Shown here piece after piece: positions 1 through 64,000 of a stretch of DNA of 64,000 nucleotides. The translations under genes were made by a program, and so were the position numbers. Origin of the DNA: Nitrosomonas sp. (lineage in GTDB: Bacteria > Pseudomonadota > Gammaproteobacteria > Burkholderiales > Nitrosomonadaceae); assembly GCA_024281995.1 (NCBI GenBank), contig JAMWZW010000010.1, positions 1-64,000 on the forward strand. The letters run 5' to 3'. Under the pieces are notes generated by a model. It worked only from the letters and a program-made list of their open reading frames with translations. It was not told the DNA's origin and ran no database searches. Position 1 is the first letter of the stretch. Each line of letters opens with the position of its first letter.

Positions 1-173
1 GGCTTGATAGGCGTCTGGAAACTCCTGCACATCACGGGCCAATGCGATCATGTCGATCTTCGTCGCCGGTTTGTTACAGGTCTGCTTGGGATTGGGATTT
101 TTAACCCAGCGCGCCACGCTGGCTTCTTACGAACGGACAAAACTTTGCGGCGAAATGATGAGGGATAAGTCAT
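1..173 (-). pseudogene. IS630-family transposase remnant (N-terminal part)
   Basis: Read on the minus strand, an ATG at 173 opens a peptide beginning MTYPSSFRRKVLSVR, typical of the N-terminus of IS630-family transposases. After about 16 codons the family continuation (SVARWVKNPNPKQ, then KIDMIALARDVQEFPDAYQ) appears in a different frame. This indicates an internal deletion or frameshift that removes the first helix-turn-helix. The sequence runs off the left edge, so the rest of the element is unseen. Family assignment is from recognition of these peptides; the broken frame is seen directly. It is probably an inactive relic. Confidence 0.6.
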
Positions 174-226
174 CTGCAAATTACAATCACTTTATTTGAG
201 CTTTGCTATAATAAGTAACTACTATA

Positions 227-481
227 TCATGACTTACCTTCTGGTGGGTGCTTACTGATATAATCAATAATGTCTCCTACACTATGTAGCGCATTGGCTT
301 CATTACCATCAAAACTAATACCAAAAGTTTCTTCTGCATCACATAAGAGCCTTACTGTTTCCAGTGAATCGAATCCAAGTCCTTCAAATTTTGAAGCGGT
401 TGTAATCATAGATACGTCGATGTTATCAACTTTCGATGCGACAAAATCGATGACTTTTTCTTCGAGTTCCGTTGTATTCAT
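227..481 (-). CDS. Acyl carrier protein (stand-alone)
   Basis: This is an 84-residue acidic protein with the ACP fold signature. The phosphopantetheine attachment motif GFDSLE places the modified serine at about residue 39, followed by the usual helix with EETFGISF. Two ATGs lie close together; the one at 481 has an AGG at 491-493 with about 9 nt spacing, while the one at 487 is too close to it, so 481 is preferred. It is not beside fab genes, so it is probably not the housekeeping AcpP and may serve a specialised acyl pathway. No partner enzyme is visible in the window. Confidence 0.85.
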   Translation of the reverse strand: MNTTELEEKVIDFVASKVDNIDVSMITTASKFEGLGFDSLETVRLLCDAEETFGISFDGNEANALHSVGDIIDYISKHPPEGKS

Positions 482-932
482 ATCCATACACCTATAGTTA
501 TAAATTGTTGTAGACATTGTAAATTTACTTATCTATGAGTCAAGTATACAAGGTCTGAATTTGATAAAAAATACGTCATACTAACGAAAAATAATCAGCC
601 AAACTTATAAAACATGCAGATCAAGATTTTTGGCAGAAATATTAAAGAATTTATACTGAGATTTACACTAAAAAGCTTGATGAAAACTAAAATCAAACAT
701 AATAAAGTGGTCCCTTAAACTGAACCACTTCAATATTCACATTGAGGAAAATCAACAATGAAATTCCTTCATCATGTTATACCTACGGTAAAATGTAGTA
801 AATTTGCTATAGAACTTGCATAACAGTCATCATTTAAATTATTCGAAAATAGTCGCAATCACACAAGTTTGAGATATCTGATCACGCCTATTTCCTGTAT
901 TAAATAATATTAAACTAAAATCGGGAGCTTGC
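482..932. other. Intergenic region upstream of hemF
   Basis: This AT-rich stretch has no substantial gene. It contains a 7-bp inverted repeat (705-711 with 724-730) and a 21-codon ORF at 758-823 (MKFLHHVIPTV...) preceded by GAGGAA about 9 nt upstream. The small ORF has no recognisable relatives and could be chance. No clear promoter or terminator was identified. Confidence 0.4.
705..730. repeat. Short inverted repeat AAGTGGT...ACCACTT
   Basis: Seven-base arms at 705-711 and 724-730 are perfect reverse complements around a 12-nt spacer. The arrangement resembles abutting ends of an insertion sequence (TGGTCC... ...ACCA), possibly an excision footprint. It could equally be a weak hairpin. There is no T-tract, so a terminator is unlikely. 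Confidence 0.3.
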
Positions 933-1829
933 ATGAATACACCACAAGTCAAAGAATTTCTAATTAATCTTCAAAACAGCATCGTTAAAGGGCTTGAACA
1001 AATAGACGGCAAAATCTTTAGGCGCGATCAATGGGACCGGCCGGAAGGTGGTGGCGGTATGAGTAGCGTTATAGAAGAAGGCAACGTACTGGAGCGCGGA
1101 GGTGTGAATTTCTCGCATGTGTATGGTGCAGGATTACCCGCTTCCGCAACCGCTGCCCGCCCCGAGCTAGCCGGCCGTTCATTTGAGGCGATGGGCGTAT
1201 CTTTAGTATTACATCCTCGTAATCCCTACGCGCCGACAGTGCATATGAATGTACGTTTCTTTGAAGCACGCAAGGAAGGCTCCGAACCAGTGTGGTGGTT
1301 TGGTGGCGGTATGGACCTGACACCTTATTATGGTTACGCTGAAGATGCGATACATTTCCACCAAGCCTGCAAGAACGCATTAGAGCCATTTGGCGGTGAT
1401 TGCTATCCGCGTTTGAAAAAATGGTGTGATGAATATTTTTATTTAAAGCATCGTAAAGAACCGCGTGGCATTGGTGGCGTTTTTTTTGATGATTTGAATC
1501 AGCCTGATTTTTCCACTTGCTTTAACCTGACTCAGCGTGTAGGCGAGCATTTTCTAGCCGCTTACCTGCCTATTCTGGAAAAACGCAAAGATACTTCGTA
1601 CGGTGATCGCGAGCGTGATTTCCAGGCTTACCGGCGCGGACGATACGTCGAATTTAATCTGGTCTGGGATCGCGGCACGCTCTTTGGTTTACAAACGGGA
1701 GGACGTACAGAATCGATATTGATGTCATTACCGCCCATAGTTAAATGGCGTTACGATTGGAAACCCGCAGCAGGTAGCGCAGAAGACAAATTGTATACGG
1801 AGTTTCTGATCGCTAAAGATTGGGTATGA
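933..1829 (+). CDS. hemF: Oxygen-dependent coproporphyrinogen III oxidase
   Basis: This enzyme converts coproporphyrinogen III to protoporphyrinogen IX by oxidative decarboxylation of two propionates, using O2, in cytoplasmic heme synthesis. The 298-residue length is normal for HemF. Characteristic blocks are seen: [19 protein letters not shown] near residue 40, the family signature around residues 96-110 ([17 protein letters not shown]), [14 protein letters not shown], and the C-terminal [19 protein letters not shown]. The ATG at 933 follows a GGGAG at about 922. The oxygen-dependent form fits an aerobic organism with a large heme demand, such as an ammonia oxidiser. The next gene starts 46 bp downstream. 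Confidence 0.97.
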
Positions 1830-1875
1830 GCGCGTTGTTTGATGTTCGAGCCGCACTAATAGAATCGGATAATCC

Positions 1876-3126
1876 GTGAGTAATAAGTTATCGCTTAATA
1901 ATCAAATTTTGCTGGGTGTCGTGGCAGGCGCTATATTGGGTTTCTGGTTCATGACGCTGGGGCGGGAATCGCAGACCACACAAAGTGGATTGTATGTTGC
2001 CAAGTTGGTGGGTGCATTATTTACTGATTTGTTGCGAATGGTATTGATTCCATTGGTTTTTACATCGATCGTCGTCGGTGTGGCCAATCTGCGGTTACAC
2101 CGGCAAATGAATCGCGTCTGGCAGGTGGCGCTCATTTTCTTTGTGTCGACGATGGCGCTTGCCGTCTTGGTGGGATTAACGGCTGCGAATATATTGCAGC
2201 CCGGTAGCGGACTGCAAATAACGATGTTTCAGGATGCCATGCAAGATTTTCGGGTGACACAGATGTCGCTATCTGATTTTTTTGCACACTTCCTGCATTC
2301 GTTGTTTCAGAATCCGATCGCCGCGTTAGCGCAAGGTAACGTGCTGGCAGTAGTGATATTTGCATTATTACTGGGTATTGCCTTGGTTGTCGGCGGGGAG
2401 CGCTATCGCAACATATTGATCCTAATGCAGGAATTCCTGGAATTGATACTCATGCTGGTTGGTTGGATTATGCGTCTAGCGCCATTCGGCATTATGGCAT
2501 TAGTGCTGCAATTAGTGGCTGCACAAGATACCGGCTTGCTGGAAACATTGTTCAAATTCGTAGCGATTGTACTGGGTATTACATTGTTGCATGGCATCGT
2601 AGTCTTGCCTTTGATTCTTTACCTCACTACCGGCATAACACCTTTTAAATTCTGGCGGGGCGGGCGGGAAGCCCTCATTACGGCATTTGCTACCAGTTCC
2701 AGTGCAGCTACATTACCGGTTACCTTACGCTGCGCTGAACAACATCTGCATGTTAAACGCGATGTCGCTGGTTTCGTGATTCCCTTGGGTGCTACTATGA
2801 ATATGGATGGCACGGCGCTTTATGAAGCGATTGCTGCATTATTTATCGCTAATCTGGTAGGAATGGAACTCAGTTTGTCGCAACAGATGATCGTATTTTT
2901 AACCGCCATGCTCGCAGCGATCGGTGCGCCAGGCATTCCGAGCGCTGGCATGGTGACGATGGCTGTGGTATTACAATCCGTTGGATTGCCGGTTGAAGCA
3001 ATTGCTATTTTGTTGCCTGTTGACCGCATACTGGATACCGTGCGAACGATGGTAAATGTGGAAGGCGATCTGATTGGTAGCCTGGTGGTGCAGAAATGGG
3101 TCAAGCAAGCCGATTCAAATCAATAG
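1876..3126 (+). CDS. Dicarboxylate/amino acid:cation symporter (DAACS family)
   Basis: This is a 416-residue inner-membrane secondary transporter of the GltP/DctA (EAAT-like) family, moving dicarboxylates or acidic amino acids with Na+ or H+. The family hallmarks are present: the serine-rich re-entrant loop TAFATSSSAATLP near residues 270-282, the NMDGTALYEA cation/substrate motif near 308-317, and the GIPSAGMVTMAVVL hairpin. The C-terminal LPVDRILDTVRTMVNVEGD contains the substrate-contacting Asp/Arg/Asn residues. The start is GTG at 1876 with no strong Shine-Dalgarno. It lies 46 bp after hemF on the same strand and may be co-transcribed. The substrate cannot be decided from sequence. Confidence 0.9.
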   Translation: MSNKLSLNNQILLGVVAGAILGFWFMTLGRESQTTQSGLYVAKLVGALFTDLLRMVLIPLVFTSIVVGVANLRLHRQMNRVWQVALIFFVSTMALAVLVGLTAANILQPGSGLQITMFQDAMQDFRVTQMSLSDFFAHFLHSLFQNPIAALAQGNVLAVVIFALLLGIALVVGGERYRNILILMQEFLELILMLVGWIMRLAPFGIMALVLQLVAAQDTGLLETLFKFVAIVLGITLLHGIVVLPLILYLTTGITPFKFWRGGREALITAFATSSSAATLPVTLRCAEQHLHVKRDVAGFVIPLGATMNMDGTALYEAIAALFIANLVGMELSLSQQMIVFLTAMLAAIGAPGIPSAGMVTMAVVLQSVGLPVEAIAILLPVDRILDTVRTMVNVEGDLIGSLVVQKWVKQADSNQ

Positions 3127-3137
3127 CTGATAATCAC

Positions 3138-4286
3138 TCAAATCAATTCGTCATCACGGAAATGCTGCTGTATTTCCAATACCTTATCGACATGGCTAAT
3201 GAGTGCTTCTACACAATCACGATCCAGTTTTGAGTTGGACATTTTCCGCAGTACGGCAAAAGCTTCCTCGTTACTCCACGCCGCTTTATAAGAACGGCGC
3301 GAAGTCAATGCATCAAACACATCAGCCACGGCACTGATGCGTGCTTCGATAGGAATTTCTTCACCCTTTAAACCCTTAGGATAACCGCTGCCATCGATCG
3401 CTTCATGATGATATTCGGCAATATTGCGTAAAATATCAACATGGCCAAATGTGCCTAAACTGAAATCCTTAAGCACGGAATCGATAATTTCGCGACCTTT
3501 CTCCGGGTGAGTTTTCATCACGTCAAACTCGTTGTCATCTAGCTTGCTGGGTTTGCGCAGGATATTATCAGGAATACCAATCTTGCCAACATCGTGCATC
3601 GGTGAAAATAAAAAAATATGTTCAATCTGCTCATCCGATATTTTATAAGAAGCAGCAAGCTCGCGTGCGATCAAACGGGCATAGTGAGCCGTCCGATCAA
3701 TGTGTGAACCAGTCTCAAGATCACGGTAATGTGTCATGTTACGTGCTGCACGAACTGCAGCAAGCAAGGTGCGTATGGCCGTTAACTCATTAATCACCAT
3801 AAGTGCGATCAGATGACCATAAATGTCGATCTGACGCAAAGTGGCCAGTGTAAAAGGATGTTCGTGTAACGAATTAAAAAACAAGAAGCCAATGAAAGCG
3901 CCACTTTGATAAAGTGGCATCGTATAGCTCGATCTATAGCCTCGAGCCGCGATGCGCTTGGTATGTTCATGCGTGCCATGCGAGAAAATATTAAGATCCT
4001 GAACCAAGCGCGGACGGCGATGCTCGATGATGGTCCGTAATGAAGGCGCCGCGCTTAGCGGTGCTTCGTAAGTGGTTACCGGACTGTCACTGCCTTCTGT
4101 ACTATGCGTATAAGTTTTCAGCATCTCAGTTTGTTCATCAAAAAGAGCAATCGCCAGGCGGTCAATAAAAGGAAAATCCTGACGAATCACTTGGTGCAGG
4201 AAGCGCAGTTTTTCAGTCAATGGCAAATTTTCATGTAAATTAGCCAAAGTATCCTGATGCGTAAAAAGGTCTTCTTCCTTCTCCAT
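3138..4286 (-). CDS. GAF-HD-GYP domain protein, putative c-di-GMP phosphodiesterase
   Basis: This 382-residue cytoplasmic protein has an N-terminal GAF-like sensor (about residues 20-170) and a C-terminal HD-GYP domain (about 185-370). Catalytic motifs are intact: HDVGK with metal-binding His and Asp, and the full signature HHEAIDGSGYP. The expected activity is hydrolysis of cyclic di-GMP. There is no signal peptide or membrane segment. The start at 4286 has an AGGAG a few bases upstream. A close paralogue with the same architecture lies at 32436-33659. The divergent upstream region carries two overlapping 17-bp palindromes (4508-4539). It is convergent with the symporter gene, 11 bp away. 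Confidence 0.9.
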   Translation of the reverse strand: MEKEEDLFTHQDTLANLHENLPLTEKLRFLHQVIRQDFPFIDRLAIALFDEQTEMLKTYTHSTEGSDSPVTTYEAPLSAAPSLRTIIEHRRPRLVQDLNIFSHGTHEHTKRIAARGYRSSYTMPLYQSGAFIGFLFFNSLHEHPFTLATLRQIDIYGHLIALMVINELTAIRTLLAAVRAARNMTHYRDLETGSHIDRTAHYARLIARELAASYKISDEQIEHIFLFSPMHDVGKIGIPDNILRKPSKLDDNEFDVMKTHPEKGREIIDSVLKDFSLGTFGHVDILRNIAEYHHEAIDGSGYPKGLKGEEIPIEARISAVADVFDALTSRRSYKAAWSNEEAFAVLRKMSNSKLDRDCVEALISHVDKVLEIQQHFRDDELI

Positions 4287-4507
4287 AAAACTCCTCTCAG
4301 CTAATGATTACCCTATTCCGCCATCTCCCAATATTTATTAAGATTTATACCGCATAGGGTAAATAAGCAAGTAACAACTTTTAATAAATCATGAAGGCCC
4401 CTTTTTAATTCTATAACGATTTATTACTCTCGGTAGGTAAAAATAACCGAGTAATTCAATCGGGAAACACTGCGACACTTTTCCTTTTATTTTCCTTTGC
4501 GGTGCCA

Positions 4508-4539
4508 TGCGGCAATTTGCCGCGCGACAATTTGTCACA
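4508..4539. promoter_or_regulatory. Two overlapping 17-bp palindromic operators
   Basis: TGCGGCAA-T-TTGCCGCG (4508-4524) and CGCGACAA-T-TTGTCACA (4523-4539) are two near-perfect 8+1+8 palindromes. They overlap by 2 bp, with centres 15 bp apart. A further half-site TGCGACA lies at 4471. They sit between the divergent HD-GYP and RIO-kinase genes. The same consensus occurs at 43833, 43983 and 48401. They are inferred to be binding sites for a dimeric regulator; its identity is unknown. Confidence 0.5.
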
Positions 4540-4658
4540 TTCTCAAAAGAAATTATTCTCCTTACAATTTACTCAGCGTGGTTGACTAATACTAAATAAA
4601 TAGCAAAGTCCACGACAACAACACTCGATATATTTTTCTGACGCAAACAAAGGAGATT

Positions 4659-4703
4659 GTGAAGCGCTTGAAAAAACATCAGGCGCTTGCATTAAGCTTA
4701 TGA
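4659..4703 (+). CDS. Short leader ORF coupled to the RIO kinase gene
   Basis: A 14-codon ORF (VKRLKKHQALALSL) starts with GTG at 4659, close behind AAGGAG at 4650-4655. Its TGA (4701-4703) overlaps the ATG of the kinase gene (4700-4702) in the classic ATGA arrangement. The kinase start itself has no good Shine-Dalgarno, so translational coupling from this leader is plausible. There is no codon bias or homology evidence. It could also just be the ribosome-loading site for the kinase. Confidence 0.4.
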   Translation: MKRLKKHQALALSL

Positions 4704-5578
4704 AAATACCAAAACGACTAGAACCCCTCATCGAAGAAGGTATGATTGATGAGGTATTGTGTCAATTAATGACAGGCAAAGAAGGTATGATTTACATGGT
4801 ACGTTGTGGCAACGATATTCGCTGTGCCAAGGTATATAAGGAAACTAACAGACGCAATTTTCTATCGCGATTTTCTTACATTGATGATCGTAAAATTAAA
4901 AATAGCAGACGCACCCGAATCATGGAAAAGTTGAGTCATTCTGAGCCACAATTACACGAGGAAGCATGGCAATCGACTGAAGTCGATATGTTATGTCACC
5001 TTGAAACTTCCGGTATTCGAGTTCCCAAGTTCTATAATTTTTTTGCCGGTGTATTGCTCATGGAACTTATTACCGATTCAGAAGGAAATGTCGCTTCACG
5101 TTTAAGTGATTTAATACTGACACCCAAACAAGCACGTGAATATCATCGAATACTCATCAAACAGATTGTAAAAATGCTTTGTGCCGGAATTGTACACGGT
5201 GATTTATCACAATATAACGTGCTCGTAGGCAGCAGTGGCCCAGTAATTATCGACTTACCCCAAGCGGTTAGTGCTGTTAATAATCACTCGGCTCGTACAA
5301 TCATCAAACGTGATGTAGATAATTTAACGGCCTACTTCAGTCGATTCTGTCCAGAGCTGGCTAAAACCGATTATGCTACCGAAATATGGTCTTACTATCA
5401 GCGCGGGCAGCTGCCTCACGCTATTTTAAGCGGGAATACTCATCACCTGGAACAAGAGAAATCCGTACCTGTAAATATTAGCGATGTATTACAAATCATC
5501 AATGAGGTAATAAAAAAGGAAATGGCATGGCAACGGCATAAACAAACCAGATTGATTAGTCATTTGTCACAATGTTGA
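4700..5578 (+). CDS. RIO1-family serine protein kinase
   Basis: This is a 292-residue atypical protein kinase of the RIO family. The catalytic loop is VHGDLSQYNVLV (about residues 168-179) with catalytic Asp and metal-binding Asn. The metal-binding loop reads VIIDLPQAV (usual RIO form IDFPQ), giving the second Asp. The N-terminal MKIPKRLEPLIEEGMIDEVL matches bacterial RIO-like proteins, which supports the ATG at 4700. The protein is cytoplasmic and its substrate is unknown. Bacterial members of this group have been linked to stress responses. The gene is monocistronic, with a short overlapping leader ORF and palindromic operators upstream. Confidence 0.85.
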   Translation: MKIPKRLEPLIEEGMIDEVLCQLMTGKEGMIYMVRCGNDIRCAKVYKETNRRNFLSRFSYIDDRKIKNSRRTRIMEKLSHSEPQLHEEAWQSTEVDMLCHLETSGIRVPKFYNFFAGVLLMELITDSEGNVASRLSDLILTPKQAREYHRILIKQIVKMLCAGIVHGDLSQYNVLVGSSGPVIIDLPQAVSAVNNHSARTIIKRDVDNLTAYFSRFCPELAKTDYATEIWSYYQRGQLPHAILSGNTHHLEQEKSVPVNISDVLQIINEVIKKEMAWQRHKQTRLISHLSQC

Positions 5579-5625
5579 GCTGGAGCTTGATGGATCGCCA
5601 TAGCCTTTAGTCACATAATATTCAT

Positions 5626-7695
5626 TCATACCCGCAGGCATTCAGCTCTGTCACCTAACCAGCGTTCGATATGCTGTTGCGCCAACTCCGGAAAGTCACT
5701 CAGCATTTTATCCGCTGCTGCATGCGCCGCTGCGAGTAGTTCTTTGTCTTGCTCTACATCGGCAAAACGCAACATGGGTACTCCACTTTGCCGTGACCCG
5801 AGAAATTCACCGGGGCCTCTTAACAGTAAATCCTGGCGGGCAATTTCAAAGCCATCGGTATGTTCAAAGATGATTTTAAGCCGCTTGCGGGCAACATCTG
5901 ACAGAGACGGTTGAAACATTAAAATACAAACACTGGCTTCTGAACCACGTCCGATTCGTCCGCGCAATTGGTGCAATTGCGATAATCCCATGCGCTCGGC
6001 ATTTTCTATTACCATCAAGGATGCGTTGGGAACGTCAACTCCCACCTCAATCACGGTTGTAGCCACTAGCAATTGCGCTTCGCCTTGTTTGAACGCATGC
6101 ATCACTGCGACTTTGCCCTGTGCTGATAAACGACCATGCACAAGACCGATGTTTAAATCCGGAAAAATTTTGCATAAATCACCGTGAGTTTCCACAGCAG
6201 TTTGTAATTGCAACGTTTCTGATTCTTCGATCAACGGACACACCCAATACACTTGTTTTCCTTGCTCACAAGCATGGCGTATGCGCGCGATAACCTCGTC
6301 ACGGCGATTGTCAGCAATTAATTTGGTTACAATCGGCGACCTTCCGGGTGGCAGTTCATCAATAATCGACACATCGAGATCGGCAAAATAACTCATAGAA
6401 AGTGTACGCGGTATCGGTGTCGCACTCATCATGAGCTGATGCGGCACCCTATCGGAGCGCAAACCTTTCAGACGTAAGGCTAAACGCTGATGCACACCAA
6501 AGCGATGTTGTTCATCGATAATCGCCAAGCCCAATCGATTAAACAATACTTGATTTTGGAACAATGCATGTGTCCCAATAATCAACTGCGCATTACCCAA
6601 CGCAATATCATCTAATGCGGTTTGCTTTTGTTTCTTTTTTTGGCTGCCGGATAGCCAGGCAATACTTATTCCTAATGGTTCAAACCATGCAGCAAGCTTT
6701 TGATAATGTTGTTCGGCAAGGATTTCAGTCGGCGCCATGATAGCTGCTTGGAAGCCATTCTCGATTGCTTGCAGTGCCGCCAAAGCTGCCACGATTGTCT
6801 TGCCGCTACCGACATCGCCTTGCAATAGGCGTTGCATGGGATGAGCAGCGCCCAAATCACGGCTGATTTCATTGAATGCTTTGATTTGTGCGGCTGTCAG
6901 TTTGAATGGCAGTTGCGCTAAAAATTGTTGCGTTAATTTGTTAACCGGTGCAAGTACTGGCGCAGCATGACTGCGACGCTGCCGGTAATGCAAGCGCATT
7001 GATAGTTGCTGTGCCAACAACTCGTCGAACTTGATACGTTGCCAGGCCGGATGCGTTCGTAACTGCAATGCATCAAGCGATGCCTCGGGCGGCGGATTAT
7101 GCAAGCATGTCACGCTGTCTTGAAAACTTATCAAACGATATTGATTAAGGATCATGCCCGGCAAAGTCTCAGCTAGTGCTTGTAAAGTCTGTGGACTCTG
7201 CAGAACTTGCTTGATCAATTTGGCTAAAATTTTCTGTGTCAGACCTGCAGTGGTAGGGTAAATTGGGGTCATTGTTTCGGCCAATGATTCTCCTTCGTGC
7301 ACGATGCGGCACTTGGGGTGCACCATTTCTGCGCCAAAAAAACCATTGCGAATTTCACCTAATAACCGTACCCGTTTACCCACTGCATAGGTTTTAATCT
7401 GACTGGCATAAAAATTCAGAAAGCGCATTACCAGAACACCGCTACTGTCTTCAACCTGACAAACCAGTTGTCGTCGTGGACGAACAATCACTTCAGTGTT
7501 AATGATCACACCTTCTACTTGCACCGTTTGTCCTCCGGGTGCATCAGCAATCAGAAACAAATGGGTTTCATCTTCATAGCGAATCGGCAAATGCAATAGC
7601 AAATCCAGCTCGGTATGAATGCCTAAGCGGGATAATTTCTCTCGCACCGTGGTACTCATATCATGGTGTACTGCAATAATCCCGCATTGGCCCAT
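5626..7695 (-). CDS. recG: ATP-dependent DNA helicase RecG
   Basis: RecG is a cytoplasmic superfamily 2 helicase that remodels stalled forks and branch-migrates Holliday junctions. The protein is about 689 residues, normal for the family. It has an N-terminal wedge/OB region (about 50-160), then helicase motifs: Walker A GDVGSGKT near residue 297, DEQH (motif II) near 395, SATPIPRT (motif III), and the C-terminal QLRGRIGRG motif VI. A TTG at 7698 and ATG at 7695 are both possible; ATG is preferred. Neither has a strong Shine-Dalgarno. It lies 14 bp downstream of ridA on the same strand, so the two are probably co-transcribed. Confidence 0.96.
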   Translation of the reverse strand: MGQCGIIAVHHDMSTTVREKLSRLGIHTELDLLLHLPIRYEDETHLFLIADAPGGQTVQVEGVIINTEVIVRPRRQLVCQVEDSSGVLVMRFLNFYASQIKTYAVGKRVRLLGEIRNGFFGAEMVHPKCRIVHEGESLAETMTPIYPTTAGLTQKILAKLIKQVLQSPQTLQALAETLPGMILNQYRLISFQDSVTCLHNPPPEASLDALQLRTHPAWQRIKFDELLAQQLSMRLHYRQRRSHAAPVLAPVNKLTQQFLAQLPFKLTAAQIKAFNEISRDLGAAHPMQRLLQGDVGSGKTIVAALAALQAIENGFQAAIMAPTEILAEQHYQKLAAWFEPLGISIAWLSGSQKKKQKQTALDDIALGNAQLIIGTHALFQNQVLFNRLGLAIIDEQHRFGVHQRLALRLKGLRSDRVPHQLMMSATPIPRTLSMSYFADLDVSIIDELPPGRSPIVTKLIADNRRDEVIARIRHACEQGKQVYWVCPLIEESETLQLQTAVETHGDLCKIFPDLNIGLVHGRLSAQGKVAVMHAFKQGEAQLLVATTVIEVGVDVPNASLMVIENAERMGLSQLHQLRGRIGRGSEASVCILMFQPSLSDVARKRLKIIFEHTDGFEIARQDLLLRGPGEFLGSRQSGVPMLRFADVEQDKELLAAAHAAADKMLSDFPELAQQHIERWLGDRAECLRV

Positions 7696-7709
7696 CAATT
7701 ACGTTGCAG

Positions 7710-8096
7710 CTATGACAACGTCATAATCCCATCCATTTCCACCTGTGCTCCGCGGGGCAACGCGCTGACACCAATTGCAGCTCGAGCCGGATAGGGTTCA
7801 CTAAAATGACTCGCCATAATCTCATTAACCAGCGCAAAATTATCGAGATCGGTTAGAAAAATGTTCAATTTGACAATGTCATTTAAACTCCCTCCGCTTG
7901 CTTTTGCCACGGCTTTCAAATTGGTAAATACTTGTTGAATTTGTGCCTCAATACCATCGGCCATTTGCATGTTTATGGGATCCAATCCGATTTGTCCCGA
8001 TAAATATACGGTACTGCCCCCATTCACACGAATCGCCTGCGAATAGGTACCGATTGCTTGCGGCGCATCTACCGTATGGATTATTTGCTTTGTCAT
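7710..8096 (-). CDS. ridA: RidA family enamine/imine deaminase
   Basis: This is a 128-residue member of the RidA/YjgF/UK114 family, which hydrolyses reactive 2-aminoacrylate and related enamines released by PLP enzymes. Typical segments are [25 protein letters not shown] near the N-terminus and the C-terminal [20 protein letters not shown], which contains the active-site arginine. ATG at 8096 has a good Shine-Dalgarno (TAGGAG about 6 nt upstream). It precedes recG by 14 bp. The ridA-recG order is common in betaproteobacteria. Confidence 0.95.
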
Positions 8097-8143
8097 TTTT
8101 TCTCCTAATGAATTTACTCAAAATTTTTTGTTCGATATAGTAA

Positions 8144-9502
<1,359 letters not shown>

Positions 9503-9510
9503 TAAAAGAA

Positions 9511-9538
9511 AAAGGCCTTTGGTTTCTCAAAGGCCTTT
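9511..9538. terminator. Rho-independent terminator between murA and 9574-10185
   Basis: A perfect 11-bp stem (AAAGGCCTTTG / CAAAGGCCTTT) has a 6-nt loop. On the minus strand the hairpin is followed by TTTTTCTTTT, making it a strong terminator for the minus-strand gene ending at 9574. On the plus strand it lacks a T-tract but may still stop murA transcripts. Confidence 0.85.
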
Positions 9539-9573
9539 AGGTAAACCAATAAAAACTTGTCAGAATGCTTTGC

Positions 9574-10185
9574 TTATAACTTTGCTAAATTGTAGCTGAC
9601 AACAACGGTAGCGATTTTTTTATTCAATCCCATAACTGGAATGACAAGTATCTTTTTACCATCCACATCAGATTTAACAGATATTTTTTGCAAGCTCAGG
9701 ATTTCTTTAGGATAAAGTTCTGCAGCTTTTGCTTCTTCAAGCCGTTTATCGGTTGAAACCAATAATTGACCTTCTTCATTAATCAGTACTACTCTCTCAG
9801 TATCTCTCATTTTAACGATTTCGCTTAGATACTGGTCAATTTGATCAAGATTATTACGAATCAGCTCACTACGTACCGCCCACGATAAAACCTGACCAAA
9901 GCGCTCCTCTTCTTTGATATATTGCTGATCGGCGTATTCTCTGGCTTGTTGCGTGATCAAAACACGTTCATGCTCAAGTTTTTTGACCATGTTAGATTCC
10001 ACTTTACTAACGGCAATGGTTTTCCATGCAAAGAGTAATACGATAATTCCAACAAGCACCGCAATATATTTGGTAGGTAATTGCGCTGGAATTTTATCAA
10101 ACCATTCAAATTTGCCATCAAACATAGAAAAAAAAGTGTCAGCTTTTGATTGCTCATTTTGATTTTGCTTGTTTCGATCCGCCAT
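9574..10185 (-). CDS. Single-pass membrane protein with periplasmic sensor-like domain
   Basis: This is a 203-residue protein of unknown function. A hydrophilic, Gln/Asn/Lys-rich N-terminus (about 1-35) precedes one transmembrane helix (about residues 42-61, IAVLVGIIVLLFAW). A helical segment follows, then a domain containing ERVVLINEEGQLLVSTD and later KKILVIPVMGLNKKIATVVVSY. That pattern resembles PAS-like extracytoplasmic (PDC/Cache-type) folds, but no output domain is present. The start is ATG at 10185 with AAGGAG upstream; the longer ORF from 10236 lacks a ribosome site. It is a single gene ending at a strong terminator. The fold suggestion is inference. Confidence 0.7.
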   Translation of the reverse strand: MADRNKQNQNEQSKADTFFSMFDGKFEWFDKIPAQLPTKYIAVLVGIIVLLFAWKTIAVSKVESNMVKKLEHERVLITQQAREYADQQYIKEEERFGQVLSWAVRSELIRNNLDQIDQYLSEIVKMRDTERVVLINEEGQLLVSTDKRLEEAKAAELYPKEILSLQKISVKSDVDGKKILVIPVMGLNKKIATVVVSYNLAKL

Positions 10186-10433
10186 AAAATAACTCCTTGT
10201 GTAGATGATGTAACAGAGGAAAGCCGAATTATCCACTAAACATTAGCGAAGTAAAAGTAAAACCTAGTAATTAAGTTACCTGATTGTTGCTTTACCGTCG
10301 AAATCTGGTTGGAACGATATTCCGCAAAAGGATTACAGCAAATACTAAAAAATGGCGGCATTCTATATTTGACCGAGCATTATGTTTATAATCACTCCCC
10401 TGGTAAGCAAAAACGAGAAATAAGAACAATAAG

Positions 10434-11852
10434 ATGAGCGATGATTCAGCATTCGAACAGGATAAACAACAAAAAAGTGGCAAAAAAAATTGGTCAGGAC
10501 GATTCAATGAACCCGTTTCAGAACTGGTAGAGCGCTATACCGCATCGATCAGCTTTGATCAACGCCTTGCCGAGTATGATATTCAAGGGTCATTAGCGCA
10601 CGCGCAAATGCTTGCAGCGCAGGGAATTATCAGCACCGATGATTTAACTGCCATTGAACAAGGCCTGAATCAAATTCGCAATGAAATTCTTAATCACCAA
10701 TTTGTTTGGTCGCAGCAACTCGAAGATGTTCATTTGAATATTGAAAAACGTTTAACCGCACTCATCGGCGACGCCGGCAAACGATTACATACCGGACGTT
10801 CTCGCAATGACCAAGTAGCCACTGATATTCGCTTATTTTTGCGTGCTGCAATTGATAATATCATCGACTTAATTAAAGCCATGCAACAGGCACTTGTCAA
10901 CCTGGCGCAACAGCATATTCACACCGTTATGCCTGGTTTTACCCATTTGCAGGTAGCACAACCGATATCTTTTGCCCATCACTTGATGGCTTATTTTGAA
11001 ATGTTAAAACGCGATGTCGAGCGGTTAATAGACTGCCGCAAGCGAATAAACCAACTTCCTCTGGGTGCAGCCGCACTTGCTGGCACCAGTTATCCGATCA
11101 ATCGCGAACTGGTCGCACAACTACTTGACTTTGAAGGTGTTTGCAAGAACTCGTTGGACGCGGTATCCGACAGGGATTTTGCCATTGAATTCTGTGCTTG
11201 CGCAGCTGTAATTATGACTCATTTATCGCGCATGTCGGAAGAATTCATTTTATGGATGAATCCTTTATTCGGCTTTATCCAATTGGCCGACCGATTCTGC
11301 ACCGGCTCATCCATCATGCCACAAAAAAAGAATCCTGATGTTCCTGAACTTGTGCGCGGCAAAACCGGCCGCATTAATGGTCATTTGGTTGCATTGCTGA
11401 CATTGATGAAAGCGCAGCCGCTTGCATATAACAAAGACAATCAAGAAGATAAAGAACCATTGTTTGATACCGTCGATACATTAACGGACACGCTGCGAAT
11501 TTATACCGATATGCTTGCAGGCATTCAGGTTAATCAAGAAGCCATGCGCCAAGCAGCACTACGGGGTTATGCAACTGCTACTGACTTGGCGGATTATCTG
11601 GTCAAGAAAGGCATTCCTTTCCGCGATGCCCATGAAATAGTAGCCAAAACAGTGCAATTTGCCGAACAAAAAGGCTGCGATCTCACTGACCTTGAATTAA
11701 GTGAGTTGCAGCAATTTTCATCACACATTGAATCCGATATTTTTGCCAATCTAACGCTGGAAGGTTCGATGGAAAGCCGCAAACATACGGGTGGAACTGC
11801 GCCCCATCAAGTGCAACAAGCTATTAATGAAGCCAAACAATGGTTATGTTAG
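10434..11852 (+). CDS. argH: Argininosuccinate lyase
   Basis: ArgH cleaves argininosuccinate to arginine and fumarate, the last step of arginine synthesis, in the cytoplasm. The 472-residue protein contains the fumarase/aspartase superfamily signature [11 protein letters not shown] (about residues 289-299) with the mobile catalytic serine loop. It also contains [12 protein letters not shown] near residue 120 and TFMHLQ-like [11 protein letters not shown] short polar N-terminal stretch (about 15 residues) precedes the conserved WSGRF. The ribosome site before the ATG is weak. The next gene starts 30 bp later on the same strand. Confidence 0.97.
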
Positions 11853-11882
11853 CCAGCAAATACAGCTAAACTTCTCGTTTAT

Positions 11883-12773
11883 ATGACTAACATAGAAGCA
11901 TGGCACGACATCAGTGTTCAAATCTCAGCAACTATCAATAACCAATTCTCAATTAAACAAAGTCATCCTATCGGCGGCGGTTGCATCAATCAAGCATACT
12001 GCATCAGCGACAATGAACAACGCTATTTTATTAAATTAAATACGCCAGACGGACTCGGAATGTTTGAAGCCGAAGCGGCCGGTTTAATGGAAATTCATCA
12101 ATCGCATACTTTACATATTCCTATGCCGATCTGTTATGGACAGAACAAAGAGTATGCTTGGCTTGTTCTCCAATATATCAACCTCGGTAAAGCTAGTCAT
12201 GGCAACGCAGCAAATTTGGGGTTACAACTGGCTGCTATGCATCGCACTACCGCCAAACAATTTGGCTGGACACGCAATAATACGATAGGAAAAACTACGC
12301 AAATCAATACACCTTCCTCAAATTGGGTTGAATTTTGGCGTACCCAGCGTTTAGCTTATCAGTTAGAGCTTGCTGAAAGTAACGGTTTTAGTGGCAAACT
12401 GCAAACACTAGGGGAACATCTGCTCAGCGATCTGGATAAAGTACTACCATCATCGCCTATACCCTCGCTACTTCATGGCGATTTGTGGAGTGGCAATTAT
12501 GCTTTTGACACGATGAATAACCCGGTTTTATTTGATCCTGCTGTATATTATGGTGACCGTGAAGTTGATATTGCAATGACTGAGCTTTTCGGTGGCTTTT
12601 CAACTGATTTTTATTCTGCATATCGACGCGATTATCCGCTGGATTCGGGGTATAATATTCGCAAAATAGTCTATAATCTTTATCATATTCTGAATCATTT
12701 GAACCTTTTTGGCAGTAGCTATTGCCATCAAGCTGAATGCATGATGAATACTTTACTTGCTGAAATTCGCTGA
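11883..12773 (+). CDS. Fructosamine kinase family protein
   Basis: This is a 296-residue member of the fructosamine-3-kinase/ketosamine-3-kinase family (APH-like kinase fold). Motifs seen are GGGCINQAY near residue 31 (nucleotide loop), the lysine in YFIKLN, the catalytic loop LLHGDLWSGN near 198-207, and the metal-binding LFDPAVYYGDREVDIAM. The C-terminal LFGGFSTDFYSAY and LYHILNHLNLFG are typical of the family. The family phosphorylates sugars attached to protein amines, destabilising glycation adducts; the exact substrate here is unknown. It lies 30 bp downstream of argH and upstream of pyrG on the same strand. Confidence 0.9.
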   Translation: MTNIEAWHDISVQISATINNQFSIKQSHPIGGGCINQAYCISDNEQRYFIKLNTPDGLGMFEAEAAGLMEIHQSHTLHIPMPICYGQNKEYAWLVLQYINLGKASHGNAANLGLQLAAMHRTTAKQFGWTRNNTIGKTTQINTPSSNWVEFWRTQRLAYQLELAESNGFSGKLQTLGEHLLSDLDKVLPSSPIPSLLHGDLWSGNYAFDTMNNPVLFDPAVYYGDREVDIAMTELFGGFSTDFYSAYRRDYPLDSGYNIRKIVYNLYHILNHLNLFGSSYCHQAECMMNTLLAEIR

Positions 12774-12854
12774 TAAACATTGGGTAATACTGTCCACTCA
12801 AATGCTGTGCAAAAGCTGTCTGTTTATTTCTTTGGTTTATTCCGGTTGCTATAG

Positions 12855-14540
<1,686 letters not shown>

Positions 14541-14610
14541 ATAATATTTTCGCTTTTAATAAAAGTAATTCATTTCAAAATCGAACTTACTTATAGTTAC
14601 AAAAAAATAA

Positions 14611-15926
<1,316 letters not shown>

Positions 15927-15927
<1 letters not shown>

Positions 15928-16208
15928 TGAAGCTCCTGGCTTTTGTTCTACTCGCACTGATAGCGTTGCTACAATATCCATTGTGGCTCGGCAAAGCGAG
16001 CTGGATAAAAGTCGGGCAAGTCGAGCAAGAAGTGATTGCTGCACGTGAAAACAATTTAAAATTACAAGATCGCAACAACATGCTTGAAGCTGAAGTCAAT
16101 GATTTGAAACAAGGTCTTGAGGCAATTGAAGAACGCGCACGCAGTGATCTTGGCATGGTTAAACATGACGAAATCCTATTCCAAATTGTCAAAGGCGCAC
16201 AACCCTAA
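15927..16208 (+). CDS. ftsB: Cell division protein FtsB
   Basis: This is a 93-residue bitopic divisome protein: an N-terminal transmembrane helix (about residues 3-20) followed by a periplasmic coiled coil (about 30-70). It ends with the conserved ERARSDLGMVKHDEILFQIV. FtsB bridges FtsL and FtsQ in the septal complex. It overlaps the eno stop by one base. Position after eno and domain layout identify it despite its small size. Confidence 0.93.
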
Positions 16209-16345
16209 CTTCCATACCGCAACATTTCATCATGGAAATATCTCCTCATTGAAAATACAGGAATTCAATATGAAATTCCATCTCATCTGCTGCCACCGTT
16301 AATTACCACCCGCCGCCCATGAATATTCTGAACTCTCTGAAAAAT

Positions 16346-16367
16346 TTTGCACCTAATTTTGTGCAAA
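16346..16367 (+). terminator. Possible weak terminator after ftsB
   Basis: A 7-bp stem TTTGCAC / GTGCAAA surrounds an 8-nt loop. It is the only clear hairpin between ftsB and htpX. There is no T-tract afterwards, so termination is uncertain. Confidence 0.25.
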
Positions 16368-16435
16368 TGGATGATAGGATAGAGAACAAGCTCCATAATC
16401 AAACCTACTAATATGATTAACTCAAACTCATTTGA

Positions 16436-16463
16436 CTTGAAAACAACCGACTTGACCTTATAT
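16436..16463 (+). promoter_or_regulatory. Candidate heat-shock (sigma-32-like) promoter for htpX
   Basis: CTTGAAA (16436-16442) is followed after 13 bp by CCTTATAT (16456-16463). The sigma-32 consensus is CTTGAAA with 11-16 bp to CCCCATNT, so the -35 is exact and the -10 matches in part. The site lies about 44 bp upstream of the htpX start, and htpX is heat-shock controlled in E. coli. This is inference from the match and context. Confidence 0.4.
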
Positions 16464-16506
16464 CAAAGTTCGTTTGGTTTTTTTTAATACCACGGAGTAA
16501 AAATAA

Positions 16507-17391
16507 ATGAAAAGAATTGTGCTTTTTTTAGCTACAAACTTAGCCATCATAGTCGTTTTAAGCATCACTTTGCGCCTGCTCGGTGTTGAAAGAATCCTTG
16601 ATGAACAAGGTAGCGGCCTGGATATCAATTCACTTTTGATATTTGCTTTGGTATTTGGATTTGGTGGTTCATTCATATCGCTTGCTATGTCAAAATGGAC
16701 AGCGAAGCGAATCACCGGTGCGCAGGTTATTGAAATGCCGCGTAATGCGCAAGAACATTGGCTCGTTACCACAGTGCAACGTCAGGCGAAGGCGGCGGGC
16801 ATTGGTATGCCTGAAGTTGCTATTTATGATGCACCCGATGTCAACGCTTTTGCCACCGGTATGTCAAAAAATGAAGCCTTGGTTGCAGTAAGTACGGGCT
16901 TATTAAATAGCATGAGTCAAGATGAGGCTGAAGCAGTTCTCGCGCATGAAGTCAGTCATGTCGCCAATGGGGATATGGTCACACTGGCCTTGATACAGGG
17001 CGTAGTCAACACCTTTGTGATTTTCTTGTCGCGTATCATCGGCCATACGGTCGATCGCGTGGTGTTTAGAACTGAAGAAGGTCATGGCCCTGCTTTTTGG
17101 GTCACAACCATTATCGCTGAAATTGTTCTGGGCATTCTAGCTACTATTATCGTGATGTGGTTTAGCCGTCAACGGGAGTTCCGCGCCGATGCCGGTGGTG
17201 CCAGCCTTGCGGGAAGAAACAAAATGATCGCTGCCTTACGGCGTTTACAATTAACAAGCAAGCAAGCCCACTTACCCGATCAACTGGCAGCTTTTGGCAT
17301 TTCGGGCGGTAAAGGTGCTGGATTAGCACACTTATTTATGTCGCATCCTCCGCTGGAAGATAGAATTGCCGCACTGGAAGCACGGCGATAA
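16507..17391 (+). CDS. htpX: Protease HtpX (M48B membrane metalloprotease)
   Basis: HtpX is an inner-membrane zinc endoprotease that degrades misfolded membrane proteins. The 294-residue protein has two N-terminal membrane helices (about 4-24 and 41-61). The zinc site HEVSH (147-151) sits in [12 protein letters not shown], followed by further membrane segments (about 160-215), the third zinc-ligand region [10 protein letters not shown], and the C-terminal [13 protein letters not shown]. The ATG at 16507 has a GGAG about 8-11 nt upstream. A heat-shock-like promoter lies upstream and a hairpin terminator downstream. Confidence 0.96.
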
Positions 17392-17412
17392 GTTTTTTTT
17401 GTAATAAATGTA

Positions 17413-17442
17413 AAATGCCTCATCACTAACGGTGAGGCATTT
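17413..17442 (+). terminator. Hairpin terminator after htpX
   Basis: A perfect 10-bp stem AAATGCCTCA / TGAGGCATTT surrounds a 10-nt loop, 21 bp after the htpX stop. The stem ends in TTT but no longer T-run follows. A TTTTTTTT run directly after the htpX stop (17395-17400 area) precedes it. Confidence 0.55.
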
Positions 17443-17583
17443 AGTCCAGAAAGAAATTTTTGCAAAAGCCCTTCTATGAATTCTTAATTCAATGTTCTTG
17501 ATGATTAGGTTTTCTGAAAAATGAGATTCTGCAAAGATGTTACTACCAGCTATACAGAGTCAAATTCTACTTTTCTACTTCAC

Positions 17584-18489
17584 TTAATCACGTATTACCT
17601 GGTAATTTGCAATTAATTGGCATTCGCTGTCAGGTGCAACTTCTACGCTATCGTTTGCTGCATTGGTGGTTTCTACACACAATAAATGCTGATAATCAAT
17701 ATCTTCCAAATCAGCCATTTCTCTGGAAATTTTTTCCCATGGATTCCATACAACCGCGGTTTTACTACCTCGTGAAGTAATCACGATATGGCGCTGTAGG
17801 ACGCTATCTTCGATGGTTAACGGATTGCTCACATTCAGATAAATGCGATCTACCTCTGAATCTATTATTACTGCTCCATTTTGCTGCTTCTGCGCACTAT
17901 TATCTATCTTATCGATATAGCTGCACCCTTCCAGGCCAATCACTTTGGTTTGTGCAATATTGCCAACCTTAAAATAGGTATGAAATGCTTGTGTAATCGT
18001 AAATTTTTCAGTACCGGTATTACATGTAGTGAGCGACAAATTTAATGAATTGCCAATTACAATTTCCTGAGTTAACACAAAAGAGTGTGGCCATATTGCC
18101 AGTGTTTCAGGTGTCTCGGTCAAACCAAGTGTGACTTCCATATCACCATTAGCTGTAACTTCGGTGGCGACGACATGCCATGGACGATTACGAACAAAAC
18201 CATGTCCCGGACGGCCTTTGCCTTCTGGATCCGGACCAAACCATGGCCAGCATATGGGCACACCGCCTTTAATTGCTTTGCCATCCTGATAATACGCTTT
18301 CTCACTCAAAAACATCACATCTTCCGCTTCATTGGCTGGCTTAAATGACAATACCTGTCCCGCATGGATTGATATCAAAGCTGTGGCTTTTGAAGTTTTC
18401 ACCTGAATCATGGGCAGCCCACCCTGACCTGCAATAATTTCAAGTTGACCTGCAATTTTGTGCTTAGCATTGAGTTGCTCTATATTCAT
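17584..18489 (-). CDS. D-hexose-6-phosphate mutarotase (YeaD family)
   Basis: This is a 301-residue protein of the galactose mutarotase-like superfamily, YeaD/glucose-6-phosphate 1-epimerase group, interconverting alpha and beta anomers of hexose 6-phosphates. Family features are KGGVPICWPWFGPDP, GHGFVRNRPWHV with an active-site His, a second His in QAFHTYFKVG, and the acid/base Glu in the C-terminal LLCVETTNA. The protein is cytoplasmic with no signal peptide. It lies 35 bp downstream of purT on the same strand and may be the third gene of a queG-purT-mutarotase unit. Confidence 0.88.
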   Translation of the reverse strand: MNIEQLNAKHKIAGQLEIIAGQGGLPMIQVKTSKATALISIHAGQVLSFKPANEAEDVMFLSEKAYYQDGKAIKGGVPICWPWFGPDPEGKGRPGHGFVRNRPWHVVATEVTANGDMEVTLGLTETPETLAIWPHSFVLTQEIVIGNSLNLSLTTCNTGTEKFTITQAFHTYFKVGNIAQTKVIGLEGCSYIDKIDNSAQKQQNGAVIIDSEVDRIYLNVSNPLTIEDSVLQRHIVITSRGSKTAVVWNPWEKISREMADLEDIDYQHLLCVETTNAANDSVEVAPDSECQLIANYQVIRD

Positions 18490-18524
18490 AACTATCCTTA
18501 CTAATTGATTAATTTTAGAATTTA

Positions 18525-19733
18525 TTATTTGATTGGTATCACTCGGCTTGCCGCAAGTTTAGCACGACTCCTTGCTTCCTCAATGTCTTTACCGTTAGCC
18601 AGCGCGACACCCATACGGCGACGTGTAAATGATTCAGGCTTGCCGAATAAGCGGATATCGCTTTGCGGCACGTTAAGCGCTTCTACCACGCCGGAAAAGG
18701 CAATGCCTTTGGCTTCGAGCTGACCGTAAATCACGGCACTTGCACCGGGCGCCACCAGCGAGGTGTCTACCGGCAATCCCAAAATAGCACGGGCATGCAA
18801 TTCAAATTCGCTTTGGCGTTGACTACACATTGTCACCATACCGGTATCATGTGGCCGCGGACTGACCTCACTAAACCACACTTCATCTCCTCTAACAAAC
18901 AGCTCCACACCAAAAATACCCAAACCACCAAGATTATCCGTAATTTTCCAGGCAATTTCGCGCGAACGTTGCAGGGCTACAGGCGACATTACCTGTGGTT
19001 GCCAGCTCTCAACATAATCACCATGCACTTGAACATGACCAATAGGTTCACAGAAAAAAGTTTGCACACGGCCACCTTCATCCAGAGCATGAACCGTCAA
19101 TTGCGTGATTTCATAATCAAAATCAATGACACCTTCAACAATTACCCGCCCTTGGTCAACCCGGCTACCACTTGCAGCATAATTCCAGGCGACTTCCACT
19201 TCCCCGGCATTATCGATCCGTGACTGTCCTTTGCCGGAGGATGACATCACCGGTTTGACGATACACGGGTAACCGAGTTTGTTATCAATAACTGACCGCA
19301 GCTCCGCCAAACTATCGGCAAATGCATACGGTGATGTCTGCAATCCTAGTGTTTCTGCAGCCAGGCAGCGAATACCTTCGCGATTCATTGTCAACTTGGC
19401 AGCACGCGCGGTAGGAATCACCGTTGCCATATCCAATTGCTCAATCTCGATTAACATGTCGGTGGCAATCGCCTCAATTTCGGGCACGATAATATGGGGA
19501 CGTTCTTGTTCAATGAGGGCACGTAATGCCTGACCATCGGCCATATTAATCACATGTGCGCGATGCGCCACCTGGTGTCCCGGTGCCTCTGCATAACGGT
19601 CTACTGCAATGGTTTCGACGCCGAAACGTTGCAAAGCGATGATAACTTCCTTGCCAAGTTCGCCACTTCCCAACAACATGACTTTTGTTGCAGATGGGCT
19701 TAACGGTGTACCGATAAGAAATCGTTTGTTCAT
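18525..19733 (-). CDS. purT: Formate-dependent phosphoribosylglycinamide formyltransferase
   Basis: PurT uses formate and ATP to formylate GAR in purine synthesis. From the ATG at 19733 it has 402 residues. It begins [29 protein letters not shown], the conserved N-terminus with the glycine-rich loop, so the longer frame to 19928 is not used. ATP-grasp features are [32 protein letters not shown] and [21 protein letters not shown] lies upstream of the start. It begins 13 bp after the queG stop on the same strand, indicating co-transcription. Confidence 0.96.
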
Positions 19734-19746
19734 AAGGCATTTTTCC

Positions 19747-20841
19747 TTAATTGCTATGTTTTTTATTTTGTTGGTGCAGCGCCCACTGCACATGCTCGCG
19801 TACCAATACAGAAGAATCATGCAATCGAGCTTGCAATGATTTGACGATATCAATTGAATACGGTGCATTACCCAGACCAACGGCGATATTACGCAACCAT
19901 TGCGTATAGCCAATGCGGCGAATTGCACTACCGGCTAATTTAGTTTCAAATGTTTCCTGATTCCAGCTAAATAGCTCAAGGAGCGAAACGTCATCCAAAC
20001 CATTGCGGACATGAAAGTCGTTTTCATTGGTAATCTTGGCAAATTTATTCCATGGGCATATCAACTGACAATCATCGCAACCATAAATACGATTACCAAT
20101 TAGAGGGCGTAACGATTCCGGAATACTGCCTTTTAATTCTATCGTCAAATAGGAAATGCAGCGCTGTGCATCAAGCTGGTATGGCGCAACAATCGCTTGT
20201 GTTGGGCATATATCGATACATCGTGAGCAACTGCCGCAATAATCTCCTACCGTTTCATCGACCGGCAAAGGCAAGTCGACATACATTTCACCAAGAAAAA
20301 ACATGGAGCCAGCTTGCCTCGATAACAGCAAAGTATGTTTACCCCGCCAGCCCAAACCTGCTTTCTGTGCCCATGCAACTTCCATCACCGGTGCACTGTC
20401 GGAAAAAACACGATAATTGAACGGCCCGACTTCTGCAGTCATTTTTTCGGCTAATTTTTGCAAACGTGTGCGCACAACTTTATGGTAATCGCGTCCCAGC
20501 GCATAACGCGAAATAAATGCCTGATCACCTGAATTAATCACATTCCAACTGTTCTTGACAGCAGGTGGTGCATAATTTATGCAGACGGAAATAACGCGTT
20601 GCGTCCCTGGTTCCAGCTCCGCCGGGCGGGTACGCTTAGTACCATGTTTCGCCATATAATCCATGTCACCGTGATATCCTTTTTCCAACCATGTGAATAG
20701 GCCGGATTCAACTGCTGACATATCGGCATGAGCATCGGCAATACGGATATCATGAAAACCGAGTTCCTTGCCCCAAGCTTTAATATCGATCGCGAGGGCC
20801 GCATAATCTGATAATTTGTTTATTAAAGTATTTTCTTGCAT
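19747..20841 (-). CDS. queG: Epoxyqueuosine reductase
   Basis: QueG reduces epoxyqueuosine in tRNA to queuosine, using cobalamin and two [4Fe-4S] clusters. The 364-residue protein shows the first cluster motif [12 protein letters not shown] (about residues 194-205) and the second [11 protein letters not shown] near 245, in the normal order. The N-terminal half is the cobalamin-binding domain ([23 protein letters not shown]). It starts with ATG at 20841, only 5 bp from the divergent tsaE start. Each promoter must therefore lie within the other's coding region or be very compact. Confidence 0.95.
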
Positions 20842-20846
20842 AACGT

Positions 20847-21332
20847 ATGTATTCTACCGATTCTGACTCTGCACAAAACTATATTTACCATCTGAATGAT
20901 GAAGCGGCGACGCTTGATCTCGGCAAACAAATAGCTGCTATCTTGCATGCTGGCTTAACCATTTACCTCACAGGTAATCTCGGTGCTGGTAAAACAACCT
21001 TTGCGCGAGGTATTTTACACGGCCTCGGATACACGCATATTGTAAAAAGTCCGACTTATAATTTAGTTGAAATCTATAAAATTTCTAGGTTATACTTGTA
21101 TCACTTTGATTTTTATCGATTCAATGATTATCTGGAATGGGAAGAAGCAGGTTTTCGTGAATACTTTAATGCCGATTCAATTTGTTTAGTGGAGTGGCCT
21201 GAAAAAGCTGGTGATTTGTTACCAGTGGCTGATTTACACATTCATTTCAAGATTCTTGCGACAAGTAGAAGTATCGAAATTCAAGCTGGAACAGCGATAG
21301 GAAAACAATGCTTAGTACATTGGAAACAGTAG
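20847..21332 (+). CDS. tsaE: tRNA threonylcarbamoyladenosine biosynthesis ATPase TsaE
   Basis: TsaE is the ATPase that works with TsaB and TsaD in making t6A37 in ANN-decoding tRNAs. The 161-residue protein has a Walker A TGNLGAGKTTFARG (about 38-51), then SPTYNLVEIY and the family motif HFDFYRFNDYLEWEEAGF with Walker B-like residues. Its end overlaps the amiC start by 25 bp. The tsaE-amiC order is common in proteobacteria. It is divergent from queG with a 5-bp gap. Confidence 0.95.
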   Translation: MYSTDSDSAQNYIYHLNDEAATLDLGKQIAAILHAGLTIYLTGNLGAGKTTFARGILHGLGYTHIVKSPTYNLVEIYKISRLYLYHFDFYRFNDYLEWEEAGFREYFNADSICLVEWPEKAGDLLPVADLHIHFKILATSRSIEIQAGTAIGKQCLVHWKQ

Positions 21333-22741
21333 AACAACTCATAATTACCGATTATAAAAGTGGCAACAACACCACTGCTGTAAGAAATCTCGTTTGTTTC
21401 ATTCTCTTCTGCCTATTATCGTTTATTTGTTTGAACCGCCCCTTATTGGCTGCCAATGCAACCATCAAATCAGTTGATATTGGTTTGACACCGGACTATA
21501 CGCGCATCACATTGGAGTCTAATCAACCACTTCAGTATGAATTGAGTATGCTCGACAATCCCCATCGAGTAATTGTAGATTTAAGCAACACGAAGTTATC
21601 TCCTGTACTTGCAGCATTACCACAAAAAATTGACGCTATTGATCCCTTTGTACAAAAGATTCGCATTGGTCAGTTCAAACCCGCTGTTATTCGATTGGTA
21701 TTTGATTTGAAGGCGAATGTAGTTCCACGAACATTTGTAGTTGCACCGAAGGATAATTATGCCTATCGATTGATATTAGATATTTATCATCCTGATAAAG
21801 CAGCTAAAACTGGTACGCACGCTCACTTGAGTTCTGAAATAGCTAACATTGGCTTTGATACGGATATGCTGGATGAATTGGTTGCTACACTCGTACAAAC
21901 TGGGAAAGCACAAAAAAACATTGATACCCATCAATCACTTACCAAGCCACAAGTGAACCCGCTCAAACAACCGGGCAGTTTTGAAGCGGCAAAAAATCGC
22001 AAACCTGTGAAAATTCCAAGGATGATTGTCGTAGCCATTGATCCCGGTCATGGCGGCAAAGATCCGGGTGCAATCGGCTATCAAGGCACGCACGAGAAAG
22101 ATGTCACACTTGCTATCGCGAGAAAATTGAAAGAGCGAATTGACAAAGAATCGAATATGCGCGCTGTATTGACTCGCGATGGTGATTATTATATCTCTCT
22201 GCCACAACGTCGCATTAATGCCCGACGCGCCAATGCTGATCTTTTCGTATCGATTCATGCTGACGCCAATCCCAAAAGCCACGCACATGGCTCCTCTGTA
22301 TTTACATTATCGGAACATGGCGCAACTTCAACTACAGCCAATTGGCTTGCCAATAAGGAAAACAGTGTTGACAACGATTTGATGGGAGGAATCGACATTA
22401 CATCAAAATCAAAAGATATCAGAGAACTATTGCTGGATCTCTCACTCAATGCCACCATTAATGATAGCGTTAAACTAGCCGAGTATGTTTTGAAACAATT
22501 AGGAGACATTAATCATTTACACAAAAGGAACGTCGAACAAGCTGGTTTTGCTGTTTTAAAGTCACCTGATATTCCGTCGATCCTGGTTGAAACTGCATTT
22601 CTCAGCAACCCCAAAGAAGAAGAAAAATTACGCACTCAACAGTATCAAAATAAAATGGCAGACGCAGTTTTCTCAGGAATAAAAAACTATTTCGCGAATA
22701 ATCCGCCGCTTACTCGTGCTGAAATGGCTCAAGCGAAATGA
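21308..22741 (+). CDS. amiC: N-acetylmuramoyl-L-alanine amidase (AmiC type)
   Basis: This is a 477-residue periplasmic zinc amidase that splits septal peptidoglycan. A signal peptide lies at about residues 25-49, ending LLAANA after a 24-residue polar leader, so translation may start slightly downstream of 21308. An AMIN domain (about 52-150) targets the septum. The catalytic Amidase_3 domain (about 238-460) has VVAIDPGHGGKDPGAIG with the zinc-binding His, a further His in FVSIHADANP, and the catalytic Glu in ILVETAFLSN. It overlaps tsaE by 25 bp. Confidence 0.94.
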   Translation: MLSTLETVEQLIITDYKSGNNTTAVRNLVCFILFCLLSFICLNRPLLAANATIKSVDIGLTPDYTRITLESNQPLQYELSMLDNPHRVIVDLSNTKLSPVLAALPQKIDAIDPFVQKIRIGQFKPAVIRLVFDLKANVVPRTFVVAPKDNYAYRLILDIYHPDKAAKTGTHAHLSSEIANIGFDTDMLDELVATLVQTGKAQKNIDTHQSLTKPQVNPLKQPGSFEAAKNRKPVKIPRMIVVAIDPGHGGKDPGAIGYQGTHEKDVTLAIARKLKERIDKESNMRAVLTRDGDYYISLPQRRINARRANADLFVSIHADANPKSHAHGSSVFTLSEHGATSTTANWLANKENSVDNDLMGGIDITSKSKDIRELLLDLSLNATINDSVKLAEYVLKQLGDINHLHKRNVEQAGFAVLKSPDIPSILVETAFLSNPKEEEKLRTQQYQNKMADAVFSGIKNYFANNPPLTRAEMAQAK

Positions 22742-22900
22742 ACGTAATTTTCATGAAAAGCACAACACCCAGAAACTATATCAATAAAAGATATAAAATA
22801 ACTGTCGCATAAAATTCGCTTCGCTATATTTTGTTGTTTGCTAATTCCTTAAAAATTACTGTTAAAATTAATCCTTCAGTCATAATTACTTGGTACACCA

Positions 22901-24058
22901 ATGAGTATTACCAAGCATAAGTCTGTGCATACTTCTCACACACTGACACAATGGTATCGATTGAGTAATGAACAAGGTACTCTGCGTATATTATTGGCGG
23001 GTAGTTATACGCTATCAGCACTGGAACATGACCTGGAAACCCTAACAAAAGAATTATCAAAGCAAGCCGCTAATCCGGCCTTGTACTGGGACTTAACGGG
23101 TATTCGTCAAATGGATGCAGTTGGAGTAGCAATGCTGTGGCGGGCATGGCAGGGCCAAGCTCCTAAAAACATAGAATTACGCCCGGAGCATAAAAAAATG
23201 CTCGAGCGATTGGAGCATCTACCCACGCTTAAAAGTGAAGAATCTCACCGCGATAGATTATGGCCAATCACACACGTGGGGCAATTGGTGCTTCTTTTAT
23301 GGCAACATACGACAGGGCTAGTTACACTCATCGGTCAATTACTACTTGATGTTGTTTATTTAATCCGCCATCCTGTTTATATTCCCTGGCGCGAAATCTC
23401 AGCCAATTTATTCCGTACGGGTGCCCAAGCACTTGGAATTACAGCACTGGTCGGATTTCTGATCGGTATCGTATTAAGTTATCTATCCTCCAGGCAATTG
23501 CAATTATTTGGAGCCGATATATTCATTATCAATATCTTAGGAATAAGCATCATCCGTGAGTTGGGTCCAATGCTTGCTGCAATCCTGGTAGCAGGTCGCT
23601 CTGGATCATCAATGACCGCTCAATTAGGTGTCATGCGTGTAACACAGGAACTTGATGCCTTGACCGTGATGGGCATCTCTCATAGTCAGCGTTTGATCCT
23701 ACCTAAAATCCTTGGTCTCGGTATCGCCATGCCGCTACTGGTCGTGTGGACCAGCACAATGGCATTACTCGGCGGTATGGTTGCGGCAGAGTTGCAGCTG
23801 GGCCTGAGTTATCAGTATTTTATTACTGCTTTGCCAGATTCTGTACCTATCGGCAACTTATGGCTCGGCTTAGGAAAAGGAATAGTTTGCGGCATGACGA
23901 TAGCGCTCATTGCATGTCATTTTGGGCTAAGAATTAAGCCTAACACCGAGAGCTTGGGATCAGGTACAACTTCCTCTGTTGTGACTGCCATTACGGTAGT
24001 AATTATTATCGATGCAATTTTTGCAGTTATATTTTCTGATGTAGGGCTTACAAAATGA
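22901..24058 (+). CDS. MlaE-type ABC permease with N-terminal STAS domain
   Basis: This is a 385-residue inner-membrane permease of the MlaE/Ttg2B family, part of an MCE-type lipid transporter. An N-terminal STAS-like domain (about 20-105; LYWDLTGIRQMDAVGVAML) is fused to the MlaE domain (about 150-380). The MlaE domain has the conserved REL-GPMLAAILVAGRSGS segment and RVTQELDALTVMGI, the coupling helix to the ATPase. The fusion replaces the separate MlaB protein. The gene overlaps the following ATPase gene by 4 bp. The 159-bp upstream spacer shows no clear promoter. Confidence 0.92.
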   Translation: MSITKHKSVHTSHTLTQWYRLSNEQGTLRILLAGSYTLSALEHDLETLTKELSKQAANPALYWDLTGIRQMDAVGVAMLWRAWQGQAPKNIELRPEHKKMLERLEHLPTLKSEESHRDRLWPITHVGQLVLLLWQHTTGLVTLIGQLLLDVVYLIRHPVYIPWREISANLFRTGAQALGITALVGFLIGIVLSYLSSRQLQLFGADIFIINILGISIIRELGPMLAAILVAGRSGSSMTAQLGVMRVTQELDALTVMGISHSQRLILPKILGLGIAMPLLVVWTSTMALLGGMVAAELQLGLSYQYFITALPDSVPIGNLWLGLGKGIVCGMTIALIACHFGLRIKPNTESLGSGTTSSVVTAITVVIIIDAIFAVIFSDVGLTK

Positions 24059-24864
24059 TGACAAAACAGAAACACATCATTGAAATAGAAGCATTACATA
24101 CCCGTTTTGGTAACCATGTAGTTCATAAAAATGTCAATTTATCCGTTTATCGTGGAGAAATATTAACCCTTATTGGCGGTTCCGGTAGCGGAAAAACAAC
24201 GCTACTGCGCCAAATGTTACGCTTGGAGACGCCTGCGCAAGGTAGGGTAAGAATTTTCACGAATGAGCATATAGATTCCAACCTGAGTCCCCAAGAAAAA
24301 AATATTCATAGCCGTTGTGGCGTACTTTTTCAACAAGGCGCATTATTTAGCGCTTTGACAGTGTTTGATAATATTGCTTTACCTCTACGTGAGCTGCATA
24401 TTTTGGACGAAAAAATGATCCATGATTTAGTTATGATCAAACTAAATATGGTAGCAATTGCTCGAGAACATGCCGATAAAATGCCTGCTGCTTTATCAGG
24501 CGGAATGATTAAGCGCGTCGCTCTAGCACGTGCTTTAGCGTTGGACCCGCAATTGCTATTTCTTGACGAACCAACAGCCGGATTGGATCCCGAATTAAGT
24601 GAAAGCTTTGTAGAACTGATACTGGCGCTGCGTAGAGAAATGGATTTAACTATCGTGATGGTATCGCACGATCTCGATACACTGGTGGCTTTATCAGACC
24701 GCATAGCTGTTTTGGCTGACCAGAAAGTCATTACCACAGGTACGTTAGATGAAATTTGCCATTTTGAGCATCCCTTTATTGCAAGCTTCTTTAAAAGTAT
24801 TCGACAAAAGTTTGAGCAGAAAAACCATTCGGAGCAGCCATGGAAAACCGCGCCCATGCCCTAG
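24055..24864 (+). CDS. MlaF-type ABC transporter ATPase
   Basis: This is a 269-residue cytoplasmic ATPase for the MCE lipid transporter. It has Walker A GGSGSGKTTLLRQ (about 41-53), Q-loop LFQQGALFSALTVFDN (typical of MlaF, with QxGALF), signature LSGGMIKRVALARA, Walker B LLFLDEPTAGLDP and H-loop VSHDLD. It overlaps the permease gene at the start (ATGATG) and the MCE gene at the end by 25 bp, so translation is coupled. Confidence 0.95.
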   Translation: MMTKQKHIIEIEALHTRFGNHVVHKNVNLSVYRGEILTLIGGSGSGKTTLLRQMLRLETPAQGRVRIFTNEHIDSNLSPQEKNIHSRCGVLFQQGALFSALTVFDNIALPLRELHILDEKMIHDLVMIKLNMVAIAREHADKMPAALSGGMIKRVALARALALDPQLLFLDEPTAGLDPELSESFVELILALRREMDLTIVMVSHDLDTLVALSDRIAVLADQKVITTGTLDEICHFEHPFIASFFKSIRQKFEQKNHSEQPWKTAPMP

Positions 24865-25739
24865 TCGCAGGCATATTTGTCATAGTCTTAAGTATTGCAG
24901 TTGCCTTGATTGCCATGCGATTCAGTGGCAGCAATATACAATACAATGCTTATCAGGTAGTCACCAAGGAGTCAGTAAGTGGATTGAACCCTCAATCTGC
25001 GGTACATTTTCGTGGTGTTAATATTGGTAAAGTTGAGAAAATTGAATTCGATCCCAGTAACTTAAGGCAAATTCTCATTCATATCTTAATTAATGAAAAT
25101 GTTATGCTCAGCAAATCGGTATATGCGCAACTCGGATATCAAGGAGTAACAGGATTGGCTTATGTACAATTAAACGATGATGGTACTGATAATGAACAAT
25201 TACCACCGGATGCCTCTATCCCCATGCGCCGCTCATTGCTAGACGAGGTTACTGGATATGGACAAGATTTATTGAGCAATGTTAATCAATTGGTATTAAA
25301 AATGCACCAATTGTTGGATGACCAGAATCAAGCCCAAGTTGCGAAAATACTGCAAAACATTGAAAAAGCGACGCGGAATTTCGATGGCATTGCGGGACAT
25401 TTACAACCAATCTTGAAATCATTCACGGAATTGACGATCGAATCTGCTACCTTAGTTAAACGCCTGGATCAATTGTTAAGTGAAATTAATCTTGCAGTAG
25501 CAAAAGCTAACCAGAAAGAAGGCATTTTTGATAGCTTATCGCAAAGTGCCCAGGAATTAGCTGCAGCAATTCCAGAATTGCATAACGTTAGTACTAGCAT
25601 TACACGAAACTCAAATAATCTGGACCGGATACTTCATCAATTAGAAGAACATCCACAAAGTTTGCTATTTGGCCGCCCCAAATCTCCCCCTGGTCCGGGT
25701 GAAGTTGGTTTTGTTCCACCCACGGATAATACGCAATGA
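24840..25739 (+). CDS. MCE-domain (MlaD-like) substrate-binding protein
   Basis: This is a 299-residue protein with an N-terminal membrane anchor (about 7-28) and one MCE domain (about 38-118; VSGLNPQSAVHFRGVNIGKVEKIEFD, split by short loops). A long predicted helical region (about 140-270) probably extends into the periplasm. MCE proteins form hexameric rings that carry phospholipids. A proline-rich tail ends the protein. It overlaps the ATPase gene upstream and the lipoprotein gene downstream by 4 bp. The long helix and following lipoprotein resemble Pqi/Yeb-like or Ttg2-like arrangements more than canonical mlaFEDCB; no mlaC or mlaB is present. Confidence 0.92.
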   Translation: MENRAHALVAGIFVIVLSIAVALIAMRFSGSNIQYNAYQVVTKESVSGLNPQSAVHFRGVNIGKVEKIEFDPSNLRQILIHILINENVMLSKSVYAQLGYQGVTGLAYVQLNDDGTDNEQLPPDASIPMRRSLLDEVTGYGQDLLSNVNQLVLKMHQLLDDQNQAQVAKILQNIEKATRNFDGIAGHLQPILKSFTELTIESATLVKRLDQLLSEINLAVAKANQKEGIFDSLSQSAQELAAAIPELHNVSTSITRNSNNLDRILHQLEEHPQSLLFGRPKSPPGPGEVGFVPPTDNTQ

Positions 25740-26356
25740 CAAGAACGTTATTATTGATCCTTTTCTGTTATCTATTGTCAGGTTGTATTACTTTATATAA
25801 ACCATCGACATCCCTTGCAATTTATGATTTTGGCACACCTGAATATTCACAAAATGAATCGCAACCTTTAAATAGAAAAAGTAAAAGTATTCTTATTGCC
25901 GATGCTGCAGCACCACTATGGCTGGATAACACTACAATTCAATATCGGCTTCTCTATCATAACTCAACGCAAACACACACTTATACCAATAGCCGCTGGA
26001 AGGCACCCCCTGCAACCCTACTTGCACGCAAAATTCGTGACAGCATCATCTCCAATAGCAATGAACAAGTCGTCAAAAATGGTAGCACCGCAAAAACTGA
26101 TTACATCCTACATCTTGAATTAGAAGAATTCATACAGGCATTCGATACCATTAATGAAAGTCATGTTGTCATCGGTTTACGGGCTAGCTTGATTGAGCGA
26201 AACTCGCGAACTATATTTGCGCAAAAAGATTTTGCCATTAAAGCAAAAACCCCTACTGCTGATGCTGTCGGAGCCGTAAGGGCATTCAGCTCTGCAAGCA
26301 ACCAATTAATTCATGAATTAATTGGTTGGTTGACAACAAAACTTCCGCCCCAATAA
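25736..26356 (+). CDS. ABC-type transport auxiliary lipoprotein (PqiC-like)
   Basis: This is a 206-residue lipoprotein with lipobox LLSGC (Cys at about 17) and the family opening LYKPSTSLAIYDFG. The N-terminal hydrophobic stretch MTRTLLLILFCYLL is the signal. The later PLWLDNTTIQYRL, ISNSNEQVV and YILHLELEEFIQAFD match the ABC-type transport auxiliary lipoprotein family (PqiC/YmbA-like). That family anchors MCE transporters to the outer membrane. It overlaps the MCE gene by 4 bp and is the last gene of the four-gene operon. Confidence 0.87.
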   Translation: MTRTLLLILFCYLLSGCITLYKPSTSLAIYDFGTPEYSQNESQPLNRKSKSILIADAAAPLWLDNTTIQYRLLYHNSTQTHTYTNSRWKAPPATLLARKIRDSIISNSNEQVVKNGSTAKTDYILHLELEEFIQAFDTINESHVVIGLRASLIERNSRTIFAQKDFAIKAKTPTADAVGAVRAFSSASNQLIHELIGWLTTKLPPQ

Positions 26357-26452
26357 CCTTTGCGATTAAGCCATAAATTTAGTCACAAGTTTGATAACTG
26401 AATATCCTCTTATGTTAGTATCCGGTAACACATTGTTAGAGGGAGTTTTGCT

Positions 26453-26581
26453 GTGCGCTTATTGCCGATTATCTTATTGTTAACTTACTTTCTTAGTGCT
26501 TGCGGTCTTAAGGGTCCTCTATATTTACCGACAACCGATGACGGCAACCGTTCATCAGCCAGTGAAACTGAAAAAAAATGA
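26453..26581 (+). CDS. lptM: LPS translocon maturation chaperone LptM (YifL-like lipoprotein)
   Basis: This 42-codon gene starts with GTG at 26453, with AGAGGGAG seven bases upstream. The product has a signal with lipobox LSAC (Cys17) followed by GLKGPLYLP, the hallmark of YifL/LptM. LptM assists disulfide maturation of LptD at the outer membrane. Its TGA overlaps the lysA ATG (ATGA), and lptM-lysA is a widely conserved pair. The conserved motif, ribosome site and overlap make it secure despite its length. Confidence 0.88.
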   Translation: MRLLPIILLLTYFLSACGLKGPLYLPTTDDGNRSSASETEKK

Positions 26582-27834
26582 GCGACTGCCCTACATTTAG
26601 TTATCACGATAATGAACTCTTCGCAGAATCAGTCCCTTTAAAACAGCTCGCTGACAAATTCGGGACCCCCTGTTATGTTTACTCTCGAGCTGCTTTAACT
26701 TACGCTTATCAGGAGTTTGATCGCGCTTTCGCAAACCGAGATCATCTAATTTGTTATGCGGTAAAAGCAAATTCAAACATTGCTATACTCAATTTATTAG
26801 CTCGACTGGGTAGTGGTTTCGACATCGTATCTGGCGGCGAACTGCAACGCGTCATTAAAGCTGGAGGAGACCCAAAGAAAACCGTCTTTTCAGGGGTTGG
26901 AAAAACCATCAACGAAATGCGTAGGGCTCTTGAAGTTGATATTTTATGTTTCAATGTAGAATCAGAAGCAGAGTTAATCGCTTTAAATCAGATTGCACAG
27001 ATAATGGGTAAGTCTGCACCGGTTAGTTTACGTGTTAACCCTGATGTGGATGCCAAAACCCACCCATATATTTCGACTGGGCTTAAAGAAAATAAATTTG
27101 GTATTCCCATTACAGAAGCTGAAAAGATTTATCAATCTGCGCATTTATACCCTCATATCCGTTTCACTGGTCTCGACTGTCATATTGGCTCACAATTGAC
27201 CACACTTGACCCATTCCTCCAAGCCAGCGATAAGTTACTTAATTTACTTGAGAAACTGGAATCACAGGGATTAGCAATCGAACATCTGGATTTAGGAGGT
27301 GGCTTGGGTATTCGCTATGTTGATGAATCACCACCCGAAATTAAGGATTATGTGTCTGCACTGTGCGATAGCACTCGCCACATTAAACAATCCATTTTAA
27401 TCGAGCCTGGCCGTTCGTTGATAGGCAATGCAGGCCTCCTGCTTACTCGCATTGAATATCTTAAAAACACACCAGCCCGCAATTTTGCTATTGTCGATGC
27501 CGCTATGAATGACTTGATGCGCCCAGCATTGTATGATGCTTATCATGATATTCTTCCAGTTTTCAAAACTGCCGGGCAGATCAAAACATATCAAGTCGTT
27601 GGTCCGGTGTGTGAAACAGGAGATTTTTTAGGCCATGACCGCAAGCTTGGAGTAACTCAAGGTGATTTATTGGCCGTCATGTCGGCTGGTGCCTATGGCA
27701 TGAGTATGGGTTCAAACTATAACACCCGACCTCGTGCCGCCGAAGTTATGGTGGATAGAGACACTGTTCATGTCATTCGTTATCGTGAAACCATCGATGA
27801 ATTATTTGCTACTGAGCGAATTCTACCGCAATGA
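26578..27834 (+). CDS. lysA: Diaminopimelate decarboxylase
   Basis: LysA decarboxylates meso-diaminopimelate to lysine with PLP. The 418-residue protein shows the PLP lysine in CYAVKANSN (Lys63), the phosphate-binding region GLDCHIGSQ and HLDLGGGLGI, and EPGRSLIGNAG. The second-subunit catalytic Cys lies in GPVCETGDFLG, and GAYGMSMGSNYN follows. The length is normal. It is translationally coupled to lptM. Confidence 0.97.
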   Translation: MSDCPTFSYHDNELFAESVPLKQLADKFGTPCYVYSRAALTYAYQEFDRAFANRDHLICYAVKANSNIAILNLLARLGSGFDIVSGGELQRVIKAGGDPKKTVFSGVGKTINEMRRALEVDILCFNVESEAELIALNQIAQIMGKSAPVSLRVNPDVDAKTHPYISTGLKENKFGIPITEAEKIYQSAHLYPHIRFTGLDCHIGSQLTTLDPFLQASDKLLNLLEKLESQGLAIEHLDLGGGLGIRYVDESPPEIKDYVSALCDSTRHIKQSILIEPGRSLIGNAGLLLTRIEYLKNTPARNFAIVDAAMNDLMRPALYDAYHDILPVFKTAGQIKTYQVVGPVCETGDFLGHDRKLGVTQGDLLAVMSAGAYGMSMGSNYNTRPRAAEVMVDRDTVHVIRYRETIDELFATERILPQ

Positions 27835-27900
27835 ATGGCATAGAACCTGGCAATATATTGATCTGTAATCACATGTCTATAGTTTTACAATAAATCTGCA

Positions 27901-28968
27901 ATGACAAGCTTATCTCTTAATGACGATGAACACTATCAAAATCATATCCTACAAGGTGTATCTCGTACTTTTGCTTTGACAATCCCACAATTGCCCCACT
28001 CCTTGTGTCGCGTCATCAGTAATGCATATCTTTTATGCCGAATCACGGATACGATTGAAGATGATAATGCTTTAACTTCAGAACAGACCCGGCAGCTATC
28101 GCATATGTTTGCTGATGTGGTATGCGGTCATGCATCGGCGGAAGAATTTGCACAACGTTTATACCCCCTTCTTTCCGGCCATACCATCCCGGCAGAACAT
28201 GATTTAATTAAAAATACCCCTGCAATTATTCGTATTACGCATAGTTTCAATCCTATACAGCGCCGCGCTCTAGAACGTTGTGTTCGCATCATGGCAAAAG
28301 GTATGTCCGAATATCAGGAAACTGAATCTCTACAAGGATTGAAAGATCTGCACGCAATGAATCAATATTGCTACTATGTTGCAGGGGTTGTTGGTGAAAT
28401 GCTGACCGAGCTTTTTTGTGACTACTCAACCGAAATCAATACGCATAAAGCAACATTGATGAAACTTTCGGTGTCTTTTGGACAAGGATTACAAATGACG
28501 AATATTCTCAAAGATATTTGGGATGACCGTAAGCGTGGCGCGTGCTGGCTACCCCAAGACATTTTTGCTAAACATGAATTTAATCTTCTGGATATGTACC
28601 CTGGAATGTCCGACACAAAATTTCAGGCTGGATTAGCGGAATTGCTAGGCATTGCTAAAGGTCACTTGCACAATGCCCTGCGCTATACCAGCCTGATTCC
28701 TCCCCGAGAAAAAGGCATTCGCCGTTTTTGTTTATGGGCAATTGGTATGGCAATTTTGACACTCAATAAAATTAACGAGCATCGGGATTTTTCTGAAAGT
28801 GTCCAAGTTAAAATCAGCCGGCGTAGCGTTAGAGCAACAGTTATAGTTACCAGCTTATTTGCCAATTATGACAGGACACTCGATTTACTTTTTAAACTTA
28901 TTTCCAGAAACCTTCCTGATGTTGGAACACATAAAGAAGTCTTTCTCAATGATCAAATAAAAAGCTAA
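27901..28968 (+). CDS. Squalene synthase (farnesyl-diphosphate farnesyltransferase type)
   Basis: This is a 355-residue member of the squalene/phytoene synthase family. It has two Asp-rich Mg-diphosphate motifs: DTIEDD (residues 50-55) and DIWDD in GLQMTNILKDIWDDRKRG (about 199-216). SRTFALTIPQLP and YCYYVAGVVGEMLTELF are closer to the eukaryotic-like squalene synthase group than to HpnC/HpnD. It would therefore make squalene directly from two farnesyl diphosphates. A hydrophobic stretch near 280 may contact the membrane. It is followed 13 bp later by hpnA, indicating hopanoid precursor synthesis. Confidence 0.88.
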   Translation: MTSLSLNDDEHYQNHILQGVSRTFALTIPQLPHSLCRVISNAYLLCRITDTIEDDNALTSEQTRQLSHMFADVVCGHASAEEFAQRLYPLLSGHTIPAEHDLIKNTPAIIRITHSFNPIQRRALERCVRIMAKGMSEYQETESLQGLKDLHAMNQYCYYVAGVVGEMLTELFCDYSTEINTHKATLMKLSVSFGQGLQMTNILKDIWDDRKRGACWLPQDIFAKHEFNLLDMYPGMSDTKFQAGLAELLGIAKGHLHNALRYTSLIPPREKGIRRFCLWAIGMAILTLNKINEHRDFSESVQVKISRRSVRATVIVTSLFANYDRTLDLLFKLISRNLPDVGTHKEVFLNDQIKS

Positions 28969-28981
28969 CAGCTTATTTATT

Positions 28982-29974
28982 ATGAAGTCTTTAGTTACAG
29001 GTGCAACAGGATTTCTCGGCTCAGCTGTCATGCGATGCCTATTGGCAGCTGGCCATGAAGTCCGAGTACTGGTACGGCCTAACAGTAACCGGAAAAACCT
29101 CGAAAGCTTTCCGGTTGAAATATTTGAAGGCGATTTGCTCGATCATCAATCACTTAATCAAGCAGTCACAAACTGCGACAATTTATTTCATGTTGCCGCT
29201 GATTATCGCCTATGGGTTCCCAATCCGGAAACAATGTATGCAATCAATGTCAATAGTACACAAGCGCTTATTATGGCTGCAGCGGAAGCAGGTATCAAAC
29301 GTATTGTATACACCAGCAGTGTTGCAGCTTTAGGCTTAACTTCAGATGGCTCACCCGCTAACGAAGAAACTCCCTGTAACTTCGCCGCCATCACCGGATA
29401 TTACAAACGTTCCAAATATCACGCAGAACAACTTGTAAAAAAGTTGACTGATGATTATCAGTTACCCTTAACCATCGTAAACCCATCCACACCGATTGGC
29501 CCTTGCGATGTCCGCCCTACACCTACTGGGCGCATCGTACTGGATACGATAACCGGGCGGATGCCCGCATACATCAATACTGGCTTGAACATCGCGCACG
29601 TAGACGATATTGCATACGGTCATTTGCTGGCATTTCAGCATGGCAGGTACGGTGAACGCTATATACTCGGCGGCGACAATATGATGCTCTTACAGATCCT
29701 CAATAGCATTGATGAAATCATCGGAGTACCCGCCAACCGTATCAGAATGCCTGTGAATTTAATGCTTCCCATAGCGTGGTTTATGGAAAAAATTGCAACT
29801 TTTACTCATACGGAACCGCGAGCAACGCTGGATGGTATCCGTATGGCCCGAAAGCTGATGTTTTTCTCGAGTGAAAAAGCACATCGCGAACTAGGCTATC
29901 GATATCGCCCCGTTATTGAAGCACTTCAGGATGCAATAACATGGTTCAAAGACAATGGCTATTGCAAGCAATAA
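28982..29974 (+). CDS. hpnA: Hopanoid-associated sugar epimerase HpnA
   Basis: This is a 330-residue NAD(P)-dependent extended SDR. The dinucleotide motif TGATGFLGSAV is at residues 7-17, with catalytic Ser in VYTSSVAALG and YxxxK in YYKRSKYHAE. Further HpnA-like segments are VNPSTPIGPCDVRPTPTGRI and LNIAHVDDIAYGHLLA. HpnA is associated with hopanoid side-chain biosynthesis. It lies 13 bp downstream of squalene synthase on the same strand. Confidence 0.92.
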   Translation: MKSLVTGATGFLGSAVMRCLLAAGHEVRVLVRPNSNRKNLESFPVEIFEGDLLDHQSLNQAVTNCDNLFHVAADYRLWVPNPETMYAINVNSTQALIMAAAEAGIKRIVYTSSVAALGLTSDGSPANEETPCNFAAITGYYKRSKYHAEQLVKKLTDDYQLPLTIVNPSTPIGPCDVRPTPTGRIVLDTITGRMPAYINTGLNIAHVDDIAYGHLLAFQHGRYGERYILGGDNMMLLQILNSIDEIIGVPANRIRMPVNLMLPIAWFMEKIATFTHTEPRATLDGIRMARKLMFFSSEKAHRELGYRYRPVIEALQDAITWFKDNGYCKQ

Positions 29975-30044
29975 TATTCATTTCCCGCAGTTTCTATGCA
30001 TCATTCAGTTGCACTAATAATTTTATCGCTCCACACCTAATCGC

Positions 30045-30368
30045 CTAGAAAGGTAATTTAAAACCCGGGGGCAAACCCAATCCACCGGTCAATTCCGCCA
30101 TTTTCTCCTGCGTGGTTGACTCTACACGGCGCACCGCATCGTTAAACGCTGCAGCCACAAGATCCTCAAGCATCTCCTTGTCATCACCCAGAAGGCTGCT
30201 ATCAATATCGACCCTTTTAACATCATGACGGCAGGTCATGATGACTTTGACCATACCGGCACCTGATTGGCCTTCAACCTCGATAGTTGCAAGTTTTTCT
30301 TGCATCTGGCGCATATTTTCCTGCACCATTTGTGCTTGTTTCATCATATTTCCGATATTACCTCTCAT
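30045..30368 (-). CDS. ybaB: YbaB/EbfC nucleoid-associated protein
   Basis: This is a 107-residue small DNA-binding protein of the YbaB/EbfC family. It begins [19 protein letters not shown] and ends with the typical [13 protein letters not shown]. The start at 30368 has a strong AAGGAGG 7-8 nt upstream. It overlaps the dnaX stop by 11 bp, so the longer frame to 30392 is not used. dnaX-ybaB is a conserved operon. The usual third gene recR does not follow; hpnA is convergent instead. Confidence 0.95.
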
Positions 30369-31989
30369 TTTTACTGCCTCCTTTATTATCAATTGGTTGA
30401 ATCGAAGGAACCACTAATCGCGCATCAAACTGTTCGATCAAGTCTTGAACCATAGGATCTTCCTCAATTGCCGCTATGGCTTTTGCCTGTTTCTCTTCCT
30501 CCTGACGCTGCAATTGTGCGGCTGGCGTTTGCCCGCAGGCATTACCAATGGAAAAACTGAGCACCATAGATCTACCAAAATAACTATTCAGCGCTAATTG
30601 AATTTTATCTTGATACTTCTTATCCAGCAGATGCTTATGTTTCTCTGGAACGCACAATTCAATTTTTTCAGTGGAAAGAGTTTTAGCCTCACTATGTTGT
30701 GCCAGCATTTTTGCCATTCCAGTTAGTTTTAATTGCTGAATTAACTGTGACCAATCATGGTCAATTGCATCAATTGCCATAGTTTGAATCGGCTGTTGTA
30801 AAAGTGGCACAGCCCCTATGGCCGGTATTTCATGATCATTAATTTTGGATAAGCTGCTCTCCTTTGACACCGTTGGTAATGATGGATCATTAACAACCCA
30901 ATCATCTGGTATAAAAGTCAACATACGCAACAGCGTCATGGTAAAACCGGCATATTCATCCGGCGCCAAACTCAGATCATTACGTCCATGCAATGCGATC
31001 TGATAAAACAACTGAATATCATCTGGCGTAAATATTTTTGCGAGGGCAAATATGCGGACATACTCAGGGGTATTTTTATTAATTGCTTGTGGAACAGCCT
31101 GTGCTAGCGCAATACGATGCAATAACGCTGCTAGATCTTGCAATACCGAATCAAAAGAATAGCACTGAACTTCCAATTCATCGGCCAATGATAACAGTTG
31201 CAGGCCGTTTTTCTGTGCTAAAATTTCTAGTAGATCTAAAAGATGACTCTGGTCAATGCTACCGAGCATATCGCGTACGATGGATTCTTCAATTTTTCCT
31301 TCACCAAAGGCTATCGCTTGGTCCAACAGGCTTAGCGCATCGCGCATACTGCCTTGTGCAGCGCGTGCAATCAGCTGCAGCGATAATGCATCATTGGATA
31401 TTTCTTCTTGCATCAAAATTTTTTCTAGATGATCCGCAATTTGAGCCTGTGGAATCTGTTTCAGATTGAATTGCAAACAACGTGATAAAACCGTAATTGG
31501 AATCTTTTGTGGATCAGTAGTCGCCAATATAAACTTGACATGCGCTGGCGGTTCTTCCAATGTTTTTAACATGGCATTGAACGCTGATTTCGAAAGCATG
31601 TGAACTTCATCAATGATATAAATCTTATAACGCGCACTCGTTGGAGCATACATGGCATTCTCCAGCAATTCGCGCATGTTATCGACTTGAGTATTTGAAG
31701 CTGCATCCAGCTCTATCAGATCAATAAAACCACCACTGTCAATTTGCTGGCATGCCGCACAAGCTCCGCAAGGTGTTGCAGTGATTCCTATTTCACAATT
31801 CAATGACCTAGCCAGAATACGCGCAATAGTCGTTTTACCAACGCCACGCGTACCGGTTAATAAGTAAGCATGATGCAATCTATTTTGTTCAAGCGCATTA
31901 GTCAGAGCTCTAATTACGTGCTCTTGTCCGATCAATTCTGAGAATTTTTTAGGGCGCCATTTACGCGCAAGAACTTGTGTATTTAACAC
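30358..31989 (-). CDS. dnaX: DNA polymerase III subunit tau/gamma
   Basis: DnaX is the clamp-loader ATPase. From a GTG at 31989 the protein is about 543 residues, beginning [22 protein letters not shown]. No ATG lies nearby, and the frame upstream runs into the SRP RNA gene, so GTG is preferred. It shows Walker A GTRGVGKT, a zinc-binding cysteine cluster (CGACAACQ), Walker [11 protein letters not shown], the SRC motif in LSRCLQF, and a C-terminal tau-like region. I saw no convincing slippery frameshift site for gamma. It is co-transcribed with ybaB. Confidence 0.95.
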
Positions 31990-32059
31990 TTTTTTGATTG
32001 AGCTGAGGGATAGCTTACAGGATCTATCAAATAGAGAGTCCAAAAAATTAAGACTTGGT

Positions 32060-32155
32060 GGCGAGCCAGACCCCCGGCACTCGCAATAAACAGCTGTGGC
32101 TGCTTCCTTCCGGACCTGACCAGATTCACCATCTTGCAATGCGGGGAGGCCCGCC
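32060..32155 (-). ncRNA. ffs: Signal recognition particle 4.5S RNA
   Basis: The minus strand contains the universally conserved SRP core GGTCAGGTCCGGAAGGAAGC at the apical loop, with AGCAGCCA after it. The ends pair (GGCGGGCC at 32155-32148 with GGCTCGCC at 32067-32060, one G-U), giving the long hairpin of about 96 nt typical of bacterial small SRP RNA. It lies directly upstream of dnaX, a frequent position in proteobacteria. Exact ends are inferred from pairing. Confidence 0.93.
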
Positions 32156-32435
32156 ATAAAAATAAAACCTATGAACCAATGATTAAAGCTTTACTATCAT
32201 TAAAACGATTCAACTATAACTAAGGCAAGTTACTCTCATCACTGTTATTCAGTAACTCCCTAAACTACAGCTATTTCACCCATCCAACTAAGATGATCCT
32301 TGAAAGCGCCCAAAGTATACCAGTAGATGAATCATTACTCCACTTCTTGTGTATACAAAATCTATCATTACAGGACTACCGCAGTGCTTGGCATTATACT
32401 TAAAAAAATATTATTAACGATAATCCCCTCAATAA

Positions 32436-33659
32436 ATGCAACAATATAAAAATGAATTTTTGTCTGATATACAAAATCAGCGCAAATCCGCTATAGTTAC
32501 CACCAATTATCTTTTTTATATCAAGTCAGTTATGTTTCATCATCGCGATCACCTGGAAGATTTGAATAAACAACTCCCTTTAAAGAACAAGCTTGTGAGC
32601 GCACACAGTTCCATACAAGAAAAATTTCCTTTCATTTCACGTATTGCTATTACACTTTATGATCCTGAAACTAAAATACTCAAAACTTACCTCGATAGTA
32701 GCGGAGATGACAAACCGCTAGCCCACTATCAAGTACCTTTAGACGATGCACCATCGTTAAAGGAAATTCTCGAAAAAGGCCTGCCCCGGGTTGTCAATAA
32801 CTTAGTTACTTTTGAAAAAGGCAATCATGAACATACGCAAAGAATCGGACGGCAGGGTTATGCAGCAAGCTATACCATGCCCATATTTCATTCGGGTGAT
32901 TTTATTGGGTTTTTATTTTTCAATTCTTACCAAACCGACGTTTTTAAAGAAAATGTATTGAACATACTCGATATTTTTGGCCACTTGATTTCACTAATGA
33001 TCATTAATGAGCTTTCAACTTTTAAAATGATGAATGCTGCGCTTAAAACAACTAGCAATATTACTCACCTCCGCGACCCTGAAACAGGCAGCCATCTTGA
33101 TCGGATGTCTCGTTACAGTCGTTTAATTGCCGCATCACTTGCAAACAAATATCAACTGGATGATGTGTATATCGAGCATATTTTTATGTTTTCGCCACTT
33201 CATGATATAGGAAAAATTTCGATACCCGATAACATCTTATTAAAACCAGGGCCTCTGAACGAGTCAGAAAGATTAGTTATGAATACTCATGCACGTAAAG
33301 GAAGGGAAATAATTGATGATCTAATTACCAATTTCGGGCTGGATCGTATTACTGGTATTGATATTTTGAAAAATATTGCAGAATTTCATCATGAAGCTGT
33401 CAATGGTAGCGGCTATCCGTATGCGAAAATCAGTCACGAGATTCCTTTGGAAGCCCGCATTGTTGCTGTTGCCGACGTATTTGATGCATTGACTTCACGC
33501 CGCCCTTATAAGGATGCTTGGGACAATGACAAAGCATTTAATACACTTAAACAACTTGCTGGTGAAAAGTTAGACAGTGATTGTGTCAATGCGTTAATTA
33601 AAAATCAGCATCAGGTCGAATTGATTCAACAGCAATTCAAAGAAAGTAACTACAGCTAA
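32436..33659 (+). CDS. GAF-HD-GYP domain protein (paralogue of 3138-4286)
   Basis: This protein of up to 407 residues has the same layout as the gene at 3138-4286: GAF-like N-terminal half and C-terminal HD-GYP. The HD motif HDIGK is intact, but the GYP signature reads HHEAVNGSGYP, with Asn in place of the usual Asp. Alignment with the paralogue suggests translation may begin at the ATG at 32532 (MFHHRDHLEDL). Neither start has a good Shine-Dalgarno. Activity as a c-di-GMP phosphodiesterase is expected but the substitution makes it less certain. It stands alone between the SRP RNA and a nuclease gene. Confidence 0.87.
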   Translation: MQQYKNEFLSDIQNQRKSAIVTTNYLFYIKSVMFHHRDHLEDLNKQLPLKNKLVSAHSSIQEKFPFISRIAITLYDPETKILKTYLDSSGDDKPLAHYQVPLDDAPSLKEILEKGLPRVVNNLVTFEKGNHEHTQRIGRQGYAASYTMPIFHSGDFIGFLFFNSYQTDVFKENVLNILDIFGHLISLMIINELSTFKMMNAALKTTSNITHLRDPETGSHLDRMSRYSRLIAASLANKYQLDDVYIEHIFMFSPLHDIGKISIPDNILLKPGPLNESERLVMNTHARKGREIIDDLITNFGLDRITGIDILKNIAEFHHEAVNGSGYPYAKISHEIPLEARIVAVADVFDALTSRRPYKDAWDNDKAFNTLKQLAGEKLDSDCVNALIKNQHQVELIQQQFKESNYS

Positions 33660-33725
33660 TGCAACGTAGATAAAATCATACCTATCCATCAAGCACTCCT
33701 TCCAGTTTAAGTATGTATTATAGTC

Positions 33726-35177
33726 ATGGGTGTTAGCTTAATTTCTCATCAACTGATCAAAGCAAGTGATGCTTCAGCATGGATTTACTGCGTTCGACGT
33801 GTATGGTTGGATAAACATCAACCAAGCACCTATGTTACAGATCCATTTAATCAATTGCTCATCGATGCAGGCCTTGAACATGAAGCAACTATCTTAGCCA
33901 TACTAGAAAATCAATATCCAATTATTCGCGCGGAATCATTTGAACATACGCGTTTACTGATACAACAAGGCGTGCCTGTAATTTATCAAGGACAACTGCT
34001 CAATGAATCAGAAAATATCGTGGGCCATCCTGATTTCTTGATCCGCCATGATAGCGGTGAGTATCAACCGGCTGATGCCAAGCTCTCGCTTAATGAAAAT
34101 AAAAAAGCTATTCAAATTCAACTGGGGATCTATCGTCACTTGTTGGGCAACGAATTACCGGCCATTGTTTTTTTAGGTGATGGCCGTACAGCGGTACTCG
34201 GAAATGAAATTGATGCGGTAGTAGATGAATTCATTGCTGACATGCGATTGTTGCTTGATTTGCACCAGCAACCTGCTGTTCGTTACAGCCATAGCAAATG
34301 TCGCGTTTGTCCATACAATGCCCATTGCCTGGCAGAATTTAAAGCCAATGAAGATCCGTCCCTACTATACGGAATTCATGGTCGCGCTGCCAATCATCTT
34401 GCTGATATCGGTATCACAACAATTGCACAACTTGCTTTGTGCAAAGCTGAAGCTTTACCAGATGTGCCCTATCTCAAAGGCCATCAAAGAAAACATCGCG
34501 CTATCCTGCAGGCTCAATCATCGTTAACAAATAAAGTTTTTCAGCTTAATAAAGCGATTCTTCCGCAAGGCACATGGATTCATTTTGATATTGAAGATAA
34601 TCCGCTCACGCAAGACTGCGACCGGCATGTTTATTTATGGGGATTGTTACCACCGGAGTATACAAGAGAAAGTTTTAATTACTCATGGAGCGATGATGAA
34701 TCCGAGGATTATCAAGGCTGGTTGAGTTTTTTACAAAAAATTGAAGCTTATCGTGTGCAATTTACATCATTGGTACTTGCACATTATTCGAACCATGAAA
34801 AAGCAACTATAAGGAAATACGCTAAGCGATACGCCATGGAAAATCATTCCACTGTCACTTGGCTACTTGGCGAAGATAGCCCATTGTTTGATCTACAGAA
34901 GGTGGTACTTGATTGTTTAATTTTACCGTTACAAGGCTATGGTCTGAAAGATATTTGCAAACACCCCAATCTCGTTAATTTTCAATGGAGAAATGAAGAA
35001 TCTGGCTCACAATGGTCAATTGTGCAATTCCACCGCTTTCTATCAGAATCCAGTCAAATTGAAAAACAAAAACTTAAATCTGCAATACTTGACTATAACT
35101 GCGACGATGTCATGGCCACTCGGCAGCTTGAGTTATGGTTGCGAAGACTTTCAGTATGTGAGGTGTGTGAAGATTGA
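33726..35177 (+). CDS. TM0106-family RecB-like nuclease with RNase H-like domain
   Basis: This 483-residue protein has a Cas4/RecB-type PD-(D/E)XK domain in its N-terminal half: an early Cys in AWIYCVRRVWL (Cys22), PADAKLSL, and CRVCPYNAHC near residue 195. Together these give four cysteines for a probable [4Fe-4S] cluster. The middle contains a helix-hairpin-like segment (ADIGITTIAQLALCKAEALPD). The C-terminal domain (about 280-480) resembles the RNase H-like exonuclease fold, with IHFDIEDNPL and DYNCDDVMAT carrying candidate catalytic acids. The family is uncharacterised. It stands alone, not in a CRISPR or defence locus. Confidence 0.83.
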   Translation: MGVSLISHQLIKASDASAWIYCVRRVWLDKHQPSTYVTDPFNQLLIDAGLEHEATILAILENQYPIIRAESFEHTRLLIQQGVPVIYQGQLLNESENIVGHPDFLIRHDSGEYQPADAKLSLNENKKAIQIQLGIYRHLLGNELPAIVFLGDGRTAVLGNEIDAVVDEFIADMRLLLDLHQQPAVRYSHSKCRVCPYNAHCLAEFKANEDPSLLYGIHGRAANHLADIGITTIAQLALCKAEALPDVPYLKGHQRKHRAILQAQSSLTNKVFQLNKAILPQGTWIHFDIEDNPLTQDCDRHVYLWGLLPPEYTRESFNYSWSDDESEDYQGWLSFLQKIEAYRVQFTSLVLAHYSNHEKATIRKYAKRYAMENHSTVTWLLGEDSPLFDLQKVVLDCLILPLQGYGLKDICKHPNLVNFQWRNEESGSQWSIVQFHRFLSESSQIEKQKLKSAILDYNCDDVMATRQLELWLRRLSVCEVCED

Positions 35178-35186
35178 CAAAAATTA

Positions 35187-35210
35187 CGGCCCTTGTATCA
35201 ACTAGGGCCG
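35187..35210 (+). terminator. Hairpin after the nuclease gene
   Basis: A perfect 7-bp GC-rich stem CGGCCCT / AGGGCCG with a 10-nt loop lies 9 bp after the stop. It is preceded by AAAAATTA and followed by CTTAAAAAG. The lack of a T-run on the plus strand lowers confidence. Confidence 0.45.
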
Positions 35211-35340
35211 CTTAAAAAGCGTTCAGTAGTGCTTTAATACTCGGATACACAACTTACCGGTAAAAATACTTATTTTTTTGATGTAATGCATCTACTTCTC
35301 ACCCCTTTATCGAGAAATAGTTGCAAGGCTACTTTTTACT

Positions 35341-35514
35341 TTAATTACTCTGTTGCCCTTCAGCTTCTTTCTTGGTTTTTTCCAGCTCGCTATCGCTCAA
35401 CAGGCCTTCACGTTCTTTATAAAGGCTAGGTGGATATTGACCTGGTTTTCCCTCTCCTTTACATGCCGTTAACATTAAAGCCACAAGTACAACCGCAATA
35501 AATGAATATTTCAT
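35341..35514 (-). CDS. Small lipoprotein of unknown function
   Basis: This 57-residue product has a signal peptide (MKYSFIAVVLVALML) and lipobox LTAC (Cys about 18). A short charged mature part follows, rich in Glu, Lys and Gln and probably helical (SDSELEKTKKEAEGQQ). The start at 35514 has AAGGAG about 8 nt upstream; the longer frame to 35541 is not supported. No homologue is recognised. It is convergent with the nuclease gene, with the hairpin at 35187 between. Confidence 0.65.
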   Translation of the reverse strand: MKYSFIAVVLVALMLTACKGEGKPGQYPPSLYKEREGLLSDSELEKTKKEAEGQQSN

Positions 35515-35541
35515 TAATAATCTCCTTATTAACAATATCAA

Positions 35542-36035
35542 ACGTTATTTATCGGTATATTCAATGCTACGTGAAACTTCATTAATACACCTATCGCTTG
35601 TGCCCAATTTGTGATTCTCATTGGATATCAGGATAGGCTTTTTAAGTAAATTTGAATAAGTAAGATACCCATTCGCCTAAAGGATAGCATTAAAAAATAC
35701 AGGATGGAATTCTAAATACACCAAATATCCCAAAGAAAGACATATTTCTTGCTCATATTTCTTACTTTGAATAGAAATACAATGTTAACTTTCGTTGTTA
35801 ATACTTGTATGTTCAAGATTATCAATCATTTTATTCACAAGACATATCAAACAAATATTATAATCCTTTCATAATCTTACTGATATAAGAATAAGCGCTA
35901 AAATAGATAATTGTTAATTAGCTGTGATTACTGTCGATATTAGCTGGAAAAATATATAGTTAGCGATTACTTAAAATTTATTTCTTTAAGCCAAGTAGGT
36001 AGGATAATTACAAACTTTAACGCCGGAATTCATTC
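35542..36035. other. AT-rich intergenic region
   Basis: These 494 bp lie between the divergent lipoprotein and HDOD genes. No ORF with coding character, strong hairpin or clear promoter was found. It presumably holds promoters for both genes. Confidence 0.4.
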
Positions 36036-37562
36036 ATGGACACTGAAGCAAACCCAAGTGTTGATTCAGACAAAAATGTCTTGATCAAAGACAGAATGAT
36101 TAACATGATTAGTAATAATCCAGATCTGCCAACACTAGGCAGTTCTTTATCAAACATTGTGCAGCTGTCCTCATCAGAAGATCAATCAACAAATGAACTG
36201 ACTCATTTGATTTTAGCTGATGTAGCATTAACACAAAAAATTATACGGTTAGCTAATTCCGTGACATTTCGGGGAACTTCGAATCAAGTTGTAACAAATA
36301 TTTCCAGAGCGATTCAGTTGCTGGGACTCGATAGCATCAAAGCCTGTGCTTTAGGAATGATTCTGATTGACAAAATACCAGCAAAGCACACGCAATATGT
36401 CAAAAAAGAATTAATGCTCTCATTAACAGCCAGCATGATTGGCCGCCAATTGGCAAAGCGCAGCAGTTTTCCCAATGCTGAGGAAGTTGCTATTGCGGCA
36501 TTATTCAGAAACATGGGGCGCTTGCTGCTAGCTGCATTTGATCACAATCTCTATAAAGAAACCATGGACCTTGTCAAACAAGGCACACATTCTCAAACAC
36601 AAGCATCACTGAAAGTAATTGGTTGCAGTTTTGATACCCTTACAGAAATTGCCATGCAAAAATGGCTAATTCCTGAATTTATTATCAATGCTATGAAATT
36701 ATTATCACCCAAACCATTAACCCCACCCAAAAATCGTCAAGAATGGATGCGGCAAGTTACAGAATTCAGTGAGTCTTCCGCACAGTTGATATGTGATCCA
36801 GAAGATTCGAAAGAAAGATCTCTTGATCAAACATTAATAAAACGCTTTGGCGCATCACTCAACCTTGATCAGGAAAAACTTAATGAACTCATTGTGCAAG
36901 CAACCGAGCAGGTAAGTGTATTCAGTAATTACGCTCATTTGCAATTGCCAACTGTTAATAATACAACAACTAAAGATCCAAACTCATTGAATGATAACAA
37001 CTCAGTGAATAGCTTAGCAAATGGGACAGCCTATCATTCTAGTGGAAAGCCATACAATGCAATGGATCAACTATTGGCTGGCATGTCAAAAGTTGCTACA
37101 TTCACGGCAACAGAAAGTTATCGAGCGAACGAATTACTTATGTTGGTCTTAAAAATCTTGCACCAAAGCTTAGGATTTAGTTTTGCCACTATCTGCTTAA
37201 AAGATATTAAAACCCATCAATACCGTGCGCGTCTGTCTTTAGGTAAAGATCATACAAATCTGCAACAACACTTCATTTTCTCAGAAACCTCATCAGATTT
37301 ATTTAGCTTAGCCATTAAGAAAAATACTGATTTGTCTATATCTGACACGAGCGATATGAAAGTAAGAAACATGTTACCGGATTGGCATTTAAGATTATTA
37401 CCAAATACCCAAAGTTTCGTTATTCTTCCACTGGTTATCAGCGGAAAGCCTATTGGCGTCTACTATTTTGACCGCCAGCATACCGCTCCCGAGGGAATTT
37501 CCTCGGATGAAATGAAGATCATAAAAATACTGAAGAATCATGTGCTTGATGCATTAAGCTAG
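36036..37562 (+). CDS. HDOD and GAF domain signalling protein
   Basis: This is a 508-residue cytoplasmic protein. The N-terminal HDOD domain (about 22-225) begins NNPDLPTLGSSLSNIVQL and contains IRLANSVTF and ISRAIQLLGLDSIKACALG. A polar low-complexity linker (about 300-345, Asn/Ser/Thr-rich) leads to a GAF domain (about 355-505; FVILPLVISGKPIGVYYFDR). HDOD proteins act in signalling, often with two-component or c-di-GMP systems, without known catalysis. It is convergent with apbE, with only 15 bp between stops. It is the third GAF-containing regulator in the window. Confidence 0.85.
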   Translation: MDTEANPSVDSDKNVLIKDRMINMISNNPDLPTLGSSLSNIVQLSSSEDQSTNELTHLILADVALTQKIIRLANSVTFRGTSNQVVTNISRAIQLLGLDSIKACALGMILIDKIPAKHTQYVKKELMLSLTASMIGRQLAKRSSFPNAEEVAIAALFRNMGRLLLAAFDHNLYKETMDLVKQGTHSQTQASLKVIGCSFDTLTEIAMQKWLIPEFIINAMKLLSPKPLTPPKNRQEWMRQVTEFSESSAQLICDPEDSKERSLDQTLIKRFGASLNLDQEKLNELIVQATEQVSVFSNYAHLQLPTVNNTTTKDPNSLNDNNSVNSLANGTAYHSSGKPYNAMDQLLAGMSKVATFTATESYRANELLMLVLKILHQSLGFSFATICLKDIKTHQYRARLSLGKDHTNLQQHFIFSETSSDLFSLAIKKNTDLSISDTSDMKVRNMLPDWHLRLLPNTQSFVILPLVISGKPIGVYYFDRQHTAPEGISSDEMKIIKILKNHVLDALS

Positions 37563-37577
37563 ATAAATGGCCAATCT

Positions 37578-38495
37578 CTATACAAGTAATTCAGTTTCAA
37601 GGGAGCCGCCCACTTCACCATGCACATTGACCCATAAATGTGGCAAACCTAATTCTTTTAGCCAATTAGTTCCTTGCTCTTCCTTGAGCATCCCAATTGT
37701 GGATGCGCTACCAGCAACGACGCAAAACTCACCAATGACACTCACAGCAGCCATGTAATTAACAGGCCAACCGGTTTTTGGGTTAAGGACATGTCCATAG
37801 CGCACACCATTCAGGATAATACAACGTTCATAGTCTCCACTGCTTGCAACTGCACCAGAATATAGCAACAGCGTTGTTAATAAGCCATCTGCCTGACGCG
37901 GATGCTTAATGGCTATTTTCCAGGGGCTGCCATCATTATGAGGGCCAATGATTTTAACATCCCCCCCAAGATTCACTATACCGTGACGAATTCCAGCGTT
38001 CCAGCCAAGCGTTGCTGCACGATCAACCGCATATTCTTTAACTATCCCGCCAAAATCAATTTCCATACCGGGGACCCTAAAAAACAAACGAGGCCGCTGC
38101 CAGTTAACTTTATGCCAACCAATCATTTCTAAAAGTGGTTGAATGGTACTTTCATCAGGTACTTTCCCTGACTTAAAATCCCATCCACGGCGCAAAATCC
38201 CCGAAGTAATATCAAACAGCCCATCGCTTTGTTGATAACATGTTGCCGCATAATCCAGCAATCCCGCCGTTTCATCATCAACATCAATGGCTCCACCCAG
38301 GGTAGCTTTATAATTAATTGTCGATAAAAAACTGTCTGTACGGTAACGAGAGTATTTTGCCTCTAATCGATAAATATCATTCCTGATAATTTTTGCTGCA
38401 TGCTTAGCTCTCCTCTGATTTTCAGCATAAAATTGGAGCGAGCAAGGTGATCCCATCGCCTTAAAATGAAAATGAAAATATTGTAAGCGAGCCAT
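37578..38495 (-). CDS. FAD:protein FMN transferase (ApbE family)
   Basis: This 305-residue protein belongs to the ApbE family, which attaches FMN from FAD to Thr or Ser in a Dxx(S/T)GAT motif. Family blocks seen are FKAMGSPCSLQFY, LEAKYSRYRTDSFLSTIN, the FAD-binding DFGGIVKEYAVDRA and NLGGDVKIIG, and GYVLNPKTGWPV-like GHVLNPKTGWPV with VIGEFCVVAGSASTIGML near the C-terminus. It has no signal peptide or lipobox, unlike most periplasmic ApbE proteins. It lies 100 bp downstream of the DUF3570 gene, whose product contains a matching DTWSGAT motif, so that protein is its likely substrate. Confidence 0.88.
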   Translation of the reverse strand: MARLQYFHFHFKAMGSPCSLQFYAENQRRAKHAAKIIRNDIYRLEAKYSRYRTDSFLSTINYKATLGGAIDVDDETAGLLDYAATCYQQSDGLFDITSGILRRGWDFKSGKVPDESTIQPLLEMIGWHKVNWQRPRLFFRVPGMEIDFGGIVKEYAVDRAATLGWNAGIRHGIVNLGGDVKIIGPHNDGSPWKIAIKHPRQADGLLTTLLLYSGAVASSGDYERCIILNGVRYGHVLNPKTGWPVNYMAAVSVIGEFCVVAGSASTIGMLKEEQGTNWLKELGLPHLWVNVHGEVGGSLETELLV

Positions 38496-38595
38496 CTCAA
38501 TATACGAAAAAATAAAATTCTCGAGATTTTGTTTACTCTGAACAAATCGCGCTCATCTTGCATCATACTTAGAATAACTACAATCAAGGTGCCGG

Positions 38596-41304
38596 CTAGA
38601 AATGATAGCTCCAAATCGCTGATAATGCACCCTGGCGATCCAGTTGAAAGCCGTTGAAATCACTCCTCACCGGCTGTATCCATTCAAACCCCAAACGATT
38701 GCCTGCAAACCGTCCGTGCGGAACAATAGCATTTATCCCTACTCCGATATCCCAGAATTCTCCCCCATAATTGCTTGGAAAATCCATTGGTCCGATGCGC
38801 CCATTAAATGCATCAAAATCGCGATGAATCCCGCCTTGCCAAGTATAAGCTCCTCGAACTGTAGTAGTCAGCCAATGCGAGAGATCATATCCACCCCAAG
38901 TAGTCGCCTGAATCATATCTCCCAAGCGATAACCGGATTTATTTTTCTCTTCTAGGCGCTTAGTACCACTGAATTGCGCACCCCACGACCAGCGGCTTTT
39001 GTCGCCAACATACGTAAGACTCGGCATAAAATCCCAGGTACCGCTACCCAGTTGCATCCCAAAATGAATCAATCCACCGTCATTCTTGGCAATACGGCGC
39101 AACTCGATATCTACTTTCCCAGTCGGTGCACTGACACCGAGATTCACGTGAACCCGATGTCCTGGAATATCAATCAGCTTAATCAACGATGAAAAATAGG
39201 TATCTCCAATAGCACCGGTTTCATGCCCCGCCACGCCAGTATGCTCGTGCACACCGGGTGCGGCAGGTGGCGCTCCGGGTAGTCTGCGCAAATTCATATC
39301 CATGTCCATGAATGTAGGCATTAGCATGACGTTGAGCCATTTAGTCGGCGCATACATGAGATCAATCATATGCATACGCATATCCATGAATGTAGGTACA
39401 AAACGGCAGGGTTCACCTTGGCAACCTTGATCGATGATTGTTTGATCATTCACCTGATGTGAGCCATGCTTCATATTGCCACCGGTCCAGTTGTACATAA
39501 AGCGGTATCCGGCCATAAAATCGCCCGGTTTATCGAGCATGTGGCCAAACATGATGCCTGCGGGAGGAATTTTATGGTGGTGATGCGAGGAAGCATGTGC
39601 ATGTGACTCAAAAGATGTTTTTGAACCACCCATCGGTAACGAAGCGACCGGCTCCATATCAAATTTGATGGCCGCATTAGCTACATAATAATCAAAATCC
39701 GCAAAACTGGTACTTCCACCACCTACCTGCATAGAACTGGCGCGCGTATAGTATTCAAAACCGGTTTCCAATGCCACGCCTTTGCCGAGCATCTTGCTCA
39801 ATATCACGCCACCGCTTAGTGCTCCAAAGCCTGCCAAGCGATGATCACTAGAAAAATTATCGGGTAATTTTGCAGCATCGAACAGCACATTTTTAGGAAC
39901 AACATTAAACCCATCAACGGGATTACCACTCTGATCAAACAAATTAAATTGATCATTGCCAAAATACTGCACCGAGGGGTTATTTGAATCCAGCCAGACT
40001 CTCCGCCCTAAACTGTCGACTTCCTGTGTGGTGTATCTTTGTTGAGAAAATAAATAAGGCCGAAAAAAACTGGCAGCATCTTGCGAGTAATAACGAATCC
40101 TAGGTGTCAATGTCCAGCCATTCCCTAATGGTTGCACCCAACTTGCATCAAAAGTATGCGCATTCACACCCCAATCATCCACTGATAAGCGATAGCCTAA
40201 ATGCAGTGCCGCGTTCAATGGGCTGATATATTGGATATATTTGGTATTGAGTGCTACTTGATTACGAATGTTGGGACGTTGTTCGATCAATGCACGAACA
40301 TCCCCGGGAATCGATGTTAATTGCCGATTGTTCAAATCTCCAGGGTCAATGAAGATGACCGACATCGCTTTGTAGGGATTTTCCAGGAAACCGCTACTGT
40401 GCGTATAACCAACATTGGCATCCAGCAATGTATTTTTCGTTAACACTTGCGCAACACCTACATTGACGATCCAATCCTGCCGCTCACCACGTAAGATTTC
40501 CGAACTATCACGCCGTACAATTTGCGGCAAATAGGCAATTTTAGTGATATACGGCGATGAATCATGATCGAGGATAGCGCCAATATCACTACTGGTATAA
40601 CCACCGCCGAACTTAACTGTAGTGAGTTTCTGATTAAAATCCAAACGGCCACCAATGGAGCCAAAACTCGATTTATAATCCCGTTCCCGTGAAAACCCGC
40701 CACTCACGCTTAAAGCAGCTTCGTTCCATTCATAACTCAAGCCAAAATTGGCTTGACGCCGGGTTTCCGGGGATGCTGATGACATCACCAATACAGATCG
40801 GGGATCAACAGCGCTCGTTAATTCTTTAGTAAGGGGGTCACGCCCGATAGGATTTAAACTGCGATCTAAAAGTACTGTGCTATTTAAAATAGGCGAAGCG
40901 CCCACCACCACCCCGCCATCGGTATAAGGACGATTACCGCCAGTGGTAGCTAATGGCGTGATGGTTACTGGTGTTGCGCCTGACCAGGTATCCTGGGTAT
41001 AACCGAAAGAAAATTTAGCGCGATCGGTTAATGAAAAGATGCCACTACCATGCAAAACATCGGCAGTAATCGGTTTTAAGTTATTGGGAGCGCCAAATAA
41101 ATTGCGCTCGCCTTCCTGGTAGCGGCTATATTGAAAATTGATCCGGTCTTTACCGGTTGCAGGAGCAGATGACATCAATAGTCCGGGTAATACTAGGGCA
41201 GCAGAAGTCAATGCATGCAGCGTTTTCTTTGACTTTATTAATGATGCATCTGAAATATTCAGCCGGTCGTCACACAGACACTGGGGGGCATTATCATGTT
41301 GCAA
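38596..41304 (-). CDS. DUF3570 outer-membrane beta-barrel with C-terminal second domain
   Basis: This is a 902-residue protein starting with TTG at 41304 (GAAGGTAG upstream). A signal peptide (about 26-50, ending SSAPATG) follows a long polar leader. The N-terminal part (about 55-560) matches DUF3570, rich in alternating aromatic/polar beta-strand patterns. It contains DTWSGATP (residues 105-112), a flavinylation-type motif. A His-rich linker (HAHASSHHHHK, near 590) and Met/His-rich segments (TFMDMRMHMIDLMY, HEHTGVAGHETG) precede a second barrel-like region ending WSYHF, an outer-membrane C-terminal signature. It is inferred to be a flavinylated, metal-interacting outer-membrane protein. It lies between DUF4266 and apbE. 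Confidence 0.8.
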   Translation of the reverse strand: MQHDNAPQCLCDDRLNISDASLIKSKKTLHALTSAALVLPGLLMSSAPATGKDRINFQYSRYQEGERNLFGAPNNLKPITADVLHGSGIFSLTDRAKFSFGYTQDTWSGATPVTITPLATTGGNRPYTDGGVVVGASPILNSTVLLDRSLNPIGRDPLTKELTSAVDPRSVLVMSSASPETRRQANFGLSYEWNEAALSVSGGFSRERDYKSSFGSIGGRLDFNQKLTTVKFGGGYTSSDIGAILDHDSSPYITKIAYLPQIVRRDSSEILRGERQDWIVNVGVAQVLTKNTLLDANVGYTHSSGFLENPYKAMSVIFIDPGDLNNRQLTSIPGDVRALIEQRPNIRNQVALNTKYIQYISPLNAALHLGYRLSVDDWGVNAHTFDASWVQPLGNGWTLTPRIRYYSQDAASFFRPYLFSQQRYTTQEVDSLGRRVWLDSNNPSVQYFGNDQFNLFDQSGNPVDGFNVVPKNVLFDAAKLPDNFSSDHRLAGFGALSGGVILSKMLGKGVALETGFEYYTRASSMQVGGGSTSFADFDYYVANAAIKFDMEPVASLPMGGSKTSFESHAHASSHHHHKIPPAGIMFGHMLDKPGDFMAGYRFMYNWTGGNMKHGSHQVNDQTIIDQGCQGEPCRFVPTFMDMRMHMIDLMYAPTKWLNVMLMPTFMDMDMNLRRLPGAPPAAPGVHEHTGVAGHETGAIGDTYFSSLIKLIDIPGHRVHVNLGVSAPTGKVDIELRRIAKNDGGLIHFGMQLGSGTWDFMPSLTYVGDKSRWSWGAQFSGTKRLEEKNKSGYRLGDMIQATTWGGYDLSHWLTTTVRGAYTWQGGIHRDFDAFNGRIGPMDFPSNYGGEFWDIGVGINAIVPHGRFAGNRLGFEWIQPVRSDFNGFQLDRQGALSAIWSYHF

Positions 41305-41341
41305 ATTTTTCTACCTTCAACAACTTCGAACAGGTGTTAAT

Positions 41342-41590
41342 TTAATAACAGCCGCATCCTCCTCCCCCCGAAGAAGATTTATGACTCGGTGCCGCTTCAC
41401 GGCTGCTGTAATTGTGGGATTGTATTTCACTTTGCAGTGGATGTGGATCCAATTCCATCTGAGGTTTGGCAAGATTCCCGCGCTCCCAGGGTGCAACATT
41501 GACACAGCCAACCAAGCCAATGATTACTATCCATAAGACGGCAATCCATATCGGACGATCAATTTTGATCAGAAAAGATTTAAAAAACAC
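41342..41590 (-). CDS. DUF4266 lipoprotein with C-terminal GGGGCGC
   Basis: This is an 82-residue lipoprotein: a membrane-spanning signal (about 14-28) with lipobox LVGC (Cys29), then VAPWERGNLAKPQMELDPHP, the DUF4266 core. The tail SSSGGGGCGCY is glycine-rich with two cysteines. The family is uncharacterised but is habitually encoded next to DUF3570 and ApbE. The cysteines could bind metal or be handled by the thioredoxin encoded immediately upstream (17-bp gap). The gene precedes DUF3570 by 37 bp on the same strand. Confidence 0.82.
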   Translation of the reverse strand: MFFKSFLIKIDRPIWIAVLWIVIIGLVGCVNVAPWERGNLAKPQMELDPHPLQSEIQSHNYSSREAAPSHKSSSGGGGCGCY

Positions 41591-41607
41591 TATTAATATA
41601 CCAGCAG

Positions 41608-42114
41608 TTATGGATTTTCCATGACCAACTGCGTAATTAGAGCTCGCAACTTTTCTGTTTCACCAGGGCGAAAACCTTGGTGAACATGACGAATCATACC
41701 CTTTCGATCGATCACGTAGGAAGTCGGCATCGCCATTACTTCCAAGCCTTTGGCGCATTGTTTACTGATATCGGCAACAATAGAAAAATCAGCGGGATGT
41801 TTTGTAAGAAATTCCTGCGCATCAGCGACTTTTTCATCCAGATTAATGCCGACCACATGCAAACCTTTATCTTTTAATTCGCGATCAAGCTCGTTTAAAA
41901 ATGGGAAAGATTGCACGCAAGGCGGACACCAAGATGCCCAAAAATCCATATATACCACTTTGCCTTTCAATTCTTGCAGATCATACGCTGGTTTCCCGTC
42001 CAGAGTAGTTAAATGGCAGGCAGAAGATGCTTGATCGAGGTGCTCTGCAACCGAGGTTTGTGCACACACCATTAATAATACACTGGTAAATATAGATAAT
42101 TTCATTTTTCTCAT
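41608..42114 (-). CDS. TlpA-like periplasmic thioredoxin
   Basis: This is a 168-residue secreted thioredoxin-fold protein. A signal peptide (about 1-23, ending TSVA) precedes the domain. The redox motif WASWCPPC gives Cys63 and Cys66, followed by the cis-proline in MAMPTSYVIDRKG. It belongs to the TlpA/ResA reductase group, which reduces disulfides for heme or copper-site assembly in the periplasm. The start is ATG at 42114 with GAGG about 10 nt upstream; ATG at 42105 is an alternative. It is 17 bp upstream of the DUF4266 gene and in the same probable operon. Confidence 0.88.
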   Translation of the reverse strand: MRKMKLSIFTSVLLMVCAQTSVAEHLDQASSACHLTTLDGKPAYDLQELKGKVVYMDFWASWCPPCVQSFPFLNELDRELKDKGLHVVGINLDEKVADAQEFLTKHPADFSIVADISKQCAKGLEVMAMPTSYVIDRKGMIRHVHQGFRPGETEKLRALITQLVMENP

Positions 42115-42167
42115 TATCGCTTACCTCATTAATCTTAGAACAATATTACGTCAATCGTGTAGACTCA

Positions 42168-42641
42168 TCACTCAAACTGATACACCCTAATATCTGTGTC
42201 GGTATGCGTAACTCCATCCGCTGCCATGCAATGGTAAGAAACTATGAAAGATCTCGCACCCGCACCGGTTTTGTTTACCAGCAATAGGTAAGTGCCATTT
42301 CCACCAGGAACCCTGACTTCAGGACTAAAATTTGCATCGCCTGAAATGGTATCAGTCGTGCTGTTTGCACGATTAATATTATTGCCGATGTGTATGATTT
42401 GTAAATTCACCAATAAATTGTCTTGCGGTGGTGATGTATCCTTGATACTCGCCACCAAGTGATCGGTAGGAACACTTCCGGAATTAGTGCAAGAAACCTG
42501 CGCAAAACCAGTAAAACTGGCAACATTACCATTAGGATCCATAGTCGCGCCTGCATCATGAGCATGACTTGCACTCGCGGTGGTTAATACAAGTATCAGA
42601 AAAAAAACGGAGAGCATTTTATCAAAAAATTGTGATGACAT
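42168..42641 (-). CDS. Secreted protein of unknown function with predicted N-terminal His
   Basis: This is a 157-residue exported protein. The signal peptide (about 1-27) ends with the cleavage motif SHA, leaving mature HDAGATMDPNGN with histidine first. The remainder has the look of a beta-sandwich (FTGFAQVSC, LLVNLQIIHIG, GTYLLLVNKTGAGARSFIVSYHC). Two cysteines could form a disulfide. No characterised homologue is recognised. It precedes the TlpA gene by 53 bp on the same strand and is probably the first gene of the operon leading to apbE. A terminator at 42818 separates it from the next upstream gene. Confidence 0.7.
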   Translation of the reverse strand: MSSQFFDKMLSVFFLILVLTTASASHAHDAGATMDPNGNVASFTGFAQVSCTNSGSVPTDHLVASIKDTSPPQDNLLVNLQIIHIGNNINRANSTTDTISGDANFSPEVRVPGGNGTYLLLVNKTGAGARSFIVSYHCMAADGVTHTDTDIRVYQFE

Positions 42642-42817
42642 AATTGTTTATCCCTTATTTTAAGTTTAAAAACCTTTTAATCAATCTATTGAGACAAAAA
42701 TTTCTGTATTTCAATAAGCAAAAAAGGCAGCTATGAAGATCATAAGTGCCTCAAAATTTATCCAAAAGATTGGCCTTATCTTTTTATTCATTATATGCAT
42801 ACCTCAAGATGCTTTCT

Positions 42818-42862
42818 AAAAAAACCTCGCTCCGAGAAGGAAGGAGGGAGAGCGAGGGTTTC
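42818..42862 (-). terminator. Rho-independent terminator for the gene at 42892-43641
   Basis: Read on the minus strand, AAACCCTCGCTC pairs with GAGCGAGGTTT (one bulged base) around a CT-rich loop, directly followed by TTTTTTT. This is a strong intrinsic terminator 30 bp past the stop. It isolates the upstream gene from the operon starting at 42641. Confidence 0.85.
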
Positions 42863-42891
42863 ATCACAACAGCAACCGGTATTACAATTAA

Positions 42892-43641
42892 TTACTGTGG
42901 CCAGATTTGTGTGCCATCAAGCTTAATAGGCATGTCACGATTAATTTGTGCAGCCGATGGCTTGACTTCAACGACAACACCTTTACCGCCACAGCTCTCT
43001 GGCAACGGATTGGTAGTCGTATTACGAACTACTGTCAAAGTTGCCGGACCATCATCGGTTGTACCGACACGATCATAAGGTGTACCTAAATTATTATGTG
43101 TCCAGAAATTGACCGTATTTTCATTAAAACCAGAAGTTGAAGTAATTTCGCAAATATCTGCGATAGATACGTAGAATTTTACACTCGCAACACAAGAATC
43201 AGATTTTAACGTTACCGGTCCAACCCTGAATGAAATATAACCATTCATATCATGAGGCAATGAATCGCCACCGCCAGCCCAAAAACCTAGCACATTCCCA
43301 TCCGCATCAGTTTTTGATTGTTGATGGGTAAAAACTTCCTTGCTATAGTTTTTCTTGATCAAATTGCCCCAATTATCAACAAAATCGGCCAAAGTACCGG
43401 TGTGAGGCTGACCATCAACTGTAACGGTTGAATCCACTCCATCTGGAAATACCACACTCGTACCAATAACGTTGCTTTCCCCACAACCATGACCAACAAT
43501 CACATTGTTACTGGCTCTTATGTTGTCAGCAATTTCAGGTACTTCCAAACGAGTATGTGCTAATGCACTTACACCACTGACGCATATAGCTATAGTGGCT
43601 ATTGAAATCGTAAAAAATTTTAGTCCGTGTTTTGTATACAT
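42892..43641 (-). CDS. Secreted YcnI/DUF1775-like protein (paralogue 1)
   Basis: This is a 249-residue exported protein with a signal peptide (about 1-28, SALA) leaving mature HTRLEVPEIADN. Features recalling the DUF1775/YcnI copper-binding family are the N-terminal His followed by LEVPE and the motif NVIVGHGCGESNVIGTSVVF. Four cysteines (GHGC, SDSC, ADIC, PESC) are conserved in its paralogue at 44205 and probably form two disulfides. Copper binding by a His-brace-like N-terminus is inference. It is divergent from the paralogue, with two palindromic operators in the shared upstream region. Confidence 0.75.
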   Translation of the reverse strand: MYTKHGLKFFTISIATIAICVSGVSALAHTRLEVPEIADNIRASNNVIVGHGCGESNVIGTSVVFPDGVDSTVTVDGQPHTGTLADFVDNWGNLIKKNYSKEVFTHQQSKTDADGNVLGFWAGGGDSLPHDMNGYISFRVGPVTLKSDSCVASVKFYVSIADICEITSTSGFNENTVNFWTHNNLGTPYDRVGTTDDGPATLTVVRNTTTNPLPESCGGKGVVVEVKPSAAQINRDMPIKLDGTQIWPQ

Positions 43642-43832
43642 CTTTATACTCTTAAATTTTTTCTAAAAATTGTTAATCGTCACAGTAAAGAACCCAATCA
43701 ATCTCATATCATGATTTGCCGATAAATTATTGCCATCAACGCATTTAAAATTACCGTAAGCAATCACTTATACGAGCGTCCACTCCACTCTTTCTGCTTT
43801 TTGATTATCTGACTCCATCATTAAAATATCAA

Positions 43833-43849
43833 TGCGACAAATTGTCGCA
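43833..43849. promoter_or_regulatory. Perfect 17-bp palindrome TGCGACAA-A-TTGTCGCA
   Basis: The arms are perfect 8-base reverse complements around one central base. It lies 184 bp upstream of the gene starting at 43641, in the divergent region with 44205. It is the best match to the consensus shared with 4508-4539, 43983 and 48401. It is inferred to be an operator for a dimeric regulator. Confidence 0.6.
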
Positions 43850-43982
43850 CCCCTCCAACTTGCAATTTCATAGATCAAGTTATGGAAATTAAGAAACCAA
43901 GGAAACGCTGAAGAAATCAACATGTAAATTATTAAAACTTCCCTATACGCAAGCATGAACTTTGCTTTCAACAAAACCCAGG

Positions 43983-43999
43983 TGCGGCATTTTGCCACA
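43983..43999. promoter_or_regulatory. 17-bp palindrome TGCGGCAT-T-TTGCCACA
   Basis: This is a second copy of the shared palindrome, 150 bp centre-to-centre from the one at 43833 and about 205 bp upstream of the gene at 44205. The arms match at six of eight positions. No sigma-54 -24/-12 element was found downstream of it. Confidence 0.5.
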
Positions 44000-44204
44000 T
44001 TGCCATATTTGGAACTTTCCATAACAATGCGTGCTTTCTAAAAAGTTAAAGTCATACAAGAGCCATTTATTTCTTTATTTGAAAACCATGGACTGAGGAG
44101 TTTATTTAGTCTATTGGCTTTGTTGTTAATCAGCTTCACACTTCACTCGATCTGTAATTACCAACTTAGAGCAGAATTATGTATAGGGAGCTAGGGAGTT
44201 AATA

Positions 44205-44960
44205 ATGCGAAAAAATAAAAGAGTACGATTTGCAATACAAACTTTTTTGGGTTTAATGGTAAGCATTGCTGTAGTCCAGAATGTCACGGCACATACAGTT
44301 TTAGAAACACCGCAAGTTACCGAACTGAAAAGGACTGCTAACAATATCGTCATTGGACACGGATGTGGAGAATCACCTGTCATTGGTACCAGTATTGTTT
44401 TTCCTGATGGAATAGACTCAAAGATTACTGCTGGCGCAGATCCTCATAGCGGTGCTTTGAGTGATTTCGTGACAAATTGGGGAAATCTCATACAATTACT
44501 GCAAAATCGCTCAGTGTTTACTGAGCAAGATGAAAAAACCGATAATAGTGGCAATGTGGTTGGGTTCTGGTCGGGCGGTGGACGAGGCGTCGCTGCAAAC
44601 CTTAATGCTTATATTCCCTTTACAGTAAGTGCCGCTGTTTTTGAAGCTGGCTCTTGTGCCAAAAGCGTAAGATTCGATGTCGCGATCGTTGATGTATGCC
44701 AAATAACACCAATCAGTGGATTTTCGGATGATGTGGTAAGTTTATGGACTCCAGCCGTAGGATCTAAATATGATGGCACTCCTGGTGGACATGCTTACGA
44801 TTCACCTGCATTCCTCACGATCAATCGTGATTTGGAAAATAATCCATTACCTGATACCTGCGAGGAAGGCCTCGATGTATTTGTTAGGCCATCAGCTGCT
44901 CAAATCGACCGTGACATGCCCATTATTTTTAATGGCATACAAGTATGGCCACAACCTTAA
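44205..44960 (+). CDS. Secreted YcnI/DUF1775-like protein (paralogue 2)
   Basis: This is a 251-residue exported protein closely similar to the product of 42892-43641. The signal peptide (about 1-29, VTA) is followed by mature HTVLETPQVTEL. It shares NIVIGHGCGESPVIGTSIVF, FVTNWGNLI, GFWSGGG, the four cysteines and the C-terminal SAAQIDRDMPI-VWPQ end. The start has GGGAG close upstream. It is 20 bp upstream of a PEP-CTERM gene, so the two are probably co-transcribed. Function is inferred as periplasmic or surface copper binding. Confidence 0.75.
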   Translation: MRKNKRVRFAIQTFLGLMVSIAVVQNVTAHTVLETPQVTELKRTANNIVIGHGCGESPVIGTSIVFPDGIDSKITAGADPHSGALSDFVTNWGNLIQLLQNRSVFTEQDEKTDNSGNVVGFWSGGGRGVAANLNAYIPFTVSAAVFEAGSCAKSVRFDVAIVDVCQITPISGFSDDVVSLWTPAVGSKYDGTPGGHAYDSPAFLTINRDLENNPLPDTCEEGLDVFVRPSAAQIDRDMPIIFNGIQVWPQP

Positions 44961-44980
44961 TATCTAAGGAGGAAAGTGGA

Positions 44981-45625
44981 ATGGCAAAAATTCAATCAAT
45001 TTCGCTTGCTTTCGCTGTGGCACTCGTATTTGCTTCAAAGGCTACCTTAGCGACAATTACTTATACCGATGAAGCTACTTTTAATGAAGCTCTAGGGGGA
45101 ACTTCTGCGATAATCGAAAGTTTTGAAGAACCCTCTACAGATACGAATACGACACCACTTAGTTTTCCAACTGCCGATATTGCTTGTGATGGGTCAACAT
45201 GGTGCTCAGATTTTTTTGGGACATCCCCTCTGATGCCGACGGATGGCTCGCAAGGCGTTTACTTTGCAACGCCCGATAGCATCACTTTTACATTTAGTTC
45301 CCCTATCACTGCTTTCGCAATTGATATTGGTGATTTGGGCACCCGCGGCGCCACCGACCTCAGTGTCACTTTATCAAATGGGAATTCGACCACACTTTTA
45401 ACAGAATATAGCGGAAGTAGTTATAGTCAAACCTTTGTCGGCCTGATTGACGATGCTGAATTTACGACGATTACTTTTCACGGTACAGTTGCGGACGATG
45501 GCATTTATTTTGATCGTATGCAAACAGCCGTCGTAGCGGCGCCCGTACCGGAACCGGAAGCTTCTGCAATGGTAATCACTGGATTAGCTATTTTAGGATT
45601 GTTTGCCTACCGTAGAAAACGATAA
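44981..45625 (+). CDS. PEP-CTERM sorting domain protein
   Basis: This is a 214-residue exported protein. The start is ATG at 44981 with AAGGAGG upstream; the longer frame from 44945 is rejected. A signal peptide (about 1-24, ATLA) and a Thr/Ser-rich, low-complexity body are followed by the C-terminal sorting signal. That signal is VPEPEASA, a hydrophobic helix (VITGLAILGLFA) and basic YRRKR. Such proteins are processed by exosortase and linked to exopolysaccharide. Two cysteines (ACDGSTWCSD) sit near residue 63. No exosortase gene is present in this window. It follows a DUF1775-like gene by 20 bp. Confidence 0.85.
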   Translation: MAKIQSISLAFAVALVFASKATLATITYTDEATFNEALGGTSAIIESFEEPSTDTNTTPLSFPTADIACDGSTWCSDFFGTSPLMPTDGSQGVYFATPDSITFTFSSPITAFAIDIGDLGTRGATDLSVTLSNGNSTTLLTEYSGSSYSQTFVGLIDDAEFTTITFHGTVADDGIYFDRMQTAVVAAPVPEPEASAMVITGLAILGLFAYRRKR

Positions 45626-45692
45626 ACCGCCTATAAAGCAGAATCGAGGCAAGTCGAGGAAAGGATTATTCTTTCAATACAAGCTCTTCTGA

Positions 45693-45727
45693 TACCCCGC
45701 CCTCTTGGTACGGGGTAATCCATTTTT
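45693..45727 (+). terminator. Probable terminator after the PEP-CTERM gene
   Basis: A perfect 7-bp GC-rich stem TACCCCG / CGGGGTA with an 11-nt loop is followed after 5 bases by TTTTT. It lies about 68 bp after the stop codon and would end the two-gene operon. Confidence 0.55.
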
Positions 45728-46273
45728 CAATGGTATCGTTAGAAAACTTAATTCATGCAAATAATGGCGTTGCTTACTAGAATGCATAGACGCCTCTCAT
45801 TATTAGGTCGCTACAAATTCCAGAAAGACAGAAATCCAAATATTGTCTGATGGTTACTCCCGGTTATGGAGATACAAATATCGTCAAAACAAATATTTTA
45901 TTTCACAATGGCGTGAACTTGACGATCATAGCCAATGGCAATTCATAACTCACCTAGTGCTAATTAACCCAAATTCTTGAGGAACTAATCAAAAAGTATC
46001 CATTTCCTCGAATGTTTCCCTCAAATTCCTCTCAGATTCGATAAGATAAACTTATTTTCTCCCATTTTTCATTTCGTTTTTATCTCGGAAATCCTTCGAT
46101 TGTGGTAGCAGACCTAGATGAAATGTAAGAGAAACTCCCAGAAACCTGATGAAGCAACAGGTAAGCAACAAAAGGTTACGCTGCGACATTCTATGCGCTG
46201 AGAGTTCAAAGAATTTCCGGTTATTATAATAAAGATAATGTAACTTGGATGTCAGTTAACTTTCGGAGAAAAA
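45728..46273. other. Gene-poor region upstream of 46274
   Basis: There is no ORF with convincing coding features across these 546 bp. Short open stretches (for example near 46145-46200) are interrupted by stops and could be decayed coding DNA. A TATAAT-like box occurs near 46225, about 45 bp before the next gene, without a clear -35. Confidence 0.35.
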
Positions 46274-47020
46274 ATGAGCATTCCAACAGAATTTTGGCTG
46301 CATCATTCGATTTTTTACGCTTTATTATTTCTAATTCATTACCTCAATGGCGTATTAGTCATTCATCGAAATTTTAAAGTTAACTACACACGAAAGATCA
46401 ATCACTTCGCTTTCTTCTTTCTGCCTACCTTACTGTCGTCTGTAATTGAATACAGATACAGCGCAGCAACATTTTTCATGGATATGGTGTGTGCATTTAT
46501 ATTCCTGACTTTTTTTATTGCGCCTCTACGCAATAAAATTAGGCCACTGTATGTAATGTTTTGTTCGTTTGACAGACCAGAAGATAGGCCATTAACGCTC
46601 ACTTGGCTTTATACGCAGTTTATTGCAAGCTATTTAGTGCTCATTCCATTGCTGGTCTATTTCGAAAACCATAATATGCTTCCTATGATAATGATCATTA
46701 TCATAGCCAATGGTGTGGGTGATGGCCTTGCTGAACCGGTAGGTATAAGATTTGGAAAAAGAAAATATATGACCTACGCACTTTTTACTAAAGAAAGATA
46801 TGTACGTAGCTATATCGGTAGTACCTGCGTATTTAGCACAACTTTTATCGCAATATTAATATTTCACCAACATTTCAATTCAATTCAGCTAGTTATCGCT
46901 CTTCTGACTGTACCAATTTTAATTACCTTGGCTGAAGCATTTTCTCCACACACATGGGATAGTCCGTTTATATACGCGGTAGGAGGTATTGCAATAATCG
47001 CTATTTTTAGTATCTTTTAG
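46274..47020 (+). CDS. Membrane protein resembling dolichol/phytol kinases
   Basis: This 248-residue polytopic protein has about six to seven hydrophobic helices. Motifs recall CTP-dependent polyprenol/phytol kinases and CdsA-like enzymes: RKINHFAFFFLP near residue 41, ANGVGDGLAEPVGIRFGKRKY near 145-165, RSYIGSTCVF and LAEAFSPHTWDSPF. The expected chemistry would be phosphorylation of an isoprenoid alcohol, but this is inference from partial motif match. A GGAG lies upstream of the ATG. It is a single gene whose stop codon lies inside a 19-bp perfect hairpin. Confidence 0.6.
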   Translation: MSIPTEFWLHHSIFYALLFLIHYLNGVLVIHRNFKVNYTRKINHFAFFFLPTLLSSVIEYRYSAATFFMDMVCAFIFLTFFIAPLRNKIRPLYVMFCSFDRPEDRPLTLTWLYTQFIASYLVLIPLLVYFENHNMLPMIMIIIIANGVGDGLAEPVGIRFGKRKYMTYALFTKERYVRSYIGSTCVFSTTFIAILIFHQHFNSIQLVIALLTVPILITLAEAFSPHTWDSPFIYAVGGIAIIAIFSIF

Positions 47021-47050
47021 TTTTGATGATTATCAAAACTAAAAGATACT
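47009..47050. terminator. 19-bp perfect hairpin overlapping the stop codon of 46274-47020
   Basis: AGTATCTTTTAGTTTTGAT (47009-47027) and its exact reverse complement (47032-47050) flank a 4-nt loop. The stem includes the TAG stop. It is AT-rich, with no T-tract after it. It could terminate transcription or protect the mRNA 3' end. Confidence 0.5.
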
Positions 47051-47080
47051 ATGATTTGTAGCGGAGTTCTTTTCATCAAT

Positions 47081-47137
47081 TTAAGGCAAGTCGAGTCGAT
47101 AATCCAAGCCAACGCCGATCTACTTGCCTTAATTTTT
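47081..47137 (+). terminator. Inverted repeat with T-tract
   Basis: TTAAGGCAAGT (47081-47091) and ACTTGCCTTAA (47122-47132) are perfect 11-bp arms with a 30-nt loop, and TTTTT follows (47133-47137). It is a possible second terminator for the gene at 46274. The loop is long for an intrinsic terminator. Confidence 0.45.
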
Positions 47138-47306
47138 GCACATACCTACCAATTATCCGTTCATCCCTATACTTATTAAAAGATAATGCCTTACTCGAGG
47201 CGATTGGAATTGCTGATAATAAACAAGGCGCAGATGACGCAACATTTAAAAAGCAAACAATTTCACTAACTGAGCAGCAACAAAACCAATTCTGATTTTC
47301 TATAAA

Positions 47307-47687
47307 TTACGCACCTGAACTCCCACTGCCACTTTTAGCAAAGATATAACCAAGAATTGCAGTAAATACTGGCAGGAGCGCTTGGGTAACAATTGTCTGA
47401 AATAGATCTTGAGCGCTTTTAACCGCTATGGCACTAAGTTCTTTATACTGCTCAATTGCTTGATTATTGTCTGGGTAATCCTTAAGCATTCCCAATGTAG
47501 GAGCATCCGGATGGTGAGAAATTAGAAGATAAACCGCGCTGAGTGTTACTATAGCTATGACAATGCCGACTGCCGTAGCAAGTTTAAGTCCTGCTCTTTG
47601 CACAAATGGTACGGGTTGCACTTTAATATCATGCACTTCAGCCATCACTTCTTCAGGTGCAATTATCTGTTTTCCACTCGTATTCAT
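47307..47687 (-). CDS. Small two-helix membrane protein of unknown function
   Basis: This is a 126-residue protein with two hydrophobic helices (about 37-57, ATAVGIVIAIVTLSAVYLL, and about 100-117, ALLPVFTAILGYIFA). They are separated by a polar stretch, with a Gly/Ser tail (SGSGSSGA). No homologue is recognised. It begins 10 bp after the stop of the RHH gene on the same strand, so the two form a small operon. The arrangement does not match a known toxin-antitoxin family. Confidence 0.6.
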   Translation of the reverse strand: MNTSGKQIIAPEEVMAEVHDIKVQPVPFVQRAGLKLATAVGIVIAIVTLSAVYLLISHHPDAPTLGMLKDYPDNNQAIEQYKELSAIAVKSAQDLFQTIVTQALLPVFTAILGYIFAKSGSGSSGA

Positions 47688-47697
47688 TATCAGGATC

Positions 47698-47919
47698 TCA
47701 CGGAATAATGATATCTTTTAAGACACGATCGTCTTCGTCCGTAATCGATACTTTATTTTTTGAATTAATGGGTGCCTGGGTGGAAAGCATGTTGTAGGTA
47801 GCTAAGGCTCGCTTAATAATTTCCGCTTTAGTCGTGTGTTTTTCAGCTGCTAAAGCGGATAATTTTTCATCAAAAGCCGCATCAAGATCAATCGTATATC
47901 GTGTAGTGTTACTAGCCAT
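47698..47919 (-). CDS. Ribbon-helix-helix (CopG-like) protein
   Basis: This 73-residue protein begins MASNTTRYTIDLDAAFDEKLSALAAEKHTTKAEIIKRAL in outline: a beta-strand followed by two helices typical of MetJ/Arc-type DNA-binding proteins. An acidic tail (TDEDDRVLKD) follows. GGAGGAG lies 6 nt before the ATG at 47919. It could regulate its own operon, which also contains the small membrane protein downstream. The DNA-binding role is inference from the fold pattern. Confidence 0.68.
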   Translation of the reverse strand: MASNTTRYTIDLDAAFDEKLSALAAEKHTTKAEIIKRALATYNMLSTQAPINSKNKVSITDEDDRVLKDIIIP

Positions 47920-48236
47920 AGCAATCTCCTCCATAATTACATTTCATTTTTACATCAAAATTACTGCAATCTGCAGTAGACGTCAATAATGGCAAGCAGT
48001 TCAATTCACCAAAGAAAAAAAGAATCTTTTCGGCTTAGCAGGATACTGTATAGATAGAATCAAGATATTCCGTGCCAGGAGCCGGTCATATGCCCCTGCG
48101 CAATCATATCGTTCTTACCAGCCTTACGGCACAATTCTTTGAAGTAAAATCTAAGAATTACTTGAAAATCTTAAAAAACTCGCAACTAGTGGGTAAGATT
48201 ACAGCTCAGCCTTATGCTTGCGCTATAGTTAAGAGA

Positions 48237-48325
48237 ACCAAGCCCACTGGAGGGGTGGAGGGATGATAGTATGTCTGTTTCCATATCTATCGCTTAGATC
48301 AGTAGGACTGACCCGTGGGCTTGGT
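48237..48325. repeat. 11-bp inverted repeat enclosing 67 bp
   Basis: ACCAAGCCCAC (48237-48247) and GTGGGCTTGGT (48315-48325) are perfect reverse complements. They are GC-rich in an AT-rich region. They may be the stem of a structured RNA or ends of a small non-autonomous element. No target duplication was seen. Confidence 0.4.
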
Positions 48326-48400
48326 GGGCAAAACTGATAATAATTGAAGATAATTTTTGTTTAAGGTCAGATTATAGGTGTTAGATCATTAGCCGATCAA

Positions 48401-48417
48401 TATGGCAAAATGTCGCA
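48401..48417. promoter_or_regulatory. 17-bp palindrome TATGGCAA-A-ATGTCGCA
   Basis: This is a degenerate copy of the palindrome found at 4508, 4523, 43833 and 43983. It lies in the long intergenic region before the glucan synthase gene, with no start codon close by on either strand, so its target is unclear. Confidence 0.35.
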
Positions 48418-48823
48418 CCTCATGTAAAAGTGGTCTGTTTCAAGTTTTCTTCCTTATTTATACATATAATCACCGTTCTCATGAGCCTTTAGAAATCGCC
48501 TGGTGTCCCATTGATAGGCTATAGCAAATGCAGTTATTATTACCTGTACAAGACGAAACAGTTGCCAACCGGTAACAAATATAGATTGCATCTCTAAGAA
48601 TGAAAAGTGTACGTAACTGGAGTGACATTTTTCGTTTACTAACTTTTCTTTACTTTGGCTGCTTTGTCTCCTTAATCAGAGAAATTTTCTAATAAAAATT
48701 ATCACAGCAAGTTTCTAGGAATAAGAATAATTTTTTGAATTACAGCGGATTGACCCGCACATATTTTTCTTCCGGGGATTTTGAACTTTGCTTTAGTAAC
48801 AGAGCGATAACAACTTGAAGTAG

Positions 48824-49124
48824 TATGCGGTTGATAAAGCGGATATTGAATCCGATTGGATTCAATACGACTGGGAAAACTGTGCTATACCGCAACCTAC
48901 AGTGAAGCAAGCAAAGTTTAATGGCATGCGGGTTAACTTTGAGCTACATTTACAAAATACCTAAATAACGCGTTGCAAAAACAACTTGCGATGAACTTGC
49001 TCATGAACTAGGACTGCTCATAACACCTTATAAAGTCACGACAAAACAAAATTTGCCACCACTGAAAACTACAAAAGAAAAAATTACATATTACTTAGTT
49101 AATATTAATGGAGACAAAATATAA
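48824..49124 (+). pseudogene. Possible coding remnants upstream of the glucan synthase gene
   Basis: Two open stretches without start codons lie in different frames. 48824-48964 encodes a peptide including ESDWIQYDWENCAIPQPTV and ending NFELHLQNT. About 48968-49124 encodes CDELAHELGLLITPYKV and more. Their composition looks protein-like, but no family is recognised. They may be pieces of one decayed gene. The rest of 48418-49262 shows no features. Confidence 0.25.
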
Positions 49125-49325
49125 CCTATAGTTAAGAAAACAAGATTTCCTTAATTAATAAGTAGTACCTCAATTTTAAATTTACTTTAATATAAAACTT
49201 AACTTACGCGTTAAGTGTGAAATAACACGGCTGATTTATTGTTAAATTCCTAATGGGAGAATATTATCAATAAAAGATTCAGATCCCTCACATCGGCGCA
49301 GATCATACTTCGTAACGCACACGAT

Positions 49326-52300
49326 TTGGATCCACTGTCTTCTGAACTGTTTAATATTGAACAGTTAAAACGCCATGCCACCACACTGGCAACTCACCAT
49401 AAAATCGACTCGCGCCCCAAATCGGACAAATTGTTATCACGGCTGTTAGATAACGAAATTATCTTATTGGCTGCTTATGATCTCATTACTGAGGCTGCCA
49501 TAAAAGGTAATAAAATTATACTAGCAGAAGCATGGTTACTGGACAATTTCTATCTTATAGAACAACAAGTTGAACAAATTAGACGTTATCTGCCGCGTGA
49601 ATATAGTTACCAATTGCCGCGCTTATTGGAAGGAGTGTCAGCCGGCTTTCCTCGCGTCTATGATTTGGCATTACAATTGATTTCACATATGGATGGACGA
49701 GTTGATAAAGACAACGTCATCCACTTTATTGCAGCTTACCAAACTGTTATTCCCCTAAAGTTAGGCGAGTTATGGGCATTCCCCATTATGCTGCAACTGG
49801 CGTTGTTGGAAAATGTCCGCCGCGTAGCATTACGCATAGCACGGCGGCGTGAAGAATCGGATTTGGCGGTTATTTGGAGAGATCGCATTGCTACGACCAT
49901 CGAAAACGAACCCAAGAAACTGATTCAGTTATTAGCAGAATTTACTGAAATGGATCTACCTTTAAGTGCATCCATGGTCGAAGAATTTAGTATCCACTTC
50001 CAATCTCAGGGTCCAACCATGATGCTTTTACAAAGCTGGGTTGAGCAAAAATTATTGGATCAGGAAGTTACCGCCGCACAACTATTGGAAAGATCAACTC
50101 GAGCAGTTGCTGCCAATCAGATTTCCATTACCAATTGCATTAATAGTTTTCGCTTTATTAATGCCATGGATTGGCGGGAATACGTGGAATTACTGAGTGT
50201 TGTCGAAGAAACCCTGCGTAAAGATCCTGCTCATACTCATGAAACTCAAGATTTTGCCACTCGTGATAATTATCGCCATGCGGTCGAAGAAATAGCAAGA
50301 CGTTCCTCCCAAAGTGAGTTACAAGTAGCCCAAACAGCCATTGACCTGGCACAGTCCGCTGCAGAGCAACTTGGCATACACCACCGCAGTGCTCACGTAG
50401 GATATTATTTGATTGATCAGGGGCGACCCGCCTTGGAGCATACGGTAAATTCTCCGCCTTCATGGAAGTCGCAGCTAAACCGCATAGGGCAATCTTTCAA
50501 TCTATTCTTATATCTTGTACCCATTTTGTTAATAACGATAGGAGCTACCTACACGTTACTTGACTTATTGAATATCAATTGGAATGAAGGTTGGCATTAC
50601 TGGTTTTTTGCTCTAACAGGATTCATTGCTACATCTGCACTTGCTATTTCGTTAGTTAATTTTTTCGTTACACTATTTCATCCGCCACGAATATTGCCAC
50701 GCATGGATTTTTCCCGTGGTATTCCGGCTTATCATCGCACAATGGTCGTAGTACCGACTTTGCTAATCGATTCGCAACAATTTGATAACCTTTTAGCAGA
50801 TCTAGAGATACGCTATCTGGGTAACAAAGATCCAAATCTTTTCTTTGCATTGCTAACAGACTTTCAGGATGCGCAAGAACCTTTATTACCCGATGAAAGC
50901 GCTCTGCTCGTCTATGCAAATGAAGCAATTACCAAACTAAATGCCACTTATAGTGATGATCGTCCCTGCATATTTTATTTATTTCACCGCCCACGCAAAT
51001 GGAATCCCCATGAACAAATATGGATGGGGTATGAGCGCAAACGTGGAAAATTAGAGCAATTTAATGCACTGTTACGCGGGATCGGAAAGGACGCATTTTC
51101 AGAAATTGTTGGAAACATCGATTTTCTTGAAACCATTCGCTATGTAATTACTTTAGATACAGACACACAGCTTCCGCACGATACTGCTCAAGCACTTGTA
51201 GGTAATATGGCGCACCCGCTTAATCGGCCCGTTTATGACAGTAATCGGAAACGGGTCGTCGCAGGCTATGCAATCCTACAACCACGAGTTTCAATCAGTA
51301 TGAGCAGTGCAAATCAATCACGATTTACACAGTTATTTGCTGGAGAAACCGGTATAGATCCGTATTCACGAGAAGTATCGGACGTCTATCAGGACATTTT
51401 TGCGGAAGGTTCATTTGTTGGTAAAGGAATTTATGATGTAGATGCTTTTCGCCAAACTATAGACGGTAGATTTCCTGAAAATTTGATTTTAAGCCATGAT
51501 TTGCTTGAGGGAGGATACGCGCGCTCGGCTTTAGTCACTGATGTTAACCTTATTGAAGAACATCCGGCTAGTTACACCCAAGAAAGTAGCAGGCGCCATC
51601 GCTGGATACGCGGCGATTGGCAGCTTGTGAATTGGTTATTACCTTCTGTACCCCTTCCCGTTGATATTAATGTTGATGTTGACGTTGAAAAAATAAGTCC
51701 GAAGCGACAACGTAATCCGCTCAGTGCTTTATCGATTTGGAAAATTTTCGATAATTTAAGGCGTAGCCTTGTTCCTCCTTCACTGTTAGCGTTGCTGATT
51801 GGAAGTTTGCTGTTCAGTTCATCTGCACCATGGTTTTGGATTGTTTTAATTGCTAGCATATGGTTGCTGCCTATACTCGCTCAAAGCTTGGCTGCATTTC
51901 TTCGTAAACCGCCCGGGTGTGACTGGTGGATACATACCAATCTATCCATTCAACAAGCTGCTCGTCCAATAGCGCTGGCTTTATTAACGGTGATCATGCT
52001 GCCTTACGATGCAATGATCAACTTGAATGCAATCCTGCATTCAGGAATCCGTATGCTTTATACCAAGCGAAAACTATTATTGTGGTATTTACCCTCTTAC
52101 AATTCTCGTAATGCATGCTACACCTTATCCGACTTTTTAAAGGAAATGTGGATTGGCCCTGTATTAGCAAGCACTCTCAGCGTGTTGTTATGGGATCAAT
52201 CACTCGATTTTCTTTTTTATTCACCCGTGTTGTTAGCTTGGTTCTTATCACCCTTTATTGCTTGGTGGATAAGTCAGCCACTATCCACCCAAGTTCCTCA

Positions 52301-55300
52301 TTTAAACGATGAACAACGCATGTTTTTACGAATGGCCGCACGACGTACGTGGCGCTACTTTGCGCAATTTGTTAGTGCCGAAGACAATTGGTTACCACCG
52401 GACAATTTCCAAGAGTACCCAGCAAAAGAAATTGCTTCACGCACCTCGCCGACAAATATGGGAATGTCATTGCTGGCGCATTTAAGCGCACATGATTTTG
52501 GTTACCTTTCTACCGGACAACTGCTACAGCGCATCGAAGATACCCTGACAACGATGGAAAAACTGGAGTGTTATTTAGGTCACTTTTATAATTGGTACGA
52601 CACCCGCACACTAACCCCTTTACCTCCCAAATATATTTCCTCAGTAGACAGCGGCAACCTGGTCGGCAGTCTGTTGACGTTACAAGCGGGATTGATGGAA
52701 TTAAAAGATCAACCTATCTTAGGTGTCCCGGCATTGCGGGGATTACAAGACACATTAAACGTTCTCGCAGAAATTGTTACAACCTCTTTTCCGGCTTCTG
52801 AGATTGCTAAAAAAATCAATAAGATTGCAAACGAACTTACTGAATGGCAAGAAGGTGAGGTGCAATACTCAACAGCAGAAATAGCTCGTTTTTTGAACAA
52901 ACTCCATTACGAAAGTAACGAACTAATCGCTTTATTACCAAAAGATATTGCTAGGGATCACGACTTATACAACTGGATACAAATGCTTGAGGATCAAACC
53001 AACGCGTTTCGTCATGACTTAAACGAATTGCTATTTGCTCCCAAGGCTGTTAATAAACTTTTAACCCTCGAACAATTAGCAAATGACAATCCATCTGATA
53101 TGGATCCTGCATTGTTAGCAAAAATCCACAAAAAAGCGGAAGAAAGAATAAACCGTATTGATGGTCTGATTGAGCGTTGTCGTAAGCTAGCCATTATGGA
53201 TTTTGATTTTCTCTATGATACATCGCGTGATTTATTAGCTATTGGATATGACGTTGGCGAAAGGAGGCATGACCAATCCTATTATGACTTACTGGCATCA
53301 GAAGCGCGTTTGGCAAGCTTTTTATTGATTGCACAAAGAAAAATACCACAAAAACACTGGTTTACATTAGGACGCTTACTGACAAGCCATGGCAGCGGAA
53401 TTAGTCTGATTTCATGGAGTGGCTCGATGTTTGAGTACCTTATGCCTTGCCTAATTATGCCCAATTATCCCGACACTTTATTGGGACAAACATGCAAAGC
53501 TGCAGTATCACGTCAAATTGAATACGGTCGCCAACGCGCCGTGCCTTGGGGAATTTCCGAATCTTGTTATAACCTCACCGATAAACACCATATTTATCAA
53601 TATAGAGCGTTTGGTGTACCCGGCTTAGGGTTCAAGCGCGGGTTAAGTGATGATTTAGTTATCGCACCCTACGCCAGTGCACTTGCACTGATGATCATGC
53701 CACAAGAAGCTTGTCATAACTTACAGAAAATGGCTGCCAGTGGTTTCCTAGGTGCGTATGGTTTTTATGAAGCGATTGACTATACGCGAACACGGGTACC
53801 TCGTGGCAAGACACATGCTGTTGTACGCAATTTTATGGCCCACCATCAAGGCATGAGTTTACTGGCATTTGAATATGTTTTACTGGACCAGCCAATGCAA
53901 CGTCGCTTTATGTCAGATCCGCAAATTCAAGCAGCAGAATTATTTTTGCACGAGCGTATTCCGCGCCAAAGCATTACATTGCATCCTCACGCAGCCGAGG
54001 TCAGTGCCGCAGCGCGTTCTACCATGCCTGATACAAGTTCGCTGCTGCGTATATTTACTGATCCCAATACGCCAATCCCAGAAGTACACCTGCTTTCCAA
54101 TGGTCAGTATCATGTCATGGCTACTCATGCAGGTGGTGGTTATAGTCGTTGGCAAAACATTGCGATTACTCGCTGGCGTGAAGATGTAACCGCGGACAAC
54201 TGGGGCACCTTTATTTATCTGCGGGATAGTGATTCAGGTGAATATTGGTCTTCTGCTTATCAGCCGACGCTTCGCGAGGCCGATTATTACGAGGCGATTT
54301 TCGTACAAGCACGTGCTGAATACCGTCGACGAGATCACTCCATTGAGACGCATACTGAAATTACCGTCTCCCCTGAACATAACGTAGAAATTCGTCGAAT
54401 AACCATCACCAACCAATCTTCCTATACGCGATATATCGAGGTAACAAGCTATGCGGAAGTAGTGCTGACACCATTAAACTCTGATTTGGCACATCGCGCT
54501 TTTAGCAATTTATTCGTACAAACTGAAATCATTTCAGAAAAACAAGCCATCCTCTGTACTCGCCGGCCGCGCATGCCAGGGGAACAAGTTCCGTGGATGT
54601 TCCACCTATTAACTGCCCCCAGTGAATCAGCCGATGAACCCACTTATGAAACTGATCGCGCTCAATTCATTGGGCGAGGAAGAACCCCTGCTAACCCCAT
54701 TGTGCTGGAGAAAAATCTTGGCAATTCGGTATTATCAAACTCCGCTGGCTCAATACTTGATCCAATCATGGCCATTCGCCGCATGGTTACTTTATTACCT
54801 AATCAATCTACAGTCATCCAGGTAATATCCGGTGTTGGAGGTACGCGTGAAGAAGCATTGATGTTGGTGGATAACTATAGTGAGCGGCACTTTATCGAGC
54901 GCGCATTTGAGATGGCATGGTTTCAGAACCAAGAAGTATTACGTCATCTCAGTGCTTCTGAAGCGGATGCACAAATTTTTGCAAGCTTTGCAAGCTCCAT
55001 TATTTATAATAGCGCCTTCCGTCGTACCTCATCCGACATTATCGCGCGTAACCAATTAGGCCAATCGGGGCTATGGCGTTTCTCGATTTCAGGCGATTTA
55101 CCGATTATCCTGGTGCGAATTGCCAATTTAAATCGCATTGATCTGGTTAAATTAGCACTGCAAGCCCATGCATATTGGCGCATAAAGGGTTTGATCGCAG
55201 ATTTAGTAATCATGAACGAGGATTTTTCAGGATACCGTGCCGTACTTCATGATTATATTGTCGGTTTAATCAATGCTAGTTCTAACGTATCAATTATCGA

Positions 55301-57944
55301 CAAACCGGGCGGCATCTTTTTTTGCCGCACGGAAGAGCTCAGTGAAGACGAGCGCATTCTGTTACAGACGGTCGCACGTGTGATACTCAGCGATACCACA
55401 GAAACTTTGATACAGCTAGCAGAACGTCGCATATCAAATAAGCGTGTGTCGGACCTCTTAAACCCCCAGTTATTACCAGTACATGAATCACAAAATCTTT
55501 CTTTCATGACCCGTGAACGAATTTTTTACAATGGTGTGGGTGGCTTTACTCCTGATGGACGGGAATATATTATCACTCTGGAACCCGGACAGAATACACC
55601 CATGCCGTGGGTCAATGTTATTGCCAGTCCTCATATAGGCACAGTAATCAGTGAATGCGGCGGCGCTTATACCTGGGTAGAAAATGCTCATGAATTTCGC
55701 TTAACAACTTGGCATAACGATCCTATTAGTGATAGTAGCGGTGAAGCACTATATATCCGAGACGAAGAAACAGGAGAATTCTGGTCACCCGCACCTCTTC
55801 CAGCGAGAGGTCAATTCGGTTACGTGTGCCGGCATGGCTTTGGCTATAGTGTGTTTGAATACGCCCAATCGAATATCTTTTCTGAAGCATATATCTATGT
55901 AGCAATGGATGCACCTGCTAAGTTTATCGTGATTAAGCTACGCAACCATTCCTCCCGCAAGCGGAAATTGTCGTTAACCAGTTTTTGGGAGCTGGTACTC
56001 GGCGAATGGCGACATAGCAATTTAATGCATATCGTTACCGAAACAGACCTTCAGAGTGGAGCGTTGTTTGCGCGTAATACCTACAGCCGTGAATATGCCA
56101 AACGTATCGTCTTTGCATGCGTCAATAAACAAAATCGGTTTGTCACTGGAAACCGCACAGAATTTATCGGACGTAACGGATCATTGAACAACCCAGCTGC
56201 AATGCGCCGTAAAACTTTATCAGGAAAAACCGGAGCGGGTTTTGATCCCTGTGCCGCCATTCAAACGATGGTCGAGTTGGAAAGTGGCGAGGAGCAAGAA
56301 ATTGTTTTTCTATTGGGTGCTGCCCACAGCGCTGAAGAAGCACGACAATTGATCCAACAATATGGTCAACCGATAGGAGCACATCAAGCACTTGAAGCAG
56401 TTTGGGGGTACTGGAACCATACACTGGGTGCAGTTCATGTAGAAACACCCGATACTGGATTGAATGTTTTAGTGAATGGCTGGCTGATCTATCAAACACT
56501 ATCATGCCGATTCTGGGGACGGAGTGGTTATTATCAATCAGGGGGTGCCTATGGTTTCCGCGATCAGTTACAAGATTCCATGGCTTTGATTTACGCAGCC
56601 CCATGGCTCGCACGTGAGCAACTGTTACGCTGTGCAGGGCGACAGTTTCTTCAAGGAGATGTCCAGCATTGGTGGCACCCTCCCAACGGTCAAGGCGTCA
56701 GAACACATTTTTCTGATGATTACTTATGGCTGCCTTACGCAACTTGCCATTATGTCTTGCGAACCGGAGATACCGGTGTACTCGACGAAGAAATTCATTT
56801 TCTGGAAGGGCGTGAATTACATGATGAGGAAGAATCATATTACGACCATCCCCAATATTCTTCTGAGGTAGCGAGTTTATATGAGCATTGTGTACGCGCC
56901 ATTCAACATGCTTTACGCTTTGGTGAACATAACTTGCCACTGATAGGGTGTGGAGACTGGAACGATGGCATGAATCTTATCGGACGTCATGGTAAAGGAG
57001 AAAGTGTATGGTTAGGATGGTTTTTATATCAAAATCTTGAGTTATTTTCTTCTTTGGCTCGGGATCGAGGCGATGTGGTATTTGCAGATCTCTGCATACA
57101 GCAAGCCGATAAATTGCGGGAAAACATTGAGACTTATGCGTGGGATGGCAATTGGTATCGTCGTGCTTTTTTCGATGATGGTACTCCATTAGGTTCTGCA
57201 GATAATGATGAATGCAAAATCGATTCAATCAGTCAAAGCTGGGCGGTTATATCGACAGGAGGTGAGCCAACCCGTGCACGTCAAGCAATGATTGCTGTGG
57301 ATTCACATTTAGTACATCGCGATTCAAAACTAATTCAACTCCTTACACCACCCTTTGACAAATCCTCACTTGAACCCGGGTATATTAAAGGTTATGTACC
57401 GGGAATTCGCGAAAATGGCGGGCAATATACTCATGCAGCGATATGGGCGACAATGGCTTTTGCATTGCTGGATGACAGAAATCGCGCGTGGGAATTGCTG
57501 GCGATGCTTAACCCCATCAATCACAGTCTCACGCCTGTGGAAAGTGAGCACTATAAAGTGGAACCTTATGTTATGTGTGCTGATATTTATGGTGCAACAC
57601 CCCATACAGGGAGAGGCGGCTGGACTTGGTATACAGGTGCTGCAGGATGGATGTATCGATTAATTGTGGAAACCTTGCTTGGTCTACAATTAAATAAAGA
57701 CTCTCTGTGTATCACAACGCGAGTTCCGCCATCCTGGGAAACCTATACTATTCATTATCGCTTTTTCGAAACTTTTTACCATATTACTATTACGCAAAAA
57801 AATGAAGTACCCCATCAAATGAGCACTCTATTAGATGGAGTATTAATCGAAGAAATAGATACTTCTAAGTCAGAACAAACAAGTGCTACTGTTCCCTTAG
57901 TAAACGATAAACGTGATCACCTGGTTGAAATCAAATGGAACTAA
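49326..57944 (+). CDS. ndvB: Cyclic beta-1,2-glucan synthase (NdvB/ChvB type)
   Basis: This giant 2872-residue inner-membrane enzyme makes cyclic beta-1,2-glucans from UDP-glucose. An N-terminal soluble region is followed by membrane helices (about 390-450) and a GT84 glycosyltransferase domain (about 470-810; TLDTDTQLPHD, RHRWIRGDWQ). More helices follow (about 815-1000), then a glycoamylase-like domain (about 1330-1530; GISESCYNLTD, AHHQGMSLLA) and two GT36-associated sugar-binding repeats (about 1590-1800 and 2090-2310). The C-terminal GH94 phosphorylase-like domain (about 2380-2830; YGFRDQLQDSMAL, GCGDWNDGMN) completes the family layout. The listed start is TTG; an ATT at 49263 preceded by GGGAG would add 21 residues. 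No ATG is near. Confidence 0.9.
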   Translation: MDPLSSELFNIEQLKRHATTLATHHKIDSRPKSDKLLSRLLDNEIILLAAYDLITEAAIKGNKIILAEAWLLDNFYLIEQQVEQIRRYLPREYSYQLPRLLEGVSAGFPRVYDLALQLISHMDGRVDKDNVIHFIAAYQTVIPLKLGELWAFPIMLQLALLENVRRVALRIARRREESDLAVIWRDRIATTIENEPKKLIQLLAEFTEMDLPLSASMVEEFSIHFQSQGPTMMLLQSWVEQKLLDQEVTAAQLLERSTRAVAANQISITNCINSFRFINAMDWREYVELLSVVEETLRKDPAHTHETQDFATRDNYRHAVEEIARRSSQSELQVAQTAIDLAQSAAEQLGIHHRSAHVGYYLIDQGRPALEHTVNSPPSWKSQLNRIGQSFNLFLYLVPILLITIGATYTLLDLLNINWNEGWHYWFFALTGFIATSALAISLVNFFVTLFHPPRILPRMDFSRGIPAYHRTMVVVPTLLIDSQQFDNLLADLEIRYLGNKDPNLFFALLTDFQDAQEPLLPDESALLVYANEAITKLNATYSDDRPCIFYLFHRPRKWNPHEQIWMGYERKRGKLEQFNALLRGIGKDAFSEIVGNIDFLETIRYVITLDTDTQLPHDTAQALVGNMAHPLNRPVYDSNRKRVVAGYAILQPRVSISMSSANQSRFTQLFAGETGIDPYSREVSDVYQDIFAEGSFVGKGIYDVDAFRQTIDGRFPENLILSHDLLEGGYARSALVTDVNLIEEHPASYTQESSRRHRWIRGDWQLVNWLLPSVPLPVDINVDVDVEKISPKRQRNPLSALSIWKIFDNLRRSLVPPSLLALLIGSLLFSSSAPWFWIVLIASIWLLPILAQSLAAFLRKPPGCDWWIHTNLSIQQAARPIALALLTVIMLPYDAMINLNAILHSGIRMLYTKRKLLLWYLPSYNSRNACYTLSDFLKEMWIGPVLASTLSVLLWDQSLDFLFYSPVLLAWFLSPFIAWWISQPLSTQVPHLNDEQRMFLRMAARRTWRYFAQFVSAEDNWLPPDNFQEYPAKEIASRTSPTNMGMSLLAHLSAHDFGYLSTGQLLQRIEDTLTTMEKLECYLGHFYNWYDTRTLTPLPPKYISSVDSGNLVGSLLTLQAGLMELKDQPILGVPALRGLQDTLNVLAEIVTTSFPASEIAKKINKIANELTEWQEGEVQYSTAEIARFLNKLHYESNELIALLPKDIARDHDLYNWIQMLEDQTNAFRHDLNELLFAPKAVNKLLTLEQLANDNPSDMDPALLAKIHKKAEERINRIDGLIERCRKLAIMDFDFLYDTSRDLLAIGYDVGERRHDQSYYDLLASEARLASFLLIAQRKIPQKHWFTLGRLLTSHGSGISLISWSGSMFEYLMPCLIMPNYPDTLLGQTCKAAVSRQIEYGRQRAVPWGISESCYNLTDKHHIYQYRAFGVPGLGFKRGLSDDLVIAPYASALALMIMPQEACHNLQKMAASGFLGAYGFYEAIDYTRTRVPRGKTHAVVRNFMAHHQGMSLLAFEYVLLDQPMQRRFMSDPQIQAAELFLHERIPRQSITLHPHAAEVSAAARSTMPDTSSLLRIFTDPNTPIPEVHLLSNGQYHVMATHAGGGYSRWQNIAITRWREDVTADNWGTFIYLRDSDSGEYWSSAYQPTLREADYYEAIFVQARAEYRRRDHSIETHTEITVSPEHNVEIRRITITNQSSYTRYIEVTSYAEVVLTPLNSDLAHRAFSNLFVQTEIISEKQAILCTRRPRMPGEQVPWMFHLLTAPSESADEPTYETDRAQFIGRGRTPANPIVLEKNLGNSVLSNSAGSILDPIMAIRRMVTLLPNQSTVIQVISGVGGTREEALMLVDNYSERHFIERAFEMAWFQNQEVLRHLSASEADAQIFASFASSIIYNSAFRRTSSDIIARNQLGQSGLWRFSISGDLPIILVRIANLNRIDLVKLALQAHAYWRIKGLIADLVIMNEDFSGYRAVLHDYIVGLINASSNVSIIDKPGGIFFCRTEELSEDERILLQTVARVILSDTTETLIQLAERRISNKRVSDLLNPQLLPVHESQNLSFMTRERIFYNGVGGFTPDGREYIITLEPGQNTPMPWVNVIASPHIGTVISECGGAYTWVENAHEFRLTTWHNDPISDSSGEALYIRDEETGEFWSPAPLPARGQFGYVCRHGFGYSVFEYAQSNIFSEAYIYVAMDAPAKFIVIKLRNHSSRKRKLSLTSFWELVLGEWRHSNLMHIVTETDLQSGALFARNTYSREYAKRIVFACVNKQNRFVTGNRTEFIGRNGSLNNPAAMRRKTLSGKTGAGFDPCAAIQTMVELESGEEQEIVFLLGAAHSAEEARQLIQQYGQPIGAHQALEAVWGYWNHTLGAVHVETPDTGLNVLVNGWLIYQTLSCRFWGRSGYYQSGGAYGFRDQLQDSMALIYAAPWLAREQLLRCAGRQFLQGDVQHWWHPPNGQGVRTHFSDDYLWLPYATCHYVLRTGDTGVLDEEIHFLEGRELHDEEESYYDHPQYSSEVASLYEHCVRAIQHALRFGEHNLPLIGCGDWNDGMNLIGRHGKGESVWLGWFLYQNLELFSSLARDRGDVVFADLCIQQADKLRENIETYAWDGNWYRRAFFDDGTPLGSADNDECKIDSISQSWAVISTGGEPTRARQAMIAVDSHLVHRDSKLIQLLTPPFDKSSLEPGYIKGYVPGIRENGGQYTHAAIWATMAFALLDDRNRAWELLAMLNPINHSLTPVESEHYKVEPYVMCADIYGATPHTGRGGWTWYTGAAGWMYRLIVETLLGLQLNKDSLCITTRVPPSWETYTIHYRFFETFYHITITQKNEVPHQMSTLLDGVLIEEIDTSKSEQTSATVPLVNDKRDHLVEIKWN

Positions 57945-57971
57945 AATTAGTTATCCACACGACTAATTTTA
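57942..57971. terminator. Bidirectional terminator shared by glucan synthase gene and dinB
   Basis: TAAAATTAGT (57942-57951) pairs perfectly with ACTAATTTTA (57962-57971) around a 10-nt loop. The stop codons of both convergent genes lie within the stem. The loop region contains TTATCCACA (57951-57959), identical to the DnaA-box consensus, probably by chance. Confidence 0.6.
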
Positions 57972-59120
57972 AAAGGTAAATGGCAATTCCTGTTGCAAAC
58001 AAGTTGATGTCTGATTTGTGGAATGAGTGGATATTAGTGCACTAGCTTTTATTCCCAGCAAACGAAGCTTTTTCTTTAACGTTACCCGTCGCAGGCATTC
58101 TCTACCCGCACGGTGGATTATTATAGGATCAGCCGTATGTGTGGTAAGCGTGAAATCACGCGTGACCGTATGAAAATCTTCAAATCGCAGCTTAATGCTG
58201 ATAGTACGCCCTATATAACCTTTGTGTTTTAAATCTTCTGCAACTTGTGTGCAGAGTATTGTAAACACCTTAGATAAAGCTAAGCGATCATTACGAGGAT
58301 GAAGATCGCGCTCAAATGTCGTCTCCCGGCTAATGGATTTAGGCTCGGCATGTGTTATGACCGGACGCCGATCAATTCCATGAGAAGCCTCATGCAGCCA
58401 GACTGAGTAACTACGTCCAAAATGGTTCTGCAAAAGGCCAATATCAGCTTGAGCTAATTCAGCAATCGTTGTAATACCCAGAAATGCTAATTTTTTAGCT
58501 GCTTTAGGCCCTATCCCGCTAATTTTGCTTACCGATAGTGGCCAAATACGAGCCGGAATATCGGACTGTTGCAAAATAGTAAGCCCATTAGGTTTTTCCA
58601 GATCTGAGCAAATCTTTGATAGTAATTTGTTAGGCGTGATTCCAATCGAACAAGTCAGCCCCGTTGCATTCTTAACCGCTCCCTTGATTCGATGGGCCAA
58701 AGTCAAAGAATCTTCCTCCAAATTACTCAAATCCAAATATATTTCATCAATGCCAGAATCCTCGATGGGCCCAGCAATCGTTGTCACTGCAGCTTTAAAA
58801 AGGCGCGAGTAATGACGATAAATATCAAAATCTACGGGCAAAAGAAAAGCATCCGGCGCCAATTGCGCAGCTTTCATCACACTCATTGCTGAAGATATAC
58901 CCAATGCACGCGCTTCATATGTCGCGGTTGTAATTACACCGCGACCGCTATAGTCGCGCAGCCTAAAAAAATGCTTGCAACCATCTGACTTCATCACTGG
59001 TTTGTGTTCATCCCGACCTGCAATGACTACCGGCTGACCGCGCAATTCCGGATATCGTGTAAGTTCAACAGATGCATAAAAAGCATCCATATCGAGATGA
59101 GCAATGCGACGTAATGGCAT
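57969..59120 (-). CDS. dinB: DNA polymerase IV (Y-family)
   Basis: This is an error-prone translesion polymerase. From ATG at 59120 the protein has 383 residues and begins MPLRRIAHLDMDAFYASVE, the conserved Y-family start with the first metal-binding Asp. The catalytic DE pair is in EDSGIDEIYLDLS. The helix-hairpin-helix ISGIGPKAAKKL and the little-finger domain (SISRETTFERDL) follow. An insertion between fingers and palm (DEHKPVMKSDGCKHFFRLRD, about residues 35-55) is longer than in E. coli DinB. The frame is open to 59255, but that extension is not family-like. It is convergent with the glucan synthase gene. Confidence 0.92.
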   Translation of the reverse strand: MPLRRIAHLDMDAFYASVELTRYPELRGQPVVIAGRDEHKPVMKSDGCKHFFRLRDYSGRGVITTATYEARALGISSAMSVMKAAQLAPDAFLLPVDFDIYRHYSRLFKAAVTTIAGPIEDSGIDEIYLDLSNLEEDSLTLAHRIKGAVKNATGLTCSIGITPNKLLSKICSDLEKPNGLTILQQSDIPARIWPLSVSKISGIGPKAAKKLAFLGITTIAELAQADIGLLQNHFGRSYSVWLHEASHGIDRRPVITHAEPKSISRETTFERDLHPRNDRLALSKVFTILCTQVAEDLKHKGYIGRTISIKLRFEDFHTVTRDFTLTTHTADPIIIHRAGRECLRRVTLKKKLRLLGIKASALISTHSTNQTSTCLQQELPFTF

Positions 59121-59267
59121 ATTCATAATCTTTTTCAACGATAATTCATAGCGTAATTGTTTAACCACACCTTCATATTTACAATTCGCGTTTTTATTTA
59201 TAGCGATTTTACCCAATAATCTCTTATAATCAGAATAGATCACTAATACTGACATTTAAATGAGTGT

Positions 59268-60515
59268 ATGAGCTATTCCATGATGAGTAAGTATCAAATT
59301 TATGCAGGGCTAATAGGATTTATTGCTCTAATGGGTATTTCTCCTGTAACACAAGCGCTACCTGAAGATTGTCTGAATTTATCGGCGCCTGTTACGTATA
59401 TCGAGACAACGGGTCTAGTTTGCATGCAAAAAGTGATCGTAGCCGACGCAGCAGGTAATCAGCAATTCTATAAAGCGTCGCTACAATGGTTAGGTATCGA
59501 TAATCCTAATCGATTCAGTTTATTAAGTGTGGAACTGGATACTGCTTCAGAATTTTATAGCCCTGTTTTCTCGGAAATCAATGGATTATTAACGCTTTCC
59601 AAAGTCGACATCCCCAAACAATTCGGCACAGAACGATACGTTGTTAATTTAACGCTGGTACCGGATAGCGAAAACACTGGCGATACCCAATTTGAAATGA
59701 CAAAAGTCGATATTTACAGCAACCCTGATTATGTGCCTGGCAGGGACTGGAAACCCTATGGCATGTTACTCCCCAACGAAAGGCGAGCTGCAGACATTCT
59801 GGGACGTTCTATTCCCTATGCGCAACTTGCGGATGCCATTTATGATTTTGATAACGTAACGATTGGTTCTTGGGAATTAATCAAATCTACCGGAACAAAC
59901 ACAGGGATGGATGCCGGCGTTTATAGAAATAACGATACCCTGGAAATGGTGATAGCTTTTCGTGGTACGGATACCTGCGACTTTCCTTGTTCAGTGAAGG
60001 AATTGAATGATCTTCGTCTAGATGTTACAGCCGATACTGCCATTGGAATTGGCACAGTCAGCGATCAATTCAAAGATGCGTTTCGTTTTGCGCAAGATAT
60101 TGTGAATGGCAATCCAGGAAGCAAAATTATCGTTACAGGTCATTCATTAGGTGGCGGTTTAGCACAAGCAGTTGGTGCAACCTTAGGACTTGAAACCTTT
60201 GCATTCAATTCTTCACCAGTCCCCAATCGTTTCTTTGATACGTATACCATCACTGTGCCAGAAGAACAGCTACAAGATTTAATTTTTGTCATTGCCGATA
60301 TACACGATCCCGTCTCCAATACTGACGAAACTGGAAAATTCTATACGGATTCCCAGCATGTAACTGGGTTAATTCAATTTAATTTTGAATTGAGAGAAAT
60401 CATGCCTAGTCAATCAGTAGATCTAAACGATCTAAGATTTGATCGACACAGCATTACAAATCTCTATGATAATGCGGTGCAATTAATCATTAATACCTAT
60501 CAGACGGGTTGGTAA
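59268..60515 (+). CDS. Secreted class 3 lipase family protein
   Basis: This is a 415-residue alpha/beta hydrolase with a signal peptide (about 6-30, ending TQA). An N-terminal beta-rich domain (about 35-150) precedes the lipase domain. The nucleophile elbow VTGHSLGGG has its serine near residue 292. Upstream AFRGTDTC resembles the oxyanion-hole region, and candidate catalytic Asp (ADIHDPVSN) and His (DRHSITNLY) follow in order. The substrate is unknown. Translation may start at 59268 or at the ATG at 59283. It is divergent from dinB. Confidence 0.85.
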   Translation: MSYSMMSKYQIYAGLIGFIALMGISPVTQALPEDCLNLSAPVTYIETTGLVCMQKVIVADAAGNQQFYKASLQWLGIDNPNRFSLLSVELDTASEFYSPVFSEINGLLTLSKVDIPKQFGTERYVVNLTLVPDSENTGDTQFEMTKVDIYSNPDYVPGRDWKPYGMLLPNERRAADILGRSIPYAQLADAIYDFDNVTIGSWELIKSTGTNTGMDAGVYRNNDTLEMVIAFRGTDTCDFPCSVKELNDLRLDVTADTAIGIGTVSDQFKDAFRFAQDIVNGNPGSKIIVTGHSLGGGLAQAVGATLGLETFAFNSSPVPNRFFDTYTITVPEEQLQDLIFVIADIHDPVSNTDETGKFYTDSQHVTGLIQFNFELREIMPSQSVDLNDLRFDRHSITNLYDNAVQLIINTYQTGW

Positions 60516-60873
60516 ACTTGATCTGGACCCTTCTAACTACATAATTTTTATGCTGTCAATCAGATTGACTCACCCAATATAAGTTTTATTTGGTTTTCGC
60601 ATAAAAACATCACCACAGTAGCGCTTTTTTACTTTAATCAACAAATCAAATAATTATTTATTAATTGATTAATCGAATCTAACTGTGTTAAAAATTTTTG
60701 ATCTATGTGAAATATGTTAAAAAAGTGGGTTTATTTAACATTTAGCTCATAGAGTTTCAAATTTATAATTGTGAATATATTGTAAATAAAGTGTGAACTT
60801 TTTGTGAATTTTTGTATCATATTGATACAAAGCTTTTGAACAATATTGATAAACATTTATAAAGGAGATAATC
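60516..60873. other. AT-rich intergenic region
   Basis: There is no gene in this 358-bp stretch. It includes repeated TTGTGAA/TGTGAAT-like stretches and several AT-runs near 60720-60830, upstream of a small membrane-protein gene that probably has its promoter here. Confidence 0.4.
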
Positions 60874-61074
60874 ATGAAAACAAGTCAAATTTTTGCAATC
60901 GCAGCAGTAATAATCAGTGCTACATTTTTTGGTATTTTAACGGTATTCGACTTACCACACTCAGTTACGGATTGGATCATTTCCGATATCATTCTCGGAG
61001 TCATCCTTTATCTGAGCTATCTTGCGATTGTTATGGTGTACGGTCCATCTAGAAAAACCCGTCACCAAAACTAA
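60874..61074 (+). CDS. Small two-helix membrane protein
   Basis: This is a 66-residue protein with two hydrophobic helices (about 6-26, and about 37-56, DIILGVILYLSYLAIVMVY) and a short basic tail (SRKTRHQN). AAGGAG lies about 8 nt before the ATG, and a strong terminator follows, so it is a genuine single-gene transcript. No homologue is recognised. Confidence 0.65.
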   Translation: MKTSQIFAIAAVIISATFFGILTVFDLPHSVTDWIISDIILGVILYLSYLAIVMVYGPSRKTRHQN

Positions 61075-61089
61075 GCAGCAATCATTTAA

Positions 61090-61127
61090 ATCGGGTTCGA
61101 TGTAGTACATAGGCCATCGAACCCGAT
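61090..61127 (+). terminator. Strong hairpin terminator after 60874-61074
   Basis: A perfect 13-bp stem ATCGGGTTCGATG / CATCGAACCCGAT with a 12-nt loop lies 16 bp after the stop. The flanks (TTTAA / AATTTAA) extend it weakly. It may also act on the convergent hydrolase gene. Confidence 0.75.
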
Positions 61128-61186
61128 AATTTAATGAATTGTTTTCCAAAAAATAACACGCCAAGAAAACAAATCACTTCAAAGAA

Positions 61187-62155
61187 TCATAAGCTCTTAA
61201 ATCGTTCAATTGGATGATCAAGCCAGTAAATAAGACCGAGCGCATTAAGTCTAATATCTGATCGAAGCAAGTCATCAATCTCTTGTTTTGCCATCCGGCA
61301 GCCCTGTTCCATTAGCCGATTTGTCAGCAGTTTGTATAGACCTTCTGAAATGAATGCTTGACGATCAGTTTCGATATCTTTTGCTTGCAGTGCAATTTCA
61401 ACATGTGCGTTGATGAGGTCATGCATTGATTCAGCATGATTAATCAAGTGGCCAATGCGGCTGTAGTGGGTAAGGTACGCGTAATCCGGTTTGTAACTCA
61501 TGATGCGGTCTATTGAGGCATGTGCCGCATCGGGATCAAACTGTACCGGTGAAGTCGTGGGAAAAACGAATTCCATGCCATCAACATCAAATTCTCGGTA
61601 TGAAACACCAAATGTGTCACCCGTAAAAAATGAGCGGCTCACTTCATCGTAAATACAATTATGGTGACGTGCATGCCCGGGTGTATCGAGAAAAAGCAAT
61701 GGGCGCCCATTCAGATCAATTCGGCTTTCGTCATGAGCTTCAATAATCCGCTCAGCATCGATAGGGCTGATTTCGCCGTAAACGCGTTTAAATTCCGCTT
61801 CTCCATAAACTCCTATCGCACCGGCAACAAGCCGTGATGGATTTGCCATATGACTTGCACCGCGCGGGTGAACGACTAATTTTGCATTAGGGAAAAGCCG
61901 CATACATTCACTCGCGCCCCCAGCATGATCAAGATGGATATGCGTTAATATGACGTAAGCGACGTCTTCAACGACAAGATTTTTTCGCTTAAGTACGTCA
62001 ATCACACCCGGAATTGAAGAAGCAGTTCCGGTATCAATTAAGGCAGCAACACCTTTTTCGACTAGCAAGTGAATGGCTGCACGTTTGGGACGATGGAATT
62101 GCGCGTCAATAGCGCTGATGCCATGTTCAAAATCAATTACAAGAGGTGATGACAT
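61187..62155 (-). CDS. MBL-fold metallo-hydrolase
   Basis: This is a 322-residue cytoplasmic metallo-beta-lactamase-fold protein. The metal-binding motif THIHLDHAGG is near residues 71-80. A third His lies in DTPGHARHHNCI, an Asp in FFTGDTFG, and a His in YLTHYSRIGH, giving a dinuclear site. The C-terminal half (about 215-320) is helical. The substrate is unknown; glyoxalase II-like or lactonase-like activity is possible. It lies 52 bp downstream of the acetyl-CoA synthetase gene on the same strand and may be co-transcribed. Confidence 0.85.
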   Translation of the reverse strand: MSSPLVIDFEHGISAIDAQFHRPKRAAIHLLVEKGVAALIDTGTASSIPGVIDVLKRKNLVVEDVAYVILTHIHLDHAGGASECMRLFPNAKLVVHPRGASHMANPSRLVAGAIGVYGEAEFKRVYGEISPIDAERIIEAHDESRIDLNGRPLLFLDTPGHARHHNCIYDEVSRSFFTGDTFGVSYREFDVDGMEFVFPTTSPVQFDPDAAHASIDRIMSYKPDYAYLTHYSRIGHLINHAESMHDLINAHVEIALQAKDIETDRQAFISEGLYKLLTNRLMEQGCRMAKQEIDDLLRSDIRLNALGLIYWLDHPIERFKSL

Positions 62156-62207
62156 ATATGGAAATGAGCCAGAAGCGTTTATAAAATAAGCGATAGTGAA
62201 TGTGGCA

Positions 62208-64000
62208 TTATTGCGTCGGACGTTTTAATTGCTCAAGAATTGCTGGATTTTCAAGCGTTGAAATGTCTTGGGTTATTTCCTCACCTTTAGCAAGTGCCCG
62301 AAGTAAACGGCGCATAATTTTACCAGATCGAGTTTTAGGTAAATTTTCCCCAAATCGAATTTCTTCAGGCTTAGCAATCGGACCAATTTCTTTAGCCACC
62401 CATTCTCGTAATACATCAGTAATTTCAGCGGCCGCTTTATCATGGGGATATTGGCTTTTTAGTACCACGAACGCGACAACAGCTTCACCTTTAATTTCGT
62501 GCGGCTTACCTACTACGGCCGCTTCGGCAACAAGCGGATGAGCCACTAACGCAGATTCAATTTCCATCGTTCCCAATCGATGCCCGGACACATTCAGAAC
62601 ATCATCAATGCGTCCCATAATCCAGAAATATCCATCATGATCGCGATACGCGGAATCGCCCGCAAGGTAATATTTTCCATGACCCATTTCTTCTGGAAAA
62701 TAAGCTTTCTTGAATCGTTCCGTATCACCCCAAAGTGTGCGAATTTGAGAAGGAAAAGGGTTTTTGATGACCAAGAAGCCACCCTTGCCATTTTCCACGT
62801 CGTGGCCGGCCTCATCGACAATCGATGCAAAAATTCCAGGTAGCGGAAAAGTGCATGAACCTGGTTTGAGCGCTACAGCACCGGGCATCGGAGCGATCAT
62901 ATGGCAACCCGTTTCCGTTTGCCACCACGTATCGACGATAGGACAACGCGATTGACCAACCTTTTCGTAAAACCACATCCAAGCTTCGGGATTTATGGGC
63001 TCCCCCACTGAACCCAATAACCGTAAAGATGACAAATCATATTGAGCAGGCAGATCCCCTCCTAACTTAATTAGCGAGCGAATAGCTGTAGGCGCGGTAT
63101 AAAAGGTCGTGACGCTATGTTTTTGAATAATTTCCCAGAATCGCCCGGCATGTGGGTAAGTAGGAATTCCCTCAAAAATCACTTGAGTAGCACCCATTGC
63201 AAGCGGTCCATAACACACATAACTATGTCCGGTAATCCAGCCGACGTCTGCCGTACACCAAAAAATATCTGAAGGTTGATAATCAAAAATCCATTGCATA
63301 CTCACTTTGGTTCCAAGCAGATAACCAGCACTTGAATGTTGAACACCTTTTGGTTTTCCCGTCGAGCCGGAAGTATAGAGTGTAAATAACGGATGCTCAG
63401 CATTAACCCATTCTGGTTCGCACTGAGTGCTCACGTCATGAGTAATTTCATGCCACCAAACATCGCGTGGCGCTTCAAAAGCAACTTGCGCACCAGTTCT
63501 TTTATATACCACCACGCGCTTTACCGATTCAGTATCCGCCATACTCATGGCCTCATCAACAGTCGCTTTAAGCGCATTATGTTTACCTCCGCGTACTTGT
63601 TCATCCGCTGTAATGATTGCTACAGCCTTCGCATCGACGATTCGCTCATGTAAGCTTTTAGCAGAAAATCCTCCAAATACTACGGAATGAATCGCGCCGA
63701 TACGTGCACAGGCTTGCATGGCAATCACTGCCTCAATACGCATCGGCATATAAATGATAACGCGATCACCTTTTTTTATATTTTGCAATTTCAAGGTGTT
63801 AGCAAACTGGCAAACCCGTTGATGAAGCTCACGATAACTGCAATGTAAGACTTCTCCATCATCAGATTCAAAAATAATGGCAATTTTGTCACCTTGTGTT
63901 GGCAAATGTCGATCAAGGCAATTATAAGAAATATTCAATTCACCATCGACAAACCATTTGTAAAATGGCGGAGTACGGTCATCTAGAATTTGTGTAAAAG
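62208..64000 (-). CDS. acs: Acetyl-CoA synthetase (N-terminus beyond right edge)
   Basis: Acs activates acetate to acetyl-CoA via acetyl-adenylate. The frame is open to the right edge ([23 protein letters not shown]), so the TTG at 63938 is not the start. Roughly 50-60 N-terminal residues are missing, compared with about 650 in the family. Motifs are the AMP-binding [24 protein letters not shown] and [20 protein letters not shown]. The C-terminal [14 protein letters not shown] contains the catalytic lysine that is acetylated for control in many bacteria. Propionyl-CoA synthetase is a less likely alternative. Confidence 0.93.

Follow-up and report, generated by a model that had tools for sequence, protein, structure and literature searches.

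Within the 64,000-nucleotide stretch of DNA analysed here (the window), eight genes extend from apbE at position 37578 to the end of a PEP-CTERM gene at 45625. The genome is 2.88 Mb in size and holds AmoA, and the 249-aa gene of this locus is 92% identical to a Nitrosomonas MAG gene. A sequence-only reading had listed nine neighbouring genes, nearly all exported. The genes it named lie where it placed them, although they number eight, and signal peptides, judged by eye across the locus, were recognized in most of the proteins, ApbE having no evident one either here or in related loci. The features are as follows (window positions):

37578..38495, minus strand: apbE, FAD:protein FMN transferase (Pfam ApbE, 1.8e-69), no evident signal peptide by eye
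38596..41304, minus strand: 902-aa protein, DUF3570 (Pfam, 3.6e-105, residues 30-540) plus a Met/His-rich C-terminal tail
40972..40992, minus strand: predicted flavinylation site DTWSGAT, residues 105-111 of the 902-aa protein (motif in the translation)
40891..40902, minus strand: degenerate second site GASP, VGASP in the window protein (motif comparison)
38599..39609, minus strand: C-terminal tail of the 902-aa protein, about 337 aa, without Pfam or NCBIfam match
39295..39387, minus strand: Met/His cluster of the tail, residues 640-670, a candidate site, presumably for Cu(I) (alignment)
41342..41590, minus strand: DUF4266 protein (Pfam, 3.4e-20), lipobox-like start (by eye), C-terminal CGC
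41608..42114, minus strand: TlpA/ResA-like thioredoxin with WCPPC (Pfam Redoxin, 3e-25)
42168..42641, minus strand: 157-aa secreted protein, predicted mature N-terminus HDAGATMD (translation), no Pfam family
42825..42837, minus strand: terminator-like stem with T-run between the 249-aa and 157-aa genes (pattern match only)
42892..43641, minus strand: 249-aa YcnI-like protein, predicted mature N-terminus His29, HGC at 51-53, Trp180 (model and profiles)
44205..44960, plus strand: 251-aa paralogue of the 249-aa protein, predicted mature N-terminus His30 (translation)
44945..45625, plus strand: PEP-CTERM protein (Pfam below cut-off; NCBIfam PEP_CTERM domain, 16 of 16 bits)

Five of these genes, namely those for the 157-aa protein, TlpA, DUF4266, DUF3570 and ApbE, follow one another at short distances on the minus strand. 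Upstream of this run, on the same strand and behind the terminator-like stem, is the 249-aa gene; patterns of this stem type were found 12 times, where shuffled sequence gave 8.2 (sd 3.0). The 251-aa paralogue and the PEP-CTERM gene face the opposite direction to the rest of the locus.

The core of this locus, i.e. apbE, DUF3570, DUF4266 and a thioredoxin-like gene, is already known, and the tail fusion, the YcnI-like proteins and their recurrence are what is new here. Clusters with these four components were described by Méheust et al. (2021, eLife; PMC8238504), who left their function open and reported that a Chlorobium DUF3570 protein is flavinylated by its ApbE. In the portion of that paper drawn on here, DUF3570 carries two [S/T]GA[S/T] flavinylation motifs, the thioredoxin-like family counted is PF13899, 316 clusters are counted without DsbD (which makes a DsbD neighbour optional), and the word copper appears nowhere in the main text. 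Across the literature searched, as far as the retrieved portions extend, DUF3570 and DUF4266 are named only in that paper. The window shares with the published clusters ApbE, DUF3570 with SGAT, a thioredoxin-like gene and DUF4266 with a CxC tail, which was found in 52 of 52 members and includes the CGC ending pointed out earlier. Unlike them, as they are described there, it has DUF3570 fused to a Met/His-rich tail, and adds 157-aa and ~250-aa His proteins. That DUF3570, DUF4266 and ApbE are habitual neighbours, as the sequence-only reading stated, is both published (PMC8238504) and seen here, where apbE adjoins the DUF3570 gene.

The gene order tlpA-DUF4266-DUF3570-apbE is the same in the window and in the tail-less clusters seen in this study. 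These comprise seven DUF3570 loci from seven other families of the class, all of which have tlpA and DUF4266 (7/7) and six of which have apbE (6/7), with neither of the His families nor the tail at any of them. DsbD was absent among the ten genes scanned around the window locus (36036 to 47017). The best Pfam matches of the TlpA-like protein are Redoxin and AhpC-TSA, with PF13899 absent from its matches, and its best NCBIfam matches are ResA-type models, below their cut-offs. A flavin motif had been noted in the barrel, and DTWSGAT is indeed present at residue 105. Among 132 fused ORFs that are 820 aa or longer, SGAT is canonical in 106, has A or G before GAT in 22 and was not found in 4, and the second motif reads [ST]GASP in 26, V/A/G-GASP in 76 (the window protein having VGASP) and was not found in 30. 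Because ApbE is without a signal peptide, by eye, in the window and related loci alike, and its likely substrate is an outer-membrane protein, FMN is probably attached to the DUF3570 protein before export. The 902-aa protein is a probable outer-membrane barrel; a reading of its fold was set aside, the full model being poor (mean pLDDT 57.9).

The His/Met-rich segments attributed to the barrel protein proved to lie inside its C-terminal tail, outside any Pfam model. Nine tail positions (8 Met, 1 His) are identical in 133/133 distinct fused ORFs, a set that includes overlapping copies of loci and whose members are not independent. Among 30 tail ORFs that lack DUF3570, these nine positions are retained in 19, 27, 23, 23, 25, 27, 6, 27 and 29, respectively, and a Cys pair of the tail is present in 131/133 fused ORFs vs 2/30 of the DUF3570-less ones. 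Within a sample of the class, 41 of 274 genomes carry the tail (E up to 1e-10), and only three, the window's own (G000), G293 and G368, have it fused to DUF3570. Unfused tails in this sample are mostly frames of 300-474 aa; some are fragments, and one genome that lacks DUF3570 has a frame of 808 aa. Two genomes of the methanotroph order introduced below, G485 and G491, display expansions of the fused barrel with several copies side by side (e.g. L337, L338), and their tail matches number 17 and 10, respectively, some being parts of one gene.

In a midpoint-rooted tree of 70 tails, all fused copies fall on one side of a branch with 100/100 support and the other copies apart. The Nitrosomonas-set tails (own support 92/38, including one record titled Pseudomonadales) are nested with two copies from the methanotroph order (100/100 and 99/86). 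Because the fused tails split off together and the Nitrosomonas copies nest with those of the methanotroph order, the tree points to a single fusion event followed by transfer.

The sequence-only reading had likened the His proteins to YcnI/DUF1775, a comparison that is supported for the two ~250-aa proteins (from the fold and controlled profiles) and unsupported for the 157-aa protein (profile probability 0.0). The model of the 249-aa protein (pLDDT 91) had, as its two best distinct structures in a Foldseek search, 3esm (E 9e-5) and YcnI (E 2.7e-4), both with probability 1.00 and both DUF1775-like, and 3esm in turn matched a YcnI-family protein at 1.4e-5. Identity to YcnI is 8%, with a TM score of 0.75 by target length and 0.42 by query length, and cohesin folds rank close behind YcnI in the same search, so that the fold match taken alone is modest. 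A profile comparison between the 249-aa family and 11 DUF1775 proteins gave a probability of 92.9 (E 3.7e-7), in an alignment that runs from Ala-His1 through the HGC motif to Trp180 and superimposes His1, HGC and the end Trp. This probability was 92.1 once the intermediate L340 was left out, and 78.1 or 56.9 with Nitrosomonas-set sequences alone. Controls gave 0.1 (reversed), 2.5 (best of 30 column shuffles) and at most 1.0 (three other cluster families), and the alignment set against L340 as one single DUF1775 protein gave 0.9. L340 itself had no PDB or plasmid match, the Pfam DUF1775 model matched none of 59 members of the 249-aa family (window protein included), and a PDB sequence search with the family returned three chance matches only. 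Together, the fold and the profile match support the ~250-aa proteins as remote relatives of the copper protein YcnI. Of 43 genomes tried, one had DUF1775 proper, and the window genome had none.

In the portion of the YcnI report used here, the copper site consists of the N-terminal His27, Glu50 and a nearby Trp137, with Cu(II) bound through the N-terminal His (PMC8424229). A His-His-Trp triad is conserved in 190/204 members of the 249-aa family: the N-terminal His is present in 199/204 (the other 5 having a gap), the spacing from His1 to HGC is 22 residues in 133/198, and Trp180, found in 194/203, aligns with the end Trp of DUF1775, a position that would make it the counterpart of YcnI Trp137. 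A hydrophobic stretch precedes the N-terminal His in 196/198 members, the cleavage position having been read rather than predicted by a program. The HGC His falls one residue from the place of YcnI Glu50 in the alignment, and the Glu ligand is not kept. Set against the YcnI ligands His27, Glu50 and Trp137, the conserved His-His-Trp thus predicts a two-histidine brace formed by His1 and the HGC His. HGC is also present in 10/10 plasmid DUF1775 copies fetched, but these were retrieved with an HGC-bearing probe and are biased, so that the motif is not independent on the DUF1775 side and comes from the sequences themselves on the 249-aa side. The family shares with YcnI of B. subtilis the fold, a predicted mature N-terminal His, the end Trp and secretion, and differs from YcnI/DUF1775 in being about 100 residues longer, in its four conserved Cys and in falling outside the Pfam model. 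A further 299-aa paralogue (22% identity to the 249-aa protein, predicted N-terminal His, HAC motif) lies elsewhere in the same genome (contig C1, L062:5740-6639), where its neighbours are a weak thioredoxin-like gene, a gene resembling the 157-aa type and one more member of the 249-aa family.

The 157-aa protein of the window has no Pfam or NCBIfam name, and its family returned chance matches only in a PDB sequence search. Cys51, His137, Cys138 and His146 are present in 68/68 members and an N-terminal His in 58/68, several others having Asp. Profiles of the 157-aa and 249-aa families show only a weak match (14.5 and 24.4), covering some 35 columns in the region of the signal peptide and N-terminus. 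The two types are naturally fused in G368, which suggests that they act together. The PEP-CTERM protein, which scores 18.9 bits against a Pfam cut-off of 20.7, had been counted as a member of the system and is here ruled out as a core part: relatives of its gene occur at 2/39 loci and, in a wider set, at 7/79 named loci and 0/40 others, beside the 251-aa paralogue and not with the core. At L101, L107, L108, L155, L157, L160 and L161, PEP-CTERM and 251-aa-type genes lie side by side as a small separate pair.

Conserved co-occurrence across genomes, which the sequence-only reading had set as its own check, proved strong both within Nitrosomonas and within a methanotroph order. In the family of the window, 74 of 120 genomes have the 249-aa family and 69 have DUF3570, all in the window's genus, and three other genera of this family had no match to either. 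Among the matches listed, at least 62 of the 69 Nitrosomonas genomes with DUF3570 have the start of a 249-aa-family gene within 6 kb, and the nearest such gene is on the same strand for all 68 of the DUF3570 matches (of 78) that have one; three of the seven remaining genomes do show a 249-aa-family gene (L087-L089). Across 23 fetched Nitrosomonas loci with both barrel halves, the 249-aa family was present at 22, the 157-aa family at 22, tlpA at 22, DUF4266 at 23 and apbE at 17, most second copies being without apbE. A YcnI-like gene with no DUF3570 match was found in G082, taken to be N. europaea ATCC 25978.

The methanotroph order is the order of G368, presumably Methylococcales, with 151 genomes of which 122 have AmoA/PmoA. 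It includes 68 genomes with the 249-aa family, 84 with the fused tail (by frame length) and 54 with both (Fisher 7e-8), the two genes lying within 12 kb of each other in 47 of these 54; the other 30 of the 84 fused-tail genomes had no 249-aa-family match. Twenty chosen loci from this order have the 249-aa family (15), the 157-aa family (18), tlpA (15), DUF4266 (19) and apbE (13). Within the order, the 249-aa family shows no dependence on PmoA, which is present in 54/68 genomes with the family and 68/83 without it (p 0.73). Across the class sample, AmoA/PmoA is present in 9 of the 274 genomes, and the four genomes with the 249-aa family and the three with the fused barrel are all among these 9 (Fisher 5.5e-7 and 2.5e-5, p-values that ignore ancestry), one of the four being a weak match (6.3e-8) and one the window's own genome. 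Leaving out the latter, the figures are 3/3 (1.7e-5) and 2/2 (7.5e-4), again with ancestry ignored. Shared ancestry and transfer inflate these distribution statistics. The window genome also has a second AmoA-like stretch, in two frames split by a stop (G000:C21:56648-57357), some 13 kb away from a further gene of the 249-aa family. Genes of the module or of the family were further observed in MAG records titled Pseudomonadales bacterium (L162) and Klebsiella pneumoniae (L163), for which mislabelled or mixed bins seem likelier than transfer.

We tentatively favour, at close to even chances, a reading of this locus as a flavin-wired copper-capture module of the cell envelope or outer membrane. 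ApbE would attach FMN to the DUF3570 part of the barrel, TlpA and DUF4266 would give electrons to this flavin or take electrons from it, and the YcnI-like proteins would bind Cu(II) through the histidine brace, next to the Trp. Reduction by the flavin would yield Cu(I), which the Met/His-rich domain could hold or pass inward for AMO/pMMO. The electron-transfer step is drawn by analogy from the published flavinylation of another DUF3570 protein (PMC8238504, as far as its text was used here), and copper from remote homology, the invariant Met/His positions and the distribution.

Several results argue for copper capture: the YcnI-like fold and profile, the His-His-Trp triad and the nine invariant tail positions; the confinement to AmoA/PmoA genomes at class level, the proximity of the two genes in the methanotroph order, and the lack of His proteins at the seven tail-less clusters; and the tail tree, along with tail relatives near CusB or TonB receptors (the latter at 2/11 loci). 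Against it stand the absence of the barrel from N. europaea and from further genera of the family; the 30 fused-tail genomes without the 249-aa family, and the failure of this family to track PmoA within the methanotroph order; the iron links of published DUF3570 clusters and of a tail relative beside FeoB (both below); and the poor barrel model and the closeness of cohesin folds to YcnI. A more specific version seems doubtful to us, namely a hitherto undescribed outer-membrane copper importer in which the flavinylated barrel would reduce Cu(II) delivered by secreted His-brace proteins and Cu(I) would enter via the Met-rich domain. Such an importer would have been invented once and passed between methane- and ammonia-oxidizers, and would answer how copper is collected without methanobactin.

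Among other explanations, an electron conduit with no role in metal uptake is unlikely. The flavinylated barrel would in that case carry electrons through the outer membrane, giving them to or taking them from a partner outside, with the His proteins as copper-containing electron carriers. DUF3570 being a demonstrated ApbE substrate in clusters with thioredoxin-like and CxC proteins, in the part of the source drawn on (PMC8238504), is consistent with this, as is the Mtr complex barrel among the weak fold matches of the 902-aa protein. However, that match (rank 35) comes from a poor model whose PDB matches are mostly TonB-dependent barrels, no CXXCH haem motif occurs in the eight proteins of the locus, and the Met-rich cluster would be left unexplained.

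TlpA-like proteins aid the assembly of copper sites, and the class-level distribution lies inside AmoA/PmoA genomes, both of which would suit a role in maturation or delivery, with TlpA, DUF4266 and the YcnI-like proteins loading copper into AMO/pMMO or another exported cuproenzyme. YcnI itself was proposed to be a copper chaperone, in the portion of the report used here (PMC8424229). We nonetheless consider such a role quite improbable, as a large barrel and the 17 and 10 tail matches of two genomes are unlike a dedicated chaperone, and the set is missing from other genera of the window's family.

Acquisition of iron, or of another metal, by the same parts seems very improbable, as Met-rich sites favour Cu(I). 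The binding of Cu(II) by YcnI through its N-terminal His (PMC8424229) also speaks against it, whereas 25 DUF3570 clusters with VIT1 (PMC8238504) provide an iron link, within what was used of the two papers. An iron role is also suggested by a plasmid of Methylosinus sp. C49 (L351), where a tail relative is joined to a different barrel via a His-rich stretch, next to genes for a TonB receptor, FecR, a sigma factor, a PepSY protein and FeoB, a row that may serve this alphaproteobacterial methanotroph in reducing and taking up metal. Equally remote is copper or metal tolerance, with the barrel exporting or sequestering excess metal: two tail relatives (2/11 loci) have CusB-type efflux adaptors carrying a heavy-metal binding domain close by, but no pump gene belongs to the recurring set (loci having been scanned only for relatives of the window's genes), and flavin and thiol components are atypical of efflux systems.

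The oxidation of methane and of ammonia, two large steps in greenhouse-gas and nitrogen cycling, is governed by the supply of copper, and to our knowledge the route by which most methane and ammonia oxidizers take up copper across the outer membrane is open. We know of no flavin part in CorA or MopE, and neither was among the PDB sequence matches of the 249-aa family. Methane- and ammonia-oxidizing bacteria have a further copper protein, which we take to be PmoD. In the portions of the literature used here, that protein is reported from both groups (PMC6189053), CorA is induced by copper limitation (PMC11784148; PMC3912023), and CorA and MopE resemble the copper-capture reading of the module in being surface copper proteins of copper-monooxygenase bacteria. 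The combination of fused tail and His proteins was not found described among the literature matches listed; the module is real and conserved, with a known core and a copper-flavoured variant not found in the literature searched. It supplies specific genes and residues, together with a few predictions, on how copper may be gathered at the cell surface, and gives a published, unexplained DUF3570 flavin system a candidate substrate.

Elsewhere in the window, one open reading frame of 2872 aa occupies positions 49326-57944, and a pair of similar proteins (382 and 407 aa), by eye of a GAF plus HD-GYP signalling type, is encoded at 3138-4286 and 32436-33659.
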